Assembly (NCBI GenBank): GCA_016290295.1
Contig: JAEETJ010000002.1
Location: 143,583 to 207,582, forward strand
DNA length: 64,000 nt
From: Bacteroidales bacterium
Lineage (GTDB): Bacteria; Bacteroidota; Bacteroidia; Bacteroidales; WCHB1-69
Direction of reading: 5' to 3'
The translations under genes and the position numbers were made by a program. The notes below the pieces were generated by a model, which was given only the letters and a program-made list of their open reading frames with translations, did no database searches and was not told the origin of the DNA. Position 1 is the stretch's first letter. Each line of letters begins with the position of its first letter. This document shows positions 1 through 64,000 of the stretch, piece by piece.

Positions 1-24
1 TAAAATGTATAGAAGTTTCCTCAT
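1..24 (-). CDS. start of an unidentified protein, cut by left edge
   Basis: An ATG at position 24 on the minus strand opens one base after the def stop codon and reads MRKLLYIL before the window ends. The basic start followed by hydrophobic residues resembles the beginning of a signal peptide. In other Bacteroidales a TPR-repeat protein commonly follows ruvX and def; that identity is inference from gene order only. Eight codons are too few to name the product. Confidence 0.45.
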
Positions 25-25
25 G

Positions 26-574
26 CTATTTGTTTTTCGTTTTGTAATTTGGTTTGAGCTTGCCGCTGGCAATGTCATTGAACTTGCGCTTGAGCACCAT
101 CTTTTTTAGTTGTGACAAGTGGTCGGTGAAGACAATGCCCTGCAGGTGATCGTATTCATGTTGAATCACACGGGCCACATAACCCTTGAAATGCTCCTTA
201 CGGCGTTTGCCAGTCTCATCGGTGTATTCAATGTCAATCTCCGACTTGCGCGTCACATCCTCGTGAATGTCGGGCAGACTTAAACAACCCTCATTGAAGG
301 TGAAGTCGTCGCCAGACTCGTTGGTGATGATTGGATTGATGAATGCGCCCTTGTATATTTCGACATCGTCGTATGCTTCTTTAAAAGGTTCTGTATCAAT
401 GACAAAGATGGCCAACGATTGTCCAATCTGCGGCCCTGCCAAGCCCACACCCTGCGAGTGATACATGGTCTCAAACATGTCGGCAATCAAGGTGGAGTAG
501 TCCTGTGATTCGTCAGCCTCTGCTGCTTTCTTTCTTAAAATCGGATGTCCGAAGACGTAAACGGGAAGAATCAT
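26..574 (-). CDS. def: peptide deformylase
   Basis: Removes the N-terminal formyl group from nascent proteins; a metalloenzyme in the cytoplasm. The 182-residue protein carries all three family motifs: GVGLAGPQIG at about 42-51, EGCLSLP at 95-101 (metal-ligand Cys97) and HEYDH at 139-143 (metal-ligand His139 and His143, catalytic Glu140). Length is normal for type I deformylases. I start it at the ATG at 574 (MILPVY); a TTG two codons upstream is less likely. It follows ruvX by 127 bases of repeat-rich DNA and is probably co-transcribed with it and with the gene that begins one base after its TAG stop. Confidence 0.96.
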   Translation of the reverse strand: MILPVYVFGHPILRKKAAEADESQDYSTLIADMFETMYHSQGVGLAGPQIGQSLAIFVIDTEPFKEAYDDVEIYKGAFINPIITNESGDDFTFNEGCLSLPDIHEDVTRKSEIDIEYTDETGKRRKEHFKGYVARVIQHEYDHLQGIVFTDHLSQLKKMVLKRKFNDIASGKLKPNYKTKNK

Positions 575-582
575 AGTCAATT

Positions 583-620
583 TATAATTAATAGTTAATA
601 GTTAATAGTTAATAATTAGT
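583..620. repeat. AT-rich 7-mer tandem tract upstream of def
   Basis: Near-perfect tandem copies of TTAATAG (TTAATAGTTAATAGTTAATA and flanks) fill the space directly before the def start. One of many such tracts at gene junctions in this window. Confidence 0.75.
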
Positions 621-647
621 GTTTGATTTTGTTCGAGGTCTATTTTC

Positions 648-693
648 CATTATTCATTCTTCATTCTTCATTATTAATTGTTAATTGTTAATT
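648..693. repeat. AT-rich tract (TTCATTA / TTAATTG units)
   Basis: TATTCATTCTTCATTCTTCATTA-type units pass into TTAATTGTTAATTG just before the 3' end of ruvX. The same combination recurs at 60810-60853. Confidence 0.7.
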
Positions 694-701
694 TCTGTCA
701 C

Positions 702-1133
702 CTAACCCCTGTCCACTGTAACCTCTTTCATAAAGAGGTAGCTCTGCAAGATAATTGTGGCGCTGATTTTGTCCACCAGCTCTTTGTTTTGGCGTGCTTT
801 TTTTCCCAATCCAGCATCTATCATCGTCTGAAACGCCATCTTGGAAGTGAAACGCTCATCCATCCGCACCACTGGAATGTCGGGAAGCTCCTTCTTTATG
901 CGGTTGACAAAGGGCTCAATGAAACGGGCCGAGTCCGATTGGCTGTTATCCATCTTGCGTGGGTCGCCCACCACAATCACATCCACTTTTTCTTTGCTCA
1001 CATAGTCTTTCAGAAAGTCAAAGGCCTTCGACACATGCACTGTATCTAAGCCGTTGGCAATGATTTGCAGCTCATCAGTCACCGCAAACCCTACCTTTTT
1101 CTGTCCGTAATCTATGGCAAGTATTCTACCCAA
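702..1133 (-). CDS. ruvX: putative pre-16S rRNA nuclease / Holliday junction resolvase-like YqgF
   Basis: YqgF/RuvX family, RNase H-like fold, implicated in maturation of the 16S rRNA 5' end. The 143-residue protein begins with the typical MGRILAIDYGQKKVGFAV strand with the catalytic Asp at position 8, and has VVGDPRKMD and RMDERFTS motifs further on; length matches the family. No ATG lies upstream in frame before the -7 box at 1150-1157, so the start is the TTG at 1133, giving a very short leader. It is the first gene of a minus-strand run with def. Confidence 0.92.
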   Translation of the reverse strand: MGRILAIDYGQKKVGFAVTDELQIIANGLDTVHVSKAFDFLKDYVSKEKVDVIVVGDPRKMDNSQSDSARFIEPFVNRIKKELPDIPVVRMDERFTSKMAFQTMIDAGLGKKARQNKELVDKISATIILQSYLFMKEVTVDRG

Positions 1134-1149
1134 TATTCCAATTTTTTTG

Positions 1150-1157
1150 CAAAAGTA
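1150..1157 (-). promoter_or_regulatory. Bacteroidota -7 box for ruvX
   Basis: CAAAAGTA on the plus strand reads TACTTTTG on the minus strand, matching TAnnTTTG. It lies 17 bases before the TTG start of ruvX, implying a leader of about ten bases and excluding a longer N terminus. Confidence 0.55.
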
Positions 1158-1284
1158 TGAAATTTAAGGAGATAGAAAAAGAATAGATTCATCATAAATT
1201 ATTAAAAAAGGTTAATATCAACAATAAAATTTAAAATTTTTCGATTGATGTAGTTTTTGATTACTTTCTTTCGTTATTACTATT

Positions 1285-1752
1285 GTGAAACTACAGGATC
1301 CTTTTGAAGCTATGCTCCACCGCTACCGCGGCTTGCTGTTCTCTCTGTGCCGACACTACTGCCGTCGTGGTCTGGAGGCTGATGATTTGTTGCAAGAAGC
1401 TACTGTGGCGCTATGGCGAGACCGCGAAAGATTGCTGTCACTATCGGCAGTTCAACAGGCGGCACTGATATGGAAAATAGGTCGCAATGCCATGATAGAT
1501 TGTTTGCGGAAGCTGAAAGAGACCGAGGAGTTGCCGGAAGGATATGAGACCGCTGATGAAGATCGTAGCATGTTGCGCGAATTGCATGAAAGGATTGCCT
1601 TGCTCGATGAACCTGACCGCTCAATAGTGAGGCTACAGCTGGAAGGCTACAATTACGAAGAGATTGGCGAGCGGGTAGGGATGACAGAGAAAAATGTGAG
1701 CGTAAGGCTGGTAAGAATAAAAGAAAAACTTAGAAAATCAATGGCAATATGA
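1285..1752 (+). CDS. ECF-type RNA polymerase sigma factor
   Basis: Directs RNA polymerase to a dedicated promoter set. The 155-residue protein has a sigma region 2 (ADDLLQEATVALWRDRE, about 32-49) and a sigma region 4 helix-turn-helix (YNYEEIGERVGMTEKNVSVR near residues 119-140). The start is a GTG at 1285 (MKLQDPFEAMLHRYRG); no nearby ATG lies upstream. Its last codons overlap the next gene in an ATGA arrangement, so the two are translationally coupled. A sigma factor, a small one-TM protein and a DUF4252-like secreted protein is a recurring Bacteroidota arrangement, and the two downstream lipoproteins are the likely regulon members (inference). Confidence 0.9.
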   Translation: MKLQDPFEAMLHRYRGLLFSLCRHYCRRGLEADDLLQEATVALWRDRERLLSLSAVQQAALIWKIGRNAMIDCLRKLKETEELPEGYETADEDRSMLRELHERIALLDEPDRSIVRLQLEGYNYEEIGERVGMTEKNVSVRLVRIKEKLRKSMAI

Positions 1753-2018
1753 CAGAGAATGAATTTGACAAGTTATGGCAACAGGCTGAAGTAGAAGGCT
1801 ATAGCCAACGCTTGGTAGCCGAATACCCAGGCTGGCGGCGGAAACAGCAGCGCACCATCAGCATGGTGGCGGCTTCTTTGGCTGTTGTGGTCCTGGTTGT
1901 GCTTGTGCTTGTCGCACAATTGCAACAGCCTCAGGACTTTGAGAAAGTTTATTGTAACCGTGTCGGCACTACCGATGCGCAATGGGCCTCTTTGGCTGCA
2001 GAAATACTGATGGAGTAA
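1749..2018 (+). CDS. small one-TM protein, putative anti-sigma factor
   Basis: An 89-residue protein with a charged N-terminal half (about 1-35), one hydrophobic segment near residues 37-58 (MVAASLAVVVLVVLVLVAQL) and a short C-terminal tail. No zinc-finger HxxxCxxC is visible. It overlaps the sigma gene by four bases (ATGA) and the next gene by one base (TAATG), so all three should be translated together. Position directly after the sigma gene suggests a membrane anti-sigma factor; that is inference from context, as I do not recognise the family. Confidence 0.7.
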   Translation: MTENEFDKLWQQAEVEGYSQRLVAEYPGWRRKQQRTISMVAASLAVVVLVVLVLVAQLQQPQDFEKVYCNRVGTTDAQWASLAAEILME

Positions 2019-2419
2019 TGAAAAGATTATTGGTTATTTTGATGTTGCTGCTTCCCGTGGCAGCAATGGCACAGAGTGAGCTGTACAAACAGTATGCTTC
2101 GCAAGAAGATCTCGCCGTGGCACAGGTGAGCGGTTTCAAACTTAATGAAACCGTGCGTGTGGATGTGGTGCTCGTGGTGGCAGATAATGAGGCTGCTTGG
2201 AATCGGCTCAAAGAAGAATTGGATATTCGTGGTGAAGAAGGAGTTAACAGCTGGCTGGGTGAACTGAAGCAACCGGTCAAGCGAGTGAAATGGAATGGAA
2301 AAACATTACTGCGTGTGATTGCCTCGCATGCACGGCGTACTGTTGGCTTCTATCGTATTGACAATGAGGAACAATATGATGCTTTACTGGATTATCAGCT
2401 TAATAAAATGAAAAAATAA
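2018..2419 (+). CDS. secreted protein resembling DUF4252 family
   Basis: 133 residues starting at the ATG that overlaps the previous stop codon (TAATG); this start gives a clean signal peptide (MKRLLVILMLLLPVAAMAQ), which a start 12 codons upstream would disrupt. The mature part is small, charged and without cysteines. Proteins of about this size with a DUF4252 domain often follow ECF sigma genes in Bacteroides; the resemblance in size, context and pattern is what supports the call, not a clear motif. Likely periplasmic or surface-exposed; function unknown. Confidence 0.65.
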   Translation: MKRLLVILMLLLPVAAMAQSELYKQYASQEDLAVAQVSGFKLNETVRVDVVLVVADNEAAWNRLKEELDIRGEEGVNSWLGELKQPVKRVKWNGKTLLRVIASHARRTVGFYRIDNEEQYDALLDYQLNKMKK

Positions 2420-2438
2420 AAAAAAACGGAAGATAGTC

Positions 2439-3269
2439 ATGAAGAGAATCTGTAGAATAACTGTTATGTTGGTGCTGTCAGCCTTATGCCAGATGTCATG
2501 TTCGAAACAGGAAAATCTAAACAATAATGGCAACGGGGATGTCAACAACAATAATAAAGAACGTGTCATCGTTTACACGGTGGGACAAAGTGAAAGTCAA
2601 AGGGCTTTGGCTACTGAGGCTGAGTGGGATGCCTTGTTGGACCAGCTTTGTGACCAGGCACAAAATGGCATCGAAGTGACATTTTATAACATGAGCCCGA
2701 CAACTTGCCATATAGGAAAGAGTACCAATAGCCCCAAAAGCCCTGTAAGTATCAGCACTACCAGCCGTGATGAAATTAAGGCTTGGATGAAAGAAATGGA
2801 GGAACAAGGTCGCACGGTAAGGGTTACATACGACTCTGCCACAGGCACTTGGAACGGAGTTGCCTATACCACAATGGCATACACTGCCACAGCCATAATT
2901 ATTGGTAATTGGCATTTTAATAGTCTAATAGTAAGTCATATAGGTTCGAATGGCGACTTGCAAGACAGTGAACTCTATGTGCCTGAAGAAGATGGAGGTT
3001 CAATGTATTACAATTTCTGTGACAATGGAAATATGGTGCTGACTTTTAATGCTATGGATGGAACTACTGCCGTTGACAGCGCATCCTGGACCCTTACGGA
3101 TGAGGGCAGACTCTTTAGTGAATTGCTGCCCAATGGTGGCTATTGGGATGTCAACTGGATTACTCCCAGCACGATGATCATCTCGCGTATCGGCCTCAAT
3201 GATGAAAACGACAACCTGTATTATCAGATGCAATTCGACAGACAAAGAAAAAAATTATCACACCCGTAG
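2439..3269 (+). CDS. lipoprotein of unknown function
   Basis: 276 residues with a lipoprotein-type leader ending QMSCSKQ (lipid-carrying Cys about residue 21), then an Asn-rich linker (NLNNNGNGDVNNNNK) and a mature domain containing many Tyr, Trp and Ser residues suggesting beta structure. The linker is typical of surface lipoproteins that need to stand off the membrane. It is 19 bases after the DUF4252-like gene and probably belongs to the same sigma-led operon. I do not recognise the fold. Confidence 0.7.
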   Translation: MKRICRITVMLVLSALCQMSCSKQENLNNNGNGDVNNNNKERVIVYTVGQSESQRALATEAEWDALLDQLCDQAQNGIEVTFYNMSPTTCHIGKSTNSPKSPVSISTTSRDEIKAWMKEMEEQGRTVRVTYDSATGTWNGVAYTTMAYTATAIIIGNWHFNSLIVSHIGSNGDLQDSELYVPEEDGGSMYYNFCDNGNMVLTFNAMDGTTAVDSASWTLTDEGRLFSELLPNGGYWDVNWITPSTMIISRIGLNDENDNLYYQMQFDRQRKKLSHP

Positions 3270-3352
3270 TTTTTTGCCCACATCTTACGTTCTTATGATA
3301 GAAACAATCAAATTTCATTAATAATCAAAACAAATTAAAAACTTAAAACAGT

Positions 3353-3946
3353 ATGAAAAAAGTATTTTTTGTAATCGCAGTAGCCGCTTTTGCATTTTGC
3401 ATGTCTTCTTGTCAGAAAGATAAAATCGTTCCTGATGTTGTCAATGGAACTAACGGTAATGTAAATAACACCAGAGTGATGACCACTGCCGACCTTACCG
3501 GTACCAATTGGACTGCTACACTGTCTCTCGGTGACTTGGTTTACGCTATGACAGGTATGACTCTCAACGACTATGGTTGCCAGTTCCCAGAAGGTTTCGA
3601 CACCAATATGGTTTATCACATCAGTTTCGATCCTCAGTATGCTCATATCACTTTCTCTGAAAACATTAGCGTTATCAATGTGGCCGAAGCTTCTATCGGA
3701 CAATATACTATGGAAGAGATCCAGCAGATGAATTTTGCATACGTTTACGATCACGCCACCCATACTGGCACTTTGACAGCAGAAGGCGTTGACGAGGACG
3801 GTAACCCCATCAATTATCAGATTCCTTTCACATACGATGACAATGCTGATACTATCACTATTACTTTGCAGTTTGCTAACGCTGAAGATGAAAACACCAC
3901 TATCACCTTCCCATTGGTGTTCAATCGTGATTCAGCTGCAGTATAG
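3353..3946 (+). CDS. lipoprotein of unknown function, second in series
   Basis: 197 residues; leader MKKVFFVIAVAAFAFCMSSC gives a lipobox with Cys20, followed by QKDK and a mature domain rich in Thr, Asp and Asn. Leader and linker (VNGTNGNVNNT) resemble those of the lipoprotein just upstream, so the two may be exported to the same place, but the mature parts are not obviously related. A strong terminator follows at 3976. Function unknown. Confidence 0.75.
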   Translation: MKKVFFVIAVAAFAFCMSSCQKDKIVPDVVNGTNGNVNNTRVMTTADLTGTNWTATLSLGDLVYAMTGMTLNDYGCQFPEGFDTNMVYHISFDPQYAHITFSENISVINVAEASIGQYTMEEIQQMNFAYVYDHATHTGTLTAEGVDEDGNPINYQIPFTYDDNADTITITLQFANAEDENTTITFPLVFNRDSAAV

Positions 3947-3975
3947 TTAATACTAAATAATTCGTTTCTTTGTTC

Positions 3976-4004
3976 GCGCCCGCCTTGTTGCGGGCGCTTT
4001 TTTT
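3976..4004 (+). terminator. Rho-independent terminator
   Basis: A perfect 8-bp GC stem (GCGCCCGC / GCGGGCGC) with a 6-base loop, followed by seven T. It closes the sigma-led lipoprotein operon. Confidence 0.93.
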
Positions 4005-4175
4005 ATGTTTTTTTGAAGGCCCGCAGAGCTCTGGCCTGCGAGACAATCATGGTATGGCTATATATTCCCCCACCTTCACCACCGTTTTCTTACTTGTGCC
4101 AGTGGAGGTGAGGGTGCGGAGACGCAATATATACAATTCAACAAATAAACAATTCAACAATTCAACAAAAAAACG

Positions 4176-4183
4176 TATCTTTG
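4176..4183 (+). promoter_or_regulatory. Bacteroidota -7 box for the S46 peptidase
   Basis: TATCTTTG followed by CA, 20 bases before the peptidase ATG. It shows that the open frame upstream of 4204 is not coding. Confidence 0.75.
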
Positions 4184-4203
4184 CACCTTCAAATTTAATT
4201 ACA

Positions 4204-6369
4204 ATGAAAAAAATCTCTTTACTTCTTCTTTTCTGCTGCCTCTTTGCTTGGTCTCGCGCCGACGAAGGAATGTGGCTGCCTGTTTTTTTGAATTATAATG
4301 AGGCTGAAATGCAGCAATTAGGCTTCAAACTGACTGCTGAGGATGTTTATAGTGTCAACCATCATAGTATGAAGGATGCTATCGTGCTCTTTGGTGGCGG
4401 TTGCACGGCCGAGCTGATCTCATCAAAGGGTTTGCTGCTGACTAACCATCATTGCGGTTATTCCTATGTACAGCGTTATAGCACATTGGAACACAATTAT
4501 TTGCATAACGGTTTTTGGGCCAAGTCTTTCGAGGAGGAAATTCCTTGCGAGGGACTGAGCGTAACTTTCTTGGTTGAAATGCGTGATGTTTCCAAGGATG
4601 TGCTCGAAGGCGTGAATGATAATATGGGCAATGCCGACCGCGAGAAAATCATCAATGCTAATATTGAAAAATTGAAAAAAGAATTGGTGAAGGGAACACA
4701 TTATACGGTGGATATTAAATCGTTTTATTATGGTAATCAGTATTTTGCATTTATCAATGAGACATACCATGATATTCGATTGGTAGGAACTCCTCCCGAA
4801 AGTATCGGCAAGTTCGGTGGTGATACCGATAACTGGATGTGGCCCCGCCATACCGGCGACTTCTCCATGTATCGTATCTATGCCAACAAGAACAATCAGC
4901 CCGCGGCCTATTCCAAAGACAATGTGCCCTTTACCCCGAAAAAATATTTCACCATTTCCACTAAAGGTGTGGAGGAAAATGACTTTACCTTGGTATTTGG
5001 TTATCCTGGTACTACCCAGCAGTTTATCATTTCGGATGCGGTGGATATGACCGTGAATGACATTAACCCGGTGGCTATCCATCAGCGTGGAACCCGCTTG
5101 GATATCATGAAGAAATACCAGAACCAGTCCACTGAAATCCGTTTGATGTACTCCGCCAAATCTAACTCCATCTCCAATGGCTGGAAGAAATGGATAGGGG
5201 AGAGCAAGGGCCTGAAAGAATGCAAGGTTGTGGAAAGAAAACAAGCCGAAGAGGCTGAGTTCGAACAGTGGCTGAAACAGAATCCTGAGATGAATAAACA
5301 ATATGGCAATGTATTGTCCGATTTGAAAAAGTCATATAGTACTTACCGTAAACTTAATACAAGTACGACTTATTTTTATGAGACTTTCTGGGCAGTTGAA
5401 ATGATGCAGTTCATGTACCGCAATTGCTCACAACTGATAGCGCTTGCCTATGATAAAGCCACTACCAACGAACAGTTTGAGGAGGCCAAGGCCAAAGTGC
5501 TTTCCCGTATTGATGGTTTTTATAAATCATACTATAAACCTATTGATAAAGAATGCTTTATAGAGCTGATGTATTATTATTTCACGACCATGAATCCTGA
5601 ATTAATGCCTCAAGAGTTGAGACAATACACTTATCTCACTGCTCCTGGATTAAAAGCTTTGTTACAGGGATTTGCCGAGGATATTTATGAAAAATCAGTG
5701 TATAAGGATGCGGAAACATTTAAGGCCTTTTTGCAGAAAGCCAATAAAAAAGCAATAGTAAAACTGGACAATGATGTGCTTTTTAAGCTGTTAAATCCTG
5801 CTATGGACCAGTATGTGAATGATTATGAGGCAATGCGCGAGGTTTCTTCAAAAATCAACAACGACTACCGCTTGTATGTGAAAGCTCTGATGCTCAAAGA
5901 GAAAGACAAAACTTTCTATCCGGATGCCAACTTGACTATGCGTGTCACTTACGGTCAGGTGAAAGGTTTCCATCCGCAGGATGGCAAGGATTACATTTAT
6001 TACACTACTTTGGCTGGCGTGATTGAAAAGGATAATCCCGATATCTTTGATTATAAAGTGGATCCGAAACTGAAACAGTTGTACGAAGCTAAGGATTATG
6101 GTCGCTATGCCAACAGCAAGGGTGAGATGCCCGTGGCCTTCATCGCTAGCAACCACACTACCGGAGGCAATTCTGGCAGTCCTGTCATTAATGCCAATGG
6201 CGAGCTGATCGGTGTGAATTTTGACCGTGTGTGGGAAGGTACCATGAGCGATATTAACTATGATGTGAATCGTTGCCGTAATATCTCATTGGATATCAGA
6301 TATTTCCTCTTTATCGTGGACAAGTTCGCCGGTGCGCAGAACCTCTTGAATGAAATGACGCTCAATTAA
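4204..6369 (+). CDS. dpp11: S46 family dipeptidyl peptidase, DPP11 type
   Basis: Periplasmic serine exopeptidase releasing dipeptides from peptides taken up during protein fermentation. 721 residues: signal peptide 1-19 (MKKISLLLLFCCLFAWSRA), catalytic His in LLLTNHHCGY (His82/83), Asp in GGDTDNWMWPRH, and nucleophile Ser657 in GGNSGSPV. In DPP11 of Porphyromonas an Arg 18 residues after the serine selects Asp/Glu at P1, while DPP7 has Gly there; here NFDRVWEG places Arg675 exactly at +18, so acidic P1 preference is predicted. The ATG at 4204 is chosen because the -7 box lies just upstream. The acyltransferase gene follows after eight bases. Confidence 0.92.
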   Translation: MKKISLLLLFCCLFAWSRADEGMWLPVFLNYNEAEMQQLGFKLTAEDVYSVNHHSMKDAIVLFGGGCTAELISSKGLLLTNHHCGYSYVQRYSTLEHNYLHNGFWAKSFEEEIPCEGLSVTFLVEMRDVSKDVLEGVNDNMGNADREKIINANIEKLKKELVKGTHYTVDIKSFYYGNQYFAFINETYHDIRLVGTPPESIGKFGGDTDNWMWPRHTGDFSMYRIYANKNNQPAAYSKDNVPFTPKKYFTISTKGVEENDFTLVFGYPGTTQQFIISDAVDMTVNDINPVAIHQRGTRLDIMKKYQNQSTEIRLMYSAKSNSISNGWKKWIGESKGLKECKVVERKQAEEAEFEQWLKQNPEMNKQYGNVLSDLKKSYSTYRKLNTSTTYFYETFWAVEMMQFMYRNCSQLIALAYDKATTNEQFEEAKAKVLSRIDGFYKSYYKPIDKECFIELMYYYFTTMNPELMPQELRQYTYLTAPGLKALLQGFAEDIYEKSVYKDAETFKAFLQKANKKAIVKLDNDVLFKLLNPAMDQYVNDYEAMREVSSKINNDYRLYVKALMLKEKDKTFYPDANLTMRVTYGQVKGFHPQDGKDYIYYTTLAGVIEKDNPDIFDYKVDPKLKQLYEAKDYGRYANSKGEMPVAFIASNHTTGGNSGSPVINANGELIGVNFDRVWEGTMSDINYDVNRCRNISLDIRYFLFIVDKFAGAQNLLNEMTLN

Positions 6370-6377
6370 CATATTTT

Positions 6378-7742
6378 ATGATTGACCTCTCGCATATTGG
6401 TGATTTCTCACGACAATACTTCGTTTATAATCTCTATTTGAAATTCTTTCATAATCATTTGTATTATAGAAAGTTGCATGTTGTTAATAGAGAGCGTATA
6501 CCTGCCAAAGGTGAACCTGTGTTGGTGATTTATAATCATCAGAACGGCTTGAATGATCCGTTGAACATCTTGTATATGTTCGATGATTACCGCCAGCCAG
6601 TGTTCATTGCCAGAGGCGATATTTTCAAGAAGGATAGGATAGCGAAAATCCTTCGTTTCCTGAAAATTCTGCCTACTTTCCGCACCCGTGACGGAGGTGT
6701 TAGCGACATCAAATACAATATGACTTCCTTCAACTTGGCAGCGGATGTATTGAACAATGGCGGCACGTTGGTTATTGCTCCCGAGGCGCAGCACCAGCAG
6801 GGACGCTATTTGGGCAGTTTCAAAAAGGGATTTCCCCGCATCGCCTTTGCCGCCGAAGAAAAAGCTGATTTCAAATTGGGTTTGAAGATTCTGCCGGTCA
6901 ATATTCACTACAAGGATTATTATAACGCCCGTTCGGAAGTGGTGCTGACCGTTGGGGAGCCATTCGGTTGCTCTGAATTTGCGGAGAACTTCAAGACTGA
7001 CCCGAATATTGCTTACGGACTGCTTAATGACAAGGCCAGGGCCTGTTTGAAGGCTATCACGCCAGATATTGAAGCTCATGAGGAATATTATGAGGAGATA
7101 GATTTGCTGCGCCAAATGTGGGTGAAGAAACGTCTGGAGAAGAAGGGTCTTTCAACTTCCTATTTCCCAAATTACCCAGCAGAAGAGGTTATGCTATTAC
7201 AGGAAATTTCTGCTATGCAACAGCAGAAGCCTCAGAATTTTTCAGATCTAATGACAACTGCTCGCGAGTACTTGGATGAGTTGCAAAAATTGAATCTAAG
7301 AGATTGGATTATAGGAAGAAAAGTTAATCTTGCTAAAGTGTTGCTTTATACTGTTGCAGCGGTTGTCGCTTTCCCATTTTTCCTCTTTGGATTGATTAAT
7401 AATATCATTCCTTTTGCAGTGCCCGCAATGCTACGAAAAAAGATAAAAGACCGCCAGCTTCATTCCTCTTTCAATTTTGTGGGGGCACTGGTGTTTTTCA
7501 CCATCTTCTATCTGCTGGTATTTGCGATTATATGGATTGCCTCTAAAAGTTTCCTGTGTGCATTAGGCTATTTGCTGCTGATGTACTTGTCATTTTTCGC
7601 TTTTTATCACTTCAAGCGAGGATTTATCAAACTGAAAGCCTTATGGCGGTACTACAAGCAGCACCGTGCCGGTCAAACCAAGCGGGCAGAGGAGCTGAAA
7701 GCGGAGCTAATGCGCTATGAAATTAGTAAATTAGCAAATTAG
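6378..7742 (+). CDS. PlsC-like phospholipid/glycerol acyltransferase
   Basis: 454-residue membrane-associated acyltransferase. The N-terminal half has the acyltransferase block NHQNGLNDPLN (His about 54, here with five residues between His and Asp), a GGVSDIKYN region, and the EAQHQQGRYLGSFKKG block that binds the glycerol-phosphate-like acceptor. After about residue 315 come two long hydrophobic stretches (VLLYTVAAVVAFPFFLFGLI and FNFVGALVFFTIFYLLVFAI region) and a third near 395-412. Likely acts in membrane lipid synthesis; the acceptor cannot be read from sequence. The last codons (ISKLAN, stop) are part of an intergenic AATTAGTAAATTAGC repeat, so the true tail is repeat-derived. Confidence 0.85.
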   Translation: MIDLSHIGDFSRQYFVYNLYLKFFHNHLYYRKLHVVNRERIPAKGEPVLVIYNHQNGLNDPLNILYMFDDYRQPVFIARGDIFKKDRIAKILRFLKILPTFRTRDGGVSDIKYNMTSFNLAADVLNNGGTLVIAPEAQHQQGRYLGSFKKGFPRIAFAAEEKADFKLGLKILPVNIHYKDYYNARSEVVLTVGEPFGCSEFAENFKTDPNIAYGLLNDKARACLKAITPDIEAHEEYYEEIDLLRQMWVKKRLEKKGLSTSYFPNYPAEEVMLLQEISAMQQQKPQNFSDLMTTAREYLDELQKLNLRDWIIGRKVNLAKVLLYTVAAVVAFPFFLFGLINNIIPFAVPAMLRKKIKDRQLHSSFNFVGALVFFTIFYLLVFAIIWIASKSFLCALGYLLLMYLSFFAFYHFKRGFIKLKALWRYYKQHRAGQTKRAEELKAELMRYEISKLAN

Positions 7743-7790
7743 TAAATTAGCAAATTGGTTAATTGGCAGTTAGTTATTAATTGCCAATGA
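7721..7790. repeat. TAAATTAGC-type tract spanning a stop codon
   Basis: Units of AATTAGTAAATTAGCAAATT begin inside the last codons of the acyltransferase and continue to the end of the convergent galM gene. ATTGGCA at 7762 pairs with TGCCAAT at 7782, a weak hairpin between the convergent genes. Confidence 0.7.
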
Positions 7791-8799
7791 GGGGGAACCT
7801 GTATTTTGTGTGACTTTTGTAGGTTTCGTCGGGTCTCAGGAAGGCATTGGATTCTGGCCAGTGCTGGTTGGGGGAGTCGGGGAATTTTTGCGTTTCGAGG
7901 CAGACAGCGCTGCGTTGTTGGTAGGCGATGCCGTTCTTGCCAATGACGCTGCCATCGAGGAAGTTGCCGGCATAGACCTGCATCCCCGGCTCGGTGGTGA
8001 AGATTTCCATTGCAATGCCTGTGACGGGACTTTCCAGTCGGGCGCAGGGACGGGAATCGTCGCCTTTCGTGTTCAGCACCCAGTTGTGGTCGTAGCCGCG
8101 ACCGATGCACAATTGCTCATAATCGGCGTCAATATCGCGACCAATTGCTTTCGCCTGGCGGAAATCCATCGGGGTTCTGTCCACGGAAGCCAACTCGCCC
8201 GTGGGGATAAAGCTTTCGCCGATAGGCGTATAGCGGCCAGCATCAATCGTCAGCAGGTGGTTAAGGATGTCGGTAGAGGCATCGCCATTGAGGTTGAAGT
8301 AGCTGTGGTTGGTCATGTTGATGACGGTCGGTTCGTCCGTAACCGCCTCATATTGAATGTCCAGTGCATTGTCGTCCGTAAGCATGTAGGTGACACGGGC
8401 GCACACATTGCCCGGGAATCCGCTGTCGCCATCCTCGCTGACTAAGCTCAGCACCAGCCGGCTATCACTCACAGACTCCACATTGAACATGCGGTACTGC
8501 CAGCCGTCGGGTCCGCCGTGCAGGCAGTGTTTGCCATCGTTCTGCGGCAGTTGATACACATGGCCATCAATAGTTATCTGTCCGTTATTCAGTCTGTTAG
8601 CGTATCTGCCAATCACTGCCCCAAAGTCAGAGCGGTGCTTTTCGGGCAGATAATCCTCCAGTTTGTCAAAGCCCAGCACCACATCCCGCATTTCGCCATT
8701 CTTGTCAGGCACCCACATTTCGACAATTCGCCCCCCGAGATTGGTGATGGCGGCGCTCATGCCGTTGCGGTTCCGTAACTTGAATAAGCGTGAATCCAT
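7777..8799 (-). CDS. galM: aldose 1-epimerase (mutarotase)
   Basis: Interconverts alpha and beta anomers of galactose or glucose in the cytoplasm or periplasm. 340 residues, normal length. Substrate-binding and catalytic signatures are present: the RYANRL region, NHSYFNLNG with the catalytic His, and VCLETQKFPDSPN with the catalytic Glu near the C terminus. No signal peptide is visible. It starts at the ATG at 8799 (MDSRLF), two codons inside the longest frame, whose TTG belongs to a repeat tract. It lies 16 bases after the GH97 glycosidase, so glycosidase product (sugar anomers) and mutarotase are co-expressed. Confidence 0.93.
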   Translation of the reverse strand: MDSRLFKLRNRNGMSAAITNLGGRIVEMWVPDKNGEMRDVVLGFDKLEDYLPEKHRSDFGAVIGRYANRLNNGQITIDGHVYQLPQNDGKHCLHGGPDGWQYRMFNVESVSDSRLVLSLVSEDGDSGFPGNVCARVTYMLTDDNALDIQYEAVTDEPTVINMTNHSYFNLNGDASTDILNHLLTIDAGRYTPIGESFIPTGELASVDRTPMDFRQAKAIGRDIDADYEQLCIGRGYDHNWVLNTKGDDSRPCARLESPVTGIAMEIFTTEPGMQVYAGNFLDGSVIGKNGIAYQQRSAVCLETQKFPDSPNQHWPESNAFLRPDETYKSHTKYRFPLIGN

Positions 8800-8832
8800 T
8801 GTCAACTGTCAATTATCAATTGTCAATTGTCA
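8799..8832. repeat. TCAATTG-type tract between galM and GH97 gene
   Basis: Copies of GTCAATTATCAATTGTCAATTGT fill the 16-base gap and form the last codons of the GH97 gene (VTIDN, stop). Confidence 0.7.
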
Positions 8833-10906
8833 CCGCCGCTCCTCCTCCCGGTGCCAACTCCAAGCTCAGCTTGCCGTCAGCGGGAACTGCCATCGTTTTC
8901 TTCAGATAGTCAACGCCTTTGCGTTTGGCGTTAGGGCCGTCCATAAACATTGTCATGGTGCCGGAGGTGATGCCCAATTCCTTGAGGTTAATCTCGATGG
9001 TGCAGGCATTCCAGTCGGTGATGGCACCGATATACCAGGTGTCGCCTTTGCGTTTGGCAGTGACGATATATTTGCCAACTTGCCCTGCCAATACTTTTGT
9101 CTCGTCCCAAACGGTGGGTACCGAGGCGATAAAGTCGGTGCATTCCGGTTCCTGCCTATAAGCTGTGGGAGCGTCGCATAGCATGGCGAAGGGGGCGTCA
9201 AACACAATGTATTCGGCCAACTGGTGGCAGCGGGTGCCCTGACTCATGGGCTCACTCCAGTTGGGAGCGTAGCAGTTTTTGGCCGCATTGCGCATGGCTC
9301 CCGGGGTGTAGTCCATCGGGCCGGCCAGCATGCGGATGAAGGGGATGGTGACGTCGTATTGCATCATGTCCACCTCTGCTGAAATCCACTTGCACTGCTC
9401 CAAACCGAAAACCCCTTCGTAATTCAGAATGTTAGGGTAGGTGCGGCTCAGTCCCGTGGGTTTGTAAGCCCCGTGGAAGTCGATAAAGAGGTGGTATTTG
9501 GCGGCCATGGCGGCCATTCTTTCGTAGAATTTCACCACAATCTGGTCGTCGCGGTCCATGAAATCAACCTTGAAGCCCTTCACGCCCATCTCGGAATAGT
9601 GCTTGCAGACGCGCTCCATGTCTTTGTCCATGGCGGCATATCCTGCCCACAGCACAATGCCAACGCCTTTTGATTTAGCGTATTTCACCAGCATCGGCAG
9701 ATCAATTTCGGGCACTACTTGGAAGAGGTCTGCCTGCTTGTTCACTGCCCAGCCTTCATCCAAAATCACGTATTCGATGCCTTTTTCAGCGGCAAAGTCA
9801 ATATAGTATTTGTAAGTCTCATTGTTGATGCCTGCCTTGAAATCCACGCCCCAGATGTTCCAGTTGTTCCACCAATCCCAAGCCACCTTTCCAGGCTTAA
9901 TCCACGAAATATCAGCTACTTTGCTGGGTTCGGAGAGCAGATAGACAAGGTCGTTGTTAGCCAAATCCTTATCCTCCGTGGCGATAGCAATCACACGCCA
10001 CGGGAAGGCCCTTGTGCCGGCAGTTTTGGCGATGTAATTCTCTCGCTCTTTCACGACATACTGCAGGTTATTGTGTCCTCCTTGCTCCCAAGTTTTCGGC
10101 AGTGGTGCGAAATAGCCAATCATCGAATTGCCTTTGGTATGTTTGAGATACATGCCCGGGTAGTCGTGCAAGTCGGCCTCGGTGATAACGGCTTTGCGCT
10201 GCATTAAACTGTGCCAATCGTGGGGGTCGGTAGCGGTGGGAAAATACCCCTGAGCTACCAATAACGGCAGAAAGGCAAGGCGACGAGAGTCCATATCTGA
10301 GAGATGGACGCTTGTGTAGGTGTTCTCGAAAGAGGAACCGAATTGAACAGAGAAGTCTTCTCCTTCCCATTGTTGCCGGCTGACATACGGTACAATGGCT
10401 GTCGTGGACAAGTAACCTTGAAAGGATTCAATAATGCCATCAAAGGAATCTCCTTCGCTGAAATTGAACTCGGCAATTTCGTTTTTAATTATGGTAGAGT
10501 CCTTGAAATGCGTCACAAAGCGATAGGCGATACCTGAATTATACGCTCTGAAAATCACCTGGTAATTTCCTTTGAAGCTCAGTATCAATTCGTTATAATT
10601 ATCCTGAATGATATTCTTCCGATAAAAATAGGCAGAAACCTCTTGATTGATGGTTTTCCTTCCTGTTTTGGTGATTTTGGGCTTTTGTCCCAATACCGCC
10701 CCATTTCCCAATTCCATGCCAATGCGTGAGGGCATTACAAAAGGTTTCTGCTCATTATCGGTGGAATAAACTGAATATTGTAACTGTGCTGAATTACAGT
10801 CAATTTTCACAGCTAATTTCTTGTCGGGAGAATATAAAATCTCCGTTTGGGCTGTGGCCGCCATGACAATACCGAGCAACAGTCCTATAAATATTTTTCT
10901 CTTCAT
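8816..10906 (-). CDS. glycoside hydrolase family 97
   Basis: Secreted alpha-glycosidase of the SusB family (alpha-glucosidase or alpha-galactosidase). 696 residues: signal peptide 1-19 (MKRKIFIGLLLGIVMAATA), N-terminal beta-sandwich with EVSAYFYRKN, catalytic barrel with WDWWNNWNIWG, YVILDEGWA, FKVDFMDRDDQ (about 440-452), DFHGAYKPTG and NYEGVFGLE, and a C-terminal sandwich. The Asp-rich KVDFMDRDDQ block resembles the retaining (alpha-galactosidase-like) branch more than the inverting SusB branch; this sub-assignment is tentative. It sits 13 bases after the Omp28-like gene and before galM. The C terminus (AVTIDN) is repeat-derived. Confidence 0.92.
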   Translation of the reverse strand: MKRKIFIGLLLGIVMAATAQTEILYSPDKKLAVKIDCNSAQLQYSVYSTDNEQKPFVMPSRIGMELGNGAVLGQKPKITKTGRKTINQEVSAYFYRKNIIQDNYNELILSFKGNYQVIFRAYNSGIAYRFVTHFKDSTIIKNEIAEFNFSEGDSFDGIIESFQGYLSTTAIVPYVSRQQWEGEDFSVQFGSSFENTYTSVHLSDMDSRRLAFLPLLVAQGYFPTATDPHDWHSLMQRKAVITEADLHDYPGMYLKHTKGNSMIGYFAPLPKTWEQGGHNNLQYVVKERENYIAKTAGTRAFPWRVIAIATEDKDLANNDLVYLLSEPSKVADISWIKPGKVAWDWWNNWNIWGVDFKAGINNETYKYYIDFAAEKGIEYVILDEGWAVNKQADLFQVVPEIDLPMLVKYAKSKGVGIVLWAGYAAMDKDMERVCKHYSEMGVKGFKVDFMDRDDQIVVKFYERMAAMAAKYHLFIDFHGAYKPTGLSRTYPNILNYEGVFGLEQCKWISAEVDMMQYDVTIPFIRMLAGPMDYTPGAMRNAAKNCYAPNWSEPMSQGTRCHQLAEYIVFDAPFAMLCDAPTAYRQEPECTDFIASVPTVWDETKVLAGQVGKYIVTAKRKGDTWYIGAITDWNACTIEINLKELGITSGTMTMFMDGPNAKRKGVDYLKKTMAVPADGKLSLELAPGGGAAVTIDN

Positions 10907-10919
10907 AAAGCGTTTGATT

Positions 10920-11750
10920 TTACCTTACAGCAGCTTTTTCAACCTGGATAACTTTTTTATTCTGCTCATCCAACAGGATGGCAATCACACTGCAATTATC
11001 AGGATTCCAGTCGGTTCCATTGAAATCGAGGGAGTAGCCATACAAGTATTCCCCGTACTTTTCAAGCAAACCGCCTGATATGATGTATTCGCCGTAATTG
11101 CCATTGATACCTGCACGCAGCACATGGTTGTGTACATAGAATGTATCTACGTGGTCGTTGAATTTCTGGGGTTTGATGATGTTATCCTCTACCAACAGCA
11201 GTGACAATTGCGTAGGCCGATCGTAGTCTTCCAACATGGTGGTTTTGGTGTTGATTTTCAGCTTTTGGGCAGCCGCGTCATACTGGTTGATGATTTGGAT
11301 GGCAGCATATTTTGTGCGATCAGCAGTCCGCACGTTAGTAGCCCATTCGGGTTTGTCTAACGGTACTGTACTTCTGTTGACGATAGCCTGAGGATTGTTG
11401 GCGATATGATAATCCAAATAAAGTTGCTCTCCAGTAGGGGTGCGGAAATCGTAGGAGAAGAGTCCTGATTCGGGTTCGGCGAACCAATTGGCATGAATAC
11501 CCACTGCCACCAAAGTGTCGCCAAACTGTGCCTGCAATTGCTCCAAAATGACATGTCCTTCGGGACAGCCAATGCAGGTGTGGCCGGTATATTCGTCGAA
11601 CAGAATTTTGCGGTAGACAGCATCATAGTCTAATTCGGGAAAATCCACATCCACATCCTCTTTTTGGGATTGTATCACGTATGGACCTTCAATCTTGTTG
11701 CAAGCCACGAAAGCAAGTGCTATTACGATAAGAAGAAGTGTTTTTTTCAT
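10920..11750 (-). CDS. Omp28-like outer membrane lipoprotein with CxxC
   Basis: 276 residues; lipoprotein leader MKKTLLLIVIALAFVAC with lipid-carrying Cys17, then a thioredoxin-like domain with FDEYTGHTCIGCPEGH (Cys59, Cys62) as in the Omp28 family of Porphyromonas. The pattern AVGIHANWFAEP and AIVNR also fits. The exact role of this family is unknown; a redox or assembly role is possible. It is the first gene of the run with GH97 and galM, though an enzyme link is not evident. Confidence 0.85.
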   Translation of the reverse strand: MKKTLLLIVIALAFVACNKIEGPYVIQSQKEDVDVDFPELDYDAVYRKILFDEYTGHTCIGCPEGHVILEQLQAQFGDTLVAVGIHANWFAEPESGLFSYDFRTPTGEQLYLDYHIANNPQAIVNRSTVPLDKPEWATNVRTADRTKYAAIQIINQYDAAAQKLKINTKTTMLEDYDRPTQLSLLLVEDNIIKPQKFNDHVDTFYVHNHVLRAGINGNYGEYIISGGLLEKYGEYLYGYSLDFNGTDWNPDNCSVIAILLDEQNKKVIQVEKAAVR

Positions 11751-11756
11751 ATTTAG

Positions 11757-11873
11757 GTTTCGGGTTATAGGTTACAAGTTACAGGTGTTAGGGAGAGGTG
11801 GTTAGTAAGGTTAGGAAGGTTAGGAGTAATAACTATCAATTATTAATTGTTAATTGTCAATTGTTAATTGCCC
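11757..11873. repeat. composite intergenic repeat tract
   Basis: Several families in series: GGTTATAGGTTACAAGTTACAGG, GGTTAGTAAGGTTAGGAAGG, then TTATTAATTGTTAATTGTCAATTG. The last unit runs into the stop codon of the lipoprotein at 11864 (tail LMGN). Confidence 0.75.
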
Positions 11874-12367
11874 ATCAGATTATCCGCAAACGGGTCGAGA
11901 ATATGCAAGTTGAAATCGGGCGTGGCGAAGCACATGAAGTCCGTTTTCTCTCCGTTCTGGTAATAACTGGCTGAAATCCAATAGAGTAGTAGTATATGAT
12001 TATCAGCGGAGTCACTGTCTTCTATTGCTCTGAAATAGTCGGTCTGGGTAGTTATCTGGCGTAGCGAGCGGCTGATTGATTCTATGCGCTTGTCGTCATC
12101 GGCCAACGTGGCTTCATCATATAATTGCTTGTACTGAAATTCCAGATTTTCAAGCATTTCCAGCATCAGCTTGGCGTATGACATTTGTGTGAGAGTGTCC
12201 AGTCGATTGACCACCACCGAATCCGCATCACTTACATTCAGTTCATTAAGGACGTATGTCTCAGCACAACGATGGATGTTCTCCTGAAACACATCCACGG
12301 TGGCCTTCTTATGACATCCGCATAAGAAAAATACCATAGCACATAATAAAATCGATAAATATCTCAT
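11864..12367 (-). CDS. small lipoprotein of unknown function
   Basis: 167 residues; leader MRYLSILLCAMVFFLCGC with a lipobox at LCGC (Cys18), then a helical, acidic mature part. I do not recognise a domain. It is flanked on both sides by long composite repeat tracts, so whether it shares a transcript with its neighbours is unclear. The final residues GN and the TAA stop fall in a repeat unit (GGCAATTAAC), the same termination seen for galM (IGN). Confidence 0.7.
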   Translation of the reverse strand: MRYLSILLCAMVFFLCGCHKKATVDVFQENIHRCAETYVLNELNVSDADSVVVNRLDTLTQMSYAKLMLEMLENLEFQYKQLYDEATLADDDKRIESISRSLRQITTQTDYFRAIEDSDSADNHILLLYWISASYYQNGEKTDFMCFATPDFNLHILDPFADNLMGN

Positions 12368-12395
12368 CTGTAGTAATTTAATATAATAGCCGAGC

Positions 12396-12532
12396 TGCTA
12401 AATCAAAATTCAAAATTCAAAGTTCAAAGTTCAATGTTCTAATGGTTAGTAAGGTTAGTAAGGTTTGAATGGTTAGGAAGGTTAATTATCAATTATTAAT
12501 TGTTAACTGTTAACTGTTAACTGTCAACTAAA
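12396..12532. repeat. composite intergenic repeat tract
   Basis: CAAAATTCAAAATTCAAAG units, GGTTAGTAAGGTTAGTAAGG units, then TTATCAATTATTAATTG and three TTAACTG units that end at the stop codon of the DUF4831 gene. Confidence 0.75.
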
Positions 12533-13628
12533 ACACGAATCCCACTTCCTCCAACTCTGGATCCAAGTTGGTCGGCAGGATTTGTACATCGCCCCATTGC
12601 AGCATCTGATAGATGCCAAAGTGATGGATGGTTTCGCCATGGTTCATCAGGTCAATTTGCACGGCCTGCGGTTTACGTACACGGAAACCCTGTGGAGCTT
12701 TTTTCTCAGGTTGACTGTTCGCTCTTGACACCATGTTAAATCCGGTTAAGCGTAAGGAATAGACTGATTCAGCATTGTCAGTGTCAAAGGATAAACCGAG
12801 ATTCTGGTTGATGGTGAAAAGGGGCAAATTGTGTTGGCCTTTGGAAGGAATCACATAGAAAATGTAGTGAATCTCGTCTTCCAAAGCGATGCCGCGGAAC
12901 AAATCGAGATAATCATTTTCCGACTGGTTCAACTGATCAATCATCAACTGGAGAGCCTCAGCACTATAGGCTACCTCTTGTTCGCCGGCAATCAGGCTGT
13001 TGCGATCTTTGCGAATCTGACTGATACGGTCAGTGGCTTCTTGCACTTTCTGGTCTGCGGTTTTGTTAACCAAGCGAGTGCGGTTGGCTGGCACCTGGGT
13101 TACAACACCATTGATGATTTTGGTTTCCACAAAAGAATCTTCAGTTTCCGTATAAGAAACATTGGCATAGTTCTTGAAGAAATCGGGCATAGGTGTTACC
13201 TGCACCTCGTATGTGTTGTTAAATACTGTATTTTCAGCCTGTTGACTTTTCAACAATGCCTTGGCATAACAATTATTTTGCAGCTGATTTTTGGAGGGCT
13301 CTACCGCAAATGCCATGTCCAAATCCGGAACAACGGTGGTCTCAATGTTGACATCTTTCAGCTTGTAAAAAGTACGATTGTCGGAAATAATATTGGTGAG
13401 ACCGAGCAGTTTTTCAGCGTAATCGGCATAATAGCCCTTTATTTCACGCACTTTGGTGACGGTCACATCCACTTTGATGGCCGTGGTGGGCAGATGATAG
13501 TAAAAATGGTTGGCACTGAGCTTTACTGTGCTGTCCAAGGGTAAGGGATATACCTGCTTCTGGGCAGAGAGGTTATGCATTGAAAATACCAGAATAAAGA
13601 GAATGCTGATGTTAAGAAAACGCTTCAT
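12528..13628 (-). CDS. DUF4831 family secreted protein
   Basis: 366 residues with a signal peptide (MKRFLNISILFILVFSMHNLSA). The pattern YYHLPTTAIKVDVTVTKVREIKGYYADYAEKLLG followed by a long mixed domain and IALEDEIHYIFYVIPS near residue 245 fits the DUF4831 family of Bacteroidetes. Role unknown; probably periplasmic. It has its own -7 box at 13660-13667. A coiled-coil-like charged stretch lies near 190-210 (KTADQKVQEATDRISQIRKD). Confidence 0.8.
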   Translation of the reverse strand: MKRFLNISILFILVFSMHNLSAQKQVYPLPLDSTVKLSANHFYYHLPTTAIKVDVTVTKVREIKGYYADYAEKLLGLTNIISDNRTFYKLKDVNIETTVVPDLDMAFAVEPSKNQLQNNCYAKALLKSQQAENTVFNNTYEVQVTPMPDFFKNYANVSYTETEDSFVETKIINGVVTQVPANRTRLVNKTADQKVQEATDRISQIRKDRNSLIAGEQEVAYSAEALQLMIDQLNQSENDYLDLFRGIALEDEIHYIFYVIPSKGQHNLPLFTINQNLGLSFDTDNAESVYSLRLTGFNMVSRANSQPEKKAPQGFRVRKPQAVQIDLMNHGETIHHFGIYQMLQWGDVQILPTNLDPELEEVGFVF

Positions 13629-13659
13629 ATTGTTTTGTTTTAATTTTCAGATTAACTTG

Positions 13660-13667
13660 CAAAGATA
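13660..13667 (-). promoter_or_regulatory. Bacteroidota -7 box for the DUF4831 gene
   Basis: CAAAGATA reads TATCTTTG on the minus strand, preceded by the usual TGCA context; 32 bases before the ATG. Confidence 0.75.
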
Positions 13668-13834
13668 CAAAATAATTAGCAAATGAACAAATTGGTAAAT
13701 TAGTGATTAGGGATTAGGGGATAGAAGTTAGAATTCAAAGTTCAAAGTTCAAAATTAAATGTTCTAATGGTTAGGACGGTTAATTATCAATTATTAATTA
13801 TCAATTGTTAATTGTTAACTGTTAATTGTTTTTT
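13668..13834. repeat. composite intergenic repeat tract
   Basis: Contains TTAGCAAATGAACAAATTGG, GATTAGGGATTAGGGGATAG, TTCAAAGTTCAAAGTTCAAA, GGTTAGGACGGTTA and TTATTAATTATCAATTGTTA units. The last ones form the C terminus (QLTVNN) and stop codon of the symporter. Confidence 0.75.
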
Positions 13835-15283
13835 GCTGATGGCAAGTAAGCAGAAAAATACTAAAGCTCCGTTCAGTATCAGCAGTTCGAAGCCGAATTT
13901 GTATCCGTTGAAGAGCTGCTGGGAATTTTTGGAGAGCACATAGCATATACATGGCACAAGAACCGCGATGAACGGAATAGCCCATGTCTGTCGGATGGTG
14001 CGTTTGGTGAAGATACTGAACACAAACAAGCCGAGAATGGGACCATAAGTATAGCTTGCCACCATGAAAATGGTGCGGATAATGGCATCGTTATGGTGTT
14101 GCGAGAAGATGATGATAATGGCCACGAATATCAGTGAAATGCACACATGCACTAATCGTCTGACGGTGGTCTGTTTTTTCTCATCCGTGAAACGTTTCTC
14201 AATGTTCAGCATATCATAACAGATGGCGGTGGTGAGAGCGGTAAAGGTTCCGTCAGCACTGGAATAACCTGCTGAAATTAAGCCGATTACAAAGAATATG
14301 GCCGCAACTTTATCGAGATGGTTGAATGCCAATTCTGGGAATATCCTGTCAGTCTTACCCGCAGCAATCATACCACTCAAGTCTATGCCTTTATGCTGGG
14401 CATACACCAGCATACTGCCGCCTAAAAGTAGGAATAAAGCATTGACTATCACTAAAATACCTGTGAATGACATCATGTTACGCTGGGAGTCTTTCAGGGT
14501 TTTGCATGACAGATTTTTTTGCATCATATCCTGATCCAAACCCGTCATGACAATGGTGATGAACATGCCGCCAAAAATCTGCTTGAGGAAATGGGTGTTG
14601 GAATGCCAGTCTGTATTAAAGGTTTTAGTGTATCCCGCTTGGTCCATTTCCCGCCACATGTCGCTGAAATTGTAACCTAACGATTTGAAAATCACTACCA
14701 AAGTGATGATCAAAGCGGTTAGCATAAAGGTGGTTTGCAAGGTGTCGGTCCATACCACGGTTTTCAGTCCGCCTTTGAAAGTGTATAATAGTATAATGAT
14801 AATCATAACGCAGGCTGTAACCCATATCGGTATGCCCCATGCATCGAAGACAAAAGTTTGTAAAACAAAGATAACCAAATACATACGTAATGCAGAACCC
14901 AGCAAACGAGATAGGATGAATAGGGCAGAGCCGGTTTTCTGTGCGGTATTGTCAATGCGTTGCCCGAGGAATTCGTAAATAGAAGTAAGGTTGTATTTGT
15001 AGTAGATGGGTAACAGCACGTATGCAATAGTCAGATAACCAAGAATATAGCCGAGTACTACCCCGAAATAGGTGAACTGGGTGGTAGCCACATCGCCGGG
15101 AACCGACATAAAGGTGACACCAGAGAGGGATGCGCCAATCATGCCGTAAGCCACGACAAACCAAGGCGATTTCCGATTGCCCGTAAAGTAGGTTTTGTTG
15201 TTGGCCTTGCGGGAAGTGAGGCCCGTAATTACAAATAACAGAATGGTATAGAGAATGAAAAAGGTGAAAATTAGAGTCTGCAT
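13808..15283 (-). CDS. sodium:solute symporter (SSS family)
   Basis: Inner-membrane Na+-coupled transporter; substrate not determinable by eye. 491 residues with about 13 hydrophobic segments, the first at 1-22, and family patterns TGNRKSPWFVVAYGMIGASL (SSS TM1 region), VTFMSVPG, YKYNLTSIYEFLGQR and the GYSSADGTFTAL region near residue 335. The neighbour across a shared promoter region is malic enzyme, so an organic acid is one possible substrate (inference). The ATG at 15283 follows a -7 box at 15315-15322. The last six residues QLTVNN are repeat-encoded and identical to those of HisS. Confidence 0.88.
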   Translation of the reverse strand: MQTLIFTFFILYTILLFVITGLTSRKANNKTYFTGNRKSPWFVVAYGMIGASLSGVTFMSVPGDVATTQFTYFGVVLGYILGYLTIAYVLLPIYYKYNLTSIYEFLGQRIDNTAQKTGSALFILSRLLGSALRMYLVIFVLQTFVFDAWGIPIWVTACVMIIIILLYTFKGGLKTVVWTDTLQTTFMLTALIITLVVIFKSLGYNFSDMWREMDQAGYTKTFNTDWHSNTHFLKQIFGGMFITIVMTGLDQDMMQKNLSCKTLKDSQRNMMSFTGILVIVNALFLLLGGSMLVYAQHKGIDLSGMIAAGKTDRIFPELAFNHLDKVAAIFFVIGLISAGYSSADGTFTALTTAICYDMLNIEKRFTDEKKQTTVRRLVHVCISLIFVAIIIIFSQHHNDAIIRTIFMVASYTYGPILGLFVFSIFTKRTIRQTWAIPFIAVLVPCICYVLSKNSQQLFNGYKFGFELLILNGALVFFCLLAISKKQLTVNN

Positions 15284-15314
15284 TTTTACTTATTTTCTAT
15301 ATATATTTAAAATG

Positions 15315-15322
15315 CAAATTTA
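15315..15322 (-). promoter_or_regulatory. -7 box for the symporter gene
   Basis: CAAATTTA reads TAAATTTG on the minus strand, 32 bases before the symporter ATG. It lies where the -33 element of the divergent malic enzyme promoter should be. Confidence 0.6.
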
Positions 15323-15334
15323 CGCAAATTTTCT

Positions 15335-15342
15335 TATTTTTG
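15335..15342 (+). promoter_or_regulatory. -7 box for the malic enzyme gene
   Basis: TATTTTTG followed by CA. It overlaps the TTG that opens the longest frame and therefore shows that translation starts further down, at 15382. Confidence 0.75.
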
Positions 15343-15381
15343 CAAGCTGATTTTTTGCAGCAAAAAACGAATGTCTTTGAT

Positions 15382-16827
15382 ATGAAAACCCTCGACAAGA
15401 TTGAATCTCTTTTTCCTGCCGACTTTACGGAAGAGCAGAAGGCTATGGCTAAAACTTTGTTTTTTAAAAATTTAGCACTAAAAGCCCATGAATTTTACGG
15501 TGGGAAAATCCAAACCGTACCATTGGCACCGATATATGGTTTCAACTGGTTCAATGTGTGGTACACCCCGGGTGTGTCAGCCGTTTCTACTGCCATCCGT
15601 GATGACAATGACCGTTCGTTTGAGCTGAGCAACCGCAAGAACTTAGTGGCGGTGGTGAGCGATAGCACCCGCGTGTTGGGTGATGGTGACTGTACCCCTC
15701 CCGGCGGTCTCGGCGTAATGGAAGGCAAGGCTATGTTGATGAAGTATTTGGGTGGCGTGGATGCAATTGCCTTATGTGTGGATAGCCGTGACGAGAAAGG
15801 GGAACATCAGCCTGAAAAACTGATAGAACTGGTCAAGATGGTGCAGCCATCATTTGGTGCCATCAATCTGGAGGATATTTCCCAGCCCAATTGCTTCAAG
15901 GTGCTGGACGAGCTGCGCGAGCAGTGTAATATCCCTGTCTGGCACGATGATGCCCAAGGTACTGCTTGTGTGACACTGGCCGGCATTCTCAACGCTTTGA
16001 AGCTGACAGGCAAGAAGTTGTCGGAAATCAAGACTGTTTTGTACGGTTCAGGTGCCGCCAACACCTGCATCGCCCGACTGATGATTAGCGATGGGGCAGA
16101 CCCGAAGAAGATGATTATGTTCGACAGTAAAGAAGCTCTGCATGACCAGCGGGAACGCTATAGTGGCGATGCCCGTTATTATCGTCAGTGGGAACTTTGC
16201 CAAATAACTAATCCTGAGCATATTAAGACTGAAGAAGAAGCCTTCAAGGATGCTGATTTGCTGGTGGCTCTGTCCAAACCTGGTCCCGATACCATTAAGC
16301 CTGAATGGATTAAGCTGATGGCTGACAAGGCGATAGTTTTCGTTTGTGCCAACCCGGTGCCGGAAATCTATCCATACAAGGCTAAGGAAGCCGGTGCTTA
16401 CATTGTGGCTACTGGTCGTGGTGATTTCCCCAACCAGGTGAACAATTCGGTGTGTTTCCCGGCCATCCTGAAGGGCACACTTTTGGTCTCCGCTCGCAAG
16501 ATTACCGATGAGATGGCTATTCGCGCCGCTCATTCTATTGCCGACTTTGCTGAAGAACGGGGCATTAGTGTGGATAACATTATGCCCAACATGCTCGAGA
16601 GTGCCCTCTTCCCCAAAGTGGCCGCTGATGTGGCTATGCAAGCCATCAAAGACGGCGTCGCTATCAAAAATCTGACCTGGGACGAAGTGTATCAGCAGGC
16701 CAAGAAAGATATCGACAAAGCTCATGAAATGAGCAACTTGCTGCAAGAAAAAGGCCTGATTCCTGAATTCCCAGAAGAGCTGATCCGTGAAACAGTGAAG
16801 GAGGTGGTGGAGGAAGTTAAGAATTAA
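15382..16827 (+). CDS. malic enzyme (NAD(P)-dependent, decarboxylating)
   Basis: Converts malate to pyruvate and CO2 with reduction of NAD(P). 481 residues. Motifs: YTPGVSAVS, VMEGKAMLMKYLGGVDA, INLEDISQPNCF, PVWHDDAQGTAC (metal-binding Asp), a Rossmann motif VLYGSGAAN (usually GAGAAG) and GRGDFPNQVNNSVCFPAI. The pattern GDGDCTPPGGLGVMEGKA differs from the usual GLGNIG form. The ATG at 15382 is preferred over a TTG at 15340 because the -7 box covers that TTG. The C terminus has a coiled Glu/Val-rich tail and runs into AACTAAA-type repeats. Confidence 0.92.
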   Translation: MKTLDKIESLFPADFTEEQKAMAKTLFFKNLALKAHEFYGGKIQTVPLAPIYGFNWFNVWYTPGVSAVSTAIRDDNDRSFELSNRKNLVAVVSDSTRVLGDGDCTPPGGLGVMEGKAMLMKYLGGVDAIALCVDSRDEKGEHQPEKLIELVKMVQPSFGAINLEDISQPNCFKVLDELREQCNIPVWHDDAQGTACVTLAGILNALKLTGKKLSEIKTVLYGSGAANTCIARLMISDGADPKKMIMFDSKEALHDQRERYSGDARYYRQWELCQITNPEHIKTEEEAFKDADLLVALSKPGPDTIKPEWIKLMADKAIVFVCANPVPEIYPYKAKEAGAYIVATGRGDFPNQVNNSVCFPAILKGTLLVSARKITDEMAIRAAHSIADFAEERGISVDNIMPNMLESALFPKVAADVAMQAIKDGVAIKNLTWDEVYQQAKKDIDKAHEMSNLLQEKGLIPEFPEELIRETVKEVVEEVKN

Positions 16828-16940
16828 AAACTAAGAACTAAAAACTAAAAACAATTAAACAACCCAATATTTTTAACTCTTAATTCTTAGTTCTTAACTT
16901 AATTAGCACATTAGCACATTGTTAATTAGCACATTAAAAA
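16824..16940. repeat. composite repeat tract after malic enzyme
   Basis: AAAAACTAAGAACTAAAAAC units, then their near-complement TTAATTCTTAGTTCTTAACT (together a possible long imperfect hairpin), then TTAGCACATTAGCACATTG and AATTAGCACATT units leading to the next gene. Confidence 0.7.
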
Positions 16941-16948
16941 ATATCATA

Positions 16949-18043
16949 ATGAAAAAAATCACATTATTTTTATGTTCGGCTTTGCTGGTGTTGGCCGCTT
17001 GTAACAAACATCAGAATGAATACACCATTAATGGTCATCTGGATGACGCCGACTTTGAGGGTAAGACGGTTTATCTTTATGACGCTTTTCAAGGTACGGA
17101 ACTTAAATCCGCTGTCATAACCAATGGAACTTTCACTTTTACAGATACTGTCAGCTCACCGGTGTTGGTTTCTATCAGAACTGTTGATGGTGAGGAAATC
17201 AATTATAGTTTGATGGCGGTATTGGAACCCGGAACAATTTATGCCGACCTGGTAACTGATTCATTGTCTGGTACTGCTTTGAACGACAACTTGCATAAGT
17301 TTGTCATGTTTGAGAACGAGATAGGTGACGGATTGCAGGAAGATTATACGCAAATGATGATTATTGAAGACGAGGCTGAACAAAAAGAAGCTATGAAGGA
17401 ATTTGAAGCCAGATATGAAGAGGCTATGGCACAGTATAATCAGATTGTCAATCAAAATTACAATGAAAACAAATCCAATATTTTAGGAGTTTATTTTCTT
17501 AATAATATGCAGGAACTGACCTACGAACAATTGAACACCATGTTGCAAGACGCAGCTCCTGTGGTAGTAAATCATCCTTCCGTGCAACAAAAACTGGAAA
17601 TGTTGAGGAAACTGGAGGCAACGAAGGCTGGTCAAGCATACGTTGATATTGATGTGGTTGATTTCAAGACGGGTAATGCTGCCAAGCTGAGTGATTATGT
17701 GGCAGGTAAGATTGCTTTGGTGGATTTCTGGGCTTCATGGTGCAGACCTTGCCGTGACGAAATCCTCAATGTCGCCAATATCTATAAGGAATATGGTGAC
17801 AAGATTGCGGTAATTAGTTTGAACGTATGGGATAAACCTGAATCACAGGCAGAGACCATTAAAGAACTGAATATGAATTGGATTCAGCTTTCCGATACCA
17901 CCAAGAAAGCCACGGAGGCGTATGGTATCAATGGTATTCCTCAGATTATGCTGATTGGTGCTGATGGCACTATCCTCGCTCGCGACCTCCGCGAAGGAGC
18001 AATTGAAGAGGCTATCGTGAATGCTTTGAAACAGAACTCCTAA
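16949..18043 (+). CDS. TlpA-type thiol-disulfide lipoprotein with DUF4369-like N terminus
   Basis: 364 residues. Lipoprotein leader MKKITLFLCSALLVLAAC (Cys18), an N-terminal beta domain of the DUF4369 type (YTINGHLDDADFEGKTVYLY), a helical linker around 110-220, and a C-terminal thioredoxin domain with WASWCRPCRDE (Cys265, Cys268) and the cis-Pro region NGIPQIMLIG. Faces the periplasm as a reductant or disulfide exchanger. The ATG at 16949 is chosen because it gives the lipobox leader; earlier in-frame residues come from repeat DNA. Confidence 0.9.
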   Translation: MKKITLFLCSALLVLAACNKHQNEYTINGHLDDADFEGKTVYLYDAFQGTELKSAVITNGTFTFTDTVSSPVLVSIRTVDGEEINYSLMAVLEPGTIYADLVTDSLSGTALNDNLHKFVMFENEIGDGLQEDYTQMMIIEDEAEQKEAMKEFEARYEEAMAQYNQIVNQNYNENKSNILGVYFLNNMQELTYEQLNTMLQDAAPVVVNHPSVQQKLEMLRKLEATKAGQAYVDIDVVDFKTGNAAKLSDYVAGKIALVDFWASWCRPCRDEILNVANIYKEYGDKIAVISLNVWDKPESQAETIKELNMNWIQLSDTTKKATEAYGINGIPQIMLIGADGTILARDLREGAIEEAIVNALKQNS

Positions 18044-18060
18044 TCATATCATTTTACGAA

Positions 18061-18098
18061 TAAAAAAAAGACGGATCAAACGGTCCGTCTTTTTTTTA
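18061..18098. terminator. bidirectional terminator
   Basis: AAGACGGA pairs with TCCGTCTT around an 8-base loop, with A run before and T run after, so it can end transcription from the TlpA gene on plus and from the feo operon on minus. It overlaps the stop codon of the FeoB-associated gene. Confidence 0.9.
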
Positions 18099-18275
18099 TT
18101 TTCTGCAGCAGCTGCCATTGGAGCATCCAGGGCTTCCTTTACAACATGAAGAGTCTGATGGACCGCGACCACCACCACTGTCACAACAACGATTGCCGTT
18201 ACGATGGTGAATTACTATCGCAGCGGCAACCATTAAGATGACAATCAAGACTACTAAAATGCTCTGCCAGTTCAT
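18096..18275 (-). CDS. FeoB-associated Cys-rich membrane protein
   Basis: A 59-residue gene below usual size cut-offs, read directly from the sequence nine bases after the feoAB stop. It starts MNWQSILVVLIVILMVAAAI, giving a single transmembrane helix at about 5-22, then HHRNGNRCCDSG and a tail with eight cysteines (CC, CC, C, CC pattern plus one more) ending SCCRK and a TAA stop at 18096. This architecture matches the short cysteine-rich proteins that follow feoB in many anaerobes and may handle ferrous iron or protein contacts at the pore; that role is inferred. Confidence 0.85.
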   Translation of the reverse strand: MNWQSILVVLIVILMVAAAIVIHHRNGNRCCDSGGGRGPSDSSCCKGSPGCSNGSCCRK

Positions 18276-18284
18276 CTTGCATGC

Positions 18285-20669
18285 TTAAAGGATGAGTCCG
18301 GTGATGAGAAAGGCAATCCACGCCACCACCCAGGCCACCGCACATTGGAAGAACACCACAAACAGTGCCCAACGGCCTCCTAACTCGCGGCGTACGGCGG
18401 CGATACTGGCCACACAGGGTGTGTAGAGCAGGCAGAAAACCAGCATGGGCACCACATTGGCCATGGTGAAGATGCTGATGCCTCCTAACACGCCAATGGT
18501 GGAGATGACGCTTTCCTTGGCCATGAAACCACTGATCAGAGCGGTGACAATACGCCAGTCGCCCAGACCTAACGGACTGAAAACGGGTGCAATGGCCCCA
18601 GCTATCACGGCCAACATGCTACCTTCGCCATTTTCCACCACGTTGAAGTGGAAGTCAAAGGTCTGCAAGCACCAAATGATGACGGAGGCGACAAAAATGA
18701 CGGTGAAAGCCTTCTGCAAGAAGTCTTTGGTCTTGTCCCACAGCAGATGCAACACATTCTTGGCTTGTGGCATGCGGTAGTTGGGCATTTCCATCACGAA
18801 GGATGTGGTACTTCTCTTTTTCGAGATAAGCTTATTGACCAGGGCCACAATAATGCCAACGGTAACACCTAACAAATAGAGTCCGATAAGGACCAATCCG
18901 CCATGATGCGGGAAGAAATAGGCAGTAAAGAAGGCATAAATAGGAATTTTGGCGCTACAACTCATGAAAGGCGTAAGCAGGATGGTCAGGCGACGGTCGC
19001 GCATAGAGGGTAGGGTGCGGGCAGCCATGATGGCGGGCACCGAACATCCGAATCCTATCAGCATGGGCACAATACTGCGCCCTGACAAGCCAAGATGTCT
19101 TAGCAATTTGTCCGTCACAAAGGCTACACGGGCCATATAACCGCTGTCTTCCAGCAAACTCAAGAAGAAGAACAAGATGATGATGATAGGCACAAAGCTC
19201 AACACACTGCCTACACCACCGAAAATGCCATCGACCACCAAGGATTGTACGGTTTCATTGACATTGGCGGCGGCAAGGGCGGAGCCACAGACTCCCGCCA
19301 ACCATTGGATGCCTTGGTCAAGCCAGTCCTGTAGCGGTGCACCTAATACATCGATGGATAACCAGATAATCAGGCATAGTACCACCACAAAAATCGGGAA
19401 GGCAGTCCATTTGCCGGTGAGTATGCGGTCAATCTTTTTACTTCGCTGATATTCAATGCTTTCTTTGGGCTTGACAACGGTTTTCTCGCAGAGTTTGTGG
19501 ATGAAATTATAGCGCATATCTGCCATGGCGGCAGCACGGTCCATGCCGCGTTCTTCTTCCATCTGCAAAATGATGTGCTCCAAGGTTTCCTTCTCATTCT
19601 GAGATAGTTGCAATCGCTCCAAAATATTGGTGTCGCCTTCCACTAGTTTGCTGGCTGCAAAACGCAAGGGCAGACCGGCTTTTTCGGCATGGTCTTCCAC
19701 CAAGTGCATAATGCTGTGCAGACAGCGGTGGACGGCTCCACCATGGTCGTCTTTATCGCAAAAATCCTGTCGTACAGGTTTTTCCTGATATTTTGCGATA
19801 TGAATGGCATGTTCCACCAACTCATCAATGCCTTCATTTTTGGCCGCGGAAATAGGAATGACAGGCGTACCCAAAATTCTTTCCATCTCGTTGACACGGA
19901 TACTTCCTCCGTTGTGCCGCACTTCATCCATCATGTTCAGCGCCAGCACGATAGGAATATCCATTTCCATCAATTGCATGGTCAGATATAGATTCCGTTC
20001 AATGTTTGAGGCATCCAGAATGTTGATGATGGCTTTGGGCTTGTCGTTCAGAATGAAATTCCGTGAGACTTTTTCTTCAGCAGTATAAGACGATAAGGAA
20101 TACATGCCGGGCAAATCAGTGACCAATGTGTTTTTCTGACCTCGTATTTCACCGTCTTTGCGGTCAACGGTGACACCGGGGAAGTTGCCGACATGTTGTT
20201 TGGATCCTGTCAGTTGGTTGAACAGGGTAGTCTTGCCGCAGTTTTGTTGTCCGGCAAGTGCAAAAGTCAAAACAATATCCTCTGACAGAGGACGCTCGTG
20301 GTTTTTATCATGATATATTCCAGCCTCACCGTAGCCGGGGTGACTGTTGTGTTCGTGCAGGGATTCCGCCACACGTGCTTCAGGATGGGTAAATGGCGAA
20401 TTGTTTTGTGGGGTAGTATCAGCATTTGTCGTGCTGTCAGTAGGTTCCGCTCTCTGTACTGAAATTTTTTCCGCCTCTGCCAAACGCAAAGTTAAGGAAT
20501 AACCATGAACCATAACCTCCATGGGGTCTCCCATAGGGGCGTATTTGACCAGTTTGATGGTGGTGCCGGGAATGATACCCATGTCCAGCAGATGCTGCCG
20601 GCAAATACCATTCCCCTCCACCTGTGTAACTTCACCAAACTGACCAATTTTCAGGTCCCGTAAGGTCAT
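18285..20669 (-). CDS. feoB: ferrous iron transport protein, FeoA-FeoB fusion
   Basis: Imports Fe2+ across the inner membrane. 794 residues: an N-terminal FeoA SH3-like domain (1-75, MTLRDLKIGQFGEVTQVEG, HLLDMGIIPGTTIKL), a low-complexity polar linker rich in His, Asn and Thr (76-125), then the FeoB G domain with G1 GQQNCGKTT, a G2 region NFPGVTVDR, G3 DLPG and G4 NMMDE, followed by about ten membrane segments from residue about 425 including the GFGCSVPAIMAAR and CSAKIPIYAFF gate motifs. Starts six bases after the GAPDH-like gene and is followed by the Cys-rich partner. Confidence 0.96.
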   Translation of the reverse strand: MTLRDLKIGQFGEVTQVEGNGICRQHLLDMGIIPGTTIKLVKYAPMGDPMEVMVHGYSLTLRLAEAEKISVQRAEPTDSTTNADTTPQNNSPFTHPEARVAESLHEHNSHPGYGEAGIYHDKNHERPLSEDIVLTFALAGQQNCGKTTLFNQLTGSKQHVGNFPGVTVDRKDGEIRGQKNTLVTDLPGMYSLSSYTAEEKVSRNFILNDKPKAIINILDASNIERNLYLTMQLMEMDIPIVLALNMMDEVRHNGGSIRVNEMERILGTPVIPISAAKNEGIDELVEHAIHIAKYQEKPVRQDFCDKDDHGGAVHRCLHSIMHLVEDHAEKAGLPLRFAASKLVEGDTNILERLQLSQNEKETLEHIILQMEEERGMDRAAAMADMRYNFIHKLCEKTVVKPKESIEYQRSKKIDRILTGKWTAFPIFVVVLCLIIWLSIDVLGAPLQDWLDQGIQWLAGVCGSALAAANVNETVQSLVVDGIFGGVGSVLSFVPIIIILFFFLSLLEDSGYMARVAFVTDKLLRHLGLSGRSIVPMLIGFGCSVPAIMAARTLPSMRDRRLTILLTPFMSCSAKIPIYAFFTAYFFPHHGGLVLIGLYLLGVTVGIIVALVNKLISKKRSTTSFVMEMPNYRMPQAKNVLHLLWDKTKDFLQKAFTVIFVASVIIWCLQTFDFHFNVVENGEGSMLAVIAGAIAPVFSPLGLGDWRIVTALISGFMAKESVISTIGVLGGISIFTMANVVPMLVFCLLYTPCVASIAAVRRELGGRWALFVVFFQCAVAWVVAWIAFLITGLIL

Positions 20670-20675
20670 TGGGCT

Positions 20676-21923
20676 TTAGTCAATGCTTGAAATCACGTAT
20701 TCTGTCAACCGGCCCAGACAGGATACGTAGCTGCCGAATTCGTTGTCGTACCAGCCCATAATCTTGGCGTGGGTGACAGGAATGTTGATTTCGGGAATGT
20801 CGTGCATACCCATGCTGGCCAAAATTTCGGTAGGCACCTTCAGGAAGCCTGTTCTGGTGTGGATTTCCTTGCCTTCGATAACGATGGCGGCAGGCATGCC
20901 AATCAGATCCATGGAAACATTCTGCTGCATTGAGAATTTCAACAGACCTTTTTGCTGGCCTTCGGAAACTTTTCTGTAGATGTCGCGAATGTAGTCGCCT
21001 GAAATGTAAGGAACTCCATTCTCATTCAGACGAGAGTTGAAGGTGATGTTCAAAGCGATCAGGGAAACCGTCGGGGTGGGGATACGGATAGAGTCGGCCA
21101 TGAAACCGAAGTTGGAGGTCTCAGGGATTACTTTCTCCAAAGTCTTAGCAGCACCCGTTGTGGACAGAATGATATTGTTCAATACTGAACGGTTCTTTCT
21201 CAAGTCGGTAGCACCTTCTTTCGGTACGCCATCCAATACATTCTGAGTGTTAGTAGCAGCATGAACTGTTGACAATGAAGCAGTTAATACATTGCAGGTT
21301 TCCTTGTCATCCAACAAAGGTTTAATCATGTGGGCCAAACCTGTGGTGGTACAAGAAGCGGCTGACAGCACATGGTGTTTCTGCGGGTCGAAGCAGTGGT
21401 GGTTGATGCCGTAAATCAGGGTAGGGGTGTTTTCGGCATTGAAATCACTCTGTTTGATTTTGAAAGGAGCACTGGCAATAACATGCTCTGCACCAGCGGT
21501 CAAGTGACCCAAGATGCTGCCTTTGCCTTCATTGTCGGGCAGTGAGGGATCGAGGAACTTGCCAGTACAATCAACTACAACTCTTACGCCTTCGGCTTTC
21601 CAGTTGATGTTGCGAGGATTACGCTCGGTAATCAACAGCTTGATGGGAAAACCATCCACCTCGATCATGTTTTTGTCATGGTCGATGATTTTCACTTCCA
21701 CCTGCTTGCCGGCGCGGCCATAGAGGAAGAAACTCAAGTTGCCGTAAGTAGAGTCCGTGCACAACTGCTGGATGTAGTCTTCCAGGTGCTTACCAACTTC
21801 ACGGCCAACGTTAACAACAAGACCATCAACTTTGCGTGACAGCAAGTGATGCCAGATGGTCAGTTTACCAATTCTACCTGAGCCATTGATACCCAGGATT
21901 TTCTTTTCATTAATGCTAATCAT
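20676..21923 (-). CDS. divergent glyceraldehyde-3-phosphate dehydrogenase paralogue
   Basis: 415 residues, about 80 longer than GapA. Rossmann motif GINGSGRIGKLTIW (canonical GINGFGRIG), catalytic Cys in SAASCTTTGLAH (canonical SNASCTTNCLAP, so the Asn next to the second Thr is changed), STTGAAKTLEKVIPE substrate-binding loop and the conserved C-terminal WYDNEFGSY. The extra length is mainly N-terminal (residues 35-75) and in the PSLPDNEGKGSILGH region. Probably a NAD(P)-dependent aldehyde-phosphate dehydrogenase; whether it acts on G3P or a related substrate (such as erythrose 4-phosphate) is open. It is only six bases upstream of feoAB. Confidence 0.85.
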   Translation of the reverse strand: MISINEKKILGINGSGRIGKLTIWHHLLSRKVDGLVVNVGREVGKHLEDYIQQLCTDSTYGNLSFFLYGRAGKQVEVKIIDHDKNMIEVDGFPIKLLITERNPRNINWKAEGVRVVVDCTGKFLDPSLPDNEGKGSILGHLTAGAEHVIASAPFKIKQSDFNAENTPTLIYGINHHCFDPQKHHVLSAASCTTTGLAHMIKPLLDDKETCNVLTASLSTVHAATNTQNVLDGVPKEGATDLRKNRSVLNNIILSTTGAAKTLEKVIPETSNFGFMADSIRIPTPTVSLIALNITFNSRLNENGVPYISGDYIRDIYRKVSEGQQKGLLKFSMQQNVSMDLIGMPAAIVIEGKEIHTRTGFLKVPTEILASMGMHDIPEINIPVTHAKIMGWYDNEFGSYVSCLGRLTEYVISSID

Positions 21924-22004
21924 AGTTTTTGTGTTTAATTGTTTATTTGTTGAATTGTTTAATTGTTTTTTCTTTGAGAATTGAGAGGAAGGAGTTTAAA
22001 GAAA

Positions 22005-22073
22005 TTAAAGTCTATAAAGTCTTTAAGGAGATTTTTAATTCTTAACTTTCAGTTTTCAGTTTTCAATTTTTAA
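22005..22073. repeat. AAGTCTTTAAGG / CAGTTTTCAGTTTTCAA tract
   Basis: Short repeats AAAGTCTATAAAGTCTTTAA and TTTCAGTTTTCAGTTTTCAA fill the space after the stop codon of the PPDK-like gene. Confidence 0.6.
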
Positions 22074-25000
22074 CTAGTTTTCCTCCACGCTGATGGGGTA
22101 GTTTCCTTTGTAAATGAGGCCGTTCTTGCCATCAATAGCGATTTCGTCGAAGAGCTTGAACTGGTTGCCGTTAATGGTGCAGGTTTTTTCCAAGTCATTG
22201 ACAATCAGGTCATCACAGTTAACCACGCAAATCTTGCCCAGTGAGGAAGCAGTGACTGCCGCATGTGAGGTTGCACCACCACGGGCGGTGAGCAGACCGT
22301 CACATTCGAAAATCAGCTCGATGTCATCGGGAACAGTGTCGGGACGTACCAATACCATCTGCTTGTCGTTGCCAGGTGTATTCTTGATGTGTTCGATATC
22401 GTCTTTGTCGAACACGATAATGCCGTTGAGCACACCTGCGCCAATACCGATACCGCTGCCCACCTTGTTCATTTCTTCTCTCGGCACGGCAAAGACTTCC
22501 ACACCGCTTTCGGTACCAACTGCCATATTTCTGGTCTGCAAAATGTACAAACCGTCGGCATCGGCAGTTTCGAAGGTGAATTCTATCTCCTGATGGATGA
22601 AACCGTCATTTTCAATCATGCGCTTGGTCACTTCCTTCAGCTTGTTGAAGATGTCGGGATAGTGGCTTTCGAGTGAGAACGGCGCTTTCTGGTAGCTGCG
22701 TTCGCGCTGTGCCTCGCTGATAGGCAGGGTGTTAACCAAACCGCCCACAATATCCTCGCCCTGGCTCAGGAATGAGAAGTCACCGTTCAGGTTGATGGCC
22801 GAGCGATTGCTCTTGATGTCACGGGTAAACAGCACACCAGAACCAGACTCGTAGTGGATGTTACCCAGCACCATCTTCTGCACGATGACAGCGGTGCCCC
22901 ATTCATTGGCGATGTGCATGTGCTCACGATATACCTTGGCACGCGGAGAGTTCCAAGAGTCAAAGACCGTGGTGATGGCTATCTTCAGCTGCATGAAAGG
23001 ATCTTCCTCGAAATGAATGTTGTGGTCAATCAGCAATTGCTTGTAGGCAAAAGCAATCTCACGCATGTTTTCGGGTGTGAAGCCAATCTTCTGCGCCACA
23101 TTGTATTTCTTCTTGTAATTGAGGATAATCTGGTCAAAATCATCACGTTCCAGACCGTAGGACATACCCCAGGTCTGCAACAAACGGCGGTAGCAGTCCC
23201 ATGAAGTCCAGCCGTAGTTCTCTTGTTTGCTCAATTCTTCGGTGATTTCGTCGTTTAAGCCCACATTCAAGAAGGTGTTCATGGCACCTGGCATCGAAAT
23301 GGCCGAACCGGAACGCACACTCAACAAGAGGGGATTGTGCGGATCTCCAAATTTGCAGCCTGTAATCTCCTCAATCTTAGCCAGATGGGCTTTAATCATC
23401 TGGTCTAACTCGTTATTGATAGGTTCAACCTTCAAGATGGATTTGATACGGCGGAAAACCTCTGTGGTAATGATAAATCCAGGCGGAACGGGATAATTAT
23501 TCAGGTATAATTTTTTCAGATAATAAGCCTTGGAGCCCAAGAACACCTGGTTGTCAATCTGAGGAGTTTCCTGATATAGCGGACTAATGGCCATGTTCTG
23601 GTCGTAGGTCATAATGTTCCGTGCTTCTTCCGCGGTCAGCACATTCACCTGCTTACGCAGATTGTTCAGGATTTCGCCCATGAAGTTATCCAGCTGCTGG
23701 ATGATAAATGCTGATGACAACAGCTCACGGTAGAAAATTTCGGACTTCTGGGCAATGATTTTCTTCATCTCAACCTTATCCGTGATTTCAGGATATTGCT
23801 GCGGAATAATAACTTTCAGCAGGATATCGTAAGGACGGATGAAATAGTTGTTGATAATCTCCTTGATGCTGCCTTCCATGAATTGGAAAATATTGATATA
23901 CTGATCAATAGTGAAGCATCCTGAAGTTAAACTGTATTCCATCATCTTTAGGTTGGAGTCGAAACTCTGGTCATGTATACCGTCGAGACTCAGACCATCG
24001 CGCAACAGCTGGAGCATGTCGCAGATTTCCTTGAAAATCTTGAGGGTGAAGAACTCGGTGTTGAGTCCCATGATAATGCGTTTCACCAAGACGGAGGCGA
24101 TACGTTCCAGACGGAAGGTGATGCCCAAAGCATCGAATTTCACTTCCTTGTAGTAACCGTACATGGACGGAATACCGAAAGCAATGTGGCGTTTGTAGAA
24201 AACATTTTCCCAACCTTCGCTCTTCTTTTCGTCGAAGATGATGTCGTTGAGCTTCTTCATCAGCGAGAAGATGTGCTTCAGCGTTTCCACGGGCTCGTCT
24301 TTGTCGAGCAGCATCTCTAATTTGTCAATATCTTCTTTATCAACAAAATAGTATTTCTTCAGAATGTTGATGATATCGGTAGAATCGAAGATGTATTTCT
24401 CTTTCAGCAACTGATACAGCTCGATAATCAGGCATACACGCTTGATGTCGGTTTCGTTGTCATGCTGTACATTTTTCATCAGCTCTTCCACTTCGTCTTT
24501 CTTCTTCTCTATCAGCATTTCCACGGTCAGATTGTTCTTCTCCAACAGCTGTGTCAGCACCTCGTGAACGCCTTTCACCCATATACCTTCGGGATCGACC
24601 AAAGAATAAACGTTTTGTGGCAGAATCTTCTCCAAATGCTTCTTGTCCAGATCTTTCCAGAAATAAATCACATCCAAAGTAATCTGGATATGGGAGTTGT
24701 TACCTTCGGTATGGATTTGTTTTCTCAAGAAGTGAATGAGCTTGTCATTACGGTGCGACAATTCGTCAATCTTGGTGGAAACGTCACGCAATACGCCTTC
24801 CGCGCCGATTTCGTTGAAATAGACGGGGAATATTCTTGCCAACTGCTTGGTTTGCTTATAGATAGGTGATATTCTGGCATTCAACAGCTTGGTAATATCT
24901 TTCTGGAAGAAGTCGGTATCGAAGATGAAGATGCCACCCACACGCAGGTTAATAATCAAAGCGGCCAAAAGGCGCTGCATGGTTTCCGGATCGTATTCAA

Positions 25001-26171
25001 TCAGCTCTAACCATACGCGGATATTCTTGACATGGCAGGGGTTCACCTTCAGTTCCCAGTCATTGGTCATATAAGTGATACCCGGGGTAACGAAGCCGAA
25101 ATCAATGATTTTCCGCTCTAAATAATGGATAAGCGTAGTGTTTTTCGTATTGATGATTTCCTTTCCCAAGGTGAGAATGGAATCCAGAATCATATTGATA
25201 TGGCTCTCTTTGAAGTCGTTGAACTGGGAGAACAGCTCGTTCATGGATTCGATGCATTGCTCCTCATCCAATTCAGTACTGATACGCTTGATGACCTTGT
25301 TCAGCTCAATGAGCAGGTACTCGCGCTGGTATTTGACACCAGGCAAATGCAACAGGTAGAAAATATAGCAGAACTGCTCGCTGGCCTTATCGAAAATGTC
25401 GATTTCCTTCTTGTAAGCCTCAATGACATCGGCAAAGGTGAAAGCGTATTTGGTCAGCTCGTCAAAGTTCTCGGCAGAGTCTATCTTCTCGTAGTAGTCG
25501 GCATACATGGCTTTGCCCAATTGCGCCATGGACTCACTGTAATCCTTCGACATTTTGCTGCGGTTCTTTTCATACCAGGCCTCAATCTGTGTGGTGTCTT
25601 CCCAGAACTGGACATTGCTGCGCAACAATTTCCGCATGAATTCCAAAGTCATGGTTGCGGTAGCCTCATTTTCGGAAGCTTTACGCAGTTTTTTCTTGAA
25701 ATGGCCAACATTGTACAGATAGCTGAAGCTGTTCGCCTCGAAATTCTTGTCCAGAATGGTCAGGTAATCGGTGAGAAAATGGGTGCCTGCAAGCGTGTCG
25801 TAAGCATTGTTGAAGAAGTCCAAAAAAGTGTAAATCAATTGTTTACACAAATCATCGTCCAATTGTTTCTGCAATAATTCATCGTAGATGTCAAAGATGA
25901 TTTGCAAGGCTTTTTCCTTGGTTTCATCAGGCAATTCCTTATAGAGCCAGAAATCCGTAATGGTAACGCTAACCAATTGGTTTACAATTTCTTTTCTGTT
26001 TGAGAACGGATGATGATATTCGTTGAAAAAGTCGGTGATACGTTTGTGAATACCCCAGTAATTGTCGGACAAGGACATAAACCATTGATGATGATCAGGA
26101 ATGGTGTAGGGTATGTTTTGTGTGCGCGAGAGGTTGGCTTCGAGCGCTTGAGATTTAATCATTTCATTCAT
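22074..26171 (-). CDS. giant PPDK-like protein without the PEP/pyruvate barrel
   Basis: 1365 residues. Residues 1 to about 870 are highly charged and mostly helical by eye and match no family I recognise. From about 878 comes a PPDK/PEP-synthase ATP-binding domain: GSKAYYLKKLYLNNYPVPPG, LSVRSGSAISMPGAMNT (about 950), GLVNTLP and LQTRNM. It ends with a phosphohistidine swivel domain with LTARGGATSHAAVTASS, His1303, and only 62 further residues. The C-terminal TIM barrel that binds PEP/pyruvate in true PPDK is absent, so conversion of pyruvate to PEP cannot be assumed; phosphotransfer from ATP through His1303 to another acceptor is plausible. The ATG at 26171 overlaps the gapA stop by eight bases, indicating translational coupling. 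Confidence 0.8.
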   Translation of the reverse strand: MNEMIKSQALEANLSRTQNIPYTIPDHHQWFMSLSDNYWGIHKRITDFFNEYHHPFSNRKEIVNQLVSVTITDFWLYKELPDETKEKALQIIFDIYDELLQKQLDDDLCKQLIYTFLDFFNNAYDTLAGTHFLTDYLTILDKNFEANSFSYLYNVGHFKKKLRKASENEATATMTLEFMRKLLRSNVQFWEDTTQIEAWYEKNRSKMSKDYSESMAQLGKAMYADYYEKIDSAENFDELTKYAFTFADVIEAYKKEIDIFDKASEQFCYIFYLLHLPGVKYQREYLLIELNKVIKRISTELDEEQCIESMNELFSQFNDFKESHINMILDSILTLGKEIINTKNTTLIHYLERKIIDFGFVTPGITYMTNDWELKVNPCHVKNIRVWLELIEYDPETMQRLLAALIINLRVGGIFIFDTDFFQKDITKLLNARISPIYKQTKQLARIFPVYFNEIGAEGVLRDVSTKIDELSHRNDKLIHFLRKQIHTEGNNSHIQITLDVIYFWKDLDKKHLEKILPQNVYSLVDPEGIWVKGVHEVLTQLLEKNNLTVEMLIEKKKDEVEELMKNVQHDNETDIKRVCLIIELYQLLKEKYIFDSTDIINILKKYYFVDKEDIDKLEMLLDKDEPVETLKHIFSLMKKLNDIIFDEKKSEGWENVFYKRHIAFGIPSMYGYYKEVKFDALGITFRLERIASVLVKRIIMGLNTEFFTLKIFKEICDMLQLLRDGLSLDGIHDQSFDSNLKMMEYSLTSGCFTIDQYINIFQFMEGSIKEIINNYFIRPYDILLKVIIPQQYPEITDKVEMKKIIAQKSEIFYRELLSSAFIIQQLDNFMGEILNNLRKQVNVLTAEEARNIMTYDQNMAISPLYQETPQIDNQVFLGSKAYYLKKLYLNNYPVPPGFIITTEVFRRIKSILKVEPINNELDQMIKAHLAKIEEITGCKFGDPHNPLLLSVRSGSAISMPGAMNTFLNVGLNDEITEELSKQENYGWTSWDCYRRLLQTWGMSYGLERDDFDQIILNYKKKYNVAQKIGFTPENMREIAFAYKQLLIDHNIHFEEDPFMQLKIAITTVFDSWNSPRAKVYREHMHIANEWGTAVIVQKMVLGNIHYESGSGVLFTRDIKSNRSAINLNGDFSFLSQGEDIVGGLVNTLPISEAQRERSYQKAPFSLESHYPDIFNKLKEVTKRMIENDGFIHQEIEFTFETADADGLYILQTRNMAVGTESGVEVFAVPREEMNKVGSGIGIGAGVLNGIIVFDKDDIEHIKNTPGNDKQMVLVRPDTVPDDIELIFECDGLLTARGGATSHAAVTASSLGKICVVNCDDLIVNDLEKTCTINGNQFKLFDEIAIDGKNGLIYKGNYPISVEEN

Positions 26172-27171
26172 AGTGGTAGATATGTTTTATGAGGTCGATA
26201 ATTCTTGATGAATAGCCGTATTCGTTGTCGTACCATACGAGCAGCTGGATAAAGTTGCCACCGATAACCTTGACGGACTGGGCATCAAAGATGGCGGAGT
26301 GCGGATTGTCAGTGATGTCGCTACTGACGATGGGCTCCTCGGTATATTCGAGGTAAGGTTTCAGTTCACCATTGGCGTGGCGCAGAAAAGCGTCCTTGAT
26401 GTCACGGGTGGTTACTTGGGTATGCAGTTCAGCGGTCAGTTCCACGAAAGAGCAGTCCACCACTGGCACACGGGTGGCAAAACCGTCAAAGATATTGGCC
26501 ATCTCGGGGATGACTAACTTGGTGGTTTTTACAGCGCTGGAGGTTGTGGGGATGATATTGGCCAGAGCCGAACGAGCCCGACGGTAGTCGGAGTGATAGC
26601 CGTCTTGCAGATTCTGGTTGTTGGTGGTCGGGTGCACCGTGTTCATGAAACCACGCACCATGCCGAACTCGTCGTTGATAACTTTTAGAGCCACCGCAAT
26701 ACAGTTAGTGGTACAAGAAGCGTTAGAGATGATGCGGTCCTCTTCTTGGATGGTATTGTGGTTTACTCCCATAACGATGGTGCGGTCAATACTGTCGTCA
26801 TCGGGGGGACAGCTTAGGATGACCCGCTTAACGCTATCGTGGATATGCGGAGTGAGCAGGGGAGCGGTTTTGAAACGTCCAGAGGAGTCAATGACCGTCT
26901 CCACACCCGTGGCGTTCCAGGGGATATCTGCAGGATGCATCTGATTGGTGACCAGAATCTTACGTCCGTTGACAATCAGATGGTCGTTGTCAAAGTCTAT
27001 ATCTGCGTTGAAGCGGCCATGGATGCTGTCGTATTTCAGCAGATGCGCCATCAGCCGCGTGTCCATTTTGTCGTTGATGTGAGTGATTTCAATACAGGGG
27101 TCACCCTCGGCCAAACGAAACACCATTTTCCCGATTCGTCCAAATCCGTTAATGCCGATTTTAGCTGCCAT
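26164..27171 (-). CDS. gapA: glyceraldehyde-3-phosphate dehydrogenase
   Basis: Glycolytic/gluconeogenic NAD-dependent oxidation of G3P. 335 residues, normal length: GINGFGRIG at 6-14, catalytic Cys in SNASCTTNC, the NTVHPTTNNQ region, SSAVKTTKLVIPE and C-terminal WYDNEYGYSSR. The ATG at 27171 (MAAKIGING) fits the family and lies after a -7 box at 27220-27227. Some loop positions (PPDDDSIDRTIVMGVN) differ from the commonest forms but catalytic residues are intact. It is the first gene of an operon with the giant PPDK-like protein. Confidence 0.95.
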   Translation of the reverse strand: MAAKIGINGFGRIGKMVFRLAEGDPCIEITHINDKMDTRLMAHLLKYDSIHGRFNADIDFDNDHLIVNGRKILVTNQMHPADIPWNATGVETVIDSSGRFKTAPLLTPHIHDSVKRVILSCPPDDDSIDRTIVMGVNHNTIQEEDRIISNASCTTNCIAVALKVINDEFGMVRGFMNTVHPTTNNQNLQDGYHSDYRRARSALANIIPTTSSAVKTTKLVIPEMANIFDGFATRVPVVDCSFVELTAELHTQVTTRDIKDAFLRHANGELKPYLEYTEEPIVSSDITDNPHSAIFDAQSVKVIGGNFIQLLVWYDNEYGYSSRIIDLIKHIYHYE

Positions 27172-27219
27172 TGTAAAAGTAGTATTTATATTAGTTTTTG
27201 AATAAATAAATTTAATCTG

Positions 27220-27227
27220 CAAAGTTA
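27220..27227 (-). promoter_or_regulatory. -7 box for gapA
   Basis: CAAAGTTA reads TAACTTTG on the minus strand within TAATCTGCAAAGTTA; 48 bases before the gapA ATG and divergent from the promoter at 27276. Confidence 0.7.
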
Positions 27228-27275
27228 TGAAAAATAATAATACGATGTATAAATTTCTTATTTCAAAAATAAGTG

Positions 27276-27283
27276 TATATTTG
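27276..27283 (+). promoter_or_regulatory. -7 box for the T9SS cargo gene
   Basis: TATATTTG followed by CAG, 27 bases before the ATG at 27311. Confidence 0.75.
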
Positions 27284-27310
27284 CAGCATAATTTAGTTTG
27301 AAAAAAACAG

Positions 27311-29083
27311 ATGGAATTCTTGGCCAAATATATAAAAAACATACTGCTTTGTATGGTGTGTTTGTCGCTGGCTTTGCCTTTGTTTTCGCAACATCATTGC
27401 GAAAACACTGTTTTACTGAGAGATACCACAATCCTTCCGGGTGAGTCGGTAACTTTACAAGCACATGATCTTTTTGAATACACCTGGCAACCGGAATCGG
27501 CTTTCGTTAACCCGCACGATAGCGTTCAGACTGTATCGCCCACCGTTACCACGGATTATGTGGTCACAGGAAGATTTGTTTCGGGAAATATTGTATCCAA
27601 TGGCGATTTCGAATCAGGCTATGTTGATTTTAGCAGTCAATATACCTATTGGAACACTCCTTCCAACACATGGGGAGTCATTGGTGCGGAAGGCACTTTC
27701 ACAATTAATACCACATCGGCCCTTGTGCATAATAATTTCGACACATATCCGTGTCTTGATCATACTTTTGGAAACGGAAGCGGACATTGTATGTATGTGA
27801 ATGGTGCTGGTACAAGTAATGTAATTGTATGGCAGGAGGAACTTTACGATATTGTTCCCAATACAGACTATATTTTCATTACGTGGGTGGCAACCTTGTC
27901 ACAAGGCCAAACTCATTCAAATGTGAATGAATTGGCTCATTTACAATTTAGCATCAATGGCGTCACCATTGGCAATATTTTCAACGCCTCTTCCACCACT
28001 GCCGAATGGAATCGTTTTTACCAGATCTGGAACAGTGGTAATGCCACTACGGCCATCATTACTATTCTAAACCAGTGCACGGCAACTTCCGGCAACGACT
28101 TCGCCCTGGATGACATCAGTTTCTCGCCCATGTACACTTGTGTGGATACGGTAACCGTGCATGTGGACTATCCCATTGAGGCCCATCCCGATACGGTAAG
28201 GGCCTGTCGTGGAGATAACAAAACCATCTATCCGATGCAGAATGATGAGATTGATGCTGTTTGCGGCACTTTGGGCACGGTATCGCCCGAAATAGTGCAG
28301 GCACCACAACATGCCATTGTCTCTGTTTCCGCTAATGGCAGTATGCAGATTCATTTTGATGCCGATTTCGTAGGCGTTGAAACAATGTCGTATCGTATTT
28401 GCTGTGGCACCACCTGCGACACCGCCTCTATTGTGTTGATTTCCACAGGCTTTGAATCTGAATTTGTGGATACAGCATGCAACCAATACACCTGGCGTGG
28501 CGTAAATTATAGCAACTCAGGTGATTACCAGCAAACTCTCACGGCTACCAATGGTTGCGACAGCGTGGTCACACTTCATCTGACCATCCTGAAACCTAAT
28601 ATTAACATTCTTTCCGATAATTCACTGTTTTGCGAAACCCATGAAATGGCCTTGCATGTCGAGAGTGATTACGAGCAGTTCGAATGGAATACGGGCGATT
28701 TGGGTGAATCAATCGTAGCTACAGAACCCGGCACTTACTCTGTGATAGGCCGCAACAAGTTCTGTAGTGGAACAGCCCAATATACCATCCCTCATTGCGA
28801 TTTTTCCGTCTATATTCCCAATACTATCACTCCTGGAACTCCCGATGGTCTGAACGATTTTCTGAGTTTGAGCGACCATGTCAAATCCGAGATGCAAACC
28901 TTCGAAATCATCATATATGATCGTAGGGGAGGCATCGTCTTTGCTTCGGTGGACAAAGATTTCCAGTGGGATGGGAGAGTGCGTGGACAGCTGGTCCAGA
29001 ATGTTGTTTACAACTATGTGATTCAATACACCAGTAAAGAAAATCGTCCCGTACAGAAGAAAGGGACGATACTGGTGTTATAA
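27311..29083 (+). CDS. secreted protein with type IX (gliding-type) C-terminal sorting domain
   Basis: 590 residues with a signal peptide ending LPLFSQ at about 27, an Ig-like segment, a middle region containing ALDDISFSP (carbohydrate-binding-like jelly-roll feature), an RGVNYSNSGDYQQTL segment and a C-terminal type-B sorting domain: YIPNTITPGTPDGLNDFLSL, FEIIIYDRRGGIVFAS, FQWDGRVRG, VVYNYVIQYT and a KKGTILVL end. That domain marks cargo for the type IX secretion system, so the protein should be on the cell surface or released. Its ligand is unknown. The stop codon is the first unit of a TAAATTAGC repeat tract. Confidence 0.88.
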   Translation: MEFLAKYIKNILLCMVCLSLALPLFSQHHCENTVLLRDTTILPGESVTLQAHDLFEYTWQPESAFVNPHDSVQTVSPTVTTDYVVTGRFVSGNIVSNGDFESGYVDFSSQYTYWNTPSNTWGVIGAEGTFTINTTSALVHNNFDTYPCLDHTFGNGSGHCMYVNGAGTSNVIVWQEELYDIVPNTDYIFITWVATLSQGQTHSNVNELAHLQFSINGVTIGNIFNASSTTAEWNRFYQIWNSGNATTAIITILNQCTATSGNDFALDDISFSPMYTCVDTVTVHVDYPIEAHPDTVRACRGDNKTIYPMQNDEIDAVCGTLGTVSPEIVQAPQHAIVSVSANGSMQIHFDADFVGVETMSYRICCGTTCDTASIVLISTGFESEFVDTACNQYTWRGVNYSNSGDYQQTLTATNGCDSVVTLHLTILKPNINILSDNSLFCETHEMALHVESDYEQFEWNTGDLGESIVATEPGTYSVIGRNKFCSGTAQYTIPHCDFSVYIPNTITPGTPDGLNDFLSLSDHVKSEMQTFEIIIYDRRGGIVFASVDKDFQWDGRVRGQLVQNVVYNYVIQYTSKENRPVQKKGTILVL

Positions 29084-29140
29084 ATTAGCAAATTAGTTAA
29101 TGTGCTAATTAGTTAATTATTAAGTGTAATAGCTAGATGA

Positions 29141-29190
29141 TTTTTTGCGACCGCGGGACGTAGTCGCTTACATTGATTCATTTGCTAATT
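29141..29190. repeat. hairpin repeat unit, copy 1
   Basis: Copy 1 of a unit of about 50 bases: T-run, GCGACCGCGGGACGTAGTCGC (29147-29167, imperfect hairpin), TTACATTGATTCATTTGCTA. The second copy starts 69 bases later. Confidence 0.8.
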
Positions 29191-29209
29191 AACCAATTCG
29201 CTAATTCGA

Positions 29210-29259
29210 TTTTTGGCGACTGCGGGACGCAGTCGCTTACATTGATCCATTTGCTAATT
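29210..29259. repeat. hairpin repeat unit, copy 2
   Basis: Copy 2: T-run, GCGACTGCGGGACGCAGTCGC at 29216-29236 forming a perfect 8-bp stem with a GGGAC loop, then TTACATTGATCCATTTGCTA. Differs from copy 1 at a few bases, several in the stem. Confidence 0.8.
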
Positions 29260-29283
29260 AACTAATTTGCAAATTATTTTCCG

Positions 29284-29291
29284 TATTTTTG
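29284..29291 (+). promoter_or_regulatory. -7 box for the second ECF sigma gene
   Basis: TATTTTTG, 46 bases before the TTG start at 29338. Confidence 0.55.
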
Positions 29292-29337
29292 TCACAAAAT
29301 AGCCAGCTTCTTCGACTTATAGAAAAACACGTCTGTT

Positions 29338-29832
29338 TTGGATCAGTTTGAAAGCACATATCACCAGTATTATCCTATGCTTTGGGCAGTAGCCATGAAG
29401 CTTTTGGCAGATGAGGATGCCGTTGCCGATGTGCTGCAGGACGTTTTTGAGGCCTACTTCAGCCAAAGTCAGAAAAGCCCAATCCGTCAGCCTAAGAGTT
29501 GGTTGCTTCGGGTTACTTTGAATAAGTGTGCTGATAATGCAGCTTATAACAAGCGTCTTACAAATATGTCGGCCTTGAATACGTTTGAAGATGAGACCGG
29601 AACCCCTGATGCCAAGTATGATGATCGCAAGATGATTCAGCAGGCGTTGTCGCAACTGCCCCCAAAGGAGCGTCAACTGGCGGTGCTATACGGCGAGGGG
29701 TTCTCTTACAAGGAAATGTCGGAGATTGTGGACATTCGCTTTTCTTCGGTGGGCAAAACTTTATCTAGAGTAATCAATAAATTGTATGACATATTAAAAT
29801 CTAATGGCTATGAAACATTTGAGAGACAGTGA
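29338..29832 (+). CDS. ECF-type RNA polymerase sigma factor
   Basis: 164 residues. Region 2 (YPMLWAVAMKLLADEDAVADVLQDVFEAYF, where the DVLQDVF core is typical) at about 11-42 and region 4 (LPPKERQLAVLYGEGFSYKEMSEIVDIR...VGKTLSRV) at about 105-150. The start is a TTG at 29338 giving MDQFESTYHQYYPML, the expected N terminus; the first ATG (at Met16) would remove part of region 2. It overlaps the next gene by 29 bases, the usual arrangement of sigma and anti-sigma. Confidence 0.9.
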   Translation: MDQFESTYHQYYPMLWAVAMKLLADEDAVADVLQDVFEAYFSQSQKSPIRQPKSWLLRVTLNKCADNAAYNKRLTNMSALNTFEDETGTPDAKYDDRKMIQQALSQLPPKERQLAVLYGEGFSYKEMSEIVDIRFSSVGKTLSRVINKLYDILKSNGYETFERQ

Positions 29833-30271
29833 GATACAAGCCTATATAGATGGGGAGTTGTCGCCACGGCAGGTCAATAGGGTGGAGCGGCATTTGCAAG
29901 AATGCCAGGAATGCACTGCCCGTGTGGAGAAACAGCGTGCCAGAGTTATGTTGGTACGTTCAGCTTGGGGTTCGCTATCTTGTCCTGAAATCAAACCCTT
30001 GCGTTTCCCGACACAGAACACAAATGCTAATGTGGATACGGCCTGCACTTTACCACTGAATCGTAACATTTGGCTTAGAATAGCTTCCTCTGTCGCTGCT
30101 GTTATGGTCTTGGTTTTGGCTATTGCCCTTGTGATCCGTCAAAATACGATGGGTGAAATCATTGATATGACTGGCAGTCAGATTATTGTACGATACGAAA
30201 TTGAGGATGAGTTTGACGCTAATCGTCCCATTACCGAGCAGAATTATGTTTTTAGAGTTTATCAACAATAA
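29804..30271 (+). CDS. anti-sigma factor with zinc-finger domain
   Basis: 155 residues (153 if the second ATG at 29810 is used). N-terminal zf-HC2-type domain: SEIQAYIDGELSPRQVNRVE, then HLQECQECTARV with the His-x3-Cys-x2-Cys zinc ligands, residues about 29-36; one membrane helix at about 88-106 (IASSVAAVMVLVLAIALVI); a periplasmic tail of about 50 residues. This layout fits a membrane anti-sigma factor holding the upstream sigma factor. The overlap by 23-29 bases implies coupled synthesis. Confidence 0.85.
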   Translation: MAMKHLRDSEIQAYIDGELSPRQVNRVERHLQECQECTARVEKQRARVMLVRSAWGSLSCPEIKPLRFPTQNTNANVDTACTLPLNRNIWLRIASSVAAVMVLVLAIALVIRQNTMGEIIDMTGSQIIVRYEIEDEFDANRPITEQNYVFRVYQQ

Positions 30272-30283
30272 ATCAATATAATC

Positions 30284-31609
30284 ATGAAAAAACACATTTT
30301 TATCGGAATTGTCTTCATGGCAGCAATAGTATCCTTTCAAGCTAAAGGGTATTCGCAGACTCTGCTGGATACATACAAAAACGGTGCGGTGAAATTAGTT
30401 CCCGAGGCCAATTATGCACAAGATAATGACTGGAATCAGGTATTTCGTTCCTACTATGATAAAATGTATGATACCTATATCGGTAAAAGAAAGTATGTTA
30501 CAGTGCTGTCTGACGGCTCTGTAGTGGTCAGTCATTCGTACGAGGATTATTACACGCTATTCGATAAAGACGGGAATTTTGTGCGTGAGTTCAGTATAAG
30601 TACTGGAAAGAATAAAAAACTGACAAAACCCATTGCAGGTGTGTTGAACGACAAGGTCTTATATACGAAGGCAGACAATTTGGGAAAGATACATTTTGTT
30701 GATTTACAAGGAAATATCAAGAAAATAGTGACCATTAAATATAGTGTATATGATATTCTTCCCCTTCCAGGTAATCGCTTGTTGGTGACGGGATTTGTGG
30801 TAGGAAAAAAATGCAGGGATATCGTGTCTATTGTAGATTATAACACTGGAGACCAGAAAGTTATATATAGTTATTGGTGGCAAGATGGCAGATATACTGC
30901 ATCTTCGACAGGTGAGGAGGTCCCCTTCTTTTACAGAAAAAAATTAGAGAATGGCACTGAATTTATGATTGGCTATCATCCTGCGGACGCGGTAATGCCT
31001 ATTGGACTTAGTCAGTCATCCATAAGAGTGCGCGTTGCGATTGTCAAACAGAAAATTGTTGTGGCAGCACCCTCTGTGAATCAGGTTATTACATACGATT
31101 TGAACGGTGTTGAATTAAACAGGATGACTATTCCATTTGGCAAGAAAGAAGTGTCGGTGGAAGAACAAAAAGAAATCCTGCGGAAACAAATTGAAAGTAC
31201 GAAAAATAATACCGACCCCACTATCGTACCGAATGTTTCCATGAATGTTGAATCAGAAGTATACAAAAAGGTGATAATGCCGGAGTTGGTGAAGAAAATG
31301 GAGAAGGATATGGCTTTGATTACCGAACCTGTAAAGCTGCCAGTGTTTACAACGGTTATCAAAGATTCGGAGGATAACTTGTTGTTTTTCGAGATTCCTG
31401 AAACGAAAGGTGGCAACAAATTCAACGTGTGGGTCTATCAGGATGGCGGTGAGTTCGTTTGTCAAAGTAGCTTTGTATGTGATGATTACGATTTGGTTAT
31501 CAATACTGACAGAATGGCGTTCCACAACGGATTCCTGTACAGCGTTCAAGACAAAAAAGGTGCAAAGGGTATTCCCATGCGCCTGGTGAAATTCCGCTTG
31601 TCTAAGTAA
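30284..31609 (+). CDS. secreted protein of unknown function, beta-propeller-like
   Basis: 441 residues with a signal peptide (MKKHIFIGIVFMAAIVSFQAKGYS). Repeated beta-strand patterns such as VTVLSDGSVVVSHSYEDYYTLFDKDGNFV, VVDLQGN-like and VNQVITYDLNGVEL suggest a six-bladed propeller like those of Bacteroidetes proteins often annotated DUF4934/DUF5074-type; I cannot assign the exact family. A charged helical insertion lies at 285-355. It follows the sigma/anti-sigma pair by 12 bases and is probably a product under their control. Confidence 0.7.
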   Translation: MKKHIFIGIVFMAAIVSFQAKGYSQTLLDTYKNGAVKLVPEANYAQDNDWNQVFRSYYDKMYDTYIGKRKYVTVLSDGSVVVSHSYEDYYTLFDKDGNFVREFSISTGKNKKLTKPIAGVLNDKVLYTKADNLGKIHFVDLQGNIKKIVTIKYSVYDILPLPGNRLLVTGFVVGKKCRDIVSIVDYNTGDQKVIYSYWWQDGRYTASSTGEEVPFFYRKKLENGTEFMIGYHPADAVMPIGLSQSSIRVRVAIVKQKIVVAAPSVNQVITYDLNGVELNRMTIPFGKKEVSVEEQKEILRKQIESTKNNTDPTIVPNVSMNVESEVYKKVIMPELVKKMEKDMALITEPVKLPVFTTVIKDSEDNLLFFEIPETKGGNKFNVWVYQDGGEFVCQSSFVCDDYDLVINTDRMAFHNGFLYSVQDKKGAKGIPMRLVKFRLSK

Positions 31610-31632
31610 TAAAAGTTGTTTTTCTTGTTTTT

Positions 31633-31729
31633 CTTTTCAAGCATTTTCAATAGAAAAGAGGAGAGGGAGAATGGATGATTTTAGCAGCTTGCTGTATAAA
31701 ATCTTCCGTTCTCCCTCTTGCTTGAAAAG
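31633..31729. repeat. 97-base nested inverted repeat between convergent genes
   Basis: CTTTTCAAGC at 31633-31642 pairs perfectly with GCTTGAAAAG at 31720-31729; inside, GAGGGAGAA pairs with TTCTCCCTC, and the core GATTTTAGCAGC/GCTGTATAAAATC is an imperfect stem. It may terminate both converging transcripts, but it is far longer than the other terminators here. Confidence 0.75.
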
Positions 31730-31752
31730 TGTTATTAATGTTTTTGTATTAT

Positions 31753-33615
31753 TTACAGTAGTTCAACGCTACGCTTTACAAAGTCGCTGAGCTTTTCGCC
31801 TGTCAGGATGTTCTGCGACAGCATGGCCAAGTCAATAAGCTGCTTAGTCAGTGCCACCTTCTTGTCCTCGTCGGTTTCACCCAAAATACGACCAGCAAGA
31901 GGATGGTTGCCGTTTACCACCAGGTTATAGTGCTCAAAGTTGCCGAAGCTGGGCTGTCCTGAAATCTTGCTCATATCCTGATAACGGCGCATGAACTCGT
32001 TCTGGGTGATCATCACCGGCAGGTCGCTCTCGCTGAGACTCTCTACCTGTACGGTGAATTTCTCTTTCTCCACATTGCCTTCAAACAGGCCTTTCAGTTT
32101 TTCGGTCTCTTCGCTCGAAAGTTTTGAGGGGTGAGCGTCTTCCTTCTCAATCAGTTTGTCGATAATGTCAGCATCCACACGGGTAAACCTGCTCTTTTCA
32201 AGTTTTTGCTCCAGCATATTGATGAAGTGGGTGTCCAGGAAGCCGTCCATCAGCAATACATCGTAGCCGTTTTCTTTGGCAGAAGAAATATACAGGTGCT
32301 GGGTGTTAACATCTGAAGCATAGAGATATACAAGCGTGTCGTTCTTGTCTTTTTGCAGGGTTTCAATCTTGGCTTTGTATTCGTCCAAGGTGAAATATTT
32401 ACCATCGGTGTTCTTCAGCAGGAAGAACTTCTGGGCTTTCTCGTAGAATTTCTCATCGGTAATGGAACCATATTCGATAAACACCTTGATGTCATCCCAT
32501 TTCTTCTCGAAATCCTCGCGGTCGTTCTTGAACATCTCCTCCAGTTTCTCGGCCACTTTTTTGGTAATGTGGTTAGAGATTTTCTTCACATTGGCATCAG
32601 ACTGCAGGTATGAACGGGATACATTCAAAGGAATGTCGGGGGAGTCGATGACACCGTGCAGCAACATCATGAACTCAGGAATGATACCGTCAAGTTGGTC
32701 AGTGATAAATACTTGATTGCAATACAGTTGCACTTTGTTTTTCTGCAGTTCGAACTGGTTTTTCACCTTCGGGAAATACAGCACACCGGTCAGGTTGAAA
32801 GGGTAGTCCACATTCAGGTGGATCTGGAACAAAGGTTCTTCAAATACCATGGGGTAGAGCTCATGGTAGAATTTTTTGTAATCCTCGTCGGTCAGTGCCG
32901 AGGGTTGCTGTTTCCATATCGGGTTGGTATTGTTGATGATACGGGGCACTTCCACCTCTTCCTCTTTGTCTTTGCCTTCGGGTTTCTCCCATTTTTTCTC
33001 CATACCGCAGCGGATAGGCACGGGCAGGAAGCGGCAGTATTTGTGCAGCAAGCCCACGATACGGTTTTCTTCCAAGAATTCGGCAGAGTCGTCGGCGATA
33101 TGCAGGATGATTTCGGTACCACGGTCAGCCTTGTCAATATGCTTCATCGTAAATTCAGTAGAGCCATCGCAGGTCCAATGCACAGCGGGCATATCGTCCT
33201 GATATGACTTGGTCTTGATTTCCACCAAGTTAGAAACCATGAAGGCTGAGTAGAAGCCCAGTCCGAAATGGCCGATGATGTTAGCCGCATCGGTGCCTTT
33301 GTATTTCTCCACAAACTCCTCGGCGCTGGAGAAGGCGATCTGGTTGATATATTTCTTCACTTCCTCTTCTGTCATACCGATGCCGTGGTCGATAACCGTA
33401 AGGGTTTTGGCGTCTTTGTCCACCTTCACCTCGATGGTCATGTCACCCAGCTCCACATTGGCTTTTCCGAGGCTCACCAGGGTTTTCATCTTCTGCGAAG
33501 CGTCTATAGCGTTGGAAATCAATTCCCTAAGGAATATTTCCTGGTCTGAATACAAAAATTTCTTGATAACGGGAAAGATGTTTTCCGTTTTGACATTGAT
33601 TTTTCCTGTTGACAT
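31753..33615 (-). CDS. htpG: molecular chaperone HtpG (Hsp90)
   Basis: ATP-dependent cytoplasmic chaperone. 620 residues: N-terminal GHKL ATPase with LRELISNAIDASQKMK (ATP-binding Glu/Asn), IDHGIGMTEEEV, IGHFGLGFYSAF; middle domain with GVIDSPDIPLNVSRSYLQ; and a C-terminal dimerisation region ending SVELL. Shorter than the E. coli protein mainly because the charged linker is short. The 5' side faces yidC across a structured 245-base region. Confidence 0.97.
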   Translation of the reverse strand: MSTGKINVKTENIFPVIKKFLYSDQEIFLRELISNAIDASQKMKTLVSLGKANVELGDMTIEVKVDKDAKTLTVIDHGIGMTEEEVKKYINQIAFSSAEEFVEKYKGTDAANIIGHFGLGFYSAFMVSNLVEIKTKSYQDDMPAVHWTCDGSTEFTMKHIDKADRGTEIILHIADDSAEFLEENRIVGLLHKYCRFLPVPIRCGMEKKWEKPEGKDKEEEVEVPRIINNTNPIWKQQPSALTDEDYKKFYHELYPMVFEEPLFQIHLNVDYPFNLTGVLYFPKVKNQFELQKNKVQLYCNQVFITDQLDGIIPEFMMLLHGVIDSPDIPLNVSRSYLQSDANVKKISNHITKKVAEKLEEMFKNDREDFEKKWDDIKVFIEYGSITDEKFYEKAQKFFLLKNTDGKYFTLDEYKAKIETLQKDKNDTLVYLYASDVNTQHLYISSAKENGYDVLLMDGFLDTHFINMLEQKLEKSRFTRVDADIIDKLIEKEDAHPSKLSSEETEKLKGLFEGNVEKEKFTVQVESLSESDLPVMITQNEFMRRYQDMSKISGQPSFGNFEHYNLVVNGNHPLAGRILGETDEDKKVALTKQLIDLAMLSQNILTGEKLSDFVKRSVELL

Positions 33616-33639
33616 AATTTATAGTTTTTATTGATTTTA

Positions 33640-33830
33640 ATCTGAAAATAACGCCAGGTTAAAAGCAAAATTTGTGCCAAAGTGCAAGGCTGACATTTTG
33701 GCAGTTTCCTGCAAGCGTCATAGTAGGACTGTCCTATTATCAAGTGTCCGCCATTCAGCATGGAGCGGAGCGACAGGCGGAATCTCAATGCTTACTTTTC
33801 GATCACAGCGAAAAGTAACGGATTTTTTTC
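33640..33830. other. structured intergenic region between htpG and yidC
   Basis: Non-coding by eye. Holds three inverted repeats: AGGACTGTCCT at 33726-33736; TCCGCC at 33747-33752 with GGCGGA at 33776-33781; and a perfect 10-bp stem TTACTTTTCG (33792-33801) with CGAAAAGTAA (33809-33818), followed by a T-run that lies just before the yidC -7 box. The last is terminator-like on the plus strand although no plus-strand gene lies upstream. Confidence 0.6.
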
Positions 33831-33831
33831 G

Positions 33832-33839
33832 TATCTTTG
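33832..33839 (+). promoter_or_regulatory. -7 box for yidC
   Basis: TATCTTTG followed by CAGG, 21 bases before the yidC ATG at 33861; excludes the slightly longer frame that begins at 33837. Confidence 0.8.
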
Positions 33840-33860
33840 CAGGCTAATTTTTTTAATAGA

Positions 33861-35825
33861 ATGGATAAGAATACGATTATTGGATTGCTCTTGATTTTCG
33901 CGTTATTCATGGGGTTCAGCTTTTACACCTCGCAGAAGAATGCCAAGCATCGGGAGCAAGTGGAGAAAGAAATGTTGGCACAGGAAGAGAAAGCACGAGA
34001 AGATTCCATCGCCAACGCTGTGGCCGCTTCAATGGCCAGCCAATTGGAAACAACTAACAATGCCGCCACAAATGCCGACTCAACAGCGAACCGTGCGGCT
34101 GAACAACAAAAACTTCCACTGTATGCCGTCGCCTTCCAAATGCCGGCAGACGCCGCCAACGGTGATTTCGAGGTGGTGACCAACAAGGCGATTTACACTT
34201 TCGCCCGTAAAGGTGGTTATCTCAAGAGAATTGAGATGAAGGAGGCCTACAAATTTGCCCCCAAGGATTCGGTGAAACCGCGTGTGGTACTGTTTGACGG
34301 AGATGCCAACAGTGTCAACATCGACCTGATGCTGAAAAATCAGGCTATTGTTCATTCCAAAGACCTTACTTTCAGTAGTGATATTACAGATTCATTGGTG
34401 GTGAGTGAGGGTAGTGGTGCCACATTGTCGCTGAAAGTATATCCCGCCGGAGCTCCAGATTCCGCAAAGAGCTACATCGAATATCTCTATACTTTCTATC
34501 CCAACGACTACCATTTTGGCTTCAAAATCAACTTCGTCAATATGTCCGAGTATCTGTATGCCAACAACTTGGATTATACGATAGCATGGAATGCCCAGTT
34601 GACCTGCCAGGAGCGAAATTACCAGATTGAAAGAGACATGAGCACCATTTACTACATGGATAATGTGCAGGATGTCAGCAACCTGGACGAGCGGAAAAAC
34701 GACAAGAAGGACTTTTCCTCACCTTTGAAATGGGTGGGCTTCAAACAGCAGTTTTTCACCTCTACATTGATTGCCAAATCAGCGGAATTCTCCACGGCAT
34801 CGTTAGAGGTGAACGTGCCCGTCAAGAGCGAGACATCTTACCTGAAGACCATGTCGGCTGATTTGGATTTCAGAGTTGACAACTTGGACAACAGCTCTTT
34901 CGACATGACGATGTATGTCGGTCCCAGCCAGTACAAACTGCTGAAAGAATATGACCTGAAACTGGAACGCCAGGTGCCGCTGGGTTGGGGATTCTTCCTG
35001 CTGCAATGGTGCAACCGCTACATCATCATCCCGGTATTCAACTGGTTGGAAAGCTATGGTATCAGCTATGGTATCATCATTCTGATTTTGTCTTTGTTCA
35101 TCAAATTGCTGGTTACCCCCGTCAACTACAAGACTTATATCTCATCCGCTAAGATGAGAGCGTTAAAACCTGAAATAGAAGCACTTAACAAGAAATTTCC
35201 CAAAGCTGACCAAAATCAGGACGAGATGATGAAGAAGCAGCAAGCAACGATGGCTTTATACAAGAGTGCCAAGGCAAGTCCTATGGCCGGCTGTCTTCCG
35301 GCATTAATTCAGATGCCCATCCTCATCGCCATGTACCGTTTCTTCCCCTCCGCTTACGAATTGCGCCAACAGTCGTTCCTTTGGGCAGACGACCTCTCGT
35401 CATACGATTCCATTTTGGATTTGAGTTTTAACATTCCTTTTTACGGCAACCATGTGAGTTTGTTCACCTTGCTGATGACCATCTCCACAATTGCCTATAC
35501 TTACATGAACAACAAGCTGATGACTCCTGCGACAGGCAATAACGATCAGCAGAAAATGATGAAATGGATGATGTACATCATGCCTATCATGTTCTTGTTC
35601 ATGTTCAACAGCTTCTCCTCAGGTTTGACATATTACTACTTGTTAATCAACCTGATAACCTTTGCCCAGAACGGTATTTTCATGCTGACCGTCAACCAGG
35701 ACAAACTGCGTGCCCGGTTGTTGGCCAACATGAAGAAGCCTGTCCAGAAATCAAAATGGCAACAACGTATGGAAGAGATGGTTAAGCAGCAGCAGGAGCT
35801 GGCTAAAAAGCAAGGTCGCAGATAA
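33861..35825 (+). CDS. yidC: membrane protein insertase YidC
   Basis: Inserts proteins into the inner membrane. 654 residues: TM1 at 4-21 (NTIIGLLLIFALFMGFSF), a polar Ala/Thr-rich linker, a large periplasmic domain, then the core insertase from about 375 (GWGFFLLQWCNRYIIIPVFNWL, FIKLLVTPVNYKTYISSAKM with the positively charged groove, AGCLPALIQMPILIAMYRFFP) and a basic C-terminal tail (KSKWQQRMEEMVKQQQELAKKQGRR) suited to ribosome contact. Complete, normal for Bacteroidetes. Confidence 0.97.
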   Translation: MDKNTIIGLLLIFALFMGFSFYTSQKNAKHREQVEKEMLAQEEKAREDSIANAVAASMASQLETTNNAATNADSTANRAAEQQKLPLYAVAFQMPADAANGDFEVVTNKAIYTFARKGGYLKRIEMKEAYKFAPKDSVKPRVVLFDGDANSVNIDLMLKNQAIVHSKDLTFSSDITDSLVVSEGSGATLSLKVYPAGAPDSAKSYIEYLYTFYPNDYHFGFKINFVNMSEYLYANNLDYTIAWNAQLTCQERNYQIERDMSTIYYMDNVQDVSNLDERKNDKKDFSSPLKWVGFKQQFFTSTLIAKSAEFSTASLEVNVPVKSETSYLKTMSADLDFRVDNLDNSSFDMTMYVGPSQYKLLKEYDLKLERQVPLGWGFFLLQWCNRYIIIPVFNWLESYGISYGIIILILSLFIKLLVTPVNYKTYISSAKMRALKPEIEALNKKFPKADQNQDEMMKKQQATMALYKSAKASPMAGCLPALIQMPILIAMYRFFPSAYELRQQSFLWADDLSSYDSILDLSFNIPFYGNHVSLFTLLMTISTIAYTYMNNKLMTPATGNNDQQKMMKWMMYIMPIMFLFMFNSFSSGLTYYYLLINLITFAQNGIFMLTVNQDKLRARLLANMKKPVQKSKWQQRMEEMVKQQQELAKKQGRR

Positions 35826-35873
35826 AAATTAAAATATTTTTGACTTTTATACGTTTAGAAAAAAGAAAAAAAG

Positions 35874-35881
35874 TATATTTG
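35874..35881 (+). promoter_or_regulatory. -7 box for the DUF3276-parAB operon
   Basis: TATATTTG followed by CA, 45 bases before the DUF3276 ATG. Confidence 0.75.
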
Positions 35882-35926
35882 CAAATTAATTCACCTTATT
35901 ATTAATATTAACGAAAAAGATTAGAG

Positions 35927-36250
35927 ATGGAAAATTTAGAAAAAAATGAAGTTTTGTCAAGAGCAGTTAGAGCAGGGAAGCGTACCTACTTTTTCGATGT
36001 GAAGACCACAAAAAACGAAGAGAAGTATCTGACTATTACAGAGAGCAAGCGTAAATTCAACGCTGACAATGGTACTTTCTTCTATGAAAAACATAAATTG
36101 TTCCTGTACAAGGAAGATTTCACCAAATTCCAGAATGCCTTGGCCGCCGTGTTAGAATTCATTGAAACAGGCAAGATTCCTGATGACATGCTTTTTGACG
36201 CCAACGAGCCCAAAACCGACGACATTAATTTTGAAGACTTGGAGGCCTAA
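35927..36250 (+). CDS. DUF3276 (PUR-alpha-like) nucleic-acid-binding protein
   Basis: 107 residues matching the short DUF3276 family of Bacteroidetes: RAGKRTYFFDVKTTKNEEKY, LTITESKRKF and FYEKHKLFLYKEDFTKF, the repeated beta-strand pattern of PUR-alpha-like single-strand nucleic-acid binders. An acidic C terminus follows. Its stop overlaps the parA start (TAATG), so it should be made together with ParA and ParB; a chromosome-linked role is therefore possible but not shown. Confidence 0.88.
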   Translation: MENLEKNEVLSRAVRAGKRTYFFDVKTTKNEEKYLTITESKRKFNADNGTFFYEKHKLFLYKEDFTKFQNALAAVLEFIETGKIPDDMLFDANEPKTDDINFEDLEA

Positions 36251-37038
36251 TGGGAAAGATTATTGCTGTCGTTAACCAGAAAGGAGGGGTAGGGAAGACC
36301 ACAACTGCGGTCAACCTGGCCGCTTCTTTGGCCGTGCTGGAGCACAAAACCTTGCTGATTGACGCCGACCCACAGGCTAACGCCACATCCGGTGTCGGCA
36401 TTGATCCTGAGCAGGTGGAGCACAGCGTGTATGATTGCATGCTCGGCAACAACTTCGCGACAGAAGTCATCGTGAAAACCGATACGCCCAACCTGGACCT
36501 AATGCCAGCCACCATTGACTTGGTGGGAGCGGAATTGGAAATGATTTCCTTCGACCGCCGCGAGTATCGTATGCGCGACGCTTTGACAGCACTAAAAGAT
36601 GAATACGAGTTTATCCTCATTGACTGTGCTCCTTCACTGGGTTTGATTACCTTGAACGCCCTCGTGGCCGCCGACTCGGTGATAATCCCCGTACAATGCG
36701 AGTATTACGCCCTCGAAGGCTTGGGCAAACTGCTCAATACCGTGCGTCTGGTGCAGTCTAACATGAATCCAGAGCTGACTATCGAAGGTATCCTGCTGAC
36801 CATGTACACCGCCCGCCTGAAACATAACAACGCTGTGGTGGAAGATGTGCGCCAGCATTGCAAAGGCATCGTTTTTGACACCATCATCGTCAGAAATGTG
36901 CGCCTGAGCGAGGCTCCAAGCTATGGGAAACCCATTGTGCTGTATGATGTGCAGTCCAAAGGTAATATCAATTACCTGAATTTGGCAAAGGAACTGCTGG
37001 TGAATAACGGCTATACCTTCGACCAATTAGCAAATTAG
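36250..37038 (+). CDS. parA: chromosome partitioning ATPase ParA (Soj)
   Basis: Walker-type ATPase acting with ParB in chromosome segregation. 262 residues: deviant Walker A KGGVGKTTT at about 11-19, LIDADPQANAT, switch FILIDCAPSLGLIT, PVQCEYYALEGL and VRLSEAPSYGKPI. Chromosomal type, no N-terminal HTH. Overlaps DUF3276 by one base. The last residues (QLAN) and TAG stop coincide with an AATTAGCAAATTAG repeat. Confidence 0.97.
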   Translation: MGKIIAVVNQKGGVGKTTTAVNLAASLAVLEHKTLLIDADPQANATSGVGIDPEQVEHSVYDCMLGNNFATEVIVKTDTPNLDLMPATIDLVGAELEMISFDRREYRMRDALTALKDEYEFILIDCAPSLGLITLNALVAADSVIIPVQCEYYALEGLGKLLNTVRLVQSNMNPELTIEGILLTMYTARLKHNNAVVEDVRQHCKGIVFDTIIVRNVRLSEAPSYGKPIVLYDVQSKGNINYLNLAKELLVNNGYTFDQLAN

Positions 37039-37130
37039 TAAATTAGCAAATGAAATCTGTCTATTTATCTGATTAACTGTATAATTATCTAATTTGCCAA
37101 TTAACTAATTAACTAATTAACAATTTGATT
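37030..37130. repeat. AATTAG/ACTAATT tract between parA and parB
   Basis: TTAGCAAATTAGTAAATTAG units at the parA stop, then AACTAATTAACTAATTAACA leading up to the parB ATG. The 95-base gap is entirely of this kind. Confidence 0.75.
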
Positions 37131-37133
37131 GTT

Positions 37134-38015
37134 ATGGAAAAAGATGCAAGAAAGTTGGGCAAAGGATTGGGAGCATTGCTGGGTGGGGGAGACCTTCCCA
37201 TCGCATCCAATTCCGTAGCCCGTATCAAACAGGATTCGGTAGGAAAAATCCGTATCGACTCCATAGAAGTTAATCCTAACCAGCCCCGTACCAAATTTGA
37301 CGAGGAGGCCCTTCGCGAATTGGCCGAATCTATCAAAACTTACGGACTGATACAGCCGATTACCGTTCGCCCCATCGCTAATGGCAAATACCAGCTGATA
37401 TCGGGAGAACGTCGTCTGAGAGCTTGCAAACTTGCTGGTTTACAAGAAATACCGACCTACGTGCGTACTGTCGATGAGATGCAGTCCATCCAGATGGCGC
37501 TCGTGGAGAATATCCAGCGAGAAGACTTGAACGCCCTTGAAATCGCTTTGTCGTACCAGCGACTGGTCGATGAATTCGGTTTCACCCAAGAGGAAGTGAG
37601 TGACAAGGTGGGCAAAAACAGAACTACCATCACCAACTACCTGCGTCTGCTGAAACTCTCATTGCCGGCACAAATTGCTGTGCGTGACAATGTGATCAGC
37701 ATGGGACACGCCCGTGCCTTGGTGACACTCGAAAATGAGAAATTGCAGGAGAAGGTCTTGAAACAGGTAATAGATGGCGGACTTTCGGTTCGTCAAACTG
37801 AGACCCTGGTGAAAAAGTATTCCTCGGAATTCAAACCCGCCAAGACAAAAATCAAAATCACCCTCTCCGACGAAGTCAACCAGTTTGTGTCTTCAATCTC
37901 AAAAAAGCTGAATTCGAAAGTATCGGTCAGCAAGGATTTGTCGGGCAAAGGTAAAATCGTTATCCCTTTCACCTCTGACGAGGATTTGAAGCAGATGATT
38001 AGCAAGCTAATGTAA
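37134..38015 (+). CDS. parB: chromosome partitioning protein ParB
   Basis: 293 residues starting MEKDARKLGKGLGALLGG, the usual ParB N terminus; three codons upstream are repeat-derived and a TTG there is rejected. CTPase/ParB box: ALRELAESIKTYGLIQPI and SGERRLRACKLAG (the GERR motif), ENIQREDLNALE, HTH YQRLVDEFGFTQEEVSDKVG and a C-terminal dimerisation part. Binds parS sites; none was recognised here. No -7 box precedes it, so transcription from the parA promoter is likely. Confidence 0.96.
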   Translation: MEKDARKLGKGLGALLGGGDLPIASNSVARIKQDSVGKIRIDSIEVNPNQPRTKFDEEALRELAESIKTYGLIQPITVRPIANGKYQLISGERRLRACKLAGLQEIPTYVRTVDEMQSIQMALVENIQREDLNALEIALSYQRLVDEFGFTQEEVSDKVGKNRTTITNYLRLLKLSLPAQIAVRDNVISMGHARALVTLENEKLQEKVLKQVIDGGLSVRQTETLVKKYSSEFKPAKTKIKITLSDEVNQFVSSISKKLNSKVSVSKDLSGKGKIVIPFTSDEDLKQMISKLM

Positions 38016-38036
38016 ATACCTTTAGTTCTGCTATTT

Positions 38037-38807
38037 ATGAAAAAAATATTGGTAATATTGTCAATCATTCTGAGTCTGTGTGCGATAAGCGTACAGGCTC
38101 AGTCTGTTGATTCTACCCACACTTCTGTAGTGTCTGATACAGCTGGAATTATAATCCAAACTCCTTCAGAAACCAATGATGCTATTCAGGCAGATGTGCC
38201 GAATGCTGTGGCAGACAGTGTGCCTGCTACAACCGTTCGATTAAGGGAAGGACACCGTGGCAAGGGCATCAAAATCAGCTCCGACAAGCCTGCCGAGCAT
38301 GTTTCTGTTTCCGATTCTGTATTACGCAAAAAACACAGTCCAACAGTGGCCGGCTGCCTGTCCATCATTCCTGGTGGTGGTCAGATTTACAACAAAAAAT
38401 ACTGGAAACTGCCCATTGTTTATGTGGCCTTGGGAGTCTCCGGCTATTTTGTCTATGACTTTGCCCATCAAATGACAGTATATAAAAAAGAGTTTATCAA
38501 CCGCCGAGATGGGAATACCGCTTTGTTGAGACCGGATCTCAGAATGGAAACAGATGCAAATATTCTGGAGTCGAAAAACACTTACCGTAGAAGAATGGAA
38601 ATTGCCATAGCTGTTACTACAATTCTGTATTTCCTCAATATTGTGGATGCCGTGGTGGACGCCCATTTGTACTATTTTGACATCTCCGACGACCTGTCAA
38701 TGCAGGTGACTCCGCAGATCAATCAAAACTATATGAATTCTTTGGCACAGCAACACAATAAAACCTCATTCAACTACGGTGTAAACCTTACCTTAAATTT
38801 CAAATAA
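38037..38807 (+). CDS. DUF5683 family secreted/membrane protein
   Basis: 256 residues with a signal peptide (MKKILVILSIILSLCAISVQAQ), a low-complexity region and the DUF5683 core HSPTVAGCLSIIPGGGQIYN, KYWKLPIVYVALGVSGYFVYD with a hydrophobic segment, and RRMEIAIAVTTILYFLNIVDAVVDAHLYYFD. The AGCLSIIPGGGQ element is the family hallmark. Function unknown, probably envelope. Its TAA overlaps the dapB ATG (TAATGG). Confidence 0.88.
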   Translation: MKKILVILSIILSLCAISVQAQSVDSTHTSVVSDTAGIIIQTPSETNDAIQADVPNAVADSVPATTVRLREGHRGKGIKISSDKPAEHVSVSDSVLRKKHSPTVAGCLSIIPGGGQIYNKKYWKLPIVYVALGVSGYFVYDFAHQMTVYKKEFINRRDGNTALLRPDLRMETDANILESKNTYRRRMEIAIAVTTILYFLNIVDAVVDAHLYYFDISDDLSMQVTPQINQNYMNSLAQQHNKTSFNYGVNLTLNFK

Positions 38808-39502
38808 TGGCAAAATTCGCGATTTTAGGCTATGGAAAAATGGGGAAGGAAGTGGAGAAAATCCTTCTGGCACAGCAACAGGAAATTGTGGCAAGAATCG
38901 ACAATGAGGATGACTGGCAGCAACAAAAGGACAATTTCCTTGCCGCTGATGTGGCCGTCGAATTCTCTATGCCGACAGTGGCAGTGGATAATTTCAAGAA
39001 ATGCTTCGATGCGGGAATTCCCTTGGTAGCCGGCACGACAGGCTGGTACGAGCGCATGGACGAAGTGATGGATTACTGCAAGCAAAAATCAGCATTCTTT
39101 ATTTATGGCTCCAACTTCAGCATCGGTGTAAATATCTTTTTTGTAATCAACAAGTTGCTTGCTGACATAATGCGTAAGCAGGAGGATTTTGAGGTTAAGA
39201 TCGAAGAAACTCATCACATCACTAAGAAAGATGCACCCAGCGGGACCGCTATTCACTTGGCTAAAATAATTGAAAATCAATACAATAACCAGTTGGAAGT
39301 TCCCATCACATCCTATCGTTTGACCGATGTTCCGGGTATACACAAAGTGACTTATCAAGCTGAAAATGAAGTTATTGAACTGACTCATACCGCTAAAAAC
39401 AGGGTGGAGTTAGCCAAAGGTGCCGTCAAAGCCGCCCTCTGGCTCATTCAGCACCCGGGAATCTACGATTTCAAAGACATTGCACTAACAATTAACAATT
39501 AA
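38807..39502 (+). CDS. dapB: 4-hydroxy-tetrahydrodipicolinate reductase
   Basis: Lysine/diaminopimelate pathway reductase supplying the cell wall. 231 residues: NAD(P)-binding GYGKMGKEVEKIL at about 8-20, GTTGW, NFSIGVN, catalytic block EETHHITKKDAPSGTA (His-His and Lys) and a C-terminal HTAKNRVELAKGAVKAALWL. Translationally coupled to the DUF5683 gene by the TAATG overlap. It ends ALTINN with its stop inside an AATTAACAATTAATAATTG repeat. Confidence 0.95.
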   Translation: MAKFAILGYGKMGKEVEKILLAQQQEIVARIDNEDDWQQQKDNFLAADVAVEFSMPTVAVDNFKKCFDAGIPLVAGTTGWYERMDEVMDYCKQKSAFFIYGSNFSIGVNIFFVINKLLADIMRKQEDFEVKIEETHHITKKDAPSGTAIHLAKIIENQYNNQLEVPITSYRLTDVPGIHKVTYQAENEVIELTHTAKNRVELAKGAVKAALWLIQHPGIYDFKDIALTINN

Positions 39503-39609
39503 TAATTGATAATTAATAGTTGTAATTCAAAATTCATAATAAATAAACTCATTTTTCGTTATACATTCATTGTCAACTATTAATTATTAATTGTAAACTA
39601 TTAATTATT
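39488..39609. repeat. AATTAATAATTG/TTGTAAACTATT tract before lepB
   Basis: TTAACAATTAATAATTGATA at the dapB end; then TCATTTTTCG..TACATTCATTG and ATTAATTATTAATTGTAAAC up to the lepB ATG. Confidence 0.75.
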
Positions 39610-41244
39610 ATGACCTTATCTACAACTGCCGTATATATCTGTCTGATTATCGCATTTTTAGGACTGCATGTGGGCTTGTGGGGCATTTTCAAGAAAGCCG
39701 GTGTCAATCCCTTGCTGTCACTCATTCCGATGGGTGACTATTGGTTCTGGCTCCGGAAAGTGTTGTCACGTCCATGGTGGTGGATGCTGCTAATCGTATT
39801 CCCCTTTATCGGTGTATTCATGTTTTTCATGATGGTATGGAAAACCATACGCCTGTTCGGGAAAACCAGTTATTTGCCCTTGATTCTAGGCACAGCATTT
39901 TTCTTCATCTATTTGCCTTATTTGGGTTTCTCAAGGAAAGAGCAATTCACTCATCTGGCAGACCTTCCTGTATTTGAGAAGAGCAAAGCGAGAGAGTGGG
40001 GCGATGCCTTGATTTTCGCAGTGGCCGCCGCCTATATTATCCGCATGTTCTTGGTAGAGTTCTATGCCATCCCGACATCCTCCATGGAAAGCACCCTTAT
40101 GGTAGGCGATTACCTGGCCGTCGGCAAAATGGATTATGGTGCCCGTGTGCCCATGACGCCTATTGCCGTGCCTTTTGTGCATCATACGTTGCCTCTGACT
40201 AAAAGCGCAAAATCCTATACCGAATGGATTAAACTGCCCTATATGAAGTTTCCGGCTATCAGACCCTTGCGTCGCTATGATGTGGTGGTTTTCAACTATC
40301 CTGATGGTGATACGGTGGCTATTGAACGGCAGAGTGAAAGCTATTACTCCATTGTACGTGAGTTTGAGGCCATGCTCGACCCCAACACTCCTCGCAAGGT
40401 GATGGAGAACCTGTATTATCGCTATTCACCAGAAAAGGTGGCCTATTACAAATCAAAATATGCAGGCGATTATTATCCTGGCAAGGGTAGGGAAGCGGTG
40501 AAAAAAGAATATACCGTGGTGGCACGCCCTGTAGATAAACGCGAGAACTATGTGAAGCGTTGCGTGGCTATGCCTGGCGATAAGCTGCAAGTGATTGACA
40601 AAGATTTATTTATCAATGACGAGCCAGCCTTTACCCCTGAGAAAATGCAGTATTCATATTTTGTGGTAGATCCAACGGGTATGGGACTTTCAGCCAAGAA
40701 GCGCAAATCACTGAATATCAATGAGGAGGATATCCAAAAAATCGACCAAACCACAACAGTATATTGGTTAAATGAGGATCAGAAAAATCAAATTGAGAAA
40801 ATGGGCATGATAGTGGAACCTATTATTGACAAAGAAGGCAGCTACGACATGAACATTTTCCCACATGATGCCCGTTATGCCTGGAATAAGGACAACTTTG
40901 GCCCGATTGTCATCCCGCAAAAAGGTATGACGGTGGATATTAATGACTCTACCATTGTGCTCTATGATAAAATCATCAAAAATTATGAATTAAATGACTT
41001 ACAAGTGCGTGATGGCAAGGTGTTTATCAACGGAAAGGAAGCCCATAACTATACTTTCAAGATGGATTATTACTTCATGATGGGTGACAACCGCCATAAC
41101 TCAGCCGACTCACGTTTCTGGGGCTTTGTTCCTGAAAATCATATTGTTGGCCGCACATTGTTTGTCTGGTTATCCTTGGATAAGTTCAAATCCTTCGGTG
41201 AGGGCAAAATCCGCTGGAACAAGATGTACAAAAAAATCAAATAA
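39610..41244 (+). CDS. lepB: signal peptidase I, long form
   Basis: Cleaves signal peptides at the outer face of the inner membrane. 544 residues, longer than E. coli LepB (324). Several hydrophobic segments lie in 1-150, then box B PTSSMESTLMVGDYLAV with nucleophile Ser158, box D YVKRCVAMPGDKLQV with general-base Lys316, and box E MGDNRHNSADSRFWG near 491. Between Ser and Lys are about 158 residues (E. coli has 55) and between Lys and box E about 174, so there are extra insertions, including KYAGDYYPGKGREAVKKEY. Start at the ATG after the repeat tract. Confidence 0.95.
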   Translation: MTLSTTAVYICLIIAFLGLHVGLWGIFKKAGVNPLLSLIPMGDYWFWLRKVLSRPWWWMLLIVFPFIGVFMFFMMVWKTIRLFGKTSYLPLILGTAFFFIYLPYLGFSRKEQFTHLADLPVFEKSKAREWGDALIFAVAAAYIIRMFLVEFYAIPTSSMESTLMVGDYLAVGKMDYGARVPMTPIAVPFVHHTLPLTKSAKSYTEWIKLPYMKFPAIRPLRRYDVVVFNYPDGDTVAIERQSESYYSIVREFEAMLDPNTPRKVMENLYYRYSPEKVAYYKSKYAGDYYPGKGREAVKKEYTVVARPVDKRENYVKRCVAMPGDKLQVIDKDLFINDEPAFTPEKMQYSYFVVDPTGMGLSAKKRKSLNINEEDIQKIDQTTTVYWLNEDQKNQIEKMGMIVEPIIDKEGSYDMNIFPHDARYAWNKDNFGPIVIPQKGMTVDINDSTIVLYDKIIKNYELNDLQVRDGKVFINGKEAHNYTFKMDYYFMMGDNRHNSADSRFWGFVPENHIVGRTLFVWLSLDKFKSFGEGKIRWNKMYKKIK

Positions 41245-41261
41245 AATTTTTGCTGACGTGA

Positions 41262-41375
41262 GAGGAATGGGTTAGTAAGGTTAGGAGGGTTAGAAATTAT
41301 TGATATGACAATAAACCAACAACAATTTTAATTGTCTAATTAACAAATTTGCCAATTTGCTAATTTGCTAATTAT
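41262..41375. repeat. composite tract after lepB
   Basis: GGTTAGTAAGGTTAGGAGGG, then TAATTGTCTAATTAACAAAT and TTGCCAATTTGCTAATTTGC units, up to the promoter at 41380. Confidence 0.75.
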
Positions 41376-41379
41376 TTTG

Positions 41380-41387
41380 TATTTTTG
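41380..41387 (+). promoter_or_regulatory. -7 box for the DUF4412-like gene
   Basis: TATTTTTG followed by CACGC, 41 bases before the ATG at 41429. Confidence 0.75.
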
Positions 41388-41428
41388 CACGCTCAAAACG
41401 ATAATGTATAACTTAAAATAAGAAAATT

Positions 41429-42133
41429 ATGAAAAAAGTATGTTTGATTATGGCAGTGGTAATGTTGGGCTTCGTGTCTCTCGTTTCCGCTCAGAAACCT
41501 TTTGCCGGCACCATCAAAATGCACAGCCACATTGAAGGTACGGAAGATCCGAATATTACCTCACAAGGTGAAAGTGATTACAGTATCCAGATATTTGGCA
41601 ACTATACTAAAACGGTGGTTAGTCAGGAAGGTCTTGGTGTGATTAACATCACCAATGGCGATGCTAAAAATGCTGTGACTATTTTGGATATTATGGGCAT
41701 GGGTAAATATTACATCGAAGTGTCTGCAGAGAAACTGCAGGAAACACAAAAAAACGTTAAATATGATTACAATAAAACTGGCGAAAAGAAAAATATTGCC
41801 GGTTATGATTGTGAGAAAGTGGTAGTCACCCAGACTGATATGGAGACCGACGAAAGTGTAACCTTCGTGGTTTATATCTCATCTGCCCTCAACACTGGCG
41901 ACAATATCAATTTCATGGAAACACCTGGCTTAGCTGGCTATCCATTGAGAACCGAAGTAAAACGTGATATTGAAGGAACGGAAATCACAATAGTTACTGA
42001 AGCAACAGAGATTATCCCCAGCAAGAAAATCAAAGCCGTTGACTTTATGATGCCTGCTGACGCACAGGATATCCATACCAATCCTGACCTGATGAAGATG
42101 TTAGGAATGGGCAGTGAAGAAGACGAAGACTAA
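41429..42133 (+). CDS. secreted protein resembling DUF4412
   Basis: 234 residues with a signal peptide (MKKVCLIMAVVMLGFVSLVSAQ). The mature beta-rich domain has the pattern FAGTIKMHSHIEGTED, GYDCEKVVVTQ, GLAGYPLRTEV, which fits the DUF4412 type of secreted beta-sheet proteins. It ends in an acidic stretch (GSEEDED). Probably periplasmic or outer-membrane; function unknown. Closed by a bidirectional terminator at 42173. Confidence 0.75.
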   Translation: MKKVCLIMAVVMLGFVSLVSAQKPFAGTIKMHSHIEGTEDPNITSQGESDYSIQIFGNYTKTVVSQEGLGVINITNGDAKNAVTILDIMGMGKYYIEVSAEKLQETQKNVKYDYNKTGEKKNIAGYDCEKVVVTQTDMETDESVTFVVYISSALNTGDNINFMETPGLAGYPLRTEVKRDIEGTEITIVTEATEIIPSKKIKAVDFMMPADAQDIHTNPDLMKMLGMGSEEDED

Positions 42134-42170
42134 GCAGTTGATAGTTGACAATTAACAGTTGACAGTTATA
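42131..42170. repeat. GTTGATAGTTGACAATT tract
   Basis: CAGTTGATAGTTGACAATTA then ACAGTTGACAGTTATAATA, 7-base units after the DUF4412-like stop codon. Confidence 0.7.
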
Positions 42171-42172
42171 AT

Positions 42173-42208
42173 AAAAAAAGAGGTACTTAAAAGTGCCTCT
42201 TTTTTTTG
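42173..42208. terminator. bidirectional terminator
   Basis: AGAGGTAC pairs with GTGCCTCT (one G-T) around TTAAAA; A-run before, T-run after. Serves the plus gene at 41429 and the minus-strand queF. Confidence 0.9.
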
Positions 42209-42241
42209 TTTTCATATTTTTATGTCTTTAAGACTTAGTGT

Positions 42242-42703
42242 TTATTTCAATTTGTAGTTCTGTAATCGATATTCTGCCATTTTCTCGTATTTTGTACCAG
42301 GACGGCCATAATTTGCGTAAGGATGTATGCTGATACCACCACGGGGCACAAACAAGCCTACAACCTCGATATAGCGAGGATCCATCAGCTTCACCAAATC
42401 TTTCATGATAATATTAACACAATCCTCATGGAAATCGCCGTGATTGCGGAAAGAGAACAAGTACAGCTTCAGACTCTTGCTCTCCACCATACGCTTGTCG
42501 GGAATATAAAGAATCTTTATTTCTGCAAAATCCGGTTGTCCCGTAATAGGACAGAGCGAGGTGAACTCTGGACAGTTGAACTGTACCCAATAATCGTGCT
42601 CGGGGTGGCGATTTTCAAAGGTTTCCAGTACTTCCGGAGCATAGTCTTGGGAATATTCGGTCTTGTGACCTAAATTCTTTAAGTTTTCTTCTGTTCGGCT
42701 CAT
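42242..42703 (-). CDS. queF: NADPH-dependent 7-cyano-7-deazaguanine reductase
   Basis: Reduces preQ0 to preQ1 in queuosine synthesis for tRNA. 153 residues of the short YkvM type. The catalytic Cys block [15 protein letters not shown] and substrate/NADPH-binding [20 protein letters not shown] are present, and the C-terminal [13 protein letters not shown] fits. It starts at the ATG at 42703 (MSRTEENLK); residues upstream come from a repeat/hairpin. No preQ1 riboswitch was seen before it. Lies 70 bases after ribBA in the same direction. Confidence 0.95.
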
Positions 42704-42710
42704 ATAAATC

Positions 42711-42767
42711 AGCTTGCAGGTTACAGCTTGCAGGTTACAGGTTTTGTTTTCTGTAGCCTGCAAGCTG
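42711..42767. repeat. direct and inverted repeat between ribBA and queF
   Basis: AGCTTGCAGGTTAC occurs twice in tandem (42711 and 42725). The second copy, CAGCTTGCAGGTTACAG (42724-42740), pairs with CTGTAGCCTGCAAGCTG (42751-42767), a 17-bp stem with one G-T and a 10-base loop. It begins seven bases after the ribBA stop. Confidence 0.8.
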
Positions 42768-42773
42768 AAACCT

Positions 42774-43991
42774 CTATTTAAGATTCAGTTTATGTCCCAT
42801 TTTCTCCTGTTTGGTCTTCAGGTAGTAGCGGTTGATGTCGTTGGGTTCGATGATGATGGGCACAGTCTCCACAATGTCAATGCCATAACCATTCAAGCCC
42901 ACACGCTTGGCAGGATTGTTGGTAATCAGACGGATTTTCTTGGCTTTTTGGTCGTTAAGTATCTGTGCACCAATACCATAGTCGCGTTCATCGGCACGGA
43001 AGCCGAGTTCCAAATTGGCTTCTACGGTATCGCGGCCCAACTCCTGTAAGTGATAGGCTTTCAGCTTGTTAACCAAGCCAATACCTCTGCCTTCCTGACT
43101 CATATACAGGACCATGCCCTTGCCTTCCTTCTCTATCATCTCCATAGAGCGGTGCAGCTGTGCACCACAGTCGCATTTGCAGGAGCCAAAGATGTCACCA
43201 GTAGCGCAAGAAGAGTGGACACGCACGAGTACGGTGTCACCATCTTCCCATTCGCCTTTTTTCAGCACTAAGTGTGTGCTGTTATTGTTGAGTTGGGTGT
43301 ATGCTATCAGTCTGAAGTTACCCCACTGGGTAGGCAGATTCACTTCCTGTTCCTTGCGTATCATCTTCTCATTCTTCACCCTATAGGCAATCAGATCCTG
43401 GATGGTGATGATTTTGATATCGTGTTTGGCGGCCACTTCCATCAGTTGGGGCAGACGTGCCATGGTGCCATCGGGATTGATAATTTCAATCAGGGCACCC
43501 ACGGGTTGCAAGCCTGCCAAGCGAGCCAAGTCAACTGCAGCTTCGGTATGTCCGGCACGCACCAGCACTCCGCCATCACGGGCACGCAAAGGGTTTATGT
43601 GCCCAGGACGACCAAAATGTTCGGGTTTGGATTCAGGATTTGCCAATGCCTTAATAGTATAGGCTCTATCGTGCATGGATACACCTGTAGTGCATCCTTG
43701 TCCCAGCAAGTCGACTGTCACGGTAAATGGTGTGCCGTGCAGCGAAGTGTTGAAGGCATTATCCACCTGCATTTCCAGATTCAGCTGGCGGCAGCGTTCC
43801 TCAGACATGGGAGCGCACAAAACGCCACGACCATAGCTGAGCATAAAGTTTACCTTTTCAGGGGTTACATGTTCCGCGGCAATGATAAAATCTCCTTCAT
43901 TCTCGCGGTCTTCATCATCTACTACAATGAGGAATTTCCCTTGTTTGAAATCCTCGATAGCTTCTTCAATAGTATTCAGTTTTATCTCCAT
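42774..43991 (-). CDS. ribBA: bifunctional DHBP synthase / GTP cyclohydrolase II
   Basis: First enzymes of both branches of riboflavin synthesis. 405 residues. RibB half: [20 protein letters not shown] at about 25-45 and [18 protein letters not shown] region with [12 protein letters not shown]. RibA half from about 200: [18 protein letters not shown] (zinc ligands), [13 protein letters not shown] and GYGIDIVE. Both halves look complete. It overlaps the upstream DUF5689 gene by ten bases; no FMN riboswitch precedes it, so expression likely follows the TonB operon. Confidence 0.96.
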
Positions 43992-45283
43992 TCTATTTTG
44001 TAAAAATTAAGTGCCTTGATACACCATCTATGAGATGCGGGGTTAGTGGTGGACTTGTTGTATCTGATACCTATTCTGAACGTTCCCTGCGGAACTGGTG
44101 TCAAGGCGTTACTGTTAGCGAAAGTAGTGGGGTAGGAGGCAAGAGTGTATAAATGCCACTCATTCATGTCGATATCACCACCCTGATAAGTGGTGGAATA
44201 ATACACTTGATAGTAGTCAGGATTAGTTACATCTGAAATCTGGTGCTCGATTTTCAGAATGCAGTCAGCATCGTTAATGGTGATTGCGGGAGAGATAACC
44301 CAGTCGTCACAGGTGCCGGTTTCTGGCAGGTGATACAGGAATTCGTTGCCGCTGAAACTCTGATACTTCCATGCATCTGCTGTGGTCTGAATCCAGCCAC
44401 CAGAAGTCAACGAGTTGGCACTGACAGCCTCTTTGTGAACAAGCACTTCTGTAGGTTGCGGCTCCACATAGGCCGGTTTAATATCTTCCGCAGTACGCAA
44501 AGTGAATTGGTAATCGTTTTTGTAAATAGTCAAAATACCAGTTAAGTCATATTCCTTGGTGGCATCGATAATGATGTTTCTGAACTTGGCATAATTGGAA
44601 GTTCTCACAATAATATTGAAATTATCCAAAGCACGGTCACAGGTGACCTCGTTGGTGGCCAACTGCAAACCATGGCAAGCGGAGCTGAAACGAGCACCTT
44701 TGATGGTACAGAGACAGTTGACTTTGTCCGCTGACAAGTCTGCGTTGGAATTGATTTCACAAATGCCTCCACAGGGTGACAGTTCATTGATATTGTCCAT
44801 GCTGGGCAAACCTTCTTTGGATAAATATTTGCCGAGCATCATATGATTGATACGGCCTATGCTGTTCTCGTAAATCCAGCCAATTTGATATTTGTTGTAG
44901 TAGTCGCCCACCACCAAACCATCACAGTTGATGTAAACGATCTGGCCTACAGGATATTCATTGAACAGACTGCTCTGGTCAATAGCAATCTCAATACCAC
45001 CGGTTTGGTCTTGCACGGTGATGTATTTGTAGCAGTTTCCACCTTCATCAGAGCTGACCACCACGGCCTTCACGACGAAACGTTCACCGCTATATTGACA
45101 GATGGAGTCCGTGACATTCATGTTCAATTGTGTATGTCTTGCCTTAATATCAGCAATGGTTTTGTTGGCTCTTTTCCCGGTATATTCCGGGGCTTTGAAT
45201 TCCGGAGCTTCCCATTTTTTGCATGAGCCCAAAGAAAGAATCAGGGCTAACAATATAATTGATATGCTATATATTTTTTTCAT
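43982..45283 (-). CDS. DUF5689 lipoprotein, copy 2
   Basis: 433 residues; leader [21 protein letters not shown] with lipobox Cys21. The DUF5689 part (about 50-200) has [55 protein letters not shown]-terminal choice-of-anchor or jelly-roll domain follows, with WVISPAI and [20 protein letters not shown]. The same order and motifs occur in the gene upstream, so they are tandem paralogues. Surface or periplasmic face of the outer membrane. Overlaps ribBA. Confidence 0.88.
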
Positions 45284-45297
45284 ATTAGGGAAAGATT

Positions 45298-46554
45298 TTA
45301 TTGTTCAACGATAGATGATACTTTATATGAAGACAGCAACCAAGTTGAATTGGTATTGTCATTATATCTGAAAGCGAATCTCAAGTTTGTGGCAGACAAT
45401 AATTCGGCAGGCAAATTATAATTATAAGTGGTAAAGCTAGTCGTGAAATCATTTACATTCAGGCTATGCCATTCACTTTCATTGATGTCACCTCCAGTAT
45501 AAGTTGTGGAATAATATACCTGACGGTTAGCTGTACCATTCAGGGAACGGTGAGTAAATGACATCTTCAGATTGTCGTAGTTGGTGGCGTTGATGACCGG
45601 TGAAATCAGCCAGCTGTCGTTGCTACCAGCGGTACCGACAATTCTCATGGCAGTACCAGACATATATTCCCAGCTGCTGCCGCTGGTAGTCTTATTGATC
45701 CATCCATTTTCCAAGGGATTTTGTGACAAATCCATATTGCACACTACAATTTCTGTGGGTACAGTAGGAACTACAGGAGTGGAAATATCTGATAAGAATC
45801 TAAGTGTCAACTGATTAGTAGTTCTAAAACGGGAGAGGATAGCTACGATGTCGAAAGTACCCTCAGGAGTCATCTGGCTGGCAAAATCGGCATATCTGCT
45901 GGTGTAGAGAACAATCTCACCACCTCCTTCAATCACAATATCATTAGAAGTTCCACTGCTTGTGGTTTCTGCAAACTTTTGTCCAGGATACTTGAAATGA
46001 CAGTCTTTGATACGGACCAAACGGTTGTACATGTTTTCCTGAATCTGATATGCAGAGGTTATCTCGATGGGTTCGGGAACTTGACCGGGAGCCCCGTCTT
46101 TGAAGATGTATTTGTACAGCACATTGGAGTTGATACCTACCATGCCGTCATTTTCCCACCATCCTAACTGGGGCAGCATGCCATAGTCACCCAGCACAAG
46201 ACCGTCGCAATTCACAAATACACGCTGTCCAACAGGATAGTTCATATAGAGGGAAGTGCTGTTAATTTTAATTTGTACACCAGCGGTACCATCATCAATA
46301 GTAATATATTTGTAACAGTTACCTTCTTTGTCGCTGGAAATAACGATACCTTGAATCACAATACCTTTTGGGAGCGTGTCGTAGGTAAAACCAGCGGTGA
46401 GAGGATGATATTCCAGCAATTGGGCTATCGTATGGGTAGCCTTGCCGTCGTATGTAGCTATCGGTGCCACATCCAATTCGCGTTTGCACGAGGTCAGTAA
46501 AAACACTGCCACAGTCAACAAAAGCGATATGCTATATAATTTATTCTTTTTCAT
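45298..46554 (-). CDS. DUF5689 lipoprotein, copy 1
   Basis: 418 residues; leader MKKNKLYSISLLLTVAVFLLTSC (Cys23). DUF5689 motifs [51 protein letters not shown], and a C-terminal jelly-roll with SWLISPVINATNYD and [19 protein letters not shown]. It lies 42 bases after the TonB receptor and 14 bases before copy 2, so it is the likely partner lipoprotein of the receptor. Divergence from copy 2 is moderate, indicating an older duplication. Confidence 0.88.
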   Translation of the reverse strand: MKKNKLYSISLLLTVAVFLLTSCKRELDVAPIATYDGKATHTIAQLLEYHPLTAGFTYDTLPKGIVIQGIVISSDKEGNCYKYITIDDGTAGVQIKINSTSLYMNYPVGQRVFVNCDGLVLGDYGMLPQLGWWENDGMVGINSNVLYKYIFKDGAPGQVPEPIEITSAYQIQENMYNRLVRIKDCHFKYPGQKFAETTSSGTSNDIVIEGGGEIVLYTSRYADFASQMTPEGTFDIVAILSRFRTTNQLTLRFLSDISTPVVPTVPTEIVVCNMDLSQNPLENGWINKTTSGSSWEYMSGTAMRIVGTAGSNDSWLISPVINATNYDNLKMSFTHRSLNGTANRQVYYSTTYTGGDINESEWHSLNVNDFTTSFTTYNYNLPAELLSATNLRFAFRYNDNTNSTWLLSSYKVSSIVEQ

Positions 46555-46596
46555 CGTTTCTTTCTTTAAAATTGATAATCAGTGTTTTAACTTATT

Positions 46597-49128
46597 CTAG
46601 TTGAATTGGAAATTAAGACCGGCATAGAAAGTGGTGCCGAATGCATAGTAGTATTTGTTCTGGAATTTGTCGGAATTATAAGTGGTGTAATCATAACGAT
46701 ACTGCTCCCATGCGGTGGTGATCAGGTTCTTGTTGTTGGTGATATTGGTTACGCTTACATTGAAACCGATGGTGTAATTTTTGATTCTCCATGATTTGCT
46801 GATTGAAGCGTCGAGAGTGAACTGGCCTTTCAGGCGAGTTTGGCTGGCCATAGCGATATAGGCGGGGTCGTCGACGGCTAAGGTGCCACGGGCAAAAGTG
46901 GTTCTTCTTTCAGGGTTCAAATCACAGTAAATTTTGTCGAAATAATTGGCATTGATATTCACCCACCAGTATTTGTGATTGAATTTCAGACCGATAGTGG
47001 CAGCAGCCTGAGGAGAGCCTGCTACATGGTAGTTTTTCCAATAAACCGTACGGTTTACATCACCTTCAAAGTCACTGCCGTTTTCTGCATTGATGGTCAC
47101 ATTGGCACGGTCGGAGTAACGGTAATCACCATAGTTGCCGGCCAAAATCAGGGCGAACATAGAGCCTAATTTGATTTCAGCACCCAATTCCACACCTAAA
47201 TGTCTCTGGTCGATACCTGTCATGGAATAGTTCACCATACTCTGCATACCATCGTGGTAGAAGCTGACCAACTTGGTCTGGTCATTGATCTGAGTGAAAT
47301 ACCCCGTCAAACGCAAGGTGACCACCGGATATTTCATTATATAAGAGAAGTCAATGGCACCGACTTTTTCAGTTTTCAGGTTATCAACATATTTGTTTCT
47401 GATTCTGGGAGCCACAAAAGCATTGAGTACGCTGGGTGCGTTACTTTCATACAAACCATTCAACACCAAATAATTACGTCCGTTAATTTTGTAGGTAACT
47501 CCACCTTTAAATCCGTATTCGCAGAAGGACTTTGTTGCCGAACGACCTTTTGAGTCATCCTGGAAACGACCGTTTTTCATGTGTCCGACTCTCCAGAATT
47601 CTGTTCCGCCAATAGAAGCGCCGAGATTGAAATCAACTTTGTTATAGGAGAATAGCACCTGAGCCCAAGCTTTTTGAATCCAAATATGATAGTCGTAATC
47701 ATATCCGAAAACATCGCCTTCATGGAGCTCTTTATCCTTGTTATCCAGGTCGTTGTATTGCACATTGGCATCATCCGGGAAGTCGCCTTCTGAATACTTG
47801 TCCACATCCAACCAGTAAAGGCCACCCAGCAAATCACCGATGGTCTTGTAATTGCGTTGTTTGATACCACGGAGATCAACCCCGTACACAAATTTTATAT
47901 TTTCATTTATGGTATAAATGGCATTAGTGCTACCACCCAAAAGCAGGTGATCATAAATACGATTTTCAATCATATACTGTGCCCGTTTGCCCTGATATGC
48001 AGCTGTTTGGTTCACTTCATACATTCTGTCCCAGTTGATCTGGCGAACATTGGCATTGGTCTTCCATTCGTTCAACACATCCCAATAGGTAGAGGTTGTG
48101 TCACCATCTTGTATTTGATAGCTGGGAAGATAACGATAATAATCGGGTCTTGGATCCTGAGCGTCATACCAGTTGAGGGAGGTAGTGCTGTTTCTGCCGA
48201 AAGTGGCGGTCAACGTAGTGGTCATGTTCAGCTTCGAATCTGGTGTGTAGTAGTGGGTAAGCTGGATAACCGGTTCATGCACGTTTCTGACACGGGCATT
48301 ACGTTTTTTGCCCTGATACCAACCCCAGTTGGGATTGTAATAATGAGAGCCTGTGATATCGTAGGCTTCATCAACCGAATTGCCCTGCATGCCACGTACG
48401 GTCGGTGCACCGAAAGCCGTAAGGTTCAAGGCATGAGCGGTGTTGAACTTTTTCTCCAAGGCAACAAAATAACTGTACCCATTGTATGAGACACCATCCA
48501 CATAGCTCAATGCATTACCGAATCGAGCTGACAATGAGGCAACTACCGACCAGCCCTTGTTCAATACACCAGAGGCGTAGGTGAATTGCAAACGATTGGT
48601 ATAAGTCCTGTTAGTCAATGAATAACCCGCACGGATCTGTTTGCGGTAGGAGGATGCGCGAGTGTTATAATTGCCGGCACCACCAATATCGCCGAAGTTG
48701 AACGTGCAGACATTCAAGCCCGTAATGTTTTCCGGATAACGCATCACATGATTCAAACCGCCCCATTGGGAATAGGTGGCACGACCCGTGACCAAACTGT
48801 TAAATTGAAAACCATTGATGCAGATGTTCTGATAACGATTGTCATAACCTCTTGCTTTGAAATAAGCTATACTGAATGTATAGGAGGTGTTATTATCATA
48901 CACATCTTTGGAGGAGTGCAACAATCCCGGCACATAGTCGGTCTCGCTATCCGCATTCTCCTGACCTTCGGTAAGGTCGTAATTTTCCGTCGACGAATCT
49001 GTCTCGGTACTGACCACAGCGGTTTTCTTATCCCGTTGTTTTTTCTGCTTCTTACCGCCAGACTCCTGTGAACTTGCTATCATACAAGAGATTAGCAACA
49101 CAACTAACAAGAATAAAGTTTTTTTCAT
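46597..49128 (-). CDS. TonB-dependent outer membrane receptor
   Basis: Outer-membrane active transporter; substrate unknown. 843 residues from the ATG at 49128: signal peptide MKKTLFLLVVLLISCMIASS, a Lys/Gln-rich linker, a plug-like region (residues about 55-150, ICINGFQFNSLVTGRATYSQWGG) and a long barrel with many aromatic-rich strands ending TFYAGLNFQFN, a typical final strand with terminal Phe/Asn. No N-terminal carboxypeptidase-like domain and no clear TonB box were seen. It leads an operon with two DUF5689 lipoproteins, ribBA and queF, and diverges from a nuclease-like gene. The upstream start at 49188 is excluded by the -7 box. Confidence 0.85.
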   Translation of the reverse strand: MKKTLFLLVVLLISCMIASSQESGGKKQKKQRDKKTAVVSTETDSSTENYDLTEGQENADSETDYVPGLLHSSKDVYDNNTSYTFSIAYFKARGYDNRYQNICINGFQFNSLVTGRATYSQWGGLNHVMRYPENITGLNVCTFNFGDIGGAGNYNTRASSYRKQIRAGYSLTNRTYTNRLQFTYASGVLNKGWSVVASLSARFGNALSYVDGVSYNGYSYFVALEKKFNTAHALNLTAFGAPTVRGMQGNSVDEAYDITGSHYYNPNWGWYQGKKRNARVRNVHEPVIQLTHYYTPDSKLNMTTTLTATFGRNSTTSLNWYDAQDPRPDYYRYLPSYQIQDGDTTSTYWDVLNEWKTNANVRQINWDRMYEVNQTAAYQGKRAQYMIENRIYDHLLLGGSTNAIYTINENIKFVYGVDLRGIKQRNYKTIGDLLGGLYWLDVDKYSEGDFPDDANVQYNDLDNKDKELHEGDVFGYDYDYHIWIQKAWAQVLFSYNKVDFNLGASIGGTEFWRVGHMKNGRFQDDSKGRSATKSFCEYGFKGGVTYKINGRNYLVLNGLYESNAPSVLNAFVAPRIRNKYVDNLKTEKVGAIDFSYIMKYPVVTLRLTGYFTQINDQTKLVSFYHDGMQSMVNYSMTGIDQRHLGVELGAEIKLGSMFALILAGNYGDYRYSDRANVTINAENGSDFEGDVNRTVYWKNYHVAGSPQAAATIGLKFNHKYWWVNINANYFDKIYCDLNPERRTTFARGTLAVDDPAYIAMASQTRLKGQFTLDASISKSWRIKNYTIGFNVSVTNITNNKNLITTAWEQYRYDYTTYNSDKFQNKYYYAFGTTFYAGLNFQFN

Positions 49129-49159
49129 AGACCCAATTTTAGTCGAATAAATTAAATTA

Positions 49160-49167
49160 CAAAAATA
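49160..49167 (-). promoter_or_regulatory. -7 box for the TonB/DUF5689 operon
   Basis: CAAAAATA reads TATTTTTG on the minus strand, 32 bases before the ATG at 49128; divergent from the box at 49225. Confidence 0.75.
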
Positions 49168-49224
49168 GGAAAAAACTATTTTATACAAACCATTTTAAAA
49201 TAGATTTTCTTTAAAAAAATAATG

Positions 49225-49232
49225 TATATTTG
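49225..49232 (+). promoter_or_regulatory. -7 box for the nuclease-like gene
   Basis: TATATTTG followed by CA, 24 bases before the ATG at 49257. Confidence 0.78.
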
Positions 49233-49256
49233 CATTTTAAATAATTCGATAGAACT

Positions 49257-50282
49257 ATGAAGCATAAAATTCTAACACTGATTGCATTTCTGTTTGCCGT
49301 TAACATTATTGTTTTCGCACAAGGCAACAAGAAAGAGGCCATTATTGCATTCTACAACTTGGAAAATCTTTTTGACACAGAAGATGACCCTCTTACTAAT
49401 GACGCTGAATTTCTGCCCACAGGGAGCAACCAGTGGACCATGGAAAGGTATCAGAAAAAACTCGAGAACATGTCTTCCGTGATATGCTTGATAGGTCAGG
49501 AACAGGGTGGAGTAGTGGTCATCGGCGTTTCCGAGATTGAGAACCGGAAAGTGTTGGAAGATTTGGTGGCCATGCCGAAACTGCAGCCCCTCAAGCTGGG
49601 AGTAGCCCATCATGATTCACCAGACCGTCGTGGTGTGGATGTCGCTTTCTTATACAGTAAAGAACGTTTCCAACTGTTGGATACCAGAGCTTTCCCGGTG
49701 GTGACCGACGACACCAGTTTCCGCACCCGTGACCTCTTCCTGATGAGCGGTGTGGTGGATAAGACCGACACCATCCACTGCATTGTGATGCACTGGCCCT
49801 CCAAAATCGGTGGCGAGAAACGAAGCATGCCCAAGCGTGTTGCTGCCGCTACAGCCGCAAGACATATAGCCGATTCATTACTGGCAGCCAATATCAATGC
49901 CAATATCATTTTCATGGGCGACTTCAACGACAATCCCACCTCCAAGAGTGTGAAAGAAGTGCTGCATCCACAAGTGAAAATCAAGGATGTGCAAAGGGGA
50001 GACCTTTTCAACCCCATGTGGAAAATGTACCAGGATGGTATCGGAACATACGCATATAGAGACAATTGGGATGTTATCGATCAGATAATCATCTCTGCCA
50101 ACTTAGTGAATCCCGTGAGAAGTAACAGCTACAAGTTTGTGACTGCCAAGGTGTTCCGCCGCCAGTTTATGCTGACACAATCAGGCTCTTATACCGGCTA
50201 TCCCTTCAGAACTTTTGCCGGTGGAGCTTACCAGGGTGGCTATAGCGACCATTTCCCAGTTTATATTATTCTTGAAAAATAA
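49257..50282 (+). CDS. secreted endonuclease/exonuclease/phosphatase-fold protein
   Basis: 341 residues with a signal peptide (MKHKILTLIAFLFAVNIIVFAQ). EEP-fold residues are all visible: FYNLENLFD, VIGVSEIENRKV (metal Glu), RRGVDVAFLY, VMHWPSKIGG, IFMGDFNDNPTS (Asp/Asn), DVIDQIIIS and the C-terminal YSDHFPVYI (Asp-His). It may be a nuclease or a phosphatase; the exact substrate is not fixed by the motifs. Divergent from the TonB receptor and paired with it in many Bacteroidota (recalled from general knowledge), suggesting extracellular or periplasmic nucleic-acid or phosphoester breakdown. Confidence 0.88.
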   Translation: MKHKILTLIAFLFAVNIIVFAQGNKKEAIIAFYNLENLFDTEDDPLTNDAEFLPTGSNQWTMERYQKKLENMSSVICLIGQEQGGVVVIGVSEIENRKVLEDLVAMPKLQPLKLGVAHHDSPDRRGVDVAFLYSKERFQLLDTRAFPVVTDDTSFRTRDLFLMSGVVDKTDTIHCIVMHWPSKIGGEKRSMPKRVAAATAARHIADSLLAANINANIIFMGDFNDNPTSKSVKEVLHPQVKIKDVQRGDLFNPMWKMYQDGIGTYAYRDNWDVIDQIIISANLVNPVRSNSYKFVTAKVFRRQFMLTQSGSYTGYPFRTFAGGAYQGGYSDHFPVYIILEK

Positions 50283-50303
50283 ACAATTGAAATACAAATA
50301 GTT

Positions 50304-51038
50304 ATGGATAAAAAACTCGTAATCATCCCGACCTACAACGAAAAAGAGAATATCGAGAAAATCATCAGGACAGTATTTGGCCTTGGTGATTATCATATTT
50401 TGATTATAGAGGACAATTCTCCAGACGGAACTGCTGAAATTGTAAAGAAATTGATAGGGGAGTACCCTGAAAAATTGTTTATAGAGGAAAGAAAGGGCAA
50501 ATTGGGCTTAGGAACAGCCTATATTCATGGTTTCAAATGGGCTTTGGCACATAATTATGACTTTGTTTTCGAAATGGACGCTGATTTTTCGCATAATCCA
50601 GAAGATTTGGCCCGTTTATATGCCGCTTGTGTGGATGAAAATGCCGATTTGGCCATCGGATCACGATATTGTAAAGGCGTAAATGTTATCAACTGGCCCA
50701 TGTCGCGTTTGTTGATGTCATATTATGGCTCAGCATACGTACGCATCATGCTGGGTATTCCAGTTCATGACACCACAGCGGGCTTCAAATGCTACAGAGC
50801 TACAACGCTGCGTGCCATCGATTTTGACAAGATTCATCATGTGGGTTACGGATTCCAGATTGAGATGAAATACAATGTTTATAAATTAGGCTTCAAAATT
50901 GTTGAAGTTCCCATCATTTTCAAGGATCGTACGGAAGGCACGTCAAAAATGTCCGGAGGAATTTTCAAGGAAGCGATTTTTGGTGTTATTGGCCTGAGAT
51001 TTCGCTCGTGGTTCAGAAAATGGGAAAGACTTCAATAA
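50304..51038 (+). CDS. polyprenol-phosphate mannosyl/glycosyltransferase (GT2, DPM1-like)
   Basis: Transfers a sugar from a nucleotide donor to a polyprenyl phosphate at the inner membrane. 244 residues: VIIPTYNEKENIEKIIRTVF, the metal site EMDADFSHNPEDL (DAD), SRYCKGV, TTAGFKCYR and a GTSKMSGG pattern typical of dolichol-phosphate-mannose synthases. No long C-terminal membrane part. Follows the nuclease-like gene by 21 bases and may share its transcript, though with no evident functional link. Confidence 0.92.
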   Translation: MDKKLVIIPTYNEKENIEKIIRTVFGLGDYHILIIEDNSPDGTAEIVKKLIGEYPEKLFIEERKGKLGLGTAYIHGFKWALAHNYDFVFEMDADFSHNPEDLARLYAACVDENADLAIGSRYCKGVNVINWPMSRLLMSYYGSAYVRIMLGIPVHDTTAGFKCYRATTLRAIDFDKIHHVGYGFQIEMKYNVYKLGFKIVEVPIIFKDRTEGTSKMSGGIFKEAIFGVIGLRFRSWFRKWERLQ

Positions 51039-51200
51039 ATGTGCTAATTAGTCAATGTGCTAATGTGCTAATCAATTAGTTAATTAGTTAATGTGTTGAT
51101 AAGAATTCAAAATTTAAAATTCAGAATAGGATTATTTTTTTTGATAATATGATGATGATGCGCAACTGTCAACTATCAACTGTAAACTGTCAACTTTATT
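51033..51200. repeat. composite tract before the NfeD-type gene
   Basis: TGTGCTAATTAGTCAATGTG, CTAATCAATTAGTTAATTAG, GAATTCAAAATTTAAAATTC and CAACTATCAACTGTAAACTG units. The rest of 51039-51260 is AT-rich without coding potential. Confidence 0.7.
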
Positions 51201-51260
51201 GTGGGGAAGGGATGCTATTTAACATAATATAAATTATACGAAAAATATTTTACCCGAAAA

Positions 51261-52682
51261 ATGCGTAGATTTGCCATTATTTTGCTGATATTTGCACTGT
51301 TATGCGAGATGCTACCATTGCAGGCACAGAACGAATCTTCCGACAAAATTTCTTCTAAAAATTTTGAATACAAATCTACGGAAAAAAATTCAAAGAAATT
51401 ATCTCCGCAGAAAATTTTCTATTTCAAAATTGACGACAATATTTCGCGTCCGTCACAGCGAAAATTAAACAAAGCTATTGAGCAAGCCACTGCACAAGAC
51501 GCTGACATTTTGTTCATGGAATTGAACACTTTTGGCGGTGAGCTGGATGCTGCTGACAAGATGCGAACGGCGCTGCTGGAATGTCCGATTCCGACTATCG
51601 TCTTCATTAACAAAAACGCTGCTTCCGCCGGTGCGCTGATTTCTATTGCCTGTGACTCCATTTACATGGCTCCTGGCAGTTCTATTGGTGCGGCTTCTGT
51701 GGTTGATCAGACTGGCCAGGTTTTGCCCGACAAATACCAGTCTTATATGCGCTCACTGATGCGTTCTACGGCAGAAATGAACGGACGAGACCCGGATATT
51801 GCCCAGGCCATGGTCGATCCGGATGTGGAAATTAAAGGCGTATCGGAAAAAGGTAAAGTGCTGACTTTCACCACATCAGAGGCTATTGAGAACGGTTTTT
51901 GCAATGCAGAAGCCAATGATATGGATGAAGTGTTAAAAAAAGCTGATATTCAGTCATATACCATTGAAAATCAGCAAGAATCATGGATTGACAAAGTCAT
52001 TTCTTTTTTAATTAATCCCATTGTGAGCGGTATTCTCATCATGTTCATCATTGGTGGCATCTATTTTGAGATGCAGGCTCCGGGTATTGGTTTTGCCTTG
52101 CTGGTTTCAGTGGTGGCCGCACTACTCTATTTTGCACCCCATTATTTGGAAGGACTGGCCGCACATTGGGAAATCCTGGTGTTTATTGTCGGTCTGGGCT
52201 TGTTGCTCTTAGAAATATTTGTCGTGCCGGGCTTCGGTGTTACCGGCATCTCTGGCATCATTCTGATGGTGGCGGCACTGGTTCTTACCATGACTTTTAA
52301 TATTGGTTTTGATTTCAGTTTTTCAGCTCCTGAACTTTTTATTGAATATCTGTTTTTGGTGATAGCAGCTTGTTTCGCTGGATTTTTACTCTCACTATGG
52401 TTAGGGAAAAAACTCATTACCGCCGACACACGCTATGGTTCGCTGGCACTGAAAACAAATATGGATACAGATAAGGGCTTTGTGGCACAGGATATGCAGT
52501 TGGCACAATATGTTGGAAAACAGGGGATTGCCTCTACCCTATTGCGACCTGTCGGGAAAATAGAAATTGACGGCGAGTACTTAGACGCTACTTCGGAAGT
52601 GGGATTTATAGACAAAGGCGATCCTATCGAGGTAACCCGCTTTGAGAACGCGCAACTGTTCGTGAAGAGAATTAATAATTAA
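51261..52682 (+). CDS. NfeD-family membrane serine protease
   Basis: 473 residues. Signal peptide (MRRFAIILLIFALLCEMLPLQA), a ClpP-class protease domain with MELNTFGGELDAADKMR, INKNAASAGALISIACD (nucleophile Ser in AASAGA) and GSSIGAASVVD, then four hydrophobic segments (about 245-395), and a C-terminal OB-fold NfeD domain (GKQGIASTLLRPVGKIEIDG). Likely works with a band-7/stomatin protein in membrane quality control, but none is adjacent. Ends RINN in a repeat. Confidence 0.92.
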   Translation: MRRFAIILLIFALLCEMLPLQAQNESSDKISSKNFEYKSTEKNSKKLSPQKIFYFKIDDNISRPSQRKLNKAIEQATAQDADILFMELNTFGGELDAADKMRTALLECPIPTIVFINKNAASAGALISIACDSIYMAPGSSIGAASVVDQTGQVLPDKYQSYMRSLMRSTAEMNGRDPDIAQAMVDPDVEIKGVSEKGKVLTFTTSEAIENGFCNAEANDMDEVLKKADIQSYTIENQQESWIDKVISFLINPIVSGILIMFIIGGIYFEMQAPGIGFALLVSVVAALLYFAPHYLEGLAAHWEILVFIVGLGLLLLEIFVVPGFGVTGISGIILMVAALVLTMTFNIGFDFSFSAPELFIEYLFLVIAACFAGFLLSLWLGKKLITADTRYGSLALKTNMDTDKGFVAQDMQLAQYVGKQGIASTLLRPVGKIEIDGEYLDATSEVGFIDKGDPIEVTRFENAQLFVKRINN

Positions 52683-52807
52683 CAATTAATAGGTTTTAGG
52701 TGTTAGGTTTCAGGGGTCAGTGATTAGTGGTTAATAGTTAATAGTTTTCAGTTTTCAGTTTTCAACTCAATAAATTGGCACATTAGCACATTGATAATTA
52801 GCACATT
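52671..52807. repeat. composite tract between NfeD-type gene and pssA
   Basis: AATTAATAATTAACAATTAA at the stop, then GGTTTTAGGTGTTAGGTTTC, GTTTTCAGTTTTCAGTTTTC, and TTGGCACATTAGCACATTGA units up to the pssA start. Confidence 0.75.
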
Positions 52808-52808
52808 T

Positions 52809-53528
52809 ATGAAAAAGAACATCCCCAACTACATCACTTGCATGAACATCATCTGCGGAGCAATCTCGATGGTAATGTCCTTGCATTTCGGTTTTCTGAA
52901 GCTGGCCGCTTTGTTCATCATTTTCGCGGCTGTTTTTGATTTTTTTGACGGTTTCACAGCCCGTTTGCTAAAAGTGCAGTCGCCCATGGGTGTTGATTTA
53001 GACTCTTTGGCGGATGTGTTTTCATTCGGCGGTGCACCGGCCATGATTGTCTTTGTTTGGTTGGAGCAATGTCTGCTGAATCTTCCTCCCAATCTTGCCA
53101 CCAACCAATGGATACATTTTCTCCCCTATCTTGCTTTTCTGATTCCCGCTTTTTCAGCATTCCGTCTAGCCAAATTTAATCACGATGACCGTCAACATAC
53201 TGACTTTTACGGTCTTCCCACACCAGCTAACGCACTGTTTATCGGTTTTTTGCCTATTGCTGCCGACCGTCTACCCTTCGTCAATGATTTTTGGACTGTA
53301 TTGGGGCTGATGTTGGTGTTCTGCATCCTTTTGGTCAGCGACCTGCCCATGTTTTCCTTGAAATTCAAGCAGTTCAAGTGGAAGGGTAATGAAGTCCGCT
53401 ATATATTTATCATACTGGCAGTTATATTGTTTACCATTTTCAGATTAGGCTCCTTCCCCATCATCATTTTATCCTATATTCTAATATCTGTCACCATCTT
53501 TGCTCTTCAAAAAGTACAACTCTTATGA
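52809..53528 (+). CDS. pssA: CDP-diacylglycerol-serine O-phosphatidyltransferase
   Basis: Makes phosphatidylserine, precursor of phosphatidylethanolamine. 239 residues, five to seven membrane segments; CDP-alcohol phosphotransferase motif DGFTARLLKV...GVDLDSLAD fits DGx2ARx8Gx3Dx3D. The ATG at 52809 (MKKNIPNYIT) is used; the longer frame begins in the repeat tract. It overlaps the LOG gene by four bases (ATGA). Confidence 0.94.
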   Translation: MKKNIPNYITCMNIICGAISMVMSLHFGFLKLAALFIIFAAVFDFFDGFTARLLKVQSPMGVDLDSLADVFSFGGAPAMIVFVWLEQCLLNLPPNLATNQWIHFLPYLAFLIPAFSAFRLAKFNHDDRQHTDFYGLPTPANALFIGFLPIAADRLPFVNDFWTVLGLMLVFCILLVSDLPMFSLKFKQFKWKGNEVRYIFIILAVILFTIFRLGSFPIIILSYILISVTIFALQKVQLL

Positions 53529-54112
53529 AATACAACTCATTGGCACTCTACTGTGGTTCTTCTGCCGGTAACAATCCTAATTTCAGAACATTAGCAGCTG
53601 ATTTTGGTCGCAGATGCGCGGAAAAGCAGCTGACCTTATATTATGGTGGAGCTTCCATCGGATTGATGGCAGAGGCTTCCAATGCTGCCCGTGCCTTAGG
53701 TGGACGGGTGGTGGGCATTGCCCCTAACTTTTTCTCCAATCGCAGTGTTATTGACACCAGCTTAGACGAGTTGATTTTGGTGGATTCGATGAGCGAGCGC
53801 AAACAGCTTTTAGAATCCTCCGCCGATGGCTTTGTTATCCTGCCAGGCTCGTATGGCACTATGGATGAGTTTTTTGAGATGATGACGGATGCCCAGTTGG
53901 GATTGCACAGCAAACCCATAGCCATTGTCAATGCCGAGGGATATTACGACCATCTTGTTGCCCAGTTGGAGCGTTTCAGAGCCGACGGATTCCTTCGCCC
54001 ATTCCACTACGATTTGTTGATTGTGGCAAACGATTTGGACGAACTTTTCGACAAGCTCGACCGTTACGAAAATAGCAACGACCAAGATTGGTTAAAGTTG
54101 ATAAAGAAGTAA
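53525..54112 (+). CDS. LOG family (TIGR00730) nucleotide phosphoribohydrolase
   Basis: 195 residues. Rossmann fold with YCGSSAGNNPNFR at the N terminus, LYYGGASIGLMAEA and the catalytic motif PGSYGTMDEFFE (usual PGGxGTxxE with Ser in place of the second Gly). Family members cleave nucleoside 5'-monophosphates to base and ribose 5-phosphate. Coupled to pssA by the ATGA overlap. Followed by a bidirectional terminator. Confidence 0.9.
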   Translation: MKYNSLALYCGSSAGNNPNFRTLAADFGRRCAEKQLTLYYGGASIGLMAEASNAARALGGRVVGIAPNFFSNRSVIDTSLDELILVDSMSERKQLLESSADGFVILPGSYGTMDEFFEMMTDAQLGLHSKPIAIVNAEGYYDHLVAQLERFRADGFLRPFHYDLLIVANDLDELFDKLDRYENSNDQDWLKLIKK

Positions 54113-54156
54113 ATTCTTAATATATGCCACAAAAGCTCATGCATTTTTTATACAAC

Positions 54157-54188
54157 AAAAAAAGGCGTTCAATTGAACGCCTTTTTTT
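54157..54188. terminator. bidirectional terminator
   Basis: AGGCGTTC pairs with GAACGCCT around AATT, flanked by A-run and T-run. Ends the LOG gene on plus and the FKBP gene on minus. Confidence 0.93.
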
Positions 54189-54204
54189 GTATGTTAGATA
54201 AATA

Positions 54205-55077
54205 CTACTCTCCTACTTTTACCAGTTCCACATCAAATACGAGAGGACTGAATGGAGGAATAACCTGATTGCCGCTTTCGCCGTATGCCAGCTTGGAGGG
54301 AATCAAAAGAACAGCCTTCTCGCCTTCTTTCATCATAGCAATACCCTCATCCCAGCCTGGAATAACACGACCTTGTCCCAAGACGAATTCGAGAGGTTCG
54401 CCACGCTTGATGGAATTGTCGAACTCAGTGCCATCCAGCAATTTGCCTACATAATGAACAGCCACTTTCTGACCTGCCATTGCTTGGGTGCCTTTTCCGG
54501 CTTTCTTGGGAATAAAATACAAACCACTTGCTGTTGGAGCCACTTTGATTTTGTTCTTGGCAATGTATTCTTGCATCAATGAATCTTCCACTACTCTTGC
54601 CTGTTCAATATAGGCATTATATTGGGCTTCCTGCTCAGCCATGATAGCATCCACTTCGGCCTTGGGGATCATCTCATTCAGCTTAAAGGTAAGATACAAC
54701 TCTTTTTCTTCAAAAGGTTTTTCGATACCCATGTGGTAGAAAAATGTATCAGCATCGAAAATAAATGTGGCACTGTCACCCAAATGCATCATTCTGAAAG
54801 CATTGTTTACGTCACTTTTATAATTGGATTCTTCAACCAGTACCTGAATAGGCATGAAAGGCTGTAAAATGGAGTCTTTCAGTGCCCATTGACATTGCAA
54901 AAGCAACGCATCACCTGTCTGTACTTGCGCGGAATCCTTATTCAATATATGAAATTTGTAATAAATACCGGTTTCCTTGTCCAACTTGTATCCTTTGTAC
55001 TTGCTGCAAGAGTTGAAATTGAACACACATGCCACAGCCAACAAGGCCAACATGATTTTTGAAATAGTTTTCTTCAT
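54205..55077 (-). CDS. FKBP-type peptidyl-prolyl isomerase lipoprotein, two FKBP-like domains
   Basis: 290 residues; leader ending VFNFNSC (lipid Cys about 24). An N-terminal FKBP-like domain (about 35-140) lacks clear catalytic residues; the C-terminal domain (about 180-288) has the classic GQKVAVHYVGKLLDGTEFD, EFVLGQGRVIPGWDEGIAMM and PSKLAYGESG pattern, so it is probably active. Acts in the periplasm in folding of envelope or exported proteins. It is 26 bases after the second FKBP gene. Confidence 0.92.
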   Translation of the reverse strand: MKKTISKIMLALLAVACVFNFNSCSKYKGYKLDKETGIYYKFHILNKDSAQVQTGDALLLQCQWALKDSILQPFMPIQVLVEESNYKSDVNNAFRMMHLGDSATFIFDADTFFYHMGIEKPFEEKELYLTFKLNEMIPKAEVDAIMAEQEAQYNAYIEQARVVEDSLMQEYIAKNKIKVAPTASGLYFIPKKAGKGTQAMAGQKVAVHYVGKLLDGTEFDNSIKRGEPLEFVLGQGRVIPGWDEGIAMMKEGEKAVLLIPSKLAYGESGNQVIPPFSPLVFDVELVKVGE

Positions 55078-55103
55078 TTTTCTTTCTTTTAAAATATTAT
55101 AAA

Positions 55104-55652
55104 TTAGTGATTTATGATTTCAATATTCATAATCAGGGCTTCCCTGCCTTTAATTTTGTTTCCGTCCCCTCCTGCTCCATATGCCAAATGAGATGGCACC
55201 ACCATACGCACTTTGGCTCCAGGAGACACCAGTTTGGCCACTTCGTGCAAGGCCGGAATTTCCTCACTTTTCTCCACTCTGAAAGTCTTAACACCATCGG
55301 TCTCGGAGTCGTATATGACATTTCCCGACAACAAGGCAATGGTGTATTTCATGGCCACGCTGTCGCCTTCCACAAAACACTCACCAGTTCCGGGTGACAG
55401 CAGCTCATAGTACAAGCCTGTTCCGGTTTCTTGCATGTTCCAATGGTGACGCTTGATAACCAGCTCTATTTCCTCCGTTTCCAGCGCCAAAATACGTTTG
55501 TTGCCTTCCACGTATGGGTCAAAGACTTCTTCCTGAGGTTCCGAACTGTGCACATTGACCACCCCCGTCGCTTTCTGGCGGCAGGCTGTGAAATTTATCA
55601 GCATGGATACTGATAAAACAATGGTAGTCAACTTAATAAAGCGTTCCTTCAT
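55104..55652 (-). CDS. FKBP-type isomerase lipoprotein, GldI-like
   Basis: 182 residues from the ATG at 55652 (MKERF; a start six bases earlier is also possible). Leader ends LINFTACRQ (Cys22). One FKBP domain with SVAMKYTIALLSG, VIYDSETDG, SPGAKVRMVVPSHLAYGAGGDG. In Flavobacteriia an FKBP lipoprotein, GldI, next to a DHH phosphoesterase serves gliding/type IX secretion; the same neighbour is present here, and a type IX cargo lies in this window, so a GldI-like role is likely but not proved. The gene begins inside the last codons of the DHH gene. Confidence 0.85.
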   Translation of the reverse strand: MKERFIKLTTIVLSVSMLINFTACRQKATGVVNVHSSEPQEEVFDPYVEGNKRILALETEEIELVIKRHHWNMQETGTGLYYELLSPGTGECFVEGDSVAMKYTIALLSGNVIYDSETDGVKTFRVEKSEEIPALHEVAKLVSPGAKVRMVVPSHLAYGAGGDGNKIKGREALIMNIEIINH

Positions 55653-56652
55653 ATTCATCCAAAACTTGTTCAAACAGAGCAATGGCATCTTCAAGTTTAC
55701 CAAAATAGTCAGCTGCTGAGGCATTGCGGTGACCTCCACCATTGAAATGCTTGCGGGCAAACAGGTTGACATCAAATGTACCCTTGGAACGGAAAGACAC
55801 ATGGATGCGGTCACCTCTGTCGGAGAAAAATGCCGTGAAAATAATGCCATTCATTGACAGGCCATAGTTTACAAAACCTTCTGTATCGCCTGTTTTGTAA
55901 TTGTTCCGTTTGAGGTCATCGGCATCCAGATAAGTATAGGAAGTCGCTTTGTTCTTCATCACCTTCATACGCTGGCTTAACAACAACCCCAGCAATCTCA
56001 TGCGACTTTCAGAATAATTGTCATATACCAGACGGTGAATTTCCTCGCCATCCACGCCTTTCTTAATCAACTGATGAACAGTAGTATAAGTCTCTGCATA
56101 ATTGCACGAATAAGTCAACGAACCGGTATCGGTAATAATGCCCACATACAGGCACTGGGCAATGGCTAACGACAGTTTTTCCTTGCCATATTTCAGTTTC
56201 TTATATAAGAAATTATAGACCAGTTCTGAAGCAGAGGTGGTTTTGGAACAAGAATACATGACATCGCAGTCGATATCGGGATGCACATGATGATCGATGA
56301 GAATCTTGTAGGCCTTGGACTTGATAATCTGGCCTTCCAATGCTTTGCCTGCTCTATGCGGGGCATTCATATCCACAACAAAAAGTAAATCAGCTTCTTT
56401 CAAGATTTTTTTGGCCAAACTGCCATGTCCCTGTTCCACCACGATATTCTCACTACCAGGCATCCAAGCCAGGAAATCGGGGAAACGGTTGGGAATAATC
56501 ACATGCACTTCTTTGCCCTCATTTTCCATGAAATTGTATAAAGCAAGCGAAGAGCCGATAGCGTCACCGTCGGGGTTGTAATGCGAAACAATGGCAATCT
56601 TCTTTGCCTTTGCGATGGCCGTGCGAGCCTTTTCAATATCAACCTTATTCAA
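55633..56652 (-). CDS. DHH family phosphoesterase (NrnA-like)
   Basis: Degrades short oligoribonucleotides or pAp/c-di-AMP products. 339 residues. DHH motifs SHYNPDGDAIGSS, FVVDMNAPH, LIDHHVHPD (DHH), then DHHA1 with FNGGGHRNASAA. The -7 box at 56675-56682 excludes the upstream frame; the start is the TTG at 56652 (MNKVDIEKART). It overlaps the GldI-like gene by 20 bases and heads the run with both FKBP genes. Confidence 0.9.
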   Translation of the reverse strand: MNKVDIEKARTAIAKAKKIAIVSHYNPDGDAIGSSLALYNFMENEGKEVHVIIPNRFPDFLAWMPGSENIVVEQGHGSLAKKILKEADLLFVVDMNAPHRAGKALEGQIIKSKAYKILIDHHVHPDIDCDVMYSCSKTTSASELVYNFLYKKLKYGKEKLSLAIAQCLYVGIITDTGSLTYSCNYAETYTTVHQLIKKGVDGEEIHRLVYDNYSESRMRLLGLLLSQRMKVMKNKATSYTYLDADDLKRNNYKTGDTEGFVNYGLSMNGIIFTAFFSDRGDRIHVSFRSKGTFDVNLFARKHFNGGGHRNASAADYFGKLEDAIALFEQVLDEYEGTLY

Positions 56653-56674
56653 TGTTCCAGAAATTTTTAATCTG

Positions 56675-56682
56675 CAAAGATA
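56675..56682 (-). promoter_or_regulatory. -7 box for the DHH-FKBP operon
   Basis: CAAAGATA reads TATCTTTG on the minus strand, 23 bases before the TTG start at 56652. Confidence 0.78.
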
Positions 56683-56689
56683 CAAAAAA

Positions 56690-56800
56690 AAATTAGCAAA
56701 TTAGCAAATTGGCAAATTAGTTAATGGGCAAAGGATTTTAATGTGCTAATTATCAATGTGCAAATTAGCAAATTAGTCAATATTCTAATTATCAGTTTTC
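56690..56800. repeat. AATTAGCAAATTGG-type tract
   Basis: AAATTAGCAAATTAGCAAAT, TAATGTGCTAATTATCAATG, AATTAGCAAATTAGTC and CTAATTATCAGTTTTCAACT units between two divergent promoters. Confidence 0.75.
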
Positions 56801-56877
56801 AACTTCTATCCCTGTAACCTATTCATTTTATTCCCATAGAGATTAACATCAACAAAAAATGATATGGGGATTTTATG

Positions 56878-56885
56878 TATATTTG
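56878..56885 (+). promoter_or_regulatory. -7 box for the OMP gene
   Basis: TATATTTG followed by CAG; lies inside the longer frame starting at 56859 and so excludes it. ATG at 56907. Confidence 0.8.
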
Positions 56886-56906
56886 CAGATTCAAAATCAG
56901 AATAAA

Positions 56907-57539
56907 ATGAAAAAAACAATATTACTTTTGCTTTGTGTGGTGTGCTTGCTTTCCGTTTCAGCACAGGAAAAGAAAATGCAGAAAGAATATGCTGTCAGTC
57001 CCACCATTGAGGCATCAGGCAGTTTCAATTTTGGCATATACCACAAAAATGACATAATAGATTACGGCATACAGCGGAAACTCTTGTATTCGGCTGGAGT
57101 GTTGGTAGGTTTCGACTGGAAATTGCCCCATGGCGTTTTAATGTTCCAATACGGTTTTCTAATCAGCAACAACGACTTCAACTATGGCAACAGATTAACA
57201 TTTAAATCTCTTGCCCTTGATATGCCGACGATCTTAGGGTATGCCTATCGTATCAATAACAATTACTCTCTGGCATTTTCTGGAGGCTATGTGACAAAAT
57301 ATATTTTCAAATTCAACAATGGACTCGAAGATGGCACGGACAAAATCTACTCTTTTGGCATTTATGGTGCATTAGGTTTTTGTTACCATGCCTCACCTCG
57401 TTTCGTGCTGCGTGTGGAGCCTTTCTTCGAGTATTTCTGGATGAGCCGTGCCTATTATAGTTCCATCGATTACATGGCACCCGCAATTGTTGGTTTGAGA
57501 ATGGCACTGAAATTTAACATTCTGAATTTAAAGCAATAA
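56907..57539 (+). CDS. outer membrane beta-barrel protein
   Basis: 210 residues from the ATG at 56907: signal peptide (MKKTILLLLCVVCLLSVSA), then alternating hydrophobic/aromatic strands such as YAVSPTIEASGSFNFGIY, HGVLMFQYGFLI, YSLAFSGGYVTKYIFKF and RFVLRVEPFFEYFW, ending NILNLKQ. Resembles small eight-stranded barrels (PorT/OmpW-like shape); no exact family is assigned. Monocistronic by its promoter and the following hairpin. Confidence 0.75.
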   Translation: MKKTILLLLCVVCLLSVSAQEKKMQKEYAVSPTIEASGSFNFGIYHKNDIIDYGIQRKLLYSAGVLVGFDWKLPHGVLMFQYGFLISNNDFNYGNRLTFKSLALDMPTILGYAYRINNNYSLAFSGGYVTKYIFKFNNGLEDGTDKIYSFGIYGALGFCYHASPRFVLRVEPFFEYFWMSRAYYSSIDYMAPAIVGLRMALKFNILNLKQ

Positions 57540-57600
57540 AACAGATTGGGGAATGTTTAATCGGCATGTTGGCACATTGATAATTCAGAATTAACTACCC

Positions 57601-57650
57601 CGGCCTTCGGCCACCCCTTCTAAAAGAAGGGGAATTAAAACTCCCCTTGA
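57601..57650. repeat. GC-rich hairpin pair
   Basis: GGCC-TTC-GGCC at 57602-57612 and CCCCTTC-TAAAA-GAAGGGG at 57614-57632, followed by TTAAAACTCCCCTT. In an otherwise AT-rich stretch (57540-57722). May be a dispersed palindromic element or terminator. Confidence 0.65.
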
Positions 57651-57722
57651 GCACGAAATTCGAGACTCACACAAAACCCTAATCCCAATTCCCTAAAATT
57701 ATTGGCAAATTGATAAATTTCG

Positions 57723-57730
57723 TATATTTG
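57723..57730 (+). promoter_or_regulatory. -7 box for pyrE-obg
   Basis: TATATTTG followed by CA. TTGGCAAATTG starting 21 bases upstream fits a -33 element. ATG at 57768. Confidence 0.82.
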
Positions 57731-57767
57731 CATTTTTAAAAGTATAAAATACAAACAAAATAATATT

Positions 57768-58328
57768 ATGACAAACGTTATTGACGAATTAAAACAAGCA
57801 GAAGCCTTATTGGAAGGCCATTTTCTTTTATCATCAGGCAGACACAGCAACCGTTACTGTCAGTGTGCCAAGTTGTTACAATATCCTGACAGAGCCGAAC
57901 GCGTGTTGGCTACCGTCGTTGAGCAGCTGAAAGGCAAGGAAATTGACATGGTGGTTGGTCCCGCTATGGGCGGTATCATCGTAGCCTACGAACTGGGCCG
58001 CCAGCTGGGCGTTCCTGCCATTTTCACCGAACGCGAAGACGGCAAGATGACACTGCGCCGCGGTTTTGAGGTGAAACCCGGACAGAAGCTGCTGATTACC
58101 GAAGATGTGGTCACCACCGGCAAATCCTCTTTGGAAACCATTGAGGTGTTGAAAAGCTACGGTGCCGAAGTGATTGGCATCGCCTGCATTGTGGACCGCA
58201 GTGCACAGGCCATCCCCTACCCTGTGTATGGTGCAGTAAAACTGGACATTGAGAGCTGGGAAGCCGACAACTGTCCTTTGTGCAAACAGGGACTTCCATA
58301 CGTAAAACCCGGAAGTCGCAAATTCTAA
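57768..58328 (+). CDS. pyrE: orotate phosphoribosyltransferase
   Basis: Pyrimidine synthesis: orotate plus PRPP to OMP. 186 residues: [32 protein letters not shown] and the PRPP-binding [14 protein letters not shown]. Normal length. obg begins three bases after its stop, so the two form an operon. Confidence 0.96.
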
Positions 58329-58331
58329 AAC

Positions 58332-59321
58332 ATGGAAAACGACAACTTTATCGATTATGTGAAAATATTCTTCCGTTCGGGTAACGGAGGAGCTGGTTCC
58401 GCACATCTGTTGCGTACCGCCCATGACCCCAAAGCGGGTCCTGACGGTGGCGACGGCGGCCGCGGTGGCGATGTCATCTTGCGTGGCAACCGCAACCTGT
58501 GGACCTTGCTGCACCTGCGCTATACCAAGCATGTGATGGCGGAAGACGGCACCAACGGACAGGGCAACCAGTGCTTCGGCAAGAACGGCAAGACCGCCTA
58601 CGTGGAAGTACCCCTCGGCACCATCGTAAAAGATGCGGAAACCGATGAGTTTATCGGCGAGATTCTGGAAGATGGCCAAGAGTTTGTGGTGCTGCCCGGA
58701 GGCCGCGGTGGTCAAGGCAATGTGCATTTCAAAACCGCTACCCGCCAGACACCACGTTTCGCACAGCCTGGCGAGCCGGGACAGGAAGGCTGGTTTATTT
58801 TGGAACTTAAAGTATTGGCTGACATAGGTTTAGTGGGATTTCCTAATGCAGGAAAATCAACCCTCATTTCCTCACTGTCCAATGCCCGTCCCAAAATCGC
58901 CGACTATCCCTTCACCACCCTCAAACCCAATTTGGGCATGGTGGCCTACAGAAATTTCCAGTCCTTCGTTATTGCCGACATTCCCGGCATCATTGAAGGT
59001 GCTTCCGAAGGCAAGGGTATCGGCCTGCGTTTCCTGCGTCACATCGAGCGCAACGCCGCTTTGCTCTTTTTAGTGCCCTGTATCTCGGAGAACATTAAGA
59101 AAGAATACCAGATCCTGCTGAATGAGCTGAAAGCCTATAATGAGGAGCTGATGGACAAGAAACGGGTGCTGGCCATCACCAAATGCGACCTGATGCCCGA
59201 GGAAGAACTAAAAAAACTGGAGAAGAAAGTGCCCAAAGATATCCCCGTCATTTTCATCTCCGCCCATGCGCAGAAGAATTTAACGCAGTTGAAGGATAAG
59301 TTGTGGGAGATACTGCACTAG
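58332..59321 (+). CDS. obg: Obg/CgtA GTPase
   Basis: Ribosome-assembly GTPase. 329 residues. Obg fold (1-158) with [34 protein letters not shown] domain with G1 [32 protein letters not shown] and TKCD. Lacks the C-terminal OCT domain, as in many Bacteroidetes. Operon with pyrE. Confidence 0.96.
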
Positions 59322-59352
59322 TTAACAGTTAACAATTAACAATTAATAATTT
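59320..59352. repeat. TTAACAG tract after obg
   Basis: AGTTAACAGTTAACAATTAA begins at the TAG stop of obg. Confidence 0.7.
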
Positions 59353-59355
59353 ATA

Positions 59356-59402
59356 GTTGCGGTGGAACCGCAACCGCCGCATACAGCAACCGCCGCATAC
59401 AG
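59356..59402. repeat. hairpin plus 16-base tandem repeat before hisS
   Basis: GTTGCGGT (59356-59363) pairs with ACCGCAAC (59367-59374) around GGA; then CAACCGCCGCATACAG occurs twice in tandem (59371-59386, 59387-59402). Confidence 0.8.
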
Positions 59403-59431
59403 CGATTAGCATACCAAAATCAACAATAATT

Positions 59432-60796
59432 ATGGTAAAACCATCAATACCAAAGGGAACAAGAGATTTCGCACCGACTGAGATGATTCGGCGCAACTAT
59501 ATTTTCGACACCATTAAAATCGTATTCAAGAAGCACGCATTTCTGCCTATTGAAACACCTTCTATGGAGAATTTATCCACGCTAATGGGCAAATATGGTG
59601 AGGAGGGCGACCGCCTGCTGTTCAAGGTGCTGAACTCTGGCGACTTCAAGCAAGGCGTTGATTTTGAAAACCTTAACAGCAATCAGCTGACCTCGAAGAT
59701 TTGCGAGAAAGGCTTGCGTTACGACCTGACCGTGCCTTTTGCCCGCTATGTGGTGCAGCATCAGGCGGAAATTTCATTCCCCTTCAAGCGGTACCAGATG
59801 CAGCCTGTATGGCGTGCCGACAGACCTCAGAAGGGTCGCTATCGTGAGTTCTATCAGTGCGATGTGGATGTCATTGGCAGCACCAGCCTGCTCAACGAAG
59901 CTGAGCTGATGCAGATTACCGATGAGATTTTCCAGTCGTTTGGAATACCTGTAGTCATCAAGATTAACAACCGCAAAATCCTCTCTGGCATTGCCGAAGT
60001 GGTAGGCGAAGCCGACAAGCTGACCGACATCTGCACCGCCATCGACAAGTTGGATAAAATCGGCAAGGACAAGGTTTGCGAAGAGCTGAAGGAACGTGGT
60101 TTGAGCTGTGAAGCCATCGGCAAAATGGCTCCCTTCTTCTGCTTCTGCGGCAGCAACGAGGAAAAACTGGCTCAATTAGATAAAATATTCGCTAACAGTG
60201 AGATAGGACAAAAAGGCTTGAGCGAGATTCGCCAGATGTTAGCCTATGCTTCACAAATGGATATCAAGGCGGAAATCGAGCTTGACATCACCCTGGCCCG
60301 TGGCTTGAACTATTACACTGGCGCCATTTTCGAGGTGAAAGCACAGAACGTGTCCATCGGCAGCATCTCTGGCGGTGGCCGCTACGATGACTTGACCGGT
60401 ATTTTTGGTCTGAAGAACATGTCGGGTGTGGGTATTTCCTACGGAGCAGAGCGTATCTACGATGTGCTCAATGAGTTGAATCTCTTCCCCACCAACATCG
60501 ACTCCCCCATCAAGGCCTTGTTCATCAATTTTGGAGAAAAAGAAGAGCTGTATGCCCTGAAAGGCCTGCAGGTATTGAGACAAGCTGATATTGCGTCGGA
60601 GTTGTATCCCGAAAAAGCCAAGATTGGCAAACAGATGACCTACGCCAACGCCAAAGCCGTACCTTTCGTCATCATGGCAGGTGCCGATGAAATGGCAGAA
60701 AATGTTTATACACTGAAAGATATGAACAGCGGAGAACAGCGGAAGCTGAGTATTGAGGAGATACGAGAGGCGATACAGTTGACAGTTAACAATTAA
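59432..60796 (+). CDS. hisS: histidyl-tRNA synthetase
   Basis: Class II synthetase. 454 residues from the ATG at 59432 ([15 protein letters not shown]). Motif 1 region [27 protein letters not shown], motif 2 [25 protein letters not shown] (the RYREFYQCD core), the histidine-A site [14 protein letters not shown] and motif 3 GGGRYDDL...[12 protein letters not shown]-terminal anticodon-binding domain follows. The final residues QLTVNN are repeat-encoded (stop in AACAATTAATAATTAATAG). Confidence 0.97.
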
Positions 60797-60853
60797 TAAT
60801 TAATAGTTATTATTCATTGTCCATTATTCATTATTAATTATCAATTATTAATT
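60779..60853. repeat. TTGACAGTTAACAATTAATA tract after hisS
   Basis: Begins within the last codons of hisS and continues with TTATTCATTGTCCATTATTC and TTATTAATTATCAATTATTA up to the next start. Confidence 0.75.
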
Positions 60854-60860
60854 TAAGATA

Positions 60861-62285
60861 ATGTCTGAGGAGAATAACACAACAGCTGCAGTGCCTGAGG
60901 AGGATACCGTCCGGAAAAAGCCCGAGAATTCCAAGTGGAATAAGTTTCTACGGGACACGCTGGCATGGGTCAAGCGGACCATCCGTATTCATGAGGATAC
61001 GGACTATGAGGCCACAGTCAACAGCATTAACAGTGCGATTTCCTTCAAGGGCATTAATGTCTGGATTCTTTTCTTCGCCATTATTGTCGCTTCTGTGGGT
61101 TTGAACGTGAATTCCACGGCGGTCATTATCGGTGCCATGTTGATTTCGCCGCTCATGGGACCTATCATGGGCATAGGTTTAGCCATTGGTACGACTGACA
61201 GTGACATGTTGAGGCTCTCTTTGCGGAATCTCTTGGTCATGGTGGGCATAAGCCTTTTAGCCTCAACTTTTTATTTTGTTCTTTCTCCTTTGGGAGATGC
61301 ACAGTCGGAATTGCTGGCCCGTACCAGACCCACCATTTTTGATGTGCTGATCGCCTTTTTCGGTGGTGCCGCCGGCATTGTCGCCACCTCAAGAAAATCG
61401 CAGCCTTTCACGGTCATCTCAGGTGTTGCCATTGCCACCGCCTTGATGCCGCCGTTATGTACCGCAGGCTATGGTTTGGCTACCGCACAGTTTAGGTATT
61501 TCTTTGGAGCCTTCTATCTTTTCTTCATCAACTCCTTCTTTATTGCTCTTGCAACCTTTTTGATTGTCAAATATTTACATTTCCCTCAAAAGAAATATCT
61601 GAATAAAGCCCGTGAAAAACTGGTCAAACGGTCCATCAGTGTTTTCTCCATTATTGTTGTCATTCCCAGTGTCATTATAGCTCTGCATGTCATCCGTGAG
61701 ACCTCCTTTAACACATCCGCCAACAAATTTATCACCGAGATACAGGAGTCGCCCTATTTTGAACATTCACAGCTTATTAGCTACAAAAAAGAATTCGGAT
61801 ACAAAGAGCAGAGCATCATGTTGTCGGTAGTGGGCAAAGAAATCACCCCTGAAGAGATCACCCACATTCAGACCTTGATGCGCAACCAATATGGCTTAAA
61901 AAATGCCAATCTGATAGTCAAACAGACCGAACATTTCTACTCTTCACAGAATGAAAATGAGGTTATTGAGAAAATCATAGAGCGCAAAGACGCCCAACTG
62001 GCTGAATATCAGCAGCGAATTGACGAATTGGAAAGCGAGTTAGACAAACTCAACACCAATGAAAAGACCAACCAACAGATTGCCAAAGAGTTAGCGGTTC
62101 AATATCCATCCATTACCTCTTTTTCGGTAGTTAAGTTGGTTTACACAGACACCAAAAGTTTGAAAACCGACACCATCCCTACCCTTTTCATCGAAAGCAC
62201 TCACAGCTTAAGCAACGAGCAGAAACAAAAGCTCCTCCAATGGCTGCGGGTACGCTTAGAGGAGCCGAAGTTGGAGATAAAATAA
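60861..62285 (+). CDS. DUF389 / TIGR00341 membrane protein
   Basis: 474 residues: cytoplasmic start, six to seven membrane helices between about 65 and 285 including STAVIIGAMLISPLMGPIMG, the family hallmark, FFGGAAGIVATSR and ATALMPPLCTAGYGLATAQF, then a large soluble part with a coiled coil (about 370-415, EVIEKIIERKDAQLAEYQQR). Function unknown. Confidence 0.9.
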   Translation: MSEENNTTAAVPEEDTVRKKPENSKWNKFLRDTLAWVKRTIRIHEDTDYEATVNSINSAISFKGINVWILFFAIIVASVGLNVNSTAVIIGAMLISPLMGPIMGIGLAIGTTDSDMLRLSLRNLLVMVGISLLASTFYFVLSPLGDAQSELLARTRPTIFDVLIAFFGGAAGIVATSRKSQPFTVISGVAIATALMPPLCTAGYGLATAQFRYFFGAFYLFFINSFFIALATFLIVKYLHFPQKKYLNKAREKLVKRSISVFSIIVVIPSVIIALHVIRETSFNTSANKFITEIQESPYFEHSQLISYKKEFGYKEQSIMLSVVGKEITPEEITHIQTLMRNQYGLKNANLIVKQTEHFYSSQNENEVIEKIIERKDAQLAEYQQRIDELESELDKLNTNEKTNQQIAKELAVQYPSITSFSVVKLVYTDTKSLKTDTIPTLFIESTHSLSNEQKQKLLQWLRVRLEEPKLEIK

Positions 62286-62308
62286 GATGCAGTATTTAAT
62301 CCGGCTTA

Positions 62309-64000
62309 TCATATAGAACCCATCATCTCCAACAACTCTCTGTAGGAATCTACAAATCCGTATTTCACTTTACTCGTGGAAACATCATTGAAGAGTTTCT
62401 TCGCACAGTCAATCTTGGCTTTCTCCACGCCTTTTAGCTGCATGGAATCCATGCTGCCTTTGGTTTCAGCGATAAAAAAGACATGCTTGATGCCCATGCC
62501 ATCATTGAAGGCGATAGCCCAGTCGGGTGCATAGTTGCCCACTGGGGTTGGAATGTGGAACGACCTCGGCAATTTGGCATATACACATACTTCTTCGGCT
62601 TTATCCAAATCTTCAGCAAAGGTACGCTCTCCTTGACTGTCAGGGAACACATAATCCAAAATATGTTTCTTGGCTTCGTAGGCTTTGTCAACAGTTTGGC
62701 GACTCTTTTCTTTGGTAAAAATGTCGGAATCGTACTGGTTTTCTGTGCGATTGTAGCTGATGTGTTCCACAATCATTGTAGCCTTCTGTTCACGAATGAT
62801 ATGACTCACTTTGCGGATGAACTCTTCGGGGTTATTCTTGAACAGGTACAGTTTCGACAATTGAATGCCTTTCAGAATTCTGACCACCGTTCGGCGGGTC
62901 AGAGTGGCAGCTTTGGCAATATCACCAACCAAGTCGTAGGGGACATTGCTGGTTGACACGTCCCGCATCTCTCTCGTCCGTGTGGTCTGTTCGCCAGTAA
63001 AATCCAACTCGTCTTCACCTTGCATTCCGGTGGTTACCACATATTTCAACTGCGTGACATTCAATTCACTATTGATGGCAGCAACGGCCTTATGAATCAA
63101 CTCTTCGCTATCGTAATGGACGGTATAGACATATCGGTGGTTGATTTCGTTCCACAATGCCTTGAATTCTTTCTTTTCAGCATTTTCGTTCAAACGTTCG
63201 TTCACCACTTCGGCTTTTCCGTTGGCATCTTCCACCATATCCTCCAAAGCGGCAGGATCGAAGATGCTTTGAATCAGTTTATGTACTTGCTCCTCAATGG
63301 GTTGAAGCTTCTTGCTCATCGGGGCGAGAGTGCCCTTTTCCATATCGGTGTGATAATCTTCCAAGATGTTGCCTTTTTCGTCAATATAGTCGTTCTCGTA
63401 TAGATAGGTGACTATGCTGGCTGCCTCTTGCTCCGAAATTGTATGTCTATCTTCCTCCACCTTAACAGTAACCCCTTTGAAGTAGTCCACCGTAGCCTGT
63501 GTCGGGCGCTCGCGAAGGGTTTCCTTAGTCTCTTTCTGCAAGGCATCAACGAAGGAACTGTAGTTTTCGTTAGCAATGACGGTCAGCTTGTTGGTGTCGT
63601 GTACGGCATCGCCCAAGCGTTCCTTGTCCATGCGGTTACCGTCGTTATCAACACAAATACGAAGACCGCGACCCACTTCCTGCCGTTTGGCTGTACTGGA
63701 ATTAGCGTGGCGCAAAGTGCAGATTTGGAACACATTCGGGTTGTCCCAGCCTTCACGCAATGCGGAATGGGAGAAAACGAAGCGAGTCGGTTCCTCAAAA
63801 CTCAACAGTCGCTCTTTATTCTTCAGAATCAAGTCGTAAGCGGAAATATCGTCTGATGTGTCTTTTCCTCGTTTGACATCACTGTTAACCGAACGACCTT
63901 TCTTGTCAATAGAAAAATAGCCGTTGTGTACCTCCGCTGCCGAAAAACGCCGCAGATAATGCTGATAGTCATCCTCGAAAAGCGTAAGATTCTCGTTCAG
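62309..64000 (-). CDS. type III restriction enzyme Res subunit, C-terminal part
   Basis: 563 residues visible, open to the right edge (the frame stays open from 63833 to 64000), so the 5' end with Walker motifs is missing. Visible: helicase motif V/VI region SALREGWDNPNVFQICTL and QEVGRGLRICVD, and a C-terminal PD-(D/E)xK nuclease (YAPDWAIAF...FFIAETKGSM) that cuts DNA in type III systems. Mod subunit would be expected upstream, outside the window. Convergent with DUF389, 23 bases apart. Confidence 0.92.
   Translation of the reverse strand: MNENLTLFEDDYQHYLRRFSAAEVHNGYFSIDKKGRSVNSDVKRGKDTSDDISAYDLILKNKERLLSFEEPTRFVFSHSALREGWDNPNVFQICTLRHANSSTAKRQEVGRGLRICVDNDGNRMDKERLGDAVHDTNKLTVIANENYSSFVDALQKETKETLRERPTQATVDYFKGVTVKVEEDRHTISEQEAASIVTYLYENDYIDEKGNILEDYHTDMEKGTLAPMSKKLQPIEEQVHKLIQSIFDPAALEDMVEDANGKAEVVNERLNENAEKKEFKALWNEINHRYVYTVHYDSEELIHKAVAAINSELNVTQLKYVVTTGMQGEDELDFTGEQTTRTREMRDVSTSNVPYDLVGDIAKAATLTRRTVVRILKGIQLSKLYLFKNNPEEFIRKVSHIIREQKATMIVEHISYNRTENQYDSDIFTKEKSRQTVDKAYEAKKHILDYVFPDSQGERTFAEDLDKAEEVCVYAKLPRSFHIPTPVGNYAPDWAIAFNDGMGIKHVFFIAETKGSMDSMQLKGVEKAKIDCAKKLFNDVSTSKVKYGFVDSYRELLEMMGSI

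Follow-up and report, generated by a model that had tools for sequence, protein, structure and literature searches.

The last codons and the stop codon of hisS, in the 64,000-nt stretch of Bacteroidales DNA analysed here (the window), lie within an array of heptamers which continues into the downstream spacer, and the same terminal hexapeptide, QLTVNN, is found in an unrelated sodium:solute symporter. The locus raises the question whether intergenic repeats have become the C termini of unrelated proteins, and whether the stops that they supply explain their presence at gene ends. The most probable explanation is that arrays of 7- and 8-bp units, in spreading, have overwritten the native ends of genes, a side effect that is tolerated, and that they are not selected as stop signals. 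This reading is built on the units themselves, their excess over chance, the crossing of stop codons, the geometry of the reading frames, and the different families and tails found at orthologous gene ends.

The genome holding the window (G000), that of an uncultured bacterium, measures 3.19 Mb in 94 contigs, with a contamination value of 3.9% on record; the closest named record to its HisS (96% identity) is a genome from a yak abomasum metagenome. Gene calls, made by a simple home-made hexamer caller, number 351 in a 447,582-bp G000 sample and 52 in the window. Comparisons were made with members of the same genus (G001 to G008), two of which, G005 and G008, are poor in arrays. Around hisS, the genus stretches compared agree in gene order over only about 3 to 6 genes at a time, and orthologues were therefore paired by reciprocal best hits. 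Array totals vary with the thresholds set in Tandem Repeats Finder (205 at score 40 and periods 5–30, 242 at score 36 and periods 5–16), and the stop-spanning arrays of G000 number 34 by a looser rule and 25 by the rule used for the main counts.

Arrays at gene ends in the window

An array of 7- or 8-bp units spans the stop codon in 9 of the 52 genes called in the window. At hisS (59357..60796, + strand; Pfam tRNA-synt_His and HGTP_anticodon) the array, read directly at 60776..60810 (+) as TTGACAG, TTAACAA, TTAATAA and TTAATAG units, encodes the tail QLTVNN and the TAA stop (60794-60796), and extends further downstream. Tandem Repeats Finder calls only 60792-60853, the units upstream having been read by eye. 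Farther on towards the DUF389 gene, over the second half of the spacer (60811..60853, −), the same heptamer family is found inverted, again by direct reading; for 60776-60863 only a weak RNA fold is predicted (z −1.85). A TTAACAG/TTAACAA array at 59322..59351 (+) begins at the first base past the stop of the preceding gene (58332-59321).

The symporter gene (13808-15283, −) is crossed by an array at 13779..13830 (−). The sequence-only reading held the ends of HisS and symporter to be identical, which is correct for the peptide (QLTVNN-stop in both), but not fully for the DNA, as 2 of 21 nt differ, both by synonymous transitions. Other crossed genes are dapB (38807-39502; array 39486..39546, +; tail LTINN), nfeD (51261-52682; array 52670..52691, +; tail RINN), and the GH97 gene (8816-10906), over the stop of which lies a TTGACAA array (8798..8832, −; tail VTIDN). 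Arrays of the octamer AAATTAGC cover the stops of a ParA-type gene (36250-37038; array 37025..37051, +; tail QLAN) and of an acyltransferase gene (6378-7742; array 7720..7768, +; tail KLAN). The stop of the gene at 11864-12367 is covered by an array at 11838..11870 (−; tail LMGN). Nine array-ended genes had been listed from sequence alone. The stop is crossed, according to Tandem Repeats Finder, in eight of them; in galM (PLIGN) it is not, the array lying 8 nt past the stop (in window numbering, the octamer array at 7720..7768 halts 8 nt before the galM stop at 7777). The gene at 15340-16827, crossed by an AACTAAG-type array (16818..16852, +; tail EEVKN), was absent from that list. Pfam supports the assignments of HisS, ParA-type AAA_31, DapB, SSF symporter, NfeD, GH97, aldose epimerase and acyltransferase; the product of 11864-12367, previously read as a putative lipoprotein, matches no Pfam family.

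In some window spacers one heptamer family is inverse on the two sides (584-619/648-693, 39486-39546/39565-39610, 60776-60853), and some of the 3' halves shade into TGAATAA-like units near the middle. At 42134-42241 a stop is immediately followed by a heptamer array, beyond which comes an ordinary stem with a T-run; the terminator at this place is thus probably not the array.

Repeat families, reading frames and shared tails

Tandem arrays with units of 7 and 8 bp are dense in the spacers of G000 and belong to many families (TTAACAA/TTGACAA, AATTAAG/AACTAAG, AAAATTC, AAAACTG, AACCCCT, AAATTAGC, AATGTGCT, and others). The pattern TTAACAGTTAACAATTAA is matched 31 times in the window with up to 3 mismatches, against 0.09 matches expected from shuffles; exact matches in the whole 3.19-Mb genome are 16, and the reversed pattern has 1. 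Exact tandem duplications in G000 intergenic DNA peak at period 7 (149 vs 9.2 in shuffled DNA) and period 8 (49 vs 1.8). Shorter periods are close to the shuffled values (period 4, 267 vs 298; period 5, 81 vs 101; period 6, 46 vs 29; ratios 0.8 to 1.6), periods 9 and 14 have 9 vs 0.6 and 6 vs 0 duplications, and at each period from 10 to 13 there is 1 at most. Periods 7 and 8 are similarly enriched in G002 (134 vs 13.2 and 52 vs 4.4) and G006 (157 vs 11.0 and 44 vs 3.6). Such a sharp periodicity points to a specific copying process.

A strict three-unit TTAAYAR pattern is very unevenly distributed. Of the 104 genomes of the family 40 have it, as do 52 of 295 genomes of an order sample; the backward-read pattern, which mostly matches the same arrays, is unusable as a control in this survey. 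Matches abound in G000 (155), G003 (184) and G006 (90), and are few or absent in G002 (8), G005 (2) and G008 (0). G002, poor in TTAAYAR, is still rich in arrays of other families.

Since 7 and 8 are coprime to 3, an array yields a single cyclic peptide whichever frame of a strand is read, 21 nt corresponding to three heptamer units and seven codons. One frame was translated for each unit, the agreement of the three frames being a matter of arithmetic. TTAACAA is thus read as LTINN-stop-Q, AAAACTG as KTEN-stop-KL, TTAAGAA as LRIKN-stop-E, and the octamer AAATTAGC as KLAN-stop-QIS. Stop-free readings are given by CAACTGT (QLSTVNC) and AAAATTC (KIQNSKF). When the cyclic peptide includes a stop, a gene entering the array must end within about three units, and tails are suffixes of the same short words (QLTINN-stop, QISKLAN-stop, KLKTEN-stop). 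The 62 crossing arrays of G000, G002 and G006 penetrate genes by 4 to 23 nt, as detected, and the stops of the crossed genes are TAA in 26, TGA in 22 and TAG in 14. Two G000 genes carry, 20 to 25 nt before the stop, an additional array from a stop-free family, which makes their repeat-written tail longer, as in GDRRQVTGDRSELRTKN. The stops result from the length and the content of the units.

Stops are crossed in 25 of 351 genes in G000, 18 of 356 in G002 and 19 of 274 in G006, and in 4 of 188 and 2 of 157 genes in the array-poor G005 and G008 (62/981 vs 6/345, p 0.0005). Asparagine is the last residue in 22 of the 25 crossed G000 proteins and in 29 of the 326 others (p 6e-18); it ends 9 of 18 crossed proteins in G002 and 9 of 19 in G006. 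Genome-wide, 14.5% of G000 proteins end in N. In G005 and G008 about 11% of the proteins also end in N, although N accounts for 5.9% of the residues, and the genome-wide excess alone is therefore weak evidence; the split between crossed and uncrossed genes is the stronger evidence. Sharing of tails among proteins, to which the sequence-only reading had pointed, is above chance. Pairs of proteins with the same last four residues are 9 in G000, 7 in G002 and 5 in G006, while means of 1.2, 0.7 and 1.1 pairs, with a maximum of 3 each, were found at the 14 internal offsets used as a control. The figures for the array-poor members are 3 vs 0.5 (G005) and 0 vs 0.6 (G008). Some shared tails have no repeat origin, as CVRD, which resembles the tail of a paralogue, and KMKK, which is lysine-rich.

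That the common tails are a chance outcome of AT-rich DNA is hardly credible. The frequency of terminal N in array-poor relatives would fit this explanation, but the number of TTAACAGTTAACAATTAA-type matches, the peaks of duplication at periods 7 and 8, and a tail sharing which exceeds that of all the 14 internal offsets in G000, G002 and G006 argue against it.

Orthologous gene ends and the role of stops

Alignment with orthologues, suggested along with the initial observation, supports the replacement of native tails by arrays: HisS, ParA, DapB, symporter and NfeD orthologues flanked by other repeats, or by none, lack the tail residues. HisS ends with QLTVNN in G000, with EIREIIAATL in G007 and G002, the hisS spacers of which carry different repeats (as GGTTACA and AATTAAG), and with DDIAKRF in the array-poor G005. 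In the predicted structure of HisS (mean pLDDT 80) the last helix, residues 455-466, spans most of the tail, and residues 461-468 have a mean pLDDT of 76. DapB ends with ALTINN in G000, ALTI in G002 and ALDM in G005; AAAACTG-type units give the ends ALKVEN (G006) and ALKVES (G003), and TTAAGAA-type units ALSIKN (G007). ParA ends with TFDQLAN in G000, and with TFE in both G003 and G006, each having a different repeat behind; the other ends are TFNESANE in G002, YSF in G005, and a long tail lacking an array in G007. At the G003 and G007 loci of this comparison the repeat families were read by eye, in place of Tandem Repeats Finder. NfeD ends with RINN in G000 and RIQNS in G002, the latter from AAAATTC-type units; here, as at the G006 dapB end, families were read by eye, Tandem Repeats Finder reporting none. 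One G002 gene ends with KQLTVNN and its G006 orthologue with KQVSVIRG, encoded by a different heptamer family.

Orthologue pairs were 124, one of which was left out of the tail comparison because its downstream sequence was too short. Where a stop is crossed by an array, 3 of 17 pairs agree in all of the last four residues; 10 of 21 do so where the array is adjacent only, and 43 of 85 where there is none, the mean body identities being 88, 88 and 85%, respectively. The difference between crossed pairs and the rest (3/17 vs 53/106) has a p of 0.017, with some of the 17 crossed pairs coming from one gene. An array is found near the stop in neither genome in 86 of the 124 pairs, in one genome in 25, and in both in 13; in these 13 the families differ in 9 and are alike in 4. 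Counterexamples were also met: the GH97 protein keeps VTIDN in G000 and G002 despite a differing downstream array, and one G000 gene retains TINS and the array in G006.

The turnover of families at 9 of 13 orthologous ends bears on a regulatory explanation, by which arrays are sites for protein binding or mRNA folding, and tails the mere overlap of a site with a gene. A regulatory role has been proposed for the TAACTGA repeats of Beggiatoaceae, in the sections of MacGregor 2015 (PMC4679880) available, and array copies are inverse in some of our spacers. Besides changing family between orthologues, however, arrays are sparse right before starts, where they cover 0.03 of the nearest 10 nt in G000, and array spacers fold barely more strongly than others. 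Median folding z values of array and array-free spacers are −2.0 vs −1.4 in G000, −2.0 vs −1.5 in G002, and −2.3 vs −1.2 in G006 (32, 23 and 27 array spacers, 40 array-free spacers each), so the difference is only slight. We regard a regulatory role as improbable.

A reading of the arrays as hairpin elements was tried and rejected. Among 188 pairs of neighbouring arrays 18 are inverted, 6 direct, 1 ambiguous and 163 unrelated, and random array pairs are inverted and direct in 64 and 57 cases of 1800; the excess of inverted over direct neighbours is biased by the repeat finder, which merges direct neighbours, and the folding of array spacers is, as given above, hardly stronger than that of array-free ones.

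It had also been suggested that in-frame stops are a selected property of the arrays. No orientation bias was found downstream of genes. Among arrays beginning 0–60 nt after a stop (2-nt overlap allowed), and counting stops in two or more frames, stops are carried by the sense strand only in 60, the antisense strand only in 47, both strands in 75, and neither in 27 (60 vs 47, p 0.25). Arrays upstream of starts behave likewise (51 vs 36, p 0.13). Being unbiased in orientation, downstream arrays appear to occupy the spacer up to the tolerated limit. The share of G000 positions covered by arrays is 0.07 over the final 10 nt of genes and 0.15 to 0.20 within 30 nt past stops; it is 0.13 to 0.17 between 30 and 120 nt, and 0.10 to 0.13 farther out. 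At 10–40 nt before starts the density is 0.08-0.09.

Retention of arrays at gene ends as all-frame stops, a selected fail-safe against readthrough, is accordingly very unlikely, although some data could be taken in its favour. Crossed stops outnumber crossed starts (25 vs 1 in G000, 18 vs 5 in G002, 18 vs 2 in G006); the scarcity of arrays near starts may reflect the need for a clear leader. The array density in G000 is highest 10-30 nt past stops (0.20 of positions vs 0.10 to 0.17 further out). Heptamer units which are stop-free on both strands are under-represented, both when weighted by locus (4.9% vs 18.7% in letter-shuffled units) and among the 75 distinct units (14.7% vs 27.9%). This deficit, which may be biased because the gene caller requires stops, is the only result leaning, mildly, to selection for stops, and it is not seen in octamers (13.9% vs 15.7%). 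Against selection stand the lack of a sense bias downstream of stops, matched upstream of starts, and the scarcity of arrays in some relatives of the same genus.

Arrays within proteins, spread and precedents

When the stop-free strand is read, an array can stay in frame within a protein, as is seen in loops and linkers, and in some species only. Arrays of period 7 or 8 entirely within called genes are 21 in the G000, G002 and G006 samples, a few of which touch a gene end or may be artefacts of the caller; nine such proteins were read. In shikimate dehydrogenase (AroE; Pfam Shikimate_dh_N) a loop array was found in 4 of 9 genus members. G002 and G004 carry NCQLSTVNYQLSTINCQL between NCVK and GYNTD, G006 a shorter form, and G003 an array plus another repeat; the loop hosts a palindromic repeat in G001 and G007, is free of arrays in G000 and G008, and is different in G005. 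The PfkB kinase features NNCQLSTINCQ in G003, G004 and G006, and lacks it in G000, G001, G002 and the second G004 copy (3 of 7 close copies have it). A PD-(D/E)XK nuclease (Pfam PDDEXK_1), which we take to be AddB-like, hosts arrays in 6 of the 8 members in which it was found, the exceptions being G005 and G008, with up to three segments made by mosaics such as IQNSKFKIQN, NCQLSTVN and HNAQCTM. In the M14 peptidase of G000 the linker between the Ig_7 and Por_Secre_tail domains contains NCQLSTDNYQL, and INSQFNFQNSKLKI is found at the same place in G006. In G001 and G007 the AddB-like gene shifts frame near the last repeat segment, the remainder being in another frame; this reflects either a change in the length of an array within coding sequence or a faulty assembly. 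The matching comparison is with contingency (phase-variable) repeat loci, in which unit number varies within a strain and a frame is switched.

In array-free relatives the PfkB and AroE sites hold no array seed recognizable by eye, which favours arrival in blocks. No element boundary, terminal repeat or target duplication, of which the last two are marks of MITEs, was noticed when blocks were compared with relatives by eye. Arrays would arrive, or be exchanged, as multi-unit blocks, and would then gain and lose single units; selection would purge those that break genes, and survivors would be found in spacers, tails and loops. Indel lengths in orthologous spacers have no peak at 7, in poor and noisy intergenic alignments, and clean one-unit differences between G000 and G006 are three only.

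The arrays could alternatively be a mobile short repeat, comparable to Rickettsia palindromic elements or MITEs, inserted in blocks in trans by a transposase or similar enzyme. Identical families at many loci, the patchy distribution among close relatives (155, 184 and 90 TTAAYAR matches in G000, G003 and G006, 2 and 0 in G005 and G008), and the blocks at PfkB and AroE sites are in keeping with this origin. It is nonetheless doubtful, because arrays have no fixed length, mix families within one spacer and are copied unit by unit, and because related arrays are a minority among neighbours (163 of 188 pairs are unrelated).

Rickettsia palindromic elements, reportedly described by Ogata in 2000 and 2002, have a palindromic core. 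They are the nearest precedent for in-frame insertion. In the parts available of a review (PMC10969869) they are presented as short non-coding repeats of about 150 bp, all having an ORF that encodes a conserved peptide, which are found in frame in unrelated genes and are seemingly tolerated. The in-frame arrays of AroE, PfkB and the AddB-like nuclease, missing in some orthologues, are similar in this respect. In contrast to Rickettsia palindromic elements, arrays are tandem 7- and 8-mers of variable length, belong to many families, and also end proteins.

The sequence-only reading knew of no description of repeats supplying gene ends, yet stop-codon-overlapping heptamers, together with the three-frame argument, are found in the accessible sections of MacGregor 2015 (PMC4679880). 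There, direct repeats of the TAACTGA heptamer are reported in Beggiatoaceae, Cyanobacteria and five Bacteroidetes. Thirteen arrays overlap stop codons, covering at most 18 nt of the ORF end, and reverse repeats, chiefly peripheral, are translated within 11 ORFs; indels between two Cyanothece strains are mainly in 7-nt steps, and the distribution is patchy. Both systems, as far as those sections go, feature intergenic tandem heptamers, here above chance (149 vs 9.2 at period 7), with the stop-bearing orientation at ORF ends only (reach 4-23 nt here) and the stop-free one inside ORFs. Tandem TAACTGA pairs, however, are 0 in each of five genus samples analysed here. TAACTGA repeats are described in the same sections as mostly pointing to a nearby start codon, whereas our arrays are sparse at starts and cross stops; unlike TAACTGA repeats, they include many families, one family and its tail replacing another between orthologues.

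Excerpts of Delihas 2007 (PMC2759123) deal with the enterobacterial RU-1, RU-2 and RU-3 mobile sequences, measuring 103-168 bp and found at 24 annotated gene loci. These too are small intergenic repeats fused to genes, and in one 3'-end case the native stop was lost and a new C-terminal tail acquired; as depicted in the excerpts, and in contrast to our arrays, they are not made by tandem short units. GGGNATC-type heptamers are, according to the available portions of Rehm 2015 (PMC4692102), abundant in Xanthomonas and Nostoc, intergenic, and located near stop codons, some of them over the codon; they are G-rich, are proposed to form G-quadruplexes, and exhibit four-unit and strand preferences, whereas the arrays analysed here are mostly AT-rich, and have no strand bias downstream of stops. 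A literature search, the scope of which included few subscription papers, retrieved no paper describing such arrays in rumen Bacteroidales, or the exchange of array families at orthologous gene ends.

Tentatively, tandem 7- and 8-mers might be viewed as frame-independent peptide cassettes, which yield the same terminating tail from the stop-bearing strand and the same linker from the stop-free one, the spreading units changing the ends and loops that core enzymes have (HisS, DapB, ParA, AroE, PfkB, the AddB-like nuclease) from species to species. If so, arrays would be a standing supply of new protein ends and linkers for selection. The genus offers a natural experiment, in which intergenic repeats alter protein sequences at orthologous sites, and the rate, limits and cost of non-coding DNA becoming protein could be measured. 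For the annotation of such genomes, common C-terminal words, low-complexity linkers and shifted gene ends need not imply a common function.

Palindromes are also present in the window. Two 69-bp copies bearing the palindrome GACCGCGGGACGCAGTCGC are found at 29139-29275, and GGACGCACG, a palindrome which resembles it, occurs in further spacers as well as within AroE, in the loop of the G001 and G007 proteins.
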